Positions 1 through 64,000 of a DNA stretch of 64,000 nt are shown here, in pieces. Location of the stretch: positions 3,053,001-3,117,000 of the forward strand of contig CM069446.1 in the NCBI GenBank assembly GCA_035610835.1. The letters run 5' to 3'. How positions within the stretch are numbered: the first letter of the stretch is position 1; each line of letters starts with the position of its first letter. The notes beneath the pieces are model-generated. The model ran no database searches and was not told where the DNA came from. It saw only the letters and a list, made by a program, of their open reading frames with translations. Source of the DNA: Ophiura sarsii (taxonomy: Eukaryota > Echinodermata > Ophiuroidea > Amphilepidida > Ophiuridae). A program made the translations under genes and the position numbers.

Positions 1-1441
1 GATTCCTTTATTTTGATACACCCTGTATAATAGATTTGTCTTGTGAAACAACAGATAGTATCTGCTCTACTTACCAAGAATTCCCGGGAGTGCTCCTGAA
101 GGTTTTAAACGCCCCATCAACAGTGCGAAAATGCTGCACTTCACGTGCAATTCCTGAGGTAGAAAACAAATGTTATGAAAAAAAAGAAGAAAAAAGAGGT
201 GGACTATAATATATACACACATACTTAGTTCATCTAACTCTGTGCAAGAGTGCAATTTGGTAATCGACGCAGAATTTGCATGCAAATGCCAAGCCTAAGG
301 CCACAATGAAAAAGCTGTTGCCAGGTGTTCTCACTTCATATTCAGAGCTAGAGGGGTAACATATATCGTTCCAGGATCTGGAATTCCCTCCTTTAGGCCA
401 ACAAAAAAAAGTTGTTTGCTTGCCCTCGTCCGACCGACCGTGTAAGGCAGTCCCGACCGGTCAGAAAAAAACTTTTTTTTGTTGAATTTTTGTAAAAAAA
501 ACAAAAATTAAAAAAAATTAGATTTTTTAAAAACATTCATTTGAATGACCTATATTGAACCCTACGTTACTCCTCATGTGAGCCAATACCCTTTTCATGT
601 CACCTCCATGTTAAGGACCAAATAATTCAGAAATGGTACATGAAAAAAGTTATACTTTTGAACAGAATAAAACTTAATAGTAGTAATTAGGATCTAAAGA
701 TAAAAGTTTCTAACGCTATGCTGTGGGTCATGGGGTATAAATATGTTGGTTATTTCAAATCAAATGTGGGCTAAAATTAACCATTGCCATTAGCCTGCCA
801 TTGATAAGGCTCAAAGTGGTGCATGCTATTTTTTGTGTTTAGGATAGGGCCAGAACAACCAATGTTTAAAAAAATAAAAAATAAAAAATTCCGACCGACC
901 GACCCAACTTTTTTTGACCCATCTATGGACAAGCAAACAATTTTTTTTTTGTGGCCTTATTTGACGGCGTTTTGCGGACAATTTTGCTAATTTGACCCCC
1001 TTTTCGCACAAAAACACGGACATTTTGACTGAAAATAACCCCCTTTTGTACCATTTTAAGGACACTTTCTATATAGTCCCTCTATTTGCGCAAAAACGAG
1101 GACACATCTGGTTCAAAATACCAATTTTTCCTATTCTTTGGTATGACACAATTATATACTCATTCTATGTTCTTTTCTTCTTTGCGGACATAGCCTCTCC
1201 AAAAAACACCCCTATTTTTTGAAATCGCGGAACATAGCTTCCAAAATGACCCCTTATTTTTGGAAATCGCAGATATAGTAATTTGGAGACATCACGGACA
1301 TAAATGTGCAGAATGTCCGCGGACATGGGACACCCCCCCCCCCCCTTTCTGCGATTTTTGGAACGATCATGCGTACCCAAAGTCAATGTTGACTGAAACC
1401 ACCAGGGTAAAATGTTGAAATTTAAACTTTTTTGGTCTTAC
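1..1441. other. Intron of the C3-like gene (left edge)
   Basis: Contains a MITE (396-956) and then, from about 960 to 1390, degenerate short repeats built on phrases such as GCGGACAT, AAAACACGGACA and CCCCTTTTT, ending in C13 at 1333-1345. Positions 15-30 carry a CACCCTGTA motif that also occurs at 16405, 38226, 38405, 38575 and 44895 and marks dispersed repeats. No exon seen. Confidence 0.6.
396..956. mobile_element. MITE with GGCC termini and TTA target duplication, copy 1
   Basis: 561 bp. Left end GGCCAACAAAAAAAAGTTG, right end (reversed) GGCCACAAAAAAAAAAATTG, both continuing into TTTGCTTG and then a CCGACCGACC-rich zone. Flanked by TTA at 393-395 and 957-959. A related copy with the same ends is at 9827-10560. 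There is no coding capacity; the 79-codon frame inside it is not a gene. Confidence 0.7.
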
Positions 1442-1636
1442 CAGCTTCTATGTATGGTGTGGCTCTTTCCTCAAACTCTTTTGTGTCTTGGTCAATGCTC
1501 TTTAAATACTTGTAGATGTAAAGATTGGTGGCGGTATATACTATCGTCTCTTCCCCGCTTCCTCTTGGAACATTCAGGAAGGAACCAGTTTCTAATCCTT
1601 TGATCATTGCGCTGGCTATGGGGCCCAACAAGCAAC
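1442..1636 (-). CDS. C3-like exon (start of thioester domain; thioester site mutated to GSGEE)
   Basis: 195 bp, phase 1 to 1. The acceptor ..gatgatatcag precedes (G)CLLGPIASAMIKGLETG and the donor GTAAGACC follows YIEAG. The helix G-P-I-A-S-A-M-x-x-(L), the motif VPRGSGEETIVYTATNLYIY and the helix YLKSIDQ match the first helices of TED. Codons at 1548-1562 read GGA AGC GGG GAA GAG: Ser replaces the thioester Cys and Glu replaces the Gln, so the Cys-Gln thioester cannot form. The frame is otherwise clean, which argues for functional divergence over decay. The next exon is beyond the left edge. Confidence 0.9.
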
Positions 1637-4600
1637 CTGATATCATCAGAATAAGTAGAATTATAGCTGGTATAATTTTTGTTTGTATCATGGAATATTC
1701 GCTATAGCTAGTTCAGTCAGTTTCAAATTGGTGAACCTGCTTACAGCAGCTGTGATTGAATGGATTCAGCAGAGCATAGGAGCGCAAAATGTTCGCATGG
1801 CACATTGTGAATCGTATATGTGACGCTTGCGTATATGAAAATAGTGCGCTTACGCTTGGATTATTTTGCGTATGGAGAGCCAAAGAGCCAAAAACAAATA
1901 TTTCTCGCCAATTTTGAACTGATTAAACTTTATAAGTTAAAAGTTTAACGGGTTCGCCGTCGAACAAGTTTTAATCTGTCAAGCTTTAGTCAGGATTAGC
2001 TCTGACTTCTTCAGGATCAGTGACCGCACTACTGTGCATTAGACTTTTGTAGTCTGTAGTAGACAAGGGGCAGTCTCTACGTTATTTCCATTGGTCAAGG
2101 GGCAGTCCTTTGGAGGTTCTATTAGAACCAAATTTATATATAGTAGGCCAGTGGCAACCTACGTGTTCAGTGGAAGCGGCAATCCATCTGGGCAAGGGGC
2201 AGCCCAAATGATGATAACAAGAGAAGTGGCAATCTCTATGTTTTGTTTAATATTATAATAATTTGGTCCTGAAGAAGTCAGAGCTAATCCTGACGAAAGC
2301 TTGACAGATTAAAACTCGTCCGACGGCGAACCCGTTAAACTTTTAACTTATATTATGAATACCCGTCGTAAAAGCCTATCTCACAATTTGATTAAACTTT
2401 AGTTATGTTACATTCTTTCAATAATAATCACAATATTCTTTCTCAATAATGCCCTGTCAACTTGGATAATAAATTATTACACCTCATACATATTTATATA
2501 CGGTATCCTCTTTTTTGTTAGGTTCATTATTAACAAAGTCTGATAAAGAAAAAAGCCTGCCGAATGCTTGTTTGTTTTTATACTACTAAAAAAGGTGTGG
2601 AAGTTTTGACTACCTCCTTCTAATCAACACTGTCCCCCGAAACAATTCTAGAGCCTATATATATTACGTAAATATTGAACGACGACACCCAAGTATGAGA
2701 TTGAAAATCGGCCACGCGAACTTGACAACAACAACAATTGCGTCATCTGCTAATAATAGGCATAGCACAATGCACACACACAAAGTCTGCCACTGGGAGC
2801 ATTACACCAGTGAACAACAACATATGAAAAGCTGTGTTGCATAAAGCCCTACATCCACTTCTACCTGTTACTCATTTTGCATTATTGAATGGATGGTGTG
2901 GAATGTGGTTTTGTATTGTTGCCTCAATTGGCGTGCATGGATGCACTAATCCAAGTTATGAAGACAGCCATACAATATTTGGATTAATTAATCATGCAAA
3001 ATGAGTAACATGTAGGAGTGGTCTGTAATCCCTTATGCAAAACAATCTTTTCATATAATGTATGCAGCCAGCTCCACTTTGAAAAACATCCCTATATAAA
3101 ATTAATTATCCTCACAAGAGGCACTCATTGTAGGGCAGTGAGCTTGCCATATATGGTAGTCATGACCTTGGACTATATAACCTTGATCCAGGTATAAATA
3201 CTTATCATCAGGTTTTTTAGTTATGACTGTTTTTACCAATTTTTGAAATTGGCTCTGAACTTGAATATATTGGGCCGATTTAAATAAACCTAACCTGAGA
3301 TATTGTACTAAACACTTCAATCAATTTAGTGATATGCTCAGTTTTTGCATCCTTTGAGTGCCTCCTGTGAGGAAAAGACTGAGAATTTGAATATGGGTAT
3401 TTAAGAAATGGAAAAGCTTGTTTAATTTCTAAATCCATCAATATTTGTCAATCAAATTGGGTATACATGTTATATATCTATTACCGATCACTCTTATGAT
3501 GGGAAAAAAATTGTCGGACATTGCTCATTTGCATATCAATGACTTGAATAGATAATTAGTTAATTTGCATATTTAATGAGCTTATGAAACTAAATTATAG
3601 TTTAAAAGATTGGGTATCGTACAATTAGCCATAATGCCAAGTTTGATTGCAATACACCATTCACATCTGGATTTATAACATTTACGCATATTAATTAGCT
3701 GGACTTAGTCACTTTTTTGATTGCAGTCAGTAAAACTGGTCAAAATGACCAATTTCACTAGGTTATTTTAGCTTAATGCAATATAATTTTACCATATTTT
3801 TAATTTAACATGGTATATAGATATTCAATTGTTAAAGAAATATGTGTAAATGGTGTTTTGAATGTTACATTATTAACAAATTGAGCTCTCTAAATCCTGA
3901 TAAATTATATTTGTGGGCATTGTTACTGTTTTTGGCAGGTTTTCGGCCATTTTCCGAGTATCTCAAAACACCGTACCACAAGAATGCATTGACCGATTGT
4001 CATAATTTTTTTTGGAAAATAAATCTTTCATTGCAATCTTTCATTTGAATCCAATTTTGTACATGTCTCAATCATTTGAATGTTGTGTGTGCTATGCCTA
4101 CTAATAACATCTGCCGAACGAGATTCGCGCAAACAACAGCCCCCAATTTCTGACTTTTTTTGGATAACAGAGATGCTGCATAGACCAACAAGCATGTAAT
4201 AATACAAAATCGGTTAAAGGGGTGTGTTCCTCTCAAGTGTTTGTCCTGGACAAAAGTCACATGACTCCCTATGTATCTGAGCAGGGGTGTGCCACTGAGC
4301 TTGCCGATCGGAGGCCACTTTTAAATTGAAATTTGGTCGGCATAGAACAGGTGGCGCTATACCGATCAGGCGTGATTGTAGCAGACGACACGACGCTGGC
4401 CACGCGTCTCTCAGACGACCCAATATGTCAACGGGAGTGCACTATTTTGAATTATTTTGAACAGTCATCGCCCGGTTAACATGGTTAACGATGACAATTC
4501 TTCTAATTATGATGAATTTGTCAAAATGATATGATTAACATTCGCGATTACGTGTTATTCATTACGTATTCAACATTTAGCTTTCGCGTGGCCACCGTCG

Positions 4601-7051
4601 TCTTTGTAAATCCACAGCGCCCTCAAACATATGCCGACCAAATATTACGTTAAACCTGGTTAAACGTTGTTAAACGCCGATCACCGACACATTCCGATGA
4701 TTACCATAATTTATGTAAATATGCAAAAGGGACCGTTTTCGCTACGTACGTAAGTATAGGACTATACATACATATAAATATCACAAAATTAATAGTATCC
4801 CTGATCTGAGTCTCCGTGTTTCCATGTAATAATACCCATGGTGCAATAGATTTGCCGCGAATTTTAATCGACCAAACGTAATGGTGAAATTTATTTACGA
4901 ACGAAATAGGAGTCTAGAATCGTTTCCAAAAATAGTGTTATGCATTATAATGAAATCAGAATTACAATCTCCTTCGGCTTCAACTTTTGGGCGATAACCC
5001 ATGTTAAAAATGCACAGCAATCGAAATATAAAGTATTTTAGCTTCCGATTTAAGAGATAATTGTATTTTGAACTCTATGTAATTTTTTGCTTCAAAACGT
5101 TTATGTATAGCCTTCATTAGCTCAAACGTCAAAGCGCCGGCTTCACAATCATGAGGTCAGTGGTTCGAATCCTGCGGAAGGGGTATGTTTTTCTGTTTGT
5201 TATTACACTGTTTGTTTTTAGAAATTTACAGGATTGCTTATCGTTCGCTATATTTATTGAATGTTGAATGATACTTTTTTCTTTTGCAATTTCTGCGATA
5301 AAGAATGTCCTGTAAATTATGTTTACTACTCCGTACATTGAATGGACCCTAGCTAGTCTATGAACATGATCTGCAAAGGCCAATTGTTATGTAAATAAGA
5401 AACCAGTCGGCTTATGTCCTTGAATCGATTTCCTATTTCCTACACCACCGATATTTGTAATTTGCTCCAAAATTCATAAAAGAGAGTTGTATCTTCAAAA
5501 CTACATTACGCGGTTCACGGCTTTCACGGCTTGATATGGGCGACAGTATTTTGGCGTGGATTTGATACCGTGCTGAACTCATCATGCTCATTGCTGCGAG
5601 AGCGTAATTATAAAACGCTGGCGTAAGTATCCTAAATGCTGGGCCGTTCCCTAGAACCAATAGCAAGCTAGAACATACGCTCTGACCATGCAAGGCCAGA
5701 TGAATACATGTCTGTTCACGTCGCATAGTGCAAGAACCAGGGTACCCAAAATATAATCGTACGGAGTACGGACCTAAACAAAATTCCCAAAATCGTTTTA
5801 ATGTCAACTATTTTGAATTCGTGAAAATTATCAGAGTTGCCCAAATTGGCAATTTTTGCAACCAAGCTTAATTTCTTTTAGGATCACGTGAGCATAAAAT
5901 AAATAAAAAATGTTAGACTTGACTTGAGTGTCAAATCGACTATAATCTAATTGAATGCAACTACAGATATAGTGCTAATTATGGTTATTTCGATATATAT
6001 ATATATCTAAAATAAAATGATACGAGTTGTTCGGAATTTTATTTTATTTAAACATTGACTGTAAATAAAACAGATACAAGTCACTGCCCGGGTCGATGAC
6101 CTTTTAGAGCCTTATATTCACAATTTGATGGTTTCTTAAATGCGAAAACAGATACACGTTTTGAACAAATAAAATTTTATGCGAGGATAGGCCTATTCGT
6201 TTGTGTTAAATTTCCACAAGAACAAATGAATTATGTTGTCCATATTATTGGTCTAATACATACATCACCTGATAATTTACAATGGTGTTTGATACAATGT
6301 ACATGTATATCCCGCTACGTATAGTTTGCAAAAGTGAACGTTATTTTCATGACGTCAGTTTTCAGCAATGTCAAACATGTCAAAAGTAAAGGTAAAACTT
6401 TTTTTTCTTCCGAGATTGACTACAGTTCTCTTTTGTCAATTTCAATGGTACAAAGATCAGGAATGAGATTGTATAGGTTACGCTATTGTTCCTTATTTGC
6501 CAACTACCTTTTCTATTATATAAGCCAGTTTTAACACTTTCCACGTGGCAGGCATCTGCAGACGACATTCTAAAATGTCTCAAACTGTTGTCAAAATTGT
6601 TAAATTTCATAATCATACTTGGAATCACCATGTGAAATGCATTGAAATAAGTACAAACATGCCTCGTAATTGGTTCAGTAATCCTTGAGATAGATTGGGA
6701 AATATTTCTGAACATCTGTTTTATATGGTAAAACCAATAGCCGCGTGGAAAGTGTTACGAAATATTCCGCAATTGTAGCTTTGAAGTAGCTTTGAATCTC
6801 AGCTACAAGTGCATGGTACATTGATATCAGTACTGGGTTTTCAGTGAAAACCAAATTTCCATTTAGTGTGAAATAAGGTCAAATATAACCGGTCTAAATT
6901 TCAGATATCTCTTTCACAGACTGCCAACAATAGAAATGGCTAATTTGATATTAAATTGCATTTTGATTATCCAGATCCAGATCAAGACAACCATTAAGCT
7001 TCACCCTCCCCTATAAGAAATACTGCAAAAGTAGTTTGTTTTTGAACTGAG

Positions 7052-7100
<49 letters not shown>

Positions 7101-10100
7101 TAAAAATAAAAGCATTTATACAGCGCCTAGTCAAAGGAGGTCAAAGCGCTTTACAAAGTTAACCAAATTAAAACAATACACAGCAAAAACACATTAACAG
7201 GAATACGTAAAGTTAAAATGCCTTAATCTACAATTATTTAGGTTATACACAATCATAACATAAAGCGAGTAAAAAATACATCATTAAAAACATCATTAAA
7301 TACCTCATTAAATACATCATTAAATACATCATCAAAAACATCATTATTAACATCATTAAAAACATCATTAAAAACATCATTAAAAACAGTAACAGTTTTA
7401 AGCAACCGTGAAACGGGGGGGGGGGGGGCACTTAAATGGCTGGAAATAGGAAATAGATATTTCAATTACAGGACTAACTGATGGGGATTCAAGTCTCTTC
7501 ACGAATTGATTTTCTATATGGTTGACTATCTGATTGGCTATTCTGAAGGTTGCACACAAAGGAACTCATAAAGTGACAATCATTCTAAAGATTTAACATA
7601 AGAGGCATCACTGTGGCATACATTTTACAACGAATGTGACCGATTAGAAATATTCCAGTATGCTAAAAGCGTAGTAATCATTGGAGTTCATATTATGCTA
7701 TCTGCGAGTACAACACCTTTAACTCTTGCAATATGATCGTTCCATATTATATTTAGATATAATCCAACAATAATTCCATTTTCTGTGTTGAAATCGTGCT
7801 CTTAGTCTTACATCTATTGATACAATACGGAGAAAAACAGCAAAAGCATGACTGTATACATTTTGAGGGTAATTTTCCGTTTTCGCTGTCCAAAATCTCT
7901 CTCGTCTTGACCACATCATACCACAGGTAAAACAGATATTTTATTTGTACTGTGAAACACTGATAAATCATAAAGATCTAAGTTACAGATCGATACGATT
8001 TCTAATTACTTCAAAATCATGGTTTGAAAATAGATTGTACAGAGCGGTACAATCTTTTTTTTATTTTAAATTTTACTCTAAATTCACTCTAAAATTATGA
8101 TTTTGAGGTTATTAGGAATCGTATCACTCTGTACCTTGGAATATATGTATGATTTATGATCAGAAAAGTAAATCTGCAAGAAAATCTGCTTCCAATTTTT
8201 CGCTGTCCAAAATCTCTCTCGTCTTGACCACATCATACCACAGGTGAAACAGATATTTTATTTGTATTGTGAAACACTGTGAGACTCAAAGGGACATTAA
8301 GTGGTGTTGAAAATGTTAAATGTTTAAAATTTTACTTCAGAATTCAAGATGAACATTAAAAATTGCCATTATTGTTGTTTCTACTAACAAAAACACAGCA
8401 AAACTTGATTAAAACAATATCATCGCTATTTATTGAAAAACGCCCTCTATGCAAATATGGTTCGCGTTATGTATCACGCGTACTGCACGGGGATACTGCG
8501 GACATTAAATGTTCGTTGCGGCTCAACGAGTATTTTGAATCGACGTTTTGTTGTACAAAGAAGGCTGAGTTTTCTTAATCCTTATAGGTGTAAGTTCATA
8601 CCATGTAATACAATTGTAAAAATACACAAATCCCAGTTTTTATCATATATTTTTGTAATTGAGGGCGCTACCTCCACCACATCTCTTAATGCCCCTTTAA
8701 AGGCATATTATGTGATCTTTTCCAAGTAGCGCCCTCTATCATCTATTTTACTATGAAAGCAGATTTTCTTGCAGATTTGCATTTTTGATCATAAATCATA
8801 AAGATCGTCTAAGTTACAGATCGATACGATTCCTTATTACTTCAAAATCATGGTTTGAAAATAGATTGTACCGAGCGGTATAATCTATTTAAAAAAAACC
8901 TCTAAATTCACTCTAAAACTATGATTATGAGGTTATTAGGAATCGTATCACTCTGTACCTTGGAATATATTTATGATTTATGATCAGAAAAAAGAAAAAA
9001 AAGAAAAAAAAAAAAAAAGAAAGAAAAGTAAATCTGCAAGAAAATCTGCTTCCAATTTTTTCCAGGATTGAGGGCGTCCCCTGGAAAAGATCACATAATA
9101 GGCTTTAATCAGTGGGTATGCCGACTAGTTTTATGTCTAAACTCAACATAATAGACATGATAGAGGCGATCGTCGTAGCGGGTGTGCCAAAAAAGTGGCT
9201 CAATAAGTTGTAAAATAAGTTTTTAACAAATTCTGAGGCCCCATGAGCTATAAAAGGTTTGATTGTATAACTCAAAATAATACACATTGATCAACTTTCA
9301 AACATGGTAAACACGTGCTCATTCTTCAGATTCCATTCATGTGGGTTTTTGCAAAAGAAATTGTCAAAACTTCAGTGTTATGCTAACATTACATAAATGA
9401 AACGTATTCCAAAGTGTTCAGAGAACATTTAAGTCAAATGCGCAAAATTGTCTGTTTCCAACTTGGTGCATTTATTCATACACAGGCTGTCACAAAATGA
9501 TATATACCCATCGATGCCCAAATTTCAAATACCAGGGTTTGAGTAAAACTAAGAATGTATCGCCATTTTATATGTTCATTCTGTTTTGAGACAAAATCGC
9601 AACTTAGCAGTGGACAACTACACACCGTTGCTTCAATTGCTTGACAAATCTACCACTATTTATTATATGGAAGTGACTATACGACCTATCATCGGGTAGC
9701 CAATTGCTTCACCAGACTATACAACCTATGGTAAGGATAAGGGCAAGGGTAAGGGTAAGGTTTAAGGTTAGAGTTAGGGTTAGGGTTAGCCTTATGGTTA
9801 GTTAGGGTTAGGGTAAGGTAGGGTTAGGCCAAGAAAAATAAATTGTTTGTTTGTCCACGTCCGACCGACTGTGTACCATGGTGCCGACCGTATTCTTTTT
9901 TATTTTCGATTATTTTTTTAAAACAACATTTTTAGCAATTTGAACGGCCAAACGGACCGTTTTGTTCCTGATTTCGTATGACATATTCAATCTGGTCTTT
10001 ATAACACCATCCCCCAATGCGCAATCTCGTGTAACATGATGTTTATTGCGTGAACTTGGCACCCGCGGGGACTATTAAAAGGACTAAATGAAAATTGTTC

Positions 10101-13100
10101 GCACGTGCAAGTGATGTCATTTTTTATACTGTAAGAACATATGAAGAAATCTAGTTACGGTTAATATTTGTTCCCAAAATGTTGCTCAACGGCATGAATA
10201 TTAATGTCAACATAGTATAAAAAGTTGGGGGTAGTTGGTACGGGAAAAATAAGTTTTGTAATACTCTCACGTATATATTTCTAACAAAACTTCAACACAA
10301 CGTTCTTTCGCTTTCTGTAAAAATGGCGGCGACCCGCGTTGCAAACTTGGTACAAAAATTATATTTGACCGAGTTTGCAGTGTTGCAACCAATTCGACAA
10401 TATTGGAGATCGAAACCAGCAGTGTGAAGGTGGCCGAGAGTGTTTGGACTTTAATTCACAGTATCCATGCCGAATTTAAATCCCAAAATACAATATCCGT
10501 ATAAAAAAACACCAAGATCTTTTAACAAATCCGACCTGCCGACCCTACCTTTTGTTGGCCTTAGGGTTAGGGTAAGAGTTCGAGTTACGGTTGGGGTTAG
10601 GATTAGGGTAAGGGTTGCTGCCGGATCATCGGCTGTATAGCTTTCACGAAATAGCTGCACGGTCATCTGTATAGCTTTTTCCTATAGCAGCTTGGATTAT
10701 ATTATATTGAGATCAAATTCAAACATCCATTTCGACTTTCGAGCCGCGAAATCTGTGAACCGTCCTAGCTAGTTTTAAAAATATTACTCAGAAACTACAA
10801 ATGGTGGTGTATAAACATTATTTCAATAATACTAATACAGGCACATTGATTTGTATTACATAACGGCTGGCATTTACTTTACAAGTTTAGCTCAATCGAT
10901 AATAACACACAACGAGATTCTATTATATTGGCCTGTTCCATAGGAGTAGGACAGTGCGGTGGTATACCGCGGTACATGTCACCTTGCATGATGCCATGCA
11001 CACTATTAAACAGTCAGTGGAAAATTAAAATGAAATCGTAAATAATTCCACATTCCAAAATAAACTATAATGGAACAATAATGAATAATTATACGAAATG
11101 ATAAACAATATCGAAAACTAATTTAAAAAAATGTATATAAACGATTACAATAAAATGTCAAGCCGTGAAAGGATTCGAACCCACGACCTCCGGTTTACTA
11201 GTCCAATGCTCTACCGCTGAGCGAACTATGCGCTATGTAAACGTATTAATAAACAAAAGTAATATCGTTCAACATACCATTCTTCTCTAAATTAGATGTT
11301 TAAAATGCTTTATATTTCTTAATCTTTGCAGTTTTAAGATAGTTTCTCGCTCAAAAGTTGTTTATCTTGAAAAGGCTCTTAGACTAGAAATGTTTGAACC
11401 TTGCATGGAATACACCACAAAATTTGACAGTTGTTTCTAAACCGATTTTTTTTGCTGATTTCAAATCTGGTGAGTGTACTAAATTATTCTGTGGGATAAG
11501 TAGTAAAATTAAAGGGGTACTACCCAAATTATGTATTTTTACTGAAATTCACCTTTAAGGTATTTCCATATACTTGTCCTAAATATGGTGCTCTGTAGGG
11601 TTTATAGTTAATCTGAAGTAATTCTGTCACACATTTAAAGGGGCGTTACCCGAATTGATTGTCTGCAAACCTGAAATTCCAAAATTCTTGGAATATGCCT
11701 TTAATATTGACTCTGTTCTCTGATGGAATGATATACCACAAAATCTTGAACATTTTTTTAACTAACATTTTGTGCTGATTACAAATTCGATAATTTTATA
11801 TAACAGATGTGCGGGGGAAATGGTCAAATAAATTAAAGGAGTAATACCCGATTACGTTTTTTTGGAAGAAATTCACCTAGAAGGTATTTTCATGGGATTC
11901 AGGCAATATGTTACAATTCTATCTCAATATTTGTCCCAAATATGATGCTCTGTAGTGCTAATAACTGATCTTAAGTAAATCTGTCTCACATTAAAGGGGT
12001 ATTTCACAATTTTATGGTCCGCAACCTGAAATTTGGTCAATTTGGTCAACATTCTTGGAATATGCCTTTAATATTGACCCATCCCTTTGATTGAATGATA
12101 CACAAACAAATCTTAAACATTTTTCTGAACTGAATTTTGGTGCTGATTCCAAATGCGATTATTTTAAAAGCAATATTGTCGGGGGAAATTGTCAAATTAA
12201 AGGGGTAATACCCGATTATGCTTTTTGATTAAATTCACCTATGAGGCATTTTTATGATATTCTTTCAATATTTCTTTTCTCATTACTTCTTCAAAATATG
12301 ATGGTTTGTAGTGTTGAGAACTGATCTTAAAGCGGCGTGTTCCTCTCAAGTGTTTGTCCTGGACAAAAGTCACATGACTCGCTACGAGCCTAGTCCTCGC
12401 GTGTCCGGCAAAAAGCCCATGATGCAATATTAAGTCGTAAATGACGTGACATAAATTGACAAAATGCTGTACGAACGAAATATAATATTTTCCACTGACT
12501 GGTTTGTATGCATGGCATCAGGAAATGTGACATGTACTACCTACTGACTGTCCTACTCCTATGCAACAGGCCAATACAATATAAACTCGTCGTGTGTTGT
12601 TATAGATTGAGCTAAACTAGTCAAGCATGCCAACTGTTACATAATACAAATCAATCGGCCTGTATCATTGAAATATTTTCATACACCACCATTTGTAGTT
12701 TCTGAGTAATATTTTAAAAACTAGCTAGGACGGTTCACGGATTTTGCGGCTCGAAATGGATGTTTGAATTTGATCTTTTTAGTATAATATAATCCAAGCT
12801 GCTATATAATAAACCGTGGTAGATTTTTTCAAGCAAGGGTGTGTAGTTAATCCACTGATTGTTGCGAGTTTGTCTCAAAAAAGAATGAACATATAAAATG
12901 GCGATACATCCCTTGATGTTTCTTAGTTTTACTCAAACACTGGTATTTGATTATAATGATTAATTTTGAATCGATTCATAAAGGAATAAGTAATAGATAG
13001 GCTCGGACAAACTGATGACGTAAATTAAACAATGACCTTTAAAAAATACATGGTCTCGAACCCGGTCCCTCTTCACTATCGCAGCGAAGAACAAACTAAA

Positions 13101-16100
13101 TGTGTATTATAAAGCCATTGTTGAGAATCTCAAGCGACCGAATATAGTATACAAATATTTACTGTTCATGAAGGAAATGGTGCAAAATAGCTTCCCGAGG
13201 TGACTGGAGACACTATTTTATGCATCGTAGGCTCATGGTCTCCAGTTACCGAGGGGGTCTATTTTGCCCCATTTCCCGAATAGAGCAGTAAATATTTGTT
13301 TTATATAACATATACAAATATTTCTGTCATTTGAAATACTTGATAAACAAAAGATAATAGACCTAGGCCTACTTAATGTATCAATCAAGTCAAGGTCAAT
13401 TACCGCATTCACGAGCCAGGGAAAAGTTCCCATAAAAAGGTACTATTTCCCTCGCAGCTCCTCATCACAGGGAAATAGTACTTTTTATGGGAACTTTTTT
13501 CCTTCAAGTGAAATAGTAGGGAAATAGTTTAAATATTGCATGTCACATGATGTAGTATCCCCCTATCAAATGACAGGAATATTTGTATGTGTTATATAAT
13601 AAATAGTATCTATTTTTGCCTATTATAAGCATGATTTATAAATGGGTTACCATTTAGCACCATCAAAATTGCACAGGATGTTTTTGGTGAGTGTAACGCA
13701 AATGAAATAATATAGTAAGCCAGCTCCCGTATAATTATCCATGGCTATTTATATCCATGTTACCACCTATTCAAACATGATGAACATTATTTTATATTTA
13801 GAGAATAATTACTGCGTAACAACTGTTTTCGTGAATTTGTTTTAAAATCAGAGGTTTTTGTTCTGGTCTGAGGAATTGTCCCGAAGGGGCGCAGTCCCCG
13901 AGGGACAATTCCGAATGACCAGAACAACAACCGAGGATTTCAAAACAAATCCACGAAAACAGTTGTTAAGCAGTCATTATTCTCATTCATTACTGAAAAA
14001 GATGCATATTTATCCAAATCGTTGATTTGTACCGATATAATCTTGCTAATAATTTTAAATTAGTTTTCTGTTTATTTTGTCCACCCCTTGTTAGTTATTA
14101 AAACAGGCCAAGTATGGTCATCCCCTCATTAACATTTTTATCATTCAACCAATTAGAAATAAGCTTTAATCGTGTTTCCTCATAAATCATTGAATATTCA
14201 GTTTAGGGGCGTGAGGCGTTAATTTGATTGGTCGGTCAACGAGCAAAACAATCGAACACTTTGGCGCAGTACTTTCGGGCAATTATTAGTAACTTGCGCT
14301 CGGCGTGCGCGTTCTCATCTAACAATCTTTTTTTTAAAACGCAATTGGTACGCAGCTATCGCGATTATTCATGAAGTAATGAATAAAATATAAGTTACCC
14401 CCTTATGATTTATAGACGCACAATTATCATGAGTATACATGTACATACAGTTCATCCCAAATCCAATTTACCTTTCTTTTATCTCATGACGCAATGTACT
14501 AGTTAGGCCTATAACTTATTTCGAAGAGGTGAGCAAACATTTTTTAAATAGTTAAATTATGTTGATTTGAAACGATATTCTATAAGGGGCGGTCAGATGG
14601 CGATTTTTATGACGCCCCCCCCCCCCCCCCCTTCCCCACACACCAAACAAATATGTACAAGGTCTATCTAGCATGTCTATAATCACTGTCATAATGGCAG
14701 TAGCGTACACAGCCGTTTTCGCCATATACGTTTATAAGCTCTAAACGTTTGACAAACGTTTTGAATGCATTTGATAAACGTTTATTAAAAGTTTGGACCT
14801 ATATATTTATATAACATTTGGTTTTTACACACCTCGGCTCTACACACCACTGTCATTTTTCATTTTCTTACTCGACAGCAAATCAAAAAGTTACATGAAA
14901 AACATGACATTATGACAAAATTAAGCTATTTTACAAAAGCATGTTTTGTCGTCCAGATGCATGAAATGTGCGAAATAAAGTGCAGCATGTGCGTGACTCG
15001 ATTTCACGATTGACGCTCGGTCATGTTTTGAAAGCGCCCGGTACGCACTACTGGGTTTACGCACATACGAATGTACTCAATTTCGCACGCATAGTTGGAA
15101 ATGACCATAGCATTATGATACTGACTATTATACGCAGTGGCGGAAATTTCTAGTTTGGTGTGGGGGCCGGGGGGGGGGGGGGGGGGGGGGGGGTGGTGAA
15201 AATAATAATTATAATAATATAATAATTAGTATTTATATAGCGCCTTTCCAAAGTGATCAAAGCGCTGAAAAGGGAGGTGGCCCAAAAAATGAAATTGAGC
15301 TGGTATCATCTAAGCGGTGCACAGCACCGCCTTCCGAGCGACAGGGGGTGTCTGATGTGCCTCCCCTCAGAAGTAGAAAAATTTTCAATTTTCGAACTCA
15401 TTTAGTGCGATCTGGTGTATAATTTTGACCAATATTGTATTGAAAAGCCATCACTTCATTTTCAATACATATTTTGTTTTTTATCAATGCACGAAAGAAG
15501 TTGAGCATGAGCATATACTGATATATTCTTGAATTAAGTATATATGGTTAAAAGCTCGAACAGGGGCCCCCCTCAGAAATGGATTTTTTTTCTTCAATTT
15601 TCGAACTCATTTGGTGCGATCTGGTGTATACTTTTGACCAATTTTGTATTGAAAAGCCATCACTTCATTTTCAATAAATATTTGTTTTTATCGAACTCAT
15701 TGGTGTGATCTGGTGTATACTTTTGACCAATATTGTATTGAAAAGCCATCACTTCATTTTCAATAAATATTTTGTTTTTTATCAATGCACGAAAGAAGTT
15801 GAGCATATACTGATATATTCTTGATTTAAGTATAGATGGTTTAAAAGCTCGAACAGGGGGAGTCTGAGGGGTGATGTGCCCCCCCCCCCCCCCCCCCCCC
15901 CGCTCAGAATTGGATTTTTTTTTAAATTTTCGAACCCGTTTGGTGCGATTTGGTGTGTGCTTTTGACCAGTATTTTATTTAAAAGCAATCACTTTATTTC
16001 CGATCAATATTGGCTTTTTATATAGGCCTATGCCAGAAAGAAGTTATACTAGTTACTTCCAAAAGATCGGTTCTAGTCAATGGACGTACGCGTATGTATC

Positions 16101-19100
16101 CTGCCCGACGTCAAATAAACTCCAAACGTATGTGCCTCTCATGCCTCTCCGCCCGCCTTTTTTTCTCTTCCCTTTTCCCCCTTTTTTCCATTTTTTTCTT
16201 TCTTTTTCCTTCCCCCCTTTTTTGTGGGTGGAGGTGAAAAATAAGGGGGGATGATTACATTGACCATCCCCCCAGGTCAAAAATTGTGTGTGCGGGATTT
16301 CCGCCCTTGACTAAACGCTACTTGTACGCAATCGCCAATTAAAATTAAAGCGAGGCTCTCCCCTAGTTTCAGCGCCCCCAACCGATATTTTAAACCTGAA
16401 TATTGACTCACCCTGTATACAATCCTGCATCCGATTTTTATTTACAGAATAAAATGTGATGCGAGCTGTGAAAACCCGCCACACGGTGGAGATACTTATA
16501 TCATTAGAAAGCTACAACTGTGCTGATTACAGAACTGTTTCGATCATTTTTCTACGATCACTACAAAAAAAGTTATGAGTGAATGATGATTGTGATGTCA
16601 TAAAAAGCTACAAAACAAGAAATCATGAAAACAGGCCAAAAAAGATACATAGTTCAATAGAATAACATTATAAGGTTAATAAGAAAAGTGACCTAAGTAA
16701 GTTTTTGAAGGTGAAATTTCATAAAAGATGATGACACAAAGTATTGGACATTAATTTTCTAAACAAATCTTTGAAAATAGATAAATATATATAAAATCCA
16801 GAGTTTTACTTGAATCAGTATCGATAAAGTGCTTGACCACATAATAATAATGATTGTGAGTAAACTTTTTACATTTTATTCAAGACAAATTTGTTTCGTA
16901 TGGGCTTTCGTCCACACTCGTCAGTTGAATATATAATATAAAACAAAGTAAAACCAGATCATTTGGTAAAGAGTGCTCGATACTAAAAGGTGAGCGTAAT
17001 ATAATCCAAATTAAATCAAGTTTATTCCATTTACACTAAGTACTGTTTCATGCAACCAATATGGTTGCACTCCTCAGGTGTACCAATATGCACCTGAGAA
17101 GTGCAACCATATTGGTTGCATGAAACAGTACTGTATTGCACTTCTCAGGTGCATATTGGTACACCTGAGGAATGCAACCTTATCGTTTAGTAAGTGTAAA
17201 TACTTCAATCTCATTGGTTAACACGTATGAAATCTGATCCATATCGTGTAAACAAGAAAGTCAAACCACACAATATATTCCATATCGTCGATTAACCGCG
17301 TTCCCAGGACCGCGTTACCAGTTAATTGTTTAAAGCGATTGCTTTATGTCTGTGGAAGAGTTGCTTAAAATATGACACGCAATAATAAACAAATAAAATG
17401 GCGGATGATTTAAACGCAAGTGCCTCGATTTCTGTTACATTCTGAGGCCGAAATAGACCGTGAAAAGGTATAATCCATGCCGAAAAATAAATGATTGCAT
17501 ATAACATAACCAGACATGTTTTTCGTGATGATTTTATTGACAGAGGTGACGGCGCAGAGCCTGTTAAAGGGTGGTTTACTTCGGGAGATTTTTCGGAGGT
17601 AGGAAGGGAAGAGAATTCAGCGCCTTGTTTGAAGGGAGTTTTGTTTTCCGCGAGTGTTAAATACCATTTTTTATTTGGACTAAACGATAAATTCGTTATC
17701 CCCTGCATGTTCACACAATACGGAAAAATACCTATGGTTTGTGCCATATCAAATTCGGCCTGCGGCCTCATGTGATATGACATGCCAAACCATAGGTACT
17801 TGTGTTTGCTTATGGCAAACCTTCTGACCAGTTTAAATCTCTGAATGAGTTAATGGCAAACTTGTACGTCACCTCAGTCTGTGGATCTTCGAGCTCTTCT
17901 ACCAATAGAAGATGCATTCTACAGCATGTTCTTCGCGCAATTTTGCAAACAAGTATCTGGGTCATGGCTGATAAGAACAATCCACATATTCCAAATCCAC
18001 TAGATTTTGGATGGTGCAAAGAAAACAATGAACAAAAGCCAAGTCTGATGACAAAACCTGCGACACCAACTGGCTTTTCAACATCCAAATATGGTCAATG
18101 CAAAGGCAAATGCAAACGAGGATGGCCTTTCAATTCAATTCAAGGTTTATTAAACATATCATATCGCAGCAATGCTGAATTATATACAACAATATTTACA
18201 ATCAATGTAATATATAGAACAATAGAAACAATATATATATTTATAAAGATAACTTAGCTTGCATAACAACTACCCACCCCTCTACTCGTACAGATTTCTA
18301 ATGTTTGATTCAAGAGTTTAACCATGTATGGAATTGAGCTTAGTGCGTAACAGGAGAGTGTGCACTACTTTGCAGATGTGGAGCCAAGCCGGACAGATAC
18401 CACCTGGCCTTTCTCATTCAATCGGAAATTAAGTGAGTAATTGAATTATGGATGGCTACCAAAGGGATGACTCGACATTACTGCTGTAGTTAACCAGTCA
18501 GCTGTAGAACGGGGCCCGTAACGGGGCCCGTTTCAATTGAGGGCGCTCTTAAACGACGGGTAAACGTAACCAAGATAACGCACACCCGTCAATTTGAGCA
18601 ATTATTGAATTTTCACCTTTTAGCCCTAATTATCTGCATAAAAGTAACTATCCATCGAGTTGAGGACAGCATAAGGTACCAGAACTCCTTGGGATATCCA
18701 GTTCGATGATTTAATTTAACCTTTGACCCCAACATCACACGACACAAGCTAAAATGATGTCCTTTTTGACCGGTTTGCTGCGATGAGACCACCATTTTCT
18801 AGACGAGATTACACCAATTTCAAGATTTTTAGGGTAAATGTGATAATTTTTACATTAAAAATAAGCCCAATAGTATTCAAAAGAGATGCCTTTGTAACGG
18901 TTATCTCTGTGATAAGAGAGTTATTTCGTTGTTAAACATCGGCAAAATCGGCTTTAATGAATTTTGAAAATTACTGTGACGTGAGGCCGTTACCTTGGTA
19001 ACGCTGTCCCGTTCCCAAGCCCGCCCTCTATTGAAAAGTGTTTTTTGTTTGTATTCCGACTGGCGACGGACTTCCGTCACTTTATGAATCGCCGTGTAAA

Positions 19101-21460
19101 AAAATGACGGCAGTGCGTCACTATATAGAGCGCCCTCAATTGAAACGGGGCTCCGTTCTACAGCTGACTGTTAACAGAGGACCTGAGCATCCTAATAGTT
19201 TAATCACAGCTTTTCTCATGTTGGGATTTCACTGTTAATCAGGTGATTAAACCATAGCAAATGTCACCCCTGTAATACACACAATTTCTAAATGCTTACA
19301 CTGGGGCCATTCACTTTGTGGATACGTTATGCAATATAATACAATTTATTCCTATCACTTCTATCAAAATCAGTTCAAATAAAAAATGTCAGGCAATTAA
19401 CACATGAAAGAACATGGTAGTTTGAATCATCACTACAACAAATATTAAACATGGACATGATCTTATGAAATGCCATTTTGGAAACTTCAGTATTTAAGCT
19501 TATCATTCCTATCATAAATTTAGCATCACAGAATTCCCCTTTAATTTGGCAAGTGTCCCCATCTATATGGCTCGAAAGTAACCAGAGTGGAAATGGCACA
19601 CCTTTCGATATAAAACAAGTTTGTGATTTAAGAAAAGTAAAAATACTGGTAAGTCAACATTAAAGGCATATTACTTGATTTCTGACCAACATTTAGATGT
19701 TTAGACCATACAATTAGGTAATGCCCCCTGAATTATTGATGGAAGTATTTAAGTATGTGCATTACATTTAAACACATCATGATTGTGAATATTTGAGAAA
19801 GCAATATAAAACATTCAAATAATCACTAGTAAAATATCTTTTAAGACAAATTTCATTTTGTATTGCAAATCAGGTATTATTCCTGAACTGGTTGATTAAA
19901 TTATGAGATTTGCAATCAGCATGAAATTTTGTTTAAGAAAATGTTTGAAATAATGTAGTGTGTCGTTCTATCACACTACAGAGTCAATATTAAAAGGACA
20001 TTACTAAAATCCTATGAAAATGCCTTCTAGGTGAATTTGATTAAAAAAACGTAATCGGATATTACTCCTTTAATTTGGCCATATTCCCCTCACATATGGT
20101 ATATAAGATTCTCAGATTTGGAATCAGCACAAAATTTCAAAAAAACGTAATCGGGTATTACTCCTTTAATTTATTTGACCATTTCCCCCGCACATCTGGT
20201 ATATAAAATTATCGAATTTGTAATCAGCACAAAATGTTAGTTAAAAATATGTTCAAGATTTTGTGGTATATCATTCTATCAGTGACCAGAAACAATATTA
20301 AAGGCATATTCCAAACATTTTACCAAATTTCAGGTTTGCGGACCATAATATCGGGTAATGCCCCTTTAATGTGAGACAGAATTACTTAAGATCAGTTATT
20401 AACATTACAGAGCATCATATTTGGGACAAATATTGAGAAAGAAATGTTAGATGAATCCCATGAAAATGCATTCTAGATGAATTTCATTAAAAAACGTAAT
20501 CGGGTTTTACTCCTTTAATTTGACCATTTTCCCCTCACATATCATAATACTATTTTTGGCAAGTCTGTCCGTCCGTCCATTGGCTTTGAGCGCGGATTCC
20601 TGCCCATCTGTCCGTGCAATCGCTATCCGCAGGGATCTTTGCCTCACGTAGCAACGAGTGCCACGCAAGTGGCACCGCCCAGTACCGAAATTTGGATTTT
20701 CGTTAACCCGGCTAGCTACTATTTGGACTAAAATTGTGGCTTAATAGTGAGTGATGACATATGGTCTTCGCCCAAAATATTTTCATCATGAACATAGCTA
20801 CATTTCTATATAGATAGGGCGTTTGTTATCTTTAAATATCGCATAGTAATAAGCATTTATACAAGACTATACGACTGCCAAATAAAATATTTTACGATCT
20901 TTTCTATATGTAAACACTCTCAAGACTGTTGCTACGCGTCCGCGTATAAATAAAACATGACGCATGCGTAATGGCGCAGACCGTAAGGTGCGTACGCGTT
21001 TGTGGCGCAAACTGGGTCTTATGGGGCGGGTAAAAGGACCGTGTCTACGCAATGCAAACCGTAGACCTACAAAACGGCGCACGAGGAGACGAGAACAAAA
21101 AGTCAATCATACAGCCAGGATAAAAAGAGGACTCTAATTGACTCTAACCACTGTTGGTTAAAACATATTAACCAACAAATGATTAAAAATTGTAACCAAC
21201 CTCAGATTAAAGTTTAACCAACAGCTGTTGGTAAAAACATATGAACCAACAAATGATTAAAAATTGTAACCAACCACAGGTTAAAGTTTTACGGTTTTAA
21301 CCAACAAATTGTGTGGTTCACCTGGTAACCTCCCCTTAGTTAACATTTTAACCAACATGGTTAAAGATTTTAACCTTTATTCTGAGAGTGCACTGACTTC
21401 ACATTTAGCAGTTTCTGGTACAGCATTTTTCTGGTACAACCAGGTTAGTGTTTCACTTTG

Positions 21461-21493
<33 letters not shown>

Positions 21494-24400
21494 ACGAGGT
21501 TATGTCACTTACCCATAACACTGACTTCACATTTAGCTGTATCTGGTACAGCATCTTCTGGTAGGACCAGTTTAACTCTGTCAGTTTGCCTACGATTTGG
21601 TTGATCATTACTCTCTGCAAATGGGAAAGAAATATATAAGATTGTTTGAAATTGATGTACATTTCTACTCACTGCATTCTACCATGTTACAATGTCATTG
21701 GCATAAATTTAGGTTAGTTGGGGTTATACTTGAGATTGCGTAATTTGTAACTATTTTCTAGCCCTTTTACCAACGCTAATACAGGGGGGGGGGGGGGGGG
21801 AGCCAACCCTAACTTGGAGTTGGGGCATGGTTTTGGGAATAAAACTCTCAGGGGTGAAACCCCGGGTGAAAAAGAGTCAAATTTGGAACAAATCAAACTC
21901 TGGTAGTTTGCATGCCAGTCCAGCGTCGGGTCGTCTATCTAATTGAGCCCGGGAGTGAGCTTCCCATGCTCCGATTTTCCTACATATATGATAGCCAGTC
22001 TGGGCACAGAGGAGATACACATGGGAAACATACCCTACCAGCACCTGGTTAGGTATTATTGTGTAGACTTCAGGGCTCTAGAGTCAATTGTAAATGAAGA
22101 AAGTTGTCTCATAACCCTAAAACTACCATGGGAGAAAATTTGGGGATCGAACAGTCCGGCCCCTATCTATCTCCTACCATTTCTTTGGCAGAAACTTGTG
22201 TGTTGATAATGGTTAGGGTTGTACTTACGCGCATGTTCGAGACTATTTGCTGGTCCATCTACAAGTGGCAGTTCGTCGCAAGGAATTTGGCGTCCGATAC
22301 CCGCCGGATCAAGTACGATAGACAATGGTATCACATGCGGTACCCCTTCAGGCTGTGAAATCAAAAAAATGGTAAACATTTGGTTAAATACATTATATTG
22401 GAGTGTATTCTGCGAGTATATAGTGCGAGTCTGAGTGATTTGGACCTAAATTAATTAAATCATTAACACTATGTAACCAATATTGAAAACAAGTGTAAAT
22501 CAAATATGTTATTCGGTTGATAGGGCTGGGATTTTCACGAAATAGTGCTTCCAGGACTCTATTTAATTGTTCGGGCGGACTGGGATTCCTCGAATTTCTC
22601 CAAACATACTCTGGGGTGATTGTTAGGCCACCATATTTTGTTGAAATTGTGCCCAACTTAAATCCAAGATGGTGGCCCGTAAACCTGGTAGTGAAAATCA
22701 GCGGCGAAATAACATTTTAGTAGGGAAATGGACCCATATGTTTACCAAATACCCATAATTTGTCTACATATTTTAGACCCAAAAAGTTACCAAAAATGGC
22801 TGTGAAAAGTCATTCATTTACCCGATGGGTGAAAGATGGAACCCTATTAGGGGGTTGAGACGAATATCAGTTTGGAAGCACATACGCATGACCTCATATC
22901 TACTAAGTGCCCTTCCCCCGCCCAGCCACCCCCTGAATATTAATTGCTACATGCACAACTTTCTGGACAGCATTGCAAGGTGTTGAGAACACAACGAGTT
23001 TAGTGAAGTAGTCCACCGCAGGCCTCCAGTGATGCCCCTCCCCCCTCACTTTCATCCCATCCACTTATATAACCTTGCCCTGCCCCACCACACCCTTACC
23101 TCCCCTGATACTAACCACTACATGTAGGACTTTTCGGATGGTATCATTTACATGATATACCAACCATGTGTAAAATGTAATTTCATAGTCCTGGACCTCC
23201 AGTGGGATGACGATAAATGTAAAGGCTTTGACGCTGTTAGACTCCACCACACCGTCCATCCTCTCACCTGCATCGGGTCTAGCATTGGAACATAACCCAT
23301 CCATATGCGCCATTTCAACTGTTACCTGTGGTACAATAAATGACAACACATATCATCCATTACATTTGCCAGCAAAGACGTTCAGCACTTGTCCTGAATA
23401 AATAATGAGGGTGTGGGCGGTAACCCTCTTGATGCCATAGATACAATCGGGCCAATCGAATGCATCCGTTGGTCAGCTCAAAGTCATGCTATATTTGTTA
23501 AGTGTCACACTACGGGGAAGAAATTTGCTCAGTTTAAAAGTAGGTGTTCTGATTGCTGGCCCGCGTTTTCAATTTGATATTCTCTATTCTTCATGATAGG
23601 TCATCCTTTTAAAATAGTCGTATACCAAAGTTTGAGTTGCATGTTCCGATTGCTGGCCCGCGTTTTCAACTTGATATTCTCTATTCTTCATGATAGGTCA
23701 TCCTTAAAATAGTCGTATACCAAAGTTTTAGTTGCATAACCCCAATTGTTCATATTTTAGAAGCACAAGGTGACATTAAATTTGCCTATAACGTCTAAAT
23801 GGAACATATCTTGCGGCAAGCATTTAAAGGGGCATTGAGAGCTACGTATGGGAGTGCGCCCTTAATTATCCTGGAAATAAGTTTTTTTTGCATCAAAGTA
23901 ATACTTAGGCATAATACTACCATCTGAAACAGTTTACCAACATTCGCCGTTTATCATACAAAATTTCCTGATTTTCTTAGTTTCGATATCGAAACTAAGG
24001 TGCTAAGGTGCTGAATTCGGAAGTTATGCTAAGTTTTACTCACGGACTTTCGCGGCAAATCTCAACCCAGAAGTGCCGTTATTTGCTTAGTTTGGCATGA
24101 AGGCGATGTAGGAATTGTATGATATTTTGGATTTGGGCTATGTTGATGATTATCTTTACGTTATTTGCTCATTTAGTATATCGATACATCTCTCAATGCC
24201 CCTTTAACAGATATAATTAAAGAAATATGGAGTTTCTTCTCATATCAATATATATTGATAGGAAAAATAAGAGCAAAAGTTATCGGAACATCCACCATCA
24301 AGTATAATACATATCTCAGATTTTCGGTACAGATTATTGATTTTGAATTATTCACGCTCTACATATATTTTCGGGCTGTTTTGGGGCTCAAATCAGCTAC

Positions 24401-27400
24401 CAAAAAAATAATGGCACTCAAATGCATTTCTCTGCGTATAGGTCTATGTGATAAAGCTAAAATCAAAAATTAAAAAAATGCAAAATCATTTAAAAATCGG
24501 TGAAGTGCAACAAATTAATCACTCGAAAATAAGCACTTTTCCAGTAGCTAGCACAGGTGTAGTTAATCACATCCATTCACAATGTCAGGGCTGCATGACC
24601 TATCCTTGGTACTAAAAATGCTACATCATTACAATAACAAATAATAAATTATATTTATACCATGTCTTTGCCTAAGGATAAAAATACAACAACAAAAAGA
24701 AATGCCAAGACCAAAAGTAAAACTATCGCTTGGACTTGAAAAGTTTCATACTAGTGGCATTTCTAATGGATACAGGCAATCTATGCCGCATATGGAGCCA
24801 CTACTGAAAAGCCTCTATTCCCACCAGATTTTGTTTTGGAACAGGAACGACAAAATTAATGCTGCCAGCATGCAGCAGAGTGCGTTCTCATCATAGTACT
24901 ATGAGATTGTTTTTTAACAAGAGAGTCTTGACTGTACTACAGTGCAATTTACCATAAATGCCCGTTTTAACCAACATCACTTACATGACAATAACAACAA
25001 CACTTTTCTTCCAATTAAATCAAGTTTGAAGACACATGACATCAAAGCCTCAACGCAAATTTGTATTACAACTATTTTGCTAATTAAGCTCATTTGCATA
25101 TGTTATGCATATTTAATTAGCATCTAGTCAACAAAAAAGTTTGACTTTTTATCTAAAGATGTGTACATCATGGAAGCTTGGGAATAAGATATAATGTGCA
25201 TATTCTTAATTCCGACATTTTTGTATGAGCAAATTGAAACATTTCGTTGTATTTTTCTCTTTGTTTAAATAATTTGCATAATTAAGTACCTATATTCGAA
25301 ACTTTATTTAAACATAACCATACCTTTTAATATGGGTTTGTGACCTATCAAATTAAAGCGTAAGACATACACAACAAAATGGTATGAGAACATTTTATGA
25401 TTTTGTTTTTGTTTTTAAACTGCACATATTTAAGCAATAAGTATGCATTATATACGCCCTCTTAACTTTATTTGTATGCAAACAAATGATTAAGCAGGCA
25501 TTACCACAGGGAACGTGCATTTGAATCTACCGCGTTAGCACTGCACATGCCGGGTGTTTGCACCCCTGCACACCCCTACATACAAAGGGTGTGTGTGGTT
25601 TCATGGCCCGTAGAAATAGTCTCAAAAGCTGGGCTGAAAAAGCCCTAAATTTGTGTTCGTTTGCCCCTATCTTGGTCAATTCTGTACGGTTTTCGGCCAT
25701 TTATAGCTTATAACCTGTCTCAAGACATCATCTATTATCAGTGCAATATTCACGGCTTTAAGATGCAAAATGAGAAAGCCTTTTCAGGATACACACATAC
25801 CCACCTACACACGCGGGCGGGAGAAATACGCTGCGCCACGGCAATTGGTTACGGTTTAGGCCTTGGGGTTGAGATAAGCCACGGGGCGGGGCGGAGGCGG
25901 GGAACAGGGAGGGCAGGGACGGCTGGGGGCGGCGGGCGGGGGCGAGGTCTAACGAAGAAATGTGGTTTGGGAGGCACGGCATTGGGGGTTGCGATATGCC
26001 ACGGGCGGGCGGGGCGGGGGCGGTGGCGAGTAGGGGCTGTGTGTATGATTATGTGGTTGAGGCAGGGGGTTAATGAAGAAATGTGATGCTAAATTGCGTA
26101 ACGGATATGCCACGGAGCGGGGTTGGGGGCGAGGGAAGGGCGGGGGAGTGACTGGTGTGGTACGGGATATGGTTAAGGTTTAGGTATTGGAGTTGTAATA
26201 TGCCACGGGGCGTGGCGGGCGGGGGTCTTTTTTAATTGAAATTTGAAAACTTTTGAATTGAAACAAAACCTTTTGTTTTAAATATTGTTCTATTCCTATG
26301 TGTTTCGTTATAAATTTTCCAACACTTATGTGTTGTGTCATTTTGAAGGTGTTCTATCTGGTAGGCCCTGCTCCCTAGCGGGAGAGCCCGTAACGGACGT
26401 TCCGCTAGTCATACTGTAATTTGCCGTATGGTGTGACTATGTATGTATGTATCCATAAAAGACTCTCTCAGTTTGTAACTAAACGCCGTAAACGTTGCAC
26501 TGATAAAAGATGATTATAATGTGAGTGTTATAAGCTATAAATGGCTGAAAACTGTTGAACTATGGCGGGGTCTATTGGAGCATCTACACACGTATTGCTT
26601 CATTGTATATAGTTGTTATGTATTAAGAACATTATTTGTTGTTTGTATACTTTCAGACTGTTGTCATCTTTAACATCAATCTGACAACATAAAGAGAAGC
26701 ATTCTTCATGACAACAAGCCACTAACTACAGGAACTACCAAGATAGTCGTAATTAACTGCCCGGTAGATGGATGCCCATACGCAACACCAGACTCGTCTG
26801 AAGCCGTCGCCTGCGCTCTGCTATCGGCACATTCTACGGTACACATGGCTGGACAAGCACACCCTGCTCCACGTGGCCCAAGATTAGAGCGCCCAAAGGT
26901 GGATGTAGGTGTGACACCTGAGTGGAATGTCTTCACACGTCGTTGGGATGCATTCATCACCGGATCCGGACTCGATCCTAATGCCTCTTCTCCACAACTC
27001 TTCCAATGTGCCGGTGATACTCTCGGGAACAGCCTACTAAAGACGGACCCTGCCATAGTCTCCAAGCCCACTACCGACGTAATGGCCGCGATGAAGTTGC
27101 TTGCCGTCATTCCCATTGCTACTGGTGTCATACGCGCTGAACTCGTCCAGATGCGACAGCAGCGAGATGAACCTTTCCGCTCGTTCGCAGCCAGAGTGCG
27201 TGGAAAAGCTGAAACCTGTGCCTACGTCACAGAGTGCATTTGTACACGGAAAGTGAACTTTACCGATACTATAATCCGGGACGTCCTCCTAGCAGGTATT
27301 ACGGACATTGATATTCGACGCGAGGTGCTAGGCACTGATGCCATACTCGGACGCGCAGTAAACGACGTCATTGCCATTGTCGAGAGCAAAGAAATGGCCA

Positions 27401-30400
27401 GGAATGCCTTGCCCACAACCGCGGCTGGAATATCCTCCTTCCGCCGAGAAAAAGCCACCCCAACGGCACGCAGTCGACCCCCGACCGTAACCGAACTGCC
27501 ATGTGCCCTGACTGCAAACAGACATTTTCCCTGTTCTCCGAGGGTGCTCGAGGCTGGAACACTAGACCCCATCGCCAGTGCATCAAATGCTACAGGGCGC
27601 AGCGGAGTAGCCGCCGCAGCGACGCATCTCAGCGCCAAGCGTCCTCTCCATCTGAAACTGGGGTGATATTCGCACAAGTGTCGGCATTGCACGAAACGGG
27701 ATCAAACCACCAACAGCCACCCATGCGCACTAATAACCGCCACCGTCACCATCGACGACGCCCCCGCTTCAAGCAAACGCAGTCGGAACCACGTTCTACC
27801 CAAGTTCACGCCCACAATATCTTCTCAAAGGGTGCATGGCGCAGGGCCCGCTTTTTGAACCATCCGGAAGTGCAGCTACACATGTCAGTGAACAACTCGG
27901 ACTATCGAGCTTTCGGACGACGCTGTCCTACCACCGCACCTACAACCATCACAGCGATGGCTGACACTGGAGCCCAATCTTGCCTCTGGTCCATGGACGG
28001 TTTTTTGGCTGCTGGATTCTCTGAGGAAGACCTCGTTCCTGTCCACGTAGACCTAGTCGCAGCCAACAAGTCTCCTATCACCATAGACGGCGCTATCATC
28101 GTGCGTCTACAAGGAGTGCCCCTGAGCGACGACAAGAAATCGTGCGCCACCATGGTATATGTAAGCAAGTCAGCCCATGGATTTTACCTGTCTTGGGAAG
28201 CCATGATGGATCTTGGAATAGTATCGCACGACTTCCCCTCAGTTGGAGCAGCTGAACTTCAGCCCCCAAAGGCTCAACGTCCACTTAAGGAGGATCACCC
28301 TGCAATCAACGCCGGTTGCTCCGCACCATCTTCAAATGGCACAGGCCCATGTTCTTGTCCACCACGTACAGTGGTTCCCGATCGGCCCGATACCCTTCCT
28401 TTCGAGTGCACCCCCGCCAACAATAGTAAGATGGAAGATTGGTTGCTACAACACTTCGCAGCATCGTCATTTAATACCTGTCCTCACCGCCCCCTCCTAT
28501 GCATGACAGGTTCTCCAGTGGAGATTCACCTCAAGGAAGGTGCACCCCCTAAGGCGCAATAAACCTGCCACAGTACCAATACATTGGCAAGAGCAGGTGC
28601 ACAACGACCTATTACGAGATGAGGCACTAGGAGTCATTGAAAAAGTCCCATATGGCGAACCAGTACTCTGGTGCCACCGCATGGTCGTTACACGGAAGCA
28701 CGATGGAACTCCACGCCGCACCGTGGACCTCTCCCCACTCAACAAAAACTGCCAGCGAGAAACATTCGCCAGCGAGTCACCGTTCCACCTAGCGAGACGC
28801 GTCCCCAAAGGAACTTGGAAGACAGTCAGTGACGCATGGAACGGGTATCACAGCGTCCCCCTTCGGGAATGTGATCGCCATCTGACCACCTTTATCACAC
28901 CTTTCGGCCGATGGAGGTACACCAGAGCGCCCCAAGGCTTCCTCTCATCCGGTGACGGATACAACCGCCGTTTTGACGCTATCCTCTCTGATTTCGACCG
29001 CAAGGAGCGTTGCGTCGATGACACCATCCACTACGACACTTACCTTGAAGCACATTGGTGGAGGACCATTGACTTCCTAATTCGTGTTGGCCAGTCGGGA
29101 ATAGTTCTCAATCCAGACAAATTCCGTTTCGCACGCAGAGAGGTTGATTTTGCAGGCTTTCGGATCTCTGATGAAGCCATCGAGCCACTGCCGAAATACC
29201 TCGACGCTATACGCGGATTTCCGACGCCAGCATCCACCACAGACATCCGTAGCTGGTTCGGCATAGTTAACCAGGTCGCCAACTATGCACAACTACGCGA
29301 CACCATGGCGCCCTTCAAACCATTCCTCAGCCCAAAGGTCCGCTTCGAATGGACTCCTGCGCTTGATGAAGCCTTCAATACATCTAAGGGTGCCATCGTT
29401 GACGCCATCCGCCACGGCGTAGAGATATTTGACCCTACGAAGAGAACCTGCCTACGCCCAGATTGGTCCTGCAAGGGCATCGGATACTTTCTATCACAGA
29501 AGCACTGTGCCTGCGAGTCCCGCATCCCTGACTGCTGCGATAATGGATGGAGGGTAACATTAGCTGGCTCCAGATTCCTCTCATCCGCAGAGCAGCGCTA
29601 TGCTGCAATCGAGGGCGAGGCACTGGCAGTGGCATGGGGACTCGAACAGTCGAAATACTTTACTCAGGGATGCAATGACCTTCTCGTTGTCACTGATCAC
29701 AAGCCCCTGATCAAGATCATGGGAGACCGTACTCTCGATGAGATCCCCAACTCCAGACTCTTCCGCCTCAAGCAGCGTACACTACCAAGGGCCTTTGAGA
29801 TCGCACATCTCCCCGGCAAGACTAATACTGCCGCTGACGCCACGTCCCGACACCCCGTAAGCAACTTTGCAGAGCTATCTAGCCTCACACTACACTCAGC
29901 ACAAGATGATGCCGAATGCGCCATGACTGCTGCCATCCGTCACGAGACGCAGAACATAACAGCATTGACATGGGAACGCATTGCCTCTGAGACCGCAACC
30001 GATCCTGTCACACGCCAGCTTATGGATGCCATCTACACCGGCTTCGGGGATGCACACCGTACCGCGAATGACGGGCTGGCCGCATTCTGGCAATACCGAG
30101 AGTCGCTCCATGTATTGGATGGTGTCATCTTGTTTAGTGACCGTGTCGTTATCCCATCATCCCTTCGTAGCGAAGTTCCCCAGACACTCCACTCCGCCCA
30201 CCAAGGCGTCACGTCCATGGAATCACGTGCTCGCGCTATCGTGTTTTGGCCGGGAATGACAAAGGACATTCAGTCAGCCCGCGAAAGATGCACAGCATGC
30301 AACCGGAACGCCCCGTCACAAGCTGCATTGCCCCCTACACTATCGCCAGTCCCCGCAACACCATTTGAATCGATCTACGCTGACTTCTTTGACTTCGGTA

Positions 30401-33400
30401 GATGCCACTACCTAGTCGCCGGCGATCGTCTATCTGGATGGGTCGAAATCTTTAGAGCACCGCATGGTACTACTCAGGCTGGAGCGCAGCGCCTGATCGC
30501 TGCTCTCCGAAAATTATTTGCCACGTTTGGCGTTCCTGAGGATATCTCGAGTGATGGAGGCCCAGAATTTTCTGCTTCTGCGACTGCCGACTTCCTTACA
30601 CGATGGGGAGTCCGTCACCGTGTGTCATCTGCCTACTTCGCTCAATCGAATGGCCGCGCCGAAGTAGCAGTCAAGAAGGCGAAGCGCACCCTGATGGACA
30701 ATGTTGGGTCCACTGGTTCCCTTGATAATGACGGTCTCTTACGGGCACTACTCCAATTGCGCAACACTCCTGACTGCAACATCTCACCGGCGGAAATAGT
30801 CTTCGGCAGACCTATACGCGATGCCTTCTCATTCGTCAGCCGACAGAATAAGTTCACCAACCCATTCATTCGCACTACCTGACGCGAAGCATGGGCACTT
30901 AAAGAAGACGCAATAAAAGCCCGGATGCCATGCTCACTTGAAGCCCTCAACGCTCACGCAAGGCCCCTTGCACCACTATCGCTGGGCAACCGCGTGTTCC
31001 TGCAGAACCAACACGGTCCGCATCCTACAGTGGGACAAATCCGGCACAGTCGTCGAGCTAAGGGACCATGACCAATATTGGGTCAAAGTTGATGGATCTG
31101 GACGCTTATCGCTAAGAAACAGGCGCTTCTTACGCAAGTTTACTCCACCCACGGTCGCAATCGAGGATTCCACACATCGCTCGCGACGACACATGGTCGA
31201 CCATGGCATGAGCGTACCACAACGACACGCAATGGCACCGCAACCACAGCCAGCGTCAGACCAGCTGGAACAGGGCGCCACCGCTGTCGCACGACCGCAC
31301 ACGTCTACTTCTACGACAGAGGCTACCGTGCCAACGATGGGTGCCCCAGCAGAGCCCGTGCTGGACCATACAGCAGCATCAGCACCACTGATCCCGCTGA
31401 CGCCCTCAAAAACAAATCTGCCACCACCGGACATACCAACAGCACCTATTACACCAGTCGCGTCAGGTGGAGTTGCCCTCGCAGACAAACAATAAAGCCT
31501 CGTCACTACGTGCCTGAGACTGGTAAATGGCAGATCCGCTAATCTGCTAGTTGTTACGTTAGCGCGGTATTAACCCCTCTAACGTGTGGGGGGGGGGGGG
31601 GGGGGGGGGGGTGTTGAACTATGGCGGGGTCTATTGGAGCATCTACACACGTATTGCTTCATTGTATATAGTTGTTATGTATTAAGAACATTATTTGTTG
31701 TTTGTATACTTTCAGACTGTTGTCATCTTTAACATCAATCTGATAAAGAGAAGCATTCTTCAAAAACCGTACAGAATTGACCGAGATATGAGCAAAACGA
31801 GTAAAATCCAGGGCTTTTTCAGACTGTTTCTAGGGGCCATGTTTGTTTATTTTTCGGTGCGTACTGCAACCATGCAGTCGAGCGCGTAACACATAACGCG
31901 GCGTAGTGCGCCATGTAAAATAAACGCTCACACGCACTACACCCGCCCCCACGCACCCCTACACACGCGGGCGGACAAATATTGGAGAAATACGCTGCGC
32001 TACTGGAGTTGATTAATTTAGGCCTTGAAGGTGTATAAGCATGATAAGCAAGGAGCAGGCGGGCGGTAACGGCGGGGACGGTGGGCGGGGGACGGCAGGG
32101 AAGGGCGGGCGGGGCAAGGGGAGGCCATGAAGTAATGAGGTTTAGAAGGCAGGGAGTTACTGAAACACGCTACGGGAGTTGGTTAATTTAGGTCTTGAAG
32201 GTTTAGATAACCACGGGGCGGGCGGACGAGGGGAGGCCATGAAGTAATGTGGTTTGGGAGGCAGGGGGTTAATGAAGAAATGTGATGCTAATTTGGAGTT
32301 GAAATATGCCACGGGGCGTTGGCGGGCGGGGGGGGGGGGGTCTTTTTAATTTTTTAATTGAAATTTGAAAACTTTTGAATTAAAACAAAACCTTTTGATT
32401 TAAAACAAAAATGTTTCAAATAAATGTTTTATTCCTATGTGTTTCTTTATAAATTTTCCAACACTTATGTGTTGTTTCATTTTGTAGGTGTTCTATCTGG
32501 TAGGCCCTACTCCCTAGCGGGAGAGCCCATCCGAAGGACGGGCGTCCCGCTAGTCATACTATAACTTGCCGTATGTTGTATGTGTCGTGTATATATCCAT
32601 AAAAGGCTCTCTCATTTTACATTTAAACGACGTGAACGTTTTACTGATAAAAGATTATTATAATGTGAGTGTTATAAGCTATAAATGGCTGAAAACCGTA
32701 CAGAATTGACCGAGATATGAGCAAAAGAGGGAAATCCAGGGCCTTTTCAGCCCGGCTTTTGAGACTATTTCTACGGGCTATGTTTGTTTTTCTATGCGTA
32801 TACACTGTAACCATGCAGCGGCGCGCGTAACAAATAACGCGGCGCAGTGCGCCATGCAAAATAAACGCGCACACGCACTACACCCACGCACCCCTACACA
32901 CGCGGGCGGGCAAATATTGGAGAAATACGCTGCGCCACGGGAGTTGGTTACGGTTTAGACTTTGGGGTTGAGATAAGCCACGGGGCGGGCGAAGGCGGGT
33001 CGGGGACGGGGAGGGGGGGGGGGCTGGGGCGGTGGGCGGGGCGAGGGAGGTTTAATGAAGAAATGTGCTTTGGGTTTGTGTAATGATGTAATGTGGTTTG
33101 GGCCCTCTGGGAGGCAGGAGGGTAATGAAGAAATGTGATGCTAAATTGCGTAACGGATATGCCACGGGGCGGGGGCAGGGCGGAGGATTGACGGGTGGGG
33201 TACGGGAGATGGTTAATGTTTAGGCCTTGGAGTTGAAATATGCCACGGAGCGTGGGCGGTCGGGGGGTATTTTTTAATTTGTATTTGAAATTTGAAAACT
33301 TTTGAATTAAAACAAAACCTTTTGATTTAAACAACAAAAATGTTTTAAATATTGTTCTATTCCTATGTGTTTCGTTATACATTTTCCAACACTTATGTGT

Positions 33401-36400
33401 TGTTTCATTTGTAGGTGTTCTATCTGGTAGGCCCTACTCCCTAGCGGGCGTCCCGCTAGTCTTACTATAATTTGCCGTATGTTGTATATGTATGTGTGTA
33501 TCCATAAAAGGCTCCCTCATTTTACGTCTAAACGCCGTGAACGTTGCACTGATAAAAGATGATTATAATGTGAGTGTTATAAGGGGAGACGTCAAAACTC
33601 GACCGCCCGTTGACTGCCGGTTACGGGCGGTTCCGCCCGGTTCTTTCAGGTCAAATGTTTTACTGGTATATGAATATTCGCGCATGCAACACTGAACAAC
33701 CGCCGGTTGACTTAATGCTGTAATCTGACCAGTTTACACTATCAATCTGTTACTTTGCGGTCATAATAGCTCTCTCTATAATCGTTCTATAAAAAAAAAA
33801 CATTCATAGACTTTCGGTATTGATTTTAAAAAGTTAATTGAGCTATAAACAGATTGAAAAAGCCAACCCCAGCGAAAATCAATAGCTGTATTGTACTGGT
33901 TGTCAACTGAGACTTTTAAGTCTTAAAAGAGCCCATTACTTCAAGATGTTATTGCTCACGTGTGTGACGAGGCACTTTCAACCGGTCGTGTTCACCAGAG
34001 TGTTACTATTTGACCTCATTATGTGTGTATATTATAACAGACGACACGTTTTGTGAGAACCGAACGGAACCGGCCGTAACCGGCGGTTGCCGGGCGGTCG
34101 AGTTTTGACGTGATCCCTAAGCTATAAATGGCTGAAAACCGTACAGAATTGACCGAGATATGAGCAAAAGCGGGAAATCCAAAGCCTTTTCAGCCCGGCT
34201 TTTGAGACTATTTCTACGGGCCATGTTTGTTTTTCTCATGCGTACACTGTACTAACCATGCAGTCGGCGCGCGTAGCACATGACGCGTCGCAGTGCGCTA
34301 TGCAAAAAATACGCGCCCACGCACTACACCCACGCACCCCTACACACGTGGGCGGGCAAATATTAGTCTAGAGAAATACGCTGAGCCACACGGGAGTTGG
34401 TTACGGTTTAGGCCTCGGGGTTGAGATAAGCCACGGGGCGGGGCGGAGACGGGGACGGGGCGGGCACGGCAAGGCAGGGGGGGGGGGGGGGGCGGGAACG
34501 GCGGCGGGTCATAAGGTAACAAAATAATGTGGTTTCTGATAGAACAAAACATGATATGGTGAATCTAAATTACGTAACATGGTGTGAGATGTGGGATTTG
34601 ATACTGTATGTGACACGCGGGCGGACAAATATTGGAGAAATACGCCGCGCTACGAGAGATGGTTAAGGTGATGCCTTGGCGTTGAGATAAGTCGCGGGCG
34701 GGGAACTTTAGGCCTTTGGGGTTGAGATATGCCACGGGGCGGTGCGGGGGCGGTGACTAATGGGGGTTGTGTGTAATGATGTAATGTGGTTTGGGAGGCA
34801 GGGGTTAATGAAGAAATGTGATGCTAAATTGCGTAACAGATATGCCACGGGGCGGGATGGTGACGGTTGGGGTACGGGAGATGGTTAAGGTCTAGGCCTT
34901 GGAGTTAAAATATGCCACGGGGCGTGGGCGGGCGGGGGTCTTTAATTGAAATTTGAAAACTTTTGAATTAAAACAAAAATGTTTTAAATATTGTTCTATC
35001 TGGTAGGCCCTACTCCCTAGCGGGAGAGCCCGTCCGAAGAACGGGCGTCCCGCTAGTCTTACTATAATTTGCCGTATGTTGTATGTTTGTATCCATAAAA
35101 GGCTCCCTCATTTTACGTCTAAACGCCGTGAACTTTGCACTGATAAAAGATGATTATAATGTGAGTGTTATAAGCTATAAATGGCTGAAAACCGTACAGA
35201 ATTGACCGAGATATGAGCAAAAGCGGGAAATCCAAAGCCTTTTCAGCCCGGCTTTTGAGATATAAGCACCGCCCCCGCCAGGCGGGTCATAAAGTAACGA
35301 AATAATGTGGTTTCTGATAGAACAAAACATGATATGGTAAATCTAAATCACGTAACATGGTGTCATGATGTGGTATTTGATACTGTATGTGACACGCGGG
35401 CGGAAAAATATTGGAGAAATACGCCGCGCTACGGGAAATGGTTAAGGTGAGGCCTTGGCGTTGGGATAAGCCGCAAGGCGGGGAACTTTAGGCCTTTGGG
35501 TTGAGATATGGCACGGGGCGGGGCGGGCGGGGCGGTGACGAATGGGGGTTGTGTGTAATGATCTAATGTGGTTTGGGAGGCAGGGGGTCAATGAAGAAAT
35601 GTGATGCTATCTTGCGCAACGCATATGCTACGGGGCGGGGTGGGCGTGGGCGGGATGGTGACGGTTGGGGTACGGGAGATGGTTAAGTTTTAGGGCTTGG
35701 AGTTAAAATATGCCACGGGCGTGGGCGGGCGGGGGTCTTTTAATTGAAATTTGAAAACTTTTGTATTAAAACAAAAATGTTTTGGATATTGTTCTATTCC
35801 TATGTGTTTTGTTATAAATTTTCCAACACTTGTGTTGTTTCATTTGTAGGTGTTCTATCTGGTAGGCCCTACTCCCTAGCGGAAGAGCCCGTCCGAAGGA
35901 TGGGCGTCCCACTAGTCTTACTATAAATTGTCTTATGTTGTATATATGTATTTAAGTAGGGGTGTATGTATGTGTGTGTATCCTGAAAAGGCTTTCTCAT
36001 TTTGCGTCTAAAAGCCGTGAACGTTGCACTGATAATAGATGACTTGACACTGGTTATAAACCGTACAGAATTGACCGAGATATGAGCAAAAGGAGTCAAA
36101 TGTAGGGCCTTTTCAGACTGTTTCTACGGGCCATGTTTGTTTATTTTTCGGTGCGTACTGCATCCATGCAGTCGAGCGCGTAACACATAACGCGGCGTAG
36201 TGCGCTATGTAAAATAAACGCTCACACGCACTACACCCACGCACCCCTACACACGCGGGCGGACAAATATTGGATAAATACGCTGCGCTACGGGAGTTGA
36301 TTAATTAGGCCTTGAAGGTGTATAAGCACGGGGACGGCGGACGACTGAAGGACGGCAGTGGGAGGGCGGGCGGGGGGCGAGGGAAGCCATGAAGTAATGA

Positions 36401-39400
36401 GGTTTGGGAGGCAGGGGGTTACTGAAGAACGCTACGGGAGTTGGTTAATTTAGACCAGTGACGGAGCTTTAGGCCTTGGGGTTGTGATATGCCACAGGGC
36501 GGGCGGGGCGGACGGGGCGGGGGCGGTGACGAATGGGGATTGTGTGTAGTGATACAATGTGGTTTGGGAGGCAGGGGGTTAATGAAGAAATGTGATGCTA
36601 AATTTCGTAACGGTTATGCCAAGGGGCGGGGCGGGCGGGGGCAGGGCGGGGGGGGGGGGGTGACGGATGGGGTGCGGGAGATGGTTAAGGTTTAGGCCTT
36701 GGAGTTGAAATATGCCACGGGCGTGGCCGGGCGGGGGGGGGGGGGTCTTTTTAATTTTATACTTGAAATTTGAAAACTTTTGAATTAAAACAAAACCTTT
36801 TGATTTAAAACAAAAATGTTTTAGATATTGTTCTATTCGTTATGTGTTTCCTTATACATTTTTCAACACTTATGGGTTGTTTCATTTTGTAGGTGTTCTA
36901 TCTGGTAGGCCCTACTCCCTAGCGGGAGAGCCCGTCCGAAGGACGGGCGTCCCGCTAGTACATACAACATACGGCAAATTATAGTAAGACTATAGTGAGA
37001 ATAGTAAGACTTTATTGTGGACGCACTTGAACCAATGATTATGACTATTATTTTGCAAGTATAGTTTGTATCAACTGTGATGAGTTCGGAAAGTGGCTGG
37101 TAGTATTCAAATTTGGTATGGTAACATTGGTCAAGGAAAGCATCGAATGGCGTGGAAATTTCAACAATAAAAGCCTTTTTGTTTCGGTCGTCAAGTATGA
37201 GAATGTCAGGGTTACGATGTTCAATGCTTGTGTACACATCATTATTATTACTATGGTCCATAGTACCAGTGATAAGTTTGTTGACGTGGGTATATACATC
37301 TGTACGGATTTTCTTGAGTTATTGATTGATATGGTTGACTATTCTATCGTGTCTTTTTATATACATGCCATGAAAACGCATGCATCCATTGAGAATGTGT
37401 GAAGCTGTGTCAAATTGATTATTACACAGATTGCATGATTTAGTGTATGAGTTTGGGTAATAGCGATGTAATAATGAATTACATTCAAGTAATTGTAAAT
37501 GGGTTTTAAGGATGAATTTGACGAGATTGTCTTGAATGACCATGTTAGATAAGTAGTTGTTTGACATTTGGAAATCTATATCTGTGGTGTTTAGTATTGG
37601 TCACAGGTCACTAATAGGTATATCAAATAAGGTGGGGCCGTTTCAAAAAATCCTTAAAATCGTGATACGTGTCTCTATTTTAAATAGAAGTTGTCAAAAA
37701 AACATAACATTTTTGGTATCATATTAAAGGCAATTTATCCAGCTACCGAATAAAAAAAGGATTAAAGCCACATGTTTAGCAACAGTGAAGTTATCAATCT
37801 AAACGTCGAGTGAGTCAAGGGTGGAGCCGGTGGGTGAGGCGCCGGTGGGTGAGGCGCCCATAGGTTTCTACACAAAATAGCGGAAAACTAGAACTTTTGA
37901 AATTGATGCCATTTTAAAAGTATACATAGGAAAGTATTCAAACTTCTCATATGTGTTAATAACATGTGCCTGCTACTATGAATATTAATATTGAATTGTT
38001 ATCTAGACATTCTCTTACTAGAATATGATGTTCAATTCAGGGAGTGTTTTAATGTAAAAAATACACAGTTTTATTCATTTTATTGATTAAACAATGGCCA
38101 AATCGCAGTCTCTCTATTTCATTTGTGTGACTCTTCGGTCCTTTTCTACCCTGGGTAGTAAAACATTTAACTAAAATAGCCAGAAGTGTTTCTTCACAGA
38201 ATTGTTCATAGATTTATGAAAAATTTGCTATTTAGACATATTTTGGACCACCCTGTATTCAAAATAAAAGGAACTTTAATGATATTCATGTAGTTCATTT
38301 TGATAACCATTTTCCTTTAAATTAAATAGTCCATGCTAACTAAATTTCATAGAATATTATATACAAACCTTCATTTTATGCATTATTTCATCATAATTTT
38401 AGACACCCTGTACTTTTCCTGTGTACATTTTGGGCAGGTGATTCTTAGCAAATTTGGTAGCACCTTCTGCGGTTGTTCTGATTTTGGTGACTATCTTCAG
38501 CTAAACCCTAATTGTACAAACTATCAAAATATTTTGTGAGGAGCAAAAACGATCAACTTTTTTATGTTCCACCCTGTAAAAATGTTACACACCCTGTATA
38601 ATTTGATTATTTTTTGCAAAAATGAAAAACCTTGAATCATAAGCTTTCCAACAATATATAGTTTGTGGGTCATTAAGTATGTGAAACTTAAGTTTTGTCC
38701 AGTTTAATCAGAATTGGTGCATTTCTCAACATTATTAGAAGTGAAACATTTTTTTGGACCAGTTTGTGACTTCTGACCTATTCTACCTTGCGAAAGCTTT
38801 GATTTGAATCTTGCAACGCGTTTATTATAATGATTTGTTTTGATGTGATTGGACACGGCAGAGTGGGTTCTAAGGACGATGGAGACTTCATCATCGATTG
38901 TATTCGTAATCACGTAATCGTCTCCGTTTATCTCTAAACTAATAATAATGGCATTTATAATGCGCCTTCAATCTAGGTAAAACTATTCCGAGGCGCAAAC
39001 ATATAAAACAAAAATACAAATTAACATGAAAAATACATAAACAAGGATGATTTGCATATACATGTACATGTATATACAAAGAAATCAATTATAAACTGAG
39101 TCAAATCAGTTAAACTAATTAAGTTAAGTTAAACTCAAGCATTCGCGCATACATAGTTCATTTAATTCAATCCACATTGATGTTGGCCAGTTAACCTTGC
39201 TTCCCTTTGTTACTCTGCCATGTTCGTCAACCTTATAACCAGCGAAAGTACGAGCATGATCATTTGTTTTAGTTGCTTTTCGTTTTGCCATGTGTAGTTC
39301 TAATGATGAGCGTGCGCTGTATCTAGTTTGTGTGTCATCGGAGTTAAGGACACTTAATAGAAATGAAATCTTTTTGGCTATATAGATAGTTGTAGGGTTT

Positions 39401-42400
39401 GAAATGCCAAGCCCATCTGATTTTCTTGGCATGAACATAAAATCTCTATTGCTGGATTTATTGAGCCCAAACAATGTCCTGATATGATGAACAATACGGT
39501 CCTCAAACCCAGACAACTGGACAAGAGGTATTGAGAGGTTATACAGATAAAAATTTAGTTTGGACATCACCATAACGTTAATGGCTTCAAGTTTGGCGTC
39601 TATAGGTAAAACAGAGTTTGATATTTGCGACATTGTTTTCGAAAGATCGTCAAAAACCTTTTCTTGGATTTTTAGCTTGATTTTATTTGTGTCATCCCTT
39701 TTGTTCCAGTTATTACCGGTTCTCCGGCCATGCAAAATTGCACACTTACGATGTTTAATCCTCATACCAGATATATTTAAGAATGCTTCTGTTTTGATAC
39801 CCATTTCAAGCATTGAGGCTTCATCCATGGTTGCCAGCACGATATCGTCAACGTATCCTTGGACCTTGTTTGGTGTAATACATATACAACATACGGCAAA
39901 TATAGTAAGATTACTGATTACGCCCTCCACAACCAAGGGCGTCACGAAACTGACCACTTCCGGTCAGTTTTCCGGCAAAACAACAACAGCCGATCAGTAG
40001 CTTTGAGAAAGCTGGTCGTTGACCAGCGAAACTGTCAGCTTGGAAAAAAACACGTAAGTTTTTTAATATATCTGATATTGGTCTTGCCAAAAACCCTTAC
40101 TACTTCATGATTATCAACAGACCTGATAATCTATTTACAGCTTTTCCACAGATTTATACACATAAAGCAATGTTGTCTTATTATACAAAGTCCTTTAATC
40201 ATCTGGCAACCAGCGCAATTTAGTAAACAATGGTGAAAACATATGCAAAACACAAAAACAAGACCCTATATACTGATACATACCCTGATTGGTTCCCCAT
40301 GATAATTAAACACAGTCGCAACTAAAGCCACCTGCTCCATACGCATAACAGAGTACGGCAAAGTCACATCGATAAAGTGCTCGCGTCTCACTGTAATCTC
40401 CATGGGTTCGGCGACGCACATACCATGAAGCGGTGACACACCCGTCGCCTGGATAATCCATGTTGTGATACTATCTGGGAGGGAGATTGGGTAGATAGTG
40501 GATGTTGCGTCACTGCGGGAAGAACAAGAAGAAATCAAATTCAATTGTTGACCTTTGACATTATATTCTATATCACAAATGAGTCAGATATCGGTTCCTT
40601 GGTCTTATTCCATTTCACGTCATATCATCATTAATTAATTAACTTTGACACTAACACTTGAATTCAGATTGATATGTGTGAAATGTTATAAAAGTCATTT
40701 GCTGTGTCTTGTTTTAATTTCCCTTACAGGTTGATTGATGTCAACTACTTGTAATGTTTTATAGTGACGTATTGGAATTGTTCAGCTTGATAGACTTAAA
40801 GAGATTGCTGAGAAAAATGAAATTTGGAAAAGTAGGAATTGTTTCAATAGATAAGGTACATAGGAACCCTGAAGTGTAATAATTTATGAGAAAACGGTTA
40901 GATAATGGCGCTAGATTGAAATTTGGTTGAAGCAAGTTTGGTGGTGAGTGATGCTGATTTTGTCGATGTGATCTACATTGAAATTACCCAATTGTGAAAT
41001 TGTACATGATACGCGGCGAATTAAAAGGGCACAGAGAGATTTATCAAAAATGAAATTCAACATTGTTACCTTGTCTAGATAGATGATTTACATGGAAACT
41101 CTCTCATGTAAGATTTTTTTCCAAAAAAATCAGTACAAATGAAAAATGAAGACATTTTCTCAGCATTTCCGAAGATAAACTAGTGTTTTCACTTGTTTTG
41201 TATTTTGTTTAAAAATCACTACCAATTGAATCAGGGAGGTCATGACTATGCATCACGCAACAAGCCATGGGTGGTCTTCAAGGTTATTTTGAATAAACAT
41301 GAAACAAATAAGAAAGAAGCCATCTGTGGCCTTTTAGATGAATTTGGGTAGTTTCGATGTGATCTCATCGAAATTCAGAACGCTATAAAATCCATGAATT
41401 TTACATGAAATACTGCAAATTAAGCTCTATAATTTTAGGCGGTAATTAGTATGTATATAACCATAACGTATATGTGAAAAATCCAACTTCTGAAAACATT
41501 GAGGGCTCCCTTCATGAATGATCTCTTAGTGCCCCTTTAAGGTAAACGGTTTCAGATGTTAGTTAATATGCCTAAGTATACGTAGGTGCAAACAACCTGA
41601 TTTCAAGACAAATTGAGGGCGCACTCCCATACGTATCTCTCAATGCCCCTTTAATACAATCTTTTCTTTACGATCTTTTCTTTTCTCATCTGTTCATCTT
41701 ATTTTCATGGTTTTGACCGTTTGAAGCAATAAGCCTTCCGAATGTTGACATTTTACGGAGACGAACTGTGTGAGATTACCATTGAAATGCGGTAAAAATC
41801 GTATTAAATATCAATATACTTCTATAGCAGAGCGGCGGCTCCCATAAGCGTGACACCCTATCATGCTCACAACGTAAAGGTAACCAAAATAAGTTGATTG
41901 GATCTGATAATTATTATCAGGAAACTTGTTGTAGTGTCATGCTTTAAAAGAAAACGTCACTAAGCTTTTATAGCTGTACTCAAAATCCCTTTTTATTTTG
42001 CATATAGCGTATAATGAATTTTGTATAGGCCAATGTTAACATGTTGCAATACTAGTATACAACATTAAAAGGCCACAATCTGGCTAAAAGAATTACCGTG
42101 TATAATACAGGCTGTCCCAAAATGATTAGTACCCATCGATGTCCAAAGTTCAATAATTGTTGTCATCATCAAAATCGATGGGATTAGGTCTGGTTTTTGT
42201 ACTTCATCTTTGTCATACTGTACCCTGGATCCCCGGCCCAACTTATCCATAGGTGCAGGTACAGGCAAATCCATTGCCGTCCGTAACCGTAAGCTCAACA
42301 CATTGCATTGTCGCTCTGTTATGGCATAAGGTAAATAACGATCAACACACTGTAGCTGAGATACCGCATCGAACGCTGAATGCATTGTCGCGCTGCCATA

Positions 42401-45400
42401 GCTACGGCACGATGGGGAGCGCGATATGGAGCGCGATATGACATGCGTGCATGTGCGTGTGAAGTCCGGTGCTGTGGTTAGCGCAGATACATGTGTAGTT
42501 TGTGCCAATCAGCAAATTTGTTATCATTCTAAGCGTGACGCTGGCTTGATCAAATTTATTTGTGGATCTATTTTGTGTCAATCATGAATATGCATGACTT
42601 TTATGCCAGCAAATCAGCTTTGAGTTGAAATCGGCGCGTACCTGCATCTATGGATAAGTTGTGTGGAGCCCATTGATGCAGGGAACCAGCATATCTACCG
42701 CCTTGCAGACTGGACCTTACCAATGCTTACCATGCCAACATCCATTCATTGGTCACATTGACACTGACCTACAAAGTTAACTAAAACGTATTAATGATAT
42801 ATTCCGAATATACATCATTGTTTACGTGACTGCTATCTCCCGTAGACAGAAGTTCAACTTTACTTGACTATGTATCCATTTAAGGGGGACCCAAGGAAGT
42901 TTTTGATGGGATTTGTTGAATTTATCGAGTGCTGTGTTTTTTGAACTATTAATCAAATGCATATAAAAATATACATTTTTGGAAAGGATTTGGGTCAGAG
43001 AATCCATTTTTGACATCAATTTTGACAATTTTTTTTGAGAATTTCACAACCACAAAAATCTTTTTTTTCCTCTCGAACATTTGAGTAAAAAATGCCCAAA
43101 ATTGCTTGATTATACTATTAACACACTAACTTAGTGCCAATTTTATCATATTTTTACCTATAAACTTGTATTATTTGAAATTTTGACAAAATAGTGCCAA
43201 AAATGTGATTTTGTTTACATTTTTTTCACTCTTTAGGCCATCGTCACTAGATTAGTGTCAATAGTATAATCCAGTAATTTTGGGCAATTTTTACTCAAAA
43301 ATAATTTTGTTAGCTTGTCCCAAAAGAATTGGTAAAAAAAGTGATTTTATTTGTGACAGTGATGAGGGTGGGATATGAGAAACGAATTACTTTCTAAATG
43401 GCCATACAAAAGAAAGCTGACCTTATTTTACACTTTAAATTATAGCGTTAGTGAAAAAGATACAATTATACACAAATTGTATCCTGATGAGTTTCAAACT
43501 CAAAACTTTATGTATTAACACCTCCTGGTGTTAACATACATTTCATTAACATACTATACATACGACAAGTTAGCAGCATGTAGACTGATATTGGGTTCAA
43601 TCATGTTTTTATTAGGATTAATTATTAAGATACTTTTTTCGAACTATGGTTTTGGGATCCGTAGCTTTCGGGATCATTGCGAATGAAGGGGTCGCGATGA
43701 TCTCGAAAGCTACGGAGCCCAAAACCATGATTCCAAAAGGTATCTAAATTAATCCTACATGTATACGACAATTTGTGTATATAAATGATATATAAGCAAT
43801 TTCTAGGAACAATGTAAATTTTTCAGATTATATTTCTCTTAACTTACATAATATTCTGACTCTCTGAATAAAGCATGAGTAACCCAGAGGCTCAGAGCCC
43901 AAATTATTTGTTTTGATTTTGGTAACTGGTCAAATAATCCCTCATGAAGTCATCTGGCAGTATCATTTGTCTTTCAAATTAAATTGTAGAGTAGGACCTG
44001 GTAATTTTTCTAGGCCATGATAATCATGAGTATGTTTTTATATGTTTATATGTTTTATATATATTTATATTGTATTTCAAACTGTATAAATCATTCTGCG
44101 AAACACTGTATATCCACACTTACCCCAAGTCCACAAGGTTTTGTTCAAAAAGAAACGACCCCCTGAAGTCCGACCGTACAACCACATCTTTATAATTCAC
44201 TTTCAGAAACTGATCTCCCTGGCTTCCTGAAGAGCGTCCTGTGGCCCGTGATTCCGCCACACAACACTTGTATAATGCCTGGACAATTGGGTCGTTGATT
44301 GGGAGTCCCATGCGAGATATAATACCTAGTTTTCTGTCTTCACAACTCCATCCATCTATGAAACGCTGTCCTTTCTGGCAGTAGTATAATAAGGTAGCGT
44401 CGCTTTGATATCTACTCACTGACGATATTCGGACAGCAAATTAGGAATAAGAATATTCATGAATATTCATTATGTAATAGTTAGGATGTAGAATCAATAA
44501 AAGTGTTTTGAACAGTGCGGGTGATAAGACAACTAAGTAATTGTGCCTCAACCGGGACCACATCCATGTGATACTCATGTGATACCCATGGGATACACAT
44601 GAGATGTGATACTCATGTGACACGCATGTTTTGAATGGTGCGGGTGATAAGAACAATTATATACAGCAGATTCCTGTCATTTGATTGGTTAAAAGTAGGG
44701 TATAATCAAGCTATGCCTTCAATTTCAATATGACGTCATCAAAAACAACTATGCCCGGGCATAGTATTTGTTGATGACGTACACCCCACCACGTTTGACG
44801 AGTCAAGCGATCCGCGACCCGGTTTGAATCATCCGAACCGAGAGTCCCCGATTGATGGGACGTACAAATAATACGGCGAACGCTTTCGTTTTTAACACCC
44901 TGTATATTGTTACCCCGTGATTGACAGCTGACCTTTGACTTTTGGCATTTATTTATTTATCTTAAACATTTTGGTCTTACGTTAGTTTCTGTCCTCGTAG
45001 TATGAACTAACTCATAGAAATGGCTGAAAAATATGCATCGGTTTGTCCTCCCTTGACCTTGTTTGTTTACGAAGAAAGGCATCAAAGTTGTCATTGATTC
45101 ATCTTACAGCCTAATTACAATGTTTCAGCTAGCAGTTTCAAGTTTTGCGGTAATATTAAAATTAGCTTGACAATATGATATCTGAAGCAAAAGTTCATTC
45201 AGAAAAGTTTCAAAATATTGAGGAAAATAGACTGAGGCCAACTTAGATCATTTGGTAGATGCTTTCATTTTATAGCTCTCTGACAGAGAGCTATGATTCA
45301 ATGTTACCCTATGCCTAACTATTTAATTAGCAGTGTTCTTTCAACCAATCAAATGATAACAATCTACACTGCAAAGAGGTTGCTTAAATATTTACTCAAC

Positions 45401-48400
45401 ATTTTACACAACGTTGTTGAAGTATGCAACAGCTCAACAGTTGCGTAAAATTTACCCAACACCGTTGGATAACATGTTTTCACCAACAGTTGAACAATTC
45501 CAGTTACTCAGCAGTTGCACAATTTTAATTACAAAACAGTTGGGTATTTAATATTAATTAACCATTTGTTGGGCATTTTGTGACTGTTGCTCAATTTGTG
45601 AATTGTTTTCATTATATATTGAGCATTTTTGTATAGCAACTGTTGCTTAATTTATCAAATGTAGCCATATGTTGGGTATTTTATTTGTGACAAGTTTTTA
45701 TTATTTTGAGCATTTTTGTATAGCAACACGGGTAGGCAAATAATGTGAATTCTGGGCGATGCATCAGAGCTACATACATCACTTCCTCCCGGTAGTGAAC
45801 CGGTAACTTGCAATGGAAATTCTAGGCGATGCAGCAGAGCTACATACAGCACTATTCCCTTTCGGTAGTGAATCTGTAATTTATTTTAACATGTTATTTA
45901 ACTAGACCTATACATATAATATCTGACATCTCTTATCATTGGTGTTTTTACTGTGAACGTTTGCCAAACGTATTCTTGCTATCTGGGTATGAAGGTATAA
46001 ATAATCCATATTATATAATACATAAAAATATATATGTGATTCTTTTGGTGGAAAATAGATCACATGACATGAACTATTCAGTATATGTCCATGCCGTGTA
46101 TTTTTTGGCTATAAAAATCGACTCAATATTCATCGCTAGTGACGTCGCTATAACACCGCTGAAATGATATTCATAAACAAATATATGTCAATCAAGGATG
46201 GCAATTTTAAACTATTTTGTCAGTGCTAGCGATTTATTCCGTTTTGGATGCAAAGACAGAATAAATCTAATTGTGGTCCTGCGCTGCAAAAAGGTTGCTT
46301 AAATATTTACTCAACATTTTACACAACGTTGTTCAAGTATGCAACCGCTCAACTGTTAAGTAAAATTTGCCCAACACCGTTAGATAACATGTTTTTCACC
46401 AACAGTTGAACAATTCTAGTTACTCAAAAGTTAGGCAATTATATTCACTCAACAGTTCAAGTATGCAACAGCTCACGAAATTGGCTTTTTTGGACAACAG
46501 TTGCCTAAAATTCACATGTGCGTAACTTGCATCAACTGTTGCGTGATTGTTCTCAATGCTCATGCAACAGTTGCCAAAGTGGAATATTTTTACGCAACAT
46601 ATTTTAGCAACAGAAACAGTTTCCACCAACATTTTAAGGACATTGTTTTCGACGAATTGCTCAACGCTGGTGATTTTTTACTTTTATACAACGCCTAACT
46701 TTCTATAATATATTGAATGAATTTTAACACGTCAACCAACGGATAATAAAAGTACTTTTAGCAACGTATTTTAAGCAACCTTTTTGCAGTGTATATAATA
46801 TTTGGTATATAAATCAAATATTGACTGCTTTCATTCGGGTCACCGTTCAAATGATAATCCCGCGGTGAGTTCAAAACCAGACTATGCCAATCGGCTAACA
46901 TCTCAGGACATAGTATGGTATTCGAGATCACCTTGGGCCTATAATTTGAACCATGCCCCTCATTGCAGTCAATATTGGTATACTATGTAATAGTGCCTCC
47001 CCAGGACCGCAACAATGTAATACTCATGTGATACACATGTGACACCCATGTGATACCATGTGATACATGTGATACCCACGTTTTGAACAGTACAGGTGAT
47101 AAGAACAACTATTTAAGTCATAGTGCTGTTTCTCTTGGGGTAACAAAATATACGGACATTCACAAATATTCCCAGATATTTTCACCAAATTCTGCCTCCA
47201 ATTACACCAACTATTTAAAATAACAGCGATTGATATTCATCGTGTATTTTATGGTTTTGAAGTATTAAACAAAATCAAGAAAAATATCATTATATTATAC
47301 ATTAATTTTTGGTCACACCGAAAAGTGTGGAGAGCCATCGTCGATCGGGGACACCTCCGGAGTTAAGAAGTAAGTATACAGGACTGATTCAGAATTTGAT
47401 TCCAACTTACACAGTTCTTGAATAGTTTCTGTTGTTTCCTCCACATTCCGTCTCTTTCTATCATGATTATCGCACCTAAGATCTGTTAATATAACATAAA
47501 CACCATGATTATTTAATATGAATATTCAACACAAACAAGTATTGACATCATATCATGAATATTAAACAATCACCACTAACAAATATTGACATCATAGCAT
47601 GAATATTCAACAATCACCACTAACAAATATGAACATAATCATGAATATTCAACACAAACAAGAATGGAGATCATATCACGAATATTCAACGATAAATCCT
47701 GACAAGTATGAACATCATATCATGTATATTCAACAATCACCACAAACAAGTATGAACATCCTATCATGAATATTTAACACAAACAAGTATGCACATCATA
47801 TCATGAATATTTTAACACAAATAAGACTTGTATGAACATCATGTCATGAATATTCAATAATAAACACAAACAAATTTGAACATCATATCATGAATATTTA
47901 ACACAAACAAATACAAACATCATGTCATGAATATTTAACAATCACAACAAACAAGTATGAACATCCTATCATGAATATTTAACAATAAACCCTGACAGTT
48001 ATGAAAATCATATCATCATAAATATTCAACAATAAACCCTAACAAGAATGGACATCATATCATGAATATTCAGCAAAACAAGTATGAACATCATATCATG
48101 AATATTCAACAATCACCACAAACAAGTATGAACATCATATCATGAATATTAAGCAATAAACCCTGACAATCATGAACATCATATCATAAATAAATATTCA
48201 ACAATAAACCCTAACAAGAATGGACATCATATCATGAATATTCACCACAAACAAGTATGAACATCATATCATTAATATTCAACAATCACCACAAACAAGC
48301 ATGAACATTATATCATGAATATTCAACATACATACATACAACAAGGATTTGTGATGCGCTATTCCCCGGAGGCTCAAAGCACTTACAAAAAATATATACC

Positions 48401-50191
48401 TAAAGTAGCGAACTGCCAAATAAAAAGTGTTTTATTTGTTAACCTAATAACATAAGAACACGATTAAATGGGGAACAAATATGTCTTGAGGGCCGGCCTT
48501 CTTGAAGGCAATATCAGAAAAAGATTGCAAACGACGAGTGTATGATTTTGGTAGAGATGATAAGAGTCAATTGCGATTGTCAAGGCGGGAGAGAATGAGA
48601 GAGCGCACACGTACAGGGTGATGGCAGGTGTCCTTATTAATGAATCTGTGAATGCGTGAGATGTTCCTTAAGTTAAAGGTGACAGTCCAAATAACATTAG
48701 TGATGTGAGTGGCCATAGTCATATTTGAATCGAAGAATGCGCCGGGATGACATTAGTGCTAGAGTTTCCAATCATGAAATTTATTTCTGGTAGACGCTTA
48801 TGACAATAATGAGAAGCATCGATGAAGAATTCAGTTTTAAAGTCTTTAGGTTTCAGTATATTTACATTCATCCAGTTTTTGATGTCAATTATACAGTTTT
48901 GTAGTTTAGAAATGGCATTTGTAAACTCATCAGGTAATGTTCGGTCAAAGGATACATACAGTTGGATGTCACAGCATACACATGATGATTAACCTGATGG
49001 TGATGAGCAATATCTCCAACTAGCTGGAAGAGTATAAATACTATAACCGACAGGGCAACCACAGAGCCCTGAGGTAGAAAATAATAATTAGGAGGTTCAT
49101 CAATAAACCATGACAATTATGAACATCATATCATGAATATTCAACAATAAACACTAACAAGTATGAACATCATATCATGAATATTCACAAAAAATAAACC
49201 CTTACAAGTATGAACATCATATCATAAATATTCAACACAAATGTATAAACATCATATCATAAATATTCAAAACAAACCAGTATGAACATCATATCAGGAA
49301 TATTCAACAATCAGCCCCTACAAGTATGAACATCCTATCATGAATATTCAACACAAACAAGTATGAACATCCTATCATGAATATTCAACACAAACAAGAA
49401 TGGACATCATATCATGAATATTCAACACAAACAAGTATGAACATCATACCATGAATATCAACAATCACCATAAGCAAGTTTGAACATCATATCAGGAATA
49501 TTCAACAATCAGCACTTACAAGTATGAACATCATATCATGAATATTCAACACAAACAAGTATGGACATCATAAATCATGAATATTCAACAATCAGCACTT
49601 ACAGGTCTGAACATACTATCATAAATATTTAACACAGACAAGTATGAACCTCATATCATGAATATTCAACACAAACCAGTATGAACATCCTATCATGAAT
49701 ATTCAACACAAACCAGTATGAACATCCTATCATGAATATTCAAAAAGCTGATTCAACAGATTGGGGCTATACCCCATAGTTCTAATAAATAAGGAACGCG
49801 GGGACCAAATCTATCTTACTGATCCTGGTCATTAAGGTTTGCAGGGGACACCATTTTATTCCAAGCCCAGTCATAATGTCAGCCATAATTGGTGGTTCTA
49901 TTTTAGTCTATGTTACTGATACTGATCACTTAGATTTGCAGGGGTCACCATTTTATTCCAAGCCCAGACATAATGTCGGCCATATTTGGTGGCTCTATAA
50001 ATGCACAGCCAGACAATGTCAGTAAGTTTTCCCGACTAAAATTAAAAAATATATTGACATGTCTACATGAACGGAAAAACACCTGTTCTAAATGACATGT
50101 TTAATCAATGCGGTTGAAAGACCATATTATGTGCCTGATCTGCAATTACAATGAAAAATCATTAACTTTTGTTTTCCTTTCCTCTTTCTTC

Positions 50192-50223
<32 letters not shown>

Positions 50224-53200
50224 GGGGGGTTGGGTGGTGTTTAAAACAAAACTGTAAACATTACCTTCACGTTCATTAGTCTGTAGTTCAGCATTGGTGA
50301 GAACAGTCACACCCGCATTCTGTTTAAAAATACACAAACATTTAAACATAACAGTTAGATCCAAAACGTGGAGCCTATTTCCTGTTTGGTGTTGCGACAA
50401 CTTAAGATCAGAGCGTATGTGTTTTATCAGTGCTTATCTCTTTAGCCATTGTGATCACTGTATTTTAATATTCGAGTTATCTGTGAATTATTAAGTTAAT
50501 TGTGCTTTAGTACAATGTTGATCATTTAAAAATAATAACATACTATTGATATTTTGATGAACGGTAACTATATTTAAACCCGATAATAATTAATATTTCC
50601 CTTGTGGTGGTCTCATTCCTCAACCTGGATTTGAACACTGGACCTCCTGAATTCCAGACAGACACTCTACAAACTGAGCTAACGAGGACAATTGGTATCG
50701 AAACATTCGATATACATCTAAAGGCTTAGGGTTCAACTTCCCATATTTCTCCCGCCTCTCATAGCGACAGGCATAATGGAGAAATTATATAATTCTATCA
50801 AATTAAATTTGAAATCAAAGCTACTTAACTTATAGTACCTGAGGTGGAAGTGATCATTGAAATCAAGCTTTGTGCTGAACATGGTCAATGATTTTATGAG
50901 TTTTAAAATAGGTAAATTTTGGTCAATCTTGGAATTTACCATTTTTACAAACAAAGTCTAAATTTTCTGTCAGAAATGTTCAACTTATAAAATGCAAAAT
51001 TCCTTACGAAGCTAAATAAATGCACCTTTCATGGTAAAATCATACTGTTACACCCTGTTATCTGACATAAATGCTATCATTGGTCACAGGTCACTAATAG
51101 GTATATCAAATAAGGTGGGGCCGTTTCAAAAAATCCTTAAAATCGTGATACGTGTCTCTATTTTAAATAGAAGTTGTCAACAAAAACATAACATTTTTGG
51201 CATCATATTAAAGACAATTTATCCAGCTACCGAATAAAAAAAGGATTAAAGCCACATGTTTAGCAACAGTGAAGTTATCAATCTAAACGTCGAGTGAGTT
51301 AAGGGTGGGGCCGGTGGATGTGGCGCCCATAGGTTTCTACACAAAATAGCGGAAAACTAGAACTTTTGAAATTGTGCCATTTTAAAAGTATACATAGGAA
51401 AGTTTTAATAACATGTGCCTATTACTATGAATAATAATATTGAATTGTTATCTACACATTCTCTACTAGAATATGATGTTCAATTCAGGGAGTGTTCTAA
51501 TGTAAAAAATACACAGTTTTATTCATTTTATTGATTATATAACTAGCATTGTTAATAAAATTATTGTTAATTGTTAATAAATCGCTAATGACAGGTACTT
51601 TCCCTCAAAGTCAGAAAATTGCATATGTTCGTCCTCTCATCAAGAAGCCTAGTTTGGATAAGGACATCTTAAAAAACTACAGACCGATTTCAAACTTAAA
51701 ATTTCTCGGAAAGATGATTGAGAGGATTGTGTCAAAAAGAATATCTGATCATATTAATACCAATTCCTTATCGGATCCATATCAATCTGCATATAAACAA
51801 TATCATGGAACAGAAACCGCTCTTCTCCGAGTTAATAATGACATTCTCACTGCTCTGAACAATGGACAAATTACAGGCTTAATTCTCCTGGATCTAAGTG
51901 CTGCATTTGACACAGTTGACCATAACGTTTTCATCTCTCGTCTTCATGATTATCTTGGCATTCAGGATCTTGCTTTGGATTGGTGCAAATCCTACCTTTC
52001 CAATAGACCCCAATATGTTCGCATTGGTACTGCTACTTCTCATCCCACTGTGCTTGATTATTCTGTTCCACAAGGATCTGTGCTTGGACCTCAATGGTTC
52101 ACTGTTTACACTTACCCTGTCCGTGACATCATTCTTCGCCACAAATTAACCTATCATGTTTACGCTGATGACACACAGCTTTATTTGTCATTTGATTCAT
52201 CTCAACAAAATGCAGACTCTGCCATAGCTACCCATGAACTATGCATCGATGAAATTCGTAAATGGATGAAATCAAACTTCTTAAAGCTAAACGACGAAAA
52301 AACTGAATTTCTACTGTTTGGATCCCCCCACCAATTGTCTAAGATAAACACTGAACACGTACATATTGGCGACTCCAAAATTGCCTCAGTCGCCAAAGCT
52401 CGGAATCTGGGTGCAATTTTCGACTCTTCCATGACTATGAAACCACACATCTCCAATGTCATTCGTTGCTCAGCATTTCAACTACGTAATATCAGCAGAA
52501 TCCGCAAATATCTTAGTCGTGATGCTACAGAACAATTAATTCATTCGTTTATAACCTCTCGTCTTGATAACAACAATGCTCTTCTTTATGGATTACCAGC
52601 TAATGAACTCTATCGTCTTCAGAAAATTCAAAACACTGCAGCTCGCATTCTCTAAAAGACTTACCATATTACGCCAATTTTAAAGGGACTCCATTGGCTC
52701 CCTGTAGCTCAGAGAATTGTTTTCAAAATATTGCTTATTGTATATAAATGTATCAACAATGTTGCCCCATCATATTTATCTGAATTGTTATCAAACTATG
52801 TGCCAACTCGCACTCTTCGTTCTGGACAAATGCAACTTCTTCAAGAAACTATATCTAAGCGCTCTTGGGGAGACAGATCTTTTGCTATAATTGCAGCTCC
52901 TCGTCTCTGGAATGAACTTCCTAACCATATTAAAACTGCAAAAACTGTTACAATCTTCAAAAAACTGTTGAAAACACATCTGATGTCTGAGACATTTTGT
53001 AATAATTAAGTAGTTTTATTGTTGTTTATCGTTTTCTATTATATTGTATTTTATGGTTGTGCCTTGAGCGCTCTTATTTAGAGTGGATATTTGCCTTGTC
53101 ACTATTATTATTATCATTATTATTATTATTAAACAATGGCAAAATCGCAGTCTCTCTATTTCATTTGTGTGACTCTTCGGTCCTTTTCTACCCTGGATAG

Positions 53201-55979
53201 TAAAACATTTAACTAAAAAAGCCAGAAGTGTTTCTTCACAGAATTGTACATAGATTTATGAAAAATTTGCTATTTAGCCCTATTTTGGACCACCCTGTAT
53301 TCAAAATAAAAGGAACTTTAACGATATTCATGTAGTTCATTTTGATAACCATTTTCTTTTAAATTAAATAGTCCATGCTAACTAAATTTCATAGAATATT
53401 ATATACAAATCTTCATTTTATGCATTATTTCATCATAACTTTAGACACCCTTTAATTTTCCTGTGTACATTTTGGGCAAGTGATTCTTAGCAAATTTGGT
53501 AGCACCTTCTGCGGTTGTTCTGATTTGGTGACTATCTTCATCTAAACCCTAATTGTACAAACTATCAAAATATTTTGTGAGGAGCAAAAACGATGAACTT
53601 TTTTATGTTCCACCCTGTAAAAATTTTACACACCCTGTATAATTTGATTCTTTTTTGCAAAAATGAAAAACCTTGAATCATAAGCTTTCCAACAATATAT
53701 AGTTTGTGGGTCATTGGACAATTACCGTGTTCAAAAACTGCTTAAAAACTCACTTGTTTGACTGATGTTATTTGTGTTTGTTTTTTCATGTTCATGTAAT
53801 TATGTATAGTTCTGGCTGTAATTTATGTATTATTGTATATGTTTTTTCTTGATTATAAAGCGCTGTGATCTTTGTAGGGCGCTATACAAATGTTTTATAT
53901 TATTATTATTATTATGTAAAACTTAAGTTTTGTCCCGTTTAATCAGATTTGGTGCATTTCTCAACATTATTAGTGAAACATTTTTTGGACCAGTTTGTGA
54001 CTTCTGACCCATTCTGTTATACTCTGTATTATCTGACATAAATGCATTATTTTCAGTGGATTATAACGATAATAATACTGAGCGCATTATGTCATACCCG
54101 TGTGCATGTTACATTGGTCGCCAATGTTTGTATTTGATGGTTTAAACTTTCTTACTAGTTTAAGAGTTTTGGGTAATGTTGCAAAAACTTACATCAAATA
54201 TGTCCTGTGTGTTGCTGCCTCCCCCAGGGCCGCATTCATGTGATACCCATGTAACACCCATGTGATACCCATATAACCCCCATGTGATACCCTTTTACTT
54301 ACATCAAATATGTCCTGTGTGTTGCTGCCTCCCCCAGGGCCACATCCATGTGATACCCATGTAACACCCATGTGATACCCATATAACCCCCATGTGATAT
54401 ACTTACATCAAATATGTCCTGTGTGTTGCTGCCTCCCCCAGGGCCACATCCATGTGATACCCATGTAACACCCATGTGATACCCATATAACCCCCATGTG
54501 ATATACTTACATCAAATATGTCCTGTGTGTTGCTGCCTCCACCAGGGCCACATCCATGTGATACCCATGTAACACCCATGTGATACCCATATAACCCCCA
54601 TGTGATATACTTACATCAAATATGTCCTGTGTGTTGCTGCCTCCCCCAGGGCCACACCCATGTGATACCCATGTAACACCCATGTGATACCCATATAACA
54701 CCCATGTGATATACTTACATCAAATATGTCCTGTGTGTTGCTGCCTCCCCCAGGGCCACATCCATGTGATACCCATGTAACACCCATGTGATACCCATAT
54801 AACCCCCATGTGATATACTTACATCAAATATGTCCTGTGTGTTGCTGCCTCCACCAGGGCCACATCCATGTGATACCCATGTAACACCCATGTGATACCC
54901 ATATAACCCCCATGTGATATACTTACATCAAATATGTCCTGTGTGTTGCTGCCTCCCCCAGGGCCACACCCATGTGATACCCATGTAACACCCATGTGAT
55001 ACCCATATAATACCCATGTGATATACTTACATCAAATATGTCCTGTGTGTTGCTGCCTCCCCCGGGACCACATCCATGTGATACCCATATAACACCCATG
55101 TGATACCCATATAACCCCCATGTGATATACTTACATCAAATATGTCCTGTGTGTTGCTGCCTCCCCCGGGACCACATCCAAGATCATAGGATGACATCTT
55201 GGAAAATATCTTTGGAAAAAAAAAGTTTTATAAAATAAAATAAAATGTTTTTTATTAACAATTTCATTATGTATTTTGAAATCATATCATTAATATTATA
55301 AGATGTTTACCAAAAGTGTATTTCCCTAGATGAGTGAGTAATAAGCCTGATGAGATTCTAGGACAATAGGTTATAGTTTTGTAGCAACAAGTCACTACTA
55401 ATAAGGTCGGTATACCACTTTACTACCAAGGGCACAAATCCTAATTCTTTGAATAAGTTCATCAGGATTGTAGATTGAAATGATAAAAATGTTTTGTTGT
55501 ACAAATCCAATATCTACTCACATGACTAGACAGTTTCGTCTTCCCGATCAACAAATCCTAATTGTTACAGTTTTTAAGTAAATCCTCTATTGTGGTATTG
55601 TGAGGAAGTAGCTTGACACCAGTCACTACGTCTTTAATTTATTGATCAAAGATACAGGGATTACCAAGAAAATGTGTATAGGACAATGGCTACATAGTTT
55701 TTAAATGTGGGTGTGATGCAGTAGCGTAGCCAGATGGGGGCAGGGGGGGGGGGCAGAGTGCCCCCACCCCCAACTGAAAAATAAATTGACCGGGAAATCG
55801 GGAAGGCAGCGGAAAATCGGGAAGGCGAAGGAAGGGAAAGAAAGGGAGAAGAGGAGACAAAAAGGGAAGGAAAGGGAAAAGGGAAAGGAAACGGACAGAA
55901 AGGAGAAAGGAAGACAGGCAAATTAGTTTGAAATTACAGTTTTTCACGCTGGTATGGGGACACAATGCCTCTAACAACT

Positions 55980-56010
<31 letters not shown>

Positions 56011-59000
56011 CTATCCCGCTTGTAATTTTCTTATTCGACAGCAAATCAAAAAGTTGACATGAAACACCTGGCTACGCCACCGGGTCGAACTGGTGTTCAC
56101 CGGGAAAAAATACCCTTTGCCCCCCTCCCTGAAAAGTGACCCTGGCTACGCAACTGGTGTGATGGGGTTAATAACATTATGTCCTTGTGATGTATTGGGA
56201 TTTGTCAATTATTAATTACTTCATGAATAATCGCGAAAACTGCGTACCAAGTGCGTTCCAATAAAATTAATCGTAAGATGAGAACGTGGACGCCGAGCAC
56301 AAGTTACTAATAATTGCCCGAAAGTACTGGGCCATAGTGTTAGATTGTTTTGCTCATTGACCGACCAATCAAATTAACGCCTCACGCCCCTAAACTGAAT
56401 ATTCAATGAGTTATAAGGAAACACAATTAAAGCTTATTTCTGATTGGTTGAATGATAAAAATGTTAATAAGGGGATGACCCGACTTGGACTGTTTCAATA
56501 ACTAAGAAGGGGTGGACAAAATAAACAGAAAACTAATTAATTATTAGCAAGATTATATCCGTACAAATCAACAATTTGGATAAATATGCATCTTTTTCAT
56601 TAATGAATGAGAATAATGACTGCTTAACAACTGTTTTTGTGAATTTGTTTTGAAATCCTCGGTTGTTGTTCTGGTCATTCAGAATTGTCCCTCGGGGGCT
56701 GCGCCCCTTCAGGACAATTCTTCAGACCAGAACAAAAACCTCTGATTTTAAAACAAATTCACAAAAACAGTTGTTACGCAGTAATTATTCTCTAAACAAG
56801 AGTTTAAGTGACTTGGATGTGGATATGAAAGTTGTGGGAAGAGGAAGTAAAATCGAGTTAAAGGTGTATGTATGTTCCGATCACCTTTTTTTTTGGCTAT
56901 GATTTTTTTTCCGCATCAAGGTGGTTAACGACCCGCAAGCTTGTGTTCTACTCAATGGGCACATTAATTTCTTGTGACCTTGTGCTTCTAAAATAAGAAC
57001 CATTGGAGTTATGCAACTCAAATAAAAAAATTATATACGAGGGTCATTCAATAAGTTCTACCTCCTATCGCATAAATTTGTGCTATTATATAAGCCAGTC
57101 TTATGAAATATTTCACAATTGTAGCTTGGAACCTCAACTATAAATTAATTATAAATTGATCTGAGTAATGGGATTACTTTTGTGGAGATGCGGTGAAATC
57201 CAAACTTTCATTTAGTGTAACGGAAACGGATGAAAAACAACAAAATGTTGCCGAAGTGCTATTCATTTGGGCTATTTTAAGATACAAAAGTACCAATCGG
57301 TCAATTATAACCGTTTTAATCGTAAGATATCTCTTTAACAGACTATAAACAATAAAGGTGACTGATTTCTTGGGAAACATATGCCCTGAGATAAGCCAGA
57401 ACTTAATCATGAAAAAAACATTAAAGGAAATCCTTGCCATGAAACTTTAGCGATAAGATATGTAGCATTATTATTATAAAGACCACATCCGTAGGTTAAA
57501 GTTTTTATAAGTGTTGTGTTAAAACAAAATAGGCTCTATAAAGAAACAAAATCACATGTATGGACGTCGCCATTATTGATCGAAGCTATGACGAAACAGT
57601 TACGAGATTTCCACATCTCTGTTTCTTGTATTGATATTTTCGATTTATGCATTGTATTCCTGCGTGATTATGTGCACCTTCTTTTTATTTAGTCTATGGT
57701 TATCCTGTAAGAGATATACTGCAGTGTCTATTCAGCGAGCAGGTTGTGAATAAATGGAGATGCACCCCGGACTGTAAGATCTAACACTAACCTTCTTTTT
57801 ATTTAGTCTATGGTAATCCTGTAAGAGATATACTGCAGAGTCCACACCCAGCAGTGCGACCTTCGTATGTGGTTTTCCCATCACCTTCAGGTTGACCGTT
57901 TTCTTGGGTTTATACCATGTCCTCCCGTCATCAGGAGCTGGTATCGATATCTGCAATGGTCAATGATATTAAAGTGTAATAGAGTAGAAATATTATAAAA
58001 CAATAAATCAACACTCACATTTATTAGCCAACATTATCCGAGTAACCATATTCTGTCGTCAGTGAGTGGAAGATTGCTTGCAACTGATGGTTGACTCAGT
58101 TCCACTTCTGTTGCTAGGAGAGGGTACTGTTGATGTTTTCAGCAAAGGAGCCATACATTTCGAAACTCACAACCCTCATCCCTGTTTAGAGTGGAGCTAG
58201 TTTCCATGTACATTGTAGATGGCCTTCCTGATCTTTCTGGGAGGAATAGTTTGTCCTCCCTGCAGAGAACTTTAACATTCTCCACGTTGGGGGATGACCT
58301 GTTATGTAGAATGTTCCGCTACTAGGGCACATTGGTTAGATTAAATTTTGGCAGTGTGAAATATAAGGCGCTCATTGGGGCAGGTTTTACAAAGTACATG
58401 GTAAATAATAAGATACAAGGAGAGGCGGTACTTGTAGGTTCTTGAGGGGGAGGGGGGTGTACTAAAATCTTTAATCCTCCTTTTAAATTTGATTTTTGAG
58501 AAGGTGGCATCAGAATCTCTCCTTGTCCTAGGCACCATGACACACCCTATATACCACACTGATATACCCTCACCTCAACAGGGTTCTCACACTGGTCTAC
58601 CACATCAATCCACGCCATATCAGCAACAACTTTGTTTGCGCTGTTCACATAAAATGCCACCATGCGAGCACTGGGTACCATGTCTTGCGTTATCTGAATG
58701 TCGGTCACAGTAGTGGCAATGATGTCGTCTACGGCTTTAGGCTGGATAATCTTTCCGCCGGCTACAATCTGGAGTCAAGAAAGTATTTCAAATTACTTAA
58801 TGTTGTTTTGCCATTGATATTTTTCTGACTGTCACAATAAATTATCCTAGACTTCAAACTACTTAAAGCAATTTGAACTTTTTCAAATTTTTACAGATAT
58901 CTTTTTCTCTCTTCTAATAAAGTTTGAATATCAGGAAAGACTTTCCTGGACTCTTAAATCTGTCCTGACTGTATTTTCCGTAAAACAAAGTCACAGAGCT

Positions 59001-62000
59001 TAAATAAATAATTATGATCTGCTTCCAACTTGAGGGATTTTCCAACATATTTTTTGTTTTTCATCATAAGGCATTCCATACTATTGTGTTACACTTGTGT
59101 ACAGTTGCGATCGTAGCTGTAAACACTGTAAATGACATTAACACGGAATTCAAACTATGGAATTCTATTTACATACGAGAAAACCACTCCAAAAATACTG
59201 TCGGATTAACCCATCAAATTATTTTAAAACTTGATTTTGAAGTAATTAGGAAACTAATTGCTCTTAAGGGGGACTCAAGGAAGTCACTTTTTGAATTTTG
59301 TGAGTGCTATAATTATTGAACTATGACTCAAATGTATATAAAAGTATACATTTTTGGAAAGGAATTAGGTCAGAGAATCCAAATTTTACGTCAATTTTGC
59401 ATGACCAAAAATGTTGATTTTTTGAGAAAATCACAAAAAATCACTTTTTTGACCAAAAATAATTCTGAGTACAAAATTCCCAAATTTCTAGATTATGATG
59501 TTAAGACACTAACTTAGGGACGATTCTTTTTTTTAAAACCTAATATAATATCTTTTGAAATTTTGAACAAAAAGCGCCAAAAAAGTGGGATTTTTTTTTT
59601 TTAAAAATCACTTTTTCTTCATTCGCTTTTTGGCTACGAACGAAGACAGTCATCTCAGGAATTAAATACCGAAAAACAAGTGGATTCTAACTAAGAGAAT
59701 GACGTGGGCAGGGCATAGACGAAACAGGTAATCTTACAAATACGTAAGTATTACGATGACGTAGAGTATGATGGGGCAAGGCATAGGCAAAACAGGCAAC
59801 CTTACAAATACTTACGTAAGTAAAGATGACATCCACAATCTCATTGTTGGCGCTAGTCCTTTCTAAATCAACGTTGATTGTTTCACTCACCTGTTGGTTT
59901 AAAGTTTTAGAAAAAAGAGATTTTTTAGGAAAAAAACCCAGAAGCATTTAAATATAACTACACGTAGTGGCAGAATGTAAACAAAACAAATCATCAACCG
60001 TACCCGATGAAGGCCGACGGCCACAAATTTGTACAATACTTTATAATCACGGCATTTTCTACTTTTGACTTCATATTTATACTATTTAATGCCGACGCAG
60101 CTTCTCTGTTATACATGTTGTGTTTGTTACGAATAACATCATCAATAAAATTGTTGACCGGCGGACAGACGGTGTGATCTTTGTCTTAACACTTTCAACG
60201 TGGCAGGCAGCAGCAGCAGACGACATTCCAAAATTTCACAAAATGTTTTAAAAAGTCAAAATTATTGAATTTCATTATCATATTTGGAATCACCATGCAA
60301 TTGAAATAGAAATGCATTGAAATAAGTACAAGCATGCCTTGTATTGGTTCAGTAATCCTTGAGATATATACCAATACACCGGTTTCTGAAAATCTGTTTT
60401 TGTATATAATACAATAAATAGCCGTGTGAAAGTGTTAAGACAGACATGAGAATGAACATAATTGAAAAGTGTGTAGGGCCAGGATGGTTTGGGACAATGT
60501 TGATTTGAAAAATAATGGCTCCAATTTGAAGATATATGGAATGCCCAAAATTTCCAAATGGCATGATTATACCACTCCAGATCCAGACATATCAAGATCA
60601 CTGATAATAAAAAAAGTTGATGCGTTTAAATGGTTTCTATACGAATTAAAATGGAGAATTAGTATCTTGAGACATAGTGAAAATATGTGGCATAAGATTG
60701 ACAAAAGCCTACATAGCACAGAGTAAATATACACATGGAAAAAAGTATCGCACCACTTTTTTGTTTGTTGAAAAGTGCAAATGTGGCCTCGAATTTTGCC
60801 ACCATAGTGTGATATTAAGGATCATTTGTTTGTGTAAGCTGTCCAACAAATTGCTATGCAATAAAAGGGCCACATTTTAGTTTGTGACGTAATTGATGTA
60901 ATGTTTTTCAAGGCCAAGGGGAAAATGCATGCTTTTGTCCAAAAACATGCATGAAACAAGTTTGGGTATAACTTGATATTGAATAGACTTTAAAAACTTA
61001 AAATAGTCATTATATTAGTTCTGTATTTGGCGCAAAAAATGTTTCATTTAGACGTTATAGGCTACAATACAGTGAATGAGTCCAAACATGCCATTTTTTT
61101 GTAGCTCATAAATTCAGCATATACGATGAGGTCACTGTTGATTTTTTTTAAATTATTTGACCTAGGTCAACACTTCCGCAATATTGCTTTTGTCATTTGA
61201 ACTTATTTAAAATTTGACCTATTTTGACCTTTGACCCCATAACCGTTGGGCGTACGAAACATTGAGTTTTTTCATGTTTGAGGACAATCGGGCAACTTTT
61301 GAAATTTGAACCCAGATGACCTTTGACCTTGGAAGACCTTGAATGTGTTACCAAGGATTACAACTATAGAGATTAATCATTGGGCCTCTCAATATCGCGT
61401 TTTACCCAAACTTGTTTTATGCATTTTCACTTTGGCCTTGAAAAACATTACATCGATTACGTCACAAACTAAAATGTGGTCCTTTTTATTGCATAACATT
61501 TTGTAGGACAGCTTACGCAAACAAATGATCCTTAATATCACACCATGGTGGCAAAATTCGATACCACATTTGCACTTTTCAACAAGTGGTGCGATACTTT
61601 TTCCATGTGTATAGTAGGTTTTGATATTCCTTATTGTAAAACACATGTACGTGACAGCCCATATTATATATTGCTTTGTTTGTCAACTCACCTGTGATGG
61701 TCATGTATCTTCATGCTAATGGTAATTGTTGGTACATGCTGTCCGCTGGTAGAGTCATTTTTTTGTTCATATTTGTAATTTATTGATACCAGTATGTTTG
61801 ATATTGTTATTATGACTATGTATAGAATATAGATGAATGAAAAATGAAAAGAATGAAACACACAAAAAAATGATTATACCACTCATAGTTCTAGTCTCAA
61901 AAATGTTACTTACCATTACAAGATTTCTCGCTTTGGGTCGGATCAAAATCTCGTCATTGCCTTCCGAATCAAAACGTAGAATCTCCAACCAGCTGCTCCG

Positions 62001-63065: not shown

Positions 63066-64000
63066 CTGTGAAAACAGTAGGGAAATGGAATGGAGATCAT
63101 AAATAGACAGCGTTGAGGCGGCAAGAAAGCTTTGAATAGAGACTGTAATAGACCTTATCGTAGATCGGTACAAATCAATTGATTATCCTTTTCTGATGCA
63201 TTGTGGGATAGAAAAGTAGGCAAATTTGTCACTTTTCAATCCCACTATGCATCAATTTCCCCCTTTTTCTATCCCACAATGCAACAAAAAAGAATAATCA
63301 ATTGATTTGTACCGATCTACGATAAGGTCTATTGACTTGACTTGAAGTGGCTATAAAACTGTGAAAACAGTAGGAAAGGGAAATGTAGATCATAAATAGA
63401 CAGCATTGAGGCAGCAAGATAGCATTGAATAGACTTTAATTGACTTGAGGTACTTTGAGAAAGAATTGACTTGACTTGAGTCATATCTTGTCATGCGAGT
63501 GCAACAACATTGTATCTGCATTTTGCTATACTTGCAGGAGCAGCATTTTTATGTTTTACAAAATTATTGTGTATTTGAGTAACCATATTTAATATGTTAT
63601 GGAAGTATAACGATATTTTCTTTGATAAAATATAAATAGAAAATCTTGGGTTAAAAATGAGTACCATAATTTTAAAAAGTTATTGACATTTTTAGATATT
63701 GTATCTGCACTAGCAAGTCTAGTGAGTGTAATAACATCGTAAGTGACAGATACAACAGTGGCGTTGCTAGGTTTTTCATATGGGGGAGGCAAAAAAGAAA
63801 AATTCAACTTTTGAGAATTGTGACATGGTGTTCGCTAAACCGGCGCGATAAAACGGGCATTCAAAAACTGACGGTACCAATCCTAACCGACAGTCCAATC
63901 TCAACCGACAGTGCCAATCACAACCGCCGGTGCAAGTCTCAACCGACAGTGCCAATTTCTACTGATGCAACTCTAATATGGGGGGGGGAGAGGGTGATCG
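63066..64000. other. Intron of the C3-like gene (right edge)
   Basis: Contains the MITE at 63147-63333, a partial repeat of its flank (GTGAAAACAGTAGG at 63068 and 63361), and near the end CAACCGACAGTGCCAATC repeats (63890-63960). No exon seen. Confidence 0.6.
63147..63333. mobile_element. Short foldback MITE with 40-bp TIRs
   Basis: AATAGACCTTATCGTAGATC faces its reverse complement ..GATCTACGATAAGGTCTATT; arms of about 40 bp, then a second inner inverted pair, TGCATTGTGGGATAGAAAA / TTTTTCTATCCCACAATGCA. 187 bp, non-coding. Confidence 0.78.

Follow-up and report, generated by a model that had tools for sequence, protein, structure and literature searches.

A poison exon is a case of alternative splicing coupled to decay. 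Human IFI6 (6-16, G1P3) carries a repeat whose 12-nt unit keeps the reading frame. Turri, Cuin and Porter reportedly found in 1995 that a minisatellite in this gene provides multiple splice donors. According to PMC4526556, two downstream repeat units of IFI6 act as splice donors, and three mRNAs result. PMC2891723 and PMC4974935 treat the gain of introns through tandem duplication of a coding stretch that holds a proto-splice site. We analyzed a 64,000-nt stretch of Ophiura sarsii DNA (the window; C6:3053001-3117000) in which a C3-like gene carries ten tandem copies of an exon tail with its 5' splice site.

Human IFI6 appears to be the nearest precedent for this array: repeat units act as splice donors in both (here by prediction), and both genes belong to innate immunity. 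The two differ in that the unit here is 104-110 nt, includes an exon tail and breaks the frame, while the IFI6 unit has 12 nt and keeps it; in that the C3-like array recurs at several paralogues and several exons; and in that donor use is known from RNA in IFI6 and predicted from sequence here. Intron gain shares with it the tandem duplication of a stretch bearing splice signals, but the units of the repeated exon, EX, hold no acceptor-like site by a pyrimidine criterion (no AG with at least nine pyrimidines in the preceding 14 bases across the 1017-nt stretch) and bound no new intron. As with a poison exon, use of an extra donor is predicted to give a premature stop. Among the best-ranked literature titles and abstracts we found none on this donor array, which is no proof of absence.

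The host gene has the following predicted features in the window:
58574..58768, minus strand: exon BRD1 (A2M_BRD), donor GTGAGG, a single tail in the window
57792..57950, minus strand: preceding exon BRD2, 159 nt, donor GTTAGT
55209..55135, minus strand: exon EX, 75 nt, phase 0, IFSKMSSYDLGCGPGGGSNTQDIFD, which in alignment falls at the end of the C3/CVF beta chain
54187..55180, minus strand: tandem array of exon tail, GTAAGT and minisatellite spacer, 10 donors
55129..55134, minus strand: donor 1, GTAAGT, the sole productive donor by reading frame
54187..54192, minus strand: donor 10, beyond which the intron (CAACATTACC) aligns, with a gap, to sister loci L011 and L012
50266..50320, minus strand: next exon (NEXT), NAGVTVLTNAELQTNER..., joined in frame by donor 1, end coordinate set by eye
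44123..44440, minus strand: open frame with a CQKGQRFI...CC pattern, by eye a possible anaphylatoxin-like exon
40269..40583, minus strand: open frame with an A2M domain (PF00207), on the alpha-chain side

Pfam searches matched PF07703 at 58774-58550 (1.3e-12) and 57959-57735 (1.3e-5) and PF00207 at 40583-40269 (2.5e-23), and A2M_BRD followed by A2M is the domain order expected of a complement C3-like / A2M family gene. MG4 gave a weak match under its cut-off. The 44123-44440 frame had no Pfam match, its cysteine pattern being recognized only by eye. When four exons were joined into a 160-aa query (65+53+25+17 aa), the best scores were to cobra venom factor (CVF, 4e-23), C5 (3e-22) and C3 (4e-21 at best), with weaker scores to C4 (1e-14) and A2M (1e-4); a protein search with the same query gave one match among 60 candidates, to a 95-aa ENA fragment that spans just exon BRD1. 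These domains and matches agree with the C3-like label given in an earlier note on this DNA, and the minus-strand gene is predicted to be C3-like, nearer C3, C4 and C5 than A2M.

TRF reported 54187-55180 as a repeat of period 104 with 9.5 copies, 97% matches and 0% indels. GATGTAAGT occurs ten times in the window, every time within 54187-55137 on the minus strand, against a mean of 0.54 and a maximum of 3 in 100 shuffles, and the donor GTAAGT is present in 10/10 units. The last exon bases of copies 1-5 lie at 55135, 55031, 54927, 54823 and 54719, and those of copies 6-10 at 54615, 54511, 54407, 54303 and 54193, giving a donor-to-donor spacing of 104 nt in eight cases and 110 nt in the last pair. 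The last 30 nt of the tail plus GTAAGT are identical in all ten copies (8/10 read GTAAGTAT), and each donor is separated from the next tail by an 11/22-bp repeat (GGGTATCACATGGGTGTTACAT) spanning ~54 nt. Both ends of EX are phase 0, and copy 1 is the only one preceded by a pyrimidine-rich acceptor, TTTTTTTTTCCAAAG. Since the acceptor stands only at copy 1 and donor 10 leads into intron alignable to L011 and L012, the array lies inside one former exon/intron border.

The earlier note had proposed ten donors in a row, a single acceptor and about 104 nt added per copy, all of which we recovered; its uniform 104-bp spacing fails only for the last pair. It was also right that the repeat includes the exon tail, but not that this amounts to the last two thirds, as ~45 nt of the 75-nt EX (about 60%) is repeated in nine extra copies, each with GTAAGT. 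The location it gave stands except at the 55197 end: the exon begins 12 nt farther, at 55209.

We translated every possible isoform, ten for the window and eleven for L009, a sister locus described below. Donor 1 alone opens into the next exon (1/10 and 1/11, respectively), and the protein joined through it aligns to CVF with no gap at the junction (2 alignments, both CVF). The donor 2 isoform reaches a stop four codons on, the junction codon included, and donors 3-10 share one stop, a TAA within the GTAAGT of donor 2, whatever their length modulo 3. Later donors thus lead to a premature stop in 9/9 cases in the window and 10/10 in L009. These translations reject a frame switch yielding several proteins: with donors 2-10 all leading to stops, a switch reduces to productive versus unproductive splicing. 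The frame switch offered by the earlier note is not supported in the form proposed, while its other two options, a donor decoy and neutrality, both survive. That donor 1 alone is in frame, with a gapless CVF junction, supports a reading with one working donor, and we think it likely that the array is a splice-donor minisatellite whose other donors would be tolerated decoys.

A choice between productive and unproductive splicing could itself be regulatory, with the donors competing, donors 2-10 leading to a stop and decay, and copy number setting the amount of C3-like protein. This would fit the finding that every later donor gives a stop, the ten near-identical copies of tail and donor, in which local sequence hardly singles out donor 1, the position of the next exon in L009, which starts 216 nt past the last GTAAGT, and the variation of copy number among loci. 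We nevertheless consider it unlikely, given that extra donors are decayed or missing in L010, L012 and BRD2 and that selection on the donors themselves was not detectable (see below).

RNA structure hiding the donors was also considered and rejected, as a 305-nt fold had a z of +1.48 and 97/100 shuffles were at least as stable; a fold no better than shuffles supports reading the extra donors as tolerated decoys. G runs can aid splicing, and the 47 such runs (GGG or longer) in the 1017-nt stretch from the start of EX to donor 10 count against that reading. With ten GTAAGT sites and 47 G runs, this stretch of about 1 kb could instead be a protective array, in which U1 sites and G runs at the start of the intron would reinforce donor 1 or suppress premature polyadenylation while not themselves serving as splice sites; the reduced variation of the donor and adjacent tail (p = 0.025) is in its favor. 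We hold this to be very unlikely: the array is absent from the sister locus L012, donor 2 is lost in L010, and the intron remaining after the last copy is short (216 nt in L009, 132 nt in L010).

For copies 2-10 of the window locus and 2-11 of L009, variation was counted as cells that differ from the majority of their column, leaving out columns gapped in any row of a locus. Off-majority cells made up 0/114 in the donor versus 11/912 in the spacer (p = 0.62), and selection on decoy donors was accordingly not detected in these extra copies; intact decoy donors need no selection and are by themselves no evidence of use. Taken together, the donor and the final 33 nt of the tail varied less (3/741 cells) than the spacer plus the front of the tail (19/1235; p = 0.025), which counts against neutrality, while the same comparison with the spacer alone gave p = 0.10.

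A search of the whole genome (1.574 Gb, 748 contigs) with an exon-plus-donor query returned 26 matches at five loci, with 6/6 candidates scored:
W, the window locus, C6: 10 copies
L009, C9, 76.59 Mb: 11 copies
L011, C7, 37.45 Mb: 2 copies
L010, C6, 3.23 Mb: 2 copies
L012, C7, 35.56 Mb: 1 copy

Donor 1 is GTAAGT in 5/5 loci. L012 has a plain exon with GTAAGTAAAAGGTCTATC; in L011 a long minisatellite spacer separates the two copies and the intron after the second is nearly as in L012; and the second donor of L010 reads GTCACT. This altered donor of L010, the single copy of L012, whose nearest relative L011 has two, and the decayed donors of BRD2 indicate that extra donors can be lost. First copies read GGTCCC (GGTCCT in L010) and later copies in all four arrays GGCCCT, the exception being copy 2 of the window, which reads GGTCCC. 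A single origin of the second copy is the simplest account of this pattern, with the extra copies apparently descending from one duplication. In a tree built from the flanking exons and rooted by midpoint only, W grouped with L010 (94/90) and L011 with L012 (97/96), and under this root loss is the simplest explanation for L012 having one copy.

The copy numbers of 11, 2, 2 and 1 at the sister loci bear both on whether the array is dispensable and on whether its copy count is an assembly artefact. Window units 3-4-5 and 6-7-8 are nearly alike, and the exact count could be off. An artefact is nonetheless extremely improbable, because several units carry private differences, unit lengths vary (104, 110, 132 and 148 occur in L009) and an array exists separately on C9.

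Comparison of W with L009 suggests exchange between chromosomes. Their flanking exons differ at 19/50.2 silent sites (dS 0.53), whereas EX differs at 0/16, although about 16 silent sites are few; the spacer consensus differs at 1/53 bases, against about 20 predicted from the flanking rate, in a repetitive sequence whose sites are not independent. EX dS is also below flanking dS for W-L011 (0.07/0.23) and W-L012 (0.14/0.31). In the pairs with L010, by contrast, EX and flanking dS are equal (0.14/0.13 with W, 0.22/0.23 with L011, 0.31/0.32 with L012), as they are for L011-L012 (0.07/0.06). EX evolving at the flanking rate in these pairs rejects a general constraint on its silent sites as sole cause and makes such constraint not the simplest cause of the W-L009 identity, though the lower exon values of W-L011 and W-L012 point the other way. 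Across the five loci, we infer that gene conversion of exon and array into L009 would be the simplest cause.

The same comparisons bear on whether the gene is non-functional and the array debris. A GCGEQ-type thioester motif was not found by pattern in six frames of the window, and retroelement-like frames lie within the gene region, both of which would suit a dead gene. However, the frames of BRD2, EX and NEXT are uninterrupted at each of the five loci, dN in the flanking exons is well under dS (0.09 against 0.53 for W-L009), and the gene seems to continue past the window, so that the missing motif says little; we find a non-functional gene highly improbable. Below 38 kb, 10 of the 87 minus-strand frames of at least 60 aa were scanned with Pfam, none matching at 0.001.

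Tail-plus-donor repeats also occur at neighboring exons:
57672..57728, minus strand: BRD2 exon tail, copy 2, at a spacing of 114, donor position reading GTGCAC
window 57950-57672, L010:2356-2860 and L012:2362-2659: BRD2 tandem tails 110-114 nt apart, 2, 4 and 2 copies, respectively
C7:35560828-35561510 (L069/L012): BRD1 and two further tail copies, 240/242-nt spacing

The four BRD2 tails of L010 are followed by GTTAGT, GTTAGT, TTTAGT and GAATAA, the two of L012 both by GTTAGT, and one tail each was seen in L009 and L011. Donors of the extra BRD2 tails are thus decayed in 1/1 case in the window and 2/3 in L010, and intact in 1/1 in L012. BRD1 in L012 comprises a full copy and two tails with donors GTAAGA, GTAAGC and GTAAGC, as against one tail each in L010, L011 and the window. 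In both the BRD1 and BRD2 repeats the full-length exon is outermost. BRD2 tails carry an acceptor-like TATCTCTTACAG ahead of 27 nt and the donor position; they look closer to the intron-gain kind of duplication, and an in-frame 27-nt mini-exon (nine codons) arising from them is conceivable.

Tail-plus-donor repeats at two neighboring exons are not predicted by simple neutrality. Roughly a dozen tandem-repeat sites occur in these loci, three of them across a donor in an uncontrolled count by eye, which only suggests that exon ends with donors may be preferred for tandem copying. A stronger version would have the tails and donors of three consecutive exons as a preferred copy substrate, with arrays exchanging between chromosomes and homogenizing the exon, and donor number tuning functional C3-like mRNA per locus by way of unproductive splicing; we regard this as a long shot.

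The spacer repeat extends beyond the gene. A genome search with the array as query gave at least 118 matches with 40/179 candidates scored, showing the 11/22-bp repeat scattered through the genome, and in 10/10 further loci examined (L013-L022) the match covered the spacer but not the exon. Two copies lie in later introns of the C3-like gene:
46940..47130, minus strand: minisatellite with a head, GGTCCTGGGGAGGCA, like the exon tail
44540..44640, minus strand: second intronic copy, with head GATGTGGTCCCGGTTGAGGCA

The tail-like head is ~20 nt in both. Among 88 matches listed (40/724 candidates scored), those spanning tail-like head and minisatellite are these two and C6:3236369-3236659, which lies near the sister locus L010.

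Other elements surround the array. Large AT-rich 37/44-bp satellite arrays occupy 47526-48328 and 49102-49743 in introns after it, with relatives in L009 and L010. The plus strand at 26674-31495, in the C3-like gene region, has frames like an LTR-retroelement polyprotein by eye, and a reverse-transcriptase-like frame, also by eye, lies at 51543-52655 (plus strand) in the intron after the array; 39127-39963 (minus strand) gave an RVT_1 match (7.5e-5, 23 bits) under the cut-off of 29.6. Two tRNA-like matches just over the Rfam gathering score, at 50616-50688 (minus strand, 32.7 bits; within the intron after the array) and 11168-11222 (minus strand, 30.4 bits), are possibly tRNA-derived repeats.

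Under our preferred reading of one working donor and tolerated decoys, the exon tail with its donor and roughly twelve intron bases would have been duplicated once, with a piece of the GGGTATCACAT-type minisatellite as spacer between the copies. The unit would then have multiplied, shrunk and been homogenized through unequal exchange and gene conversion. Because it lies nearest the only acceptor, donor 1 would make the protein; the other nine would be redundant decoys that the gene tolerates, and their use would give short, probably decayed transcripts.

Compared with IFI6, the differences are a large, frame-breaking unit that bears exon sequence, a copy-number series over five loci and recurrence at neighboring exons. 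In this one family, exon ends have been copied together with their donors at several exons, and one exon and its array are near-identical across two chromosomes while neighboring exons have diverged. A series of 1, 2, 10 and 11 near-identical 5' splice sites within one family and one genome is a natural experiment, one that tests position rather than sequence in donor choice.
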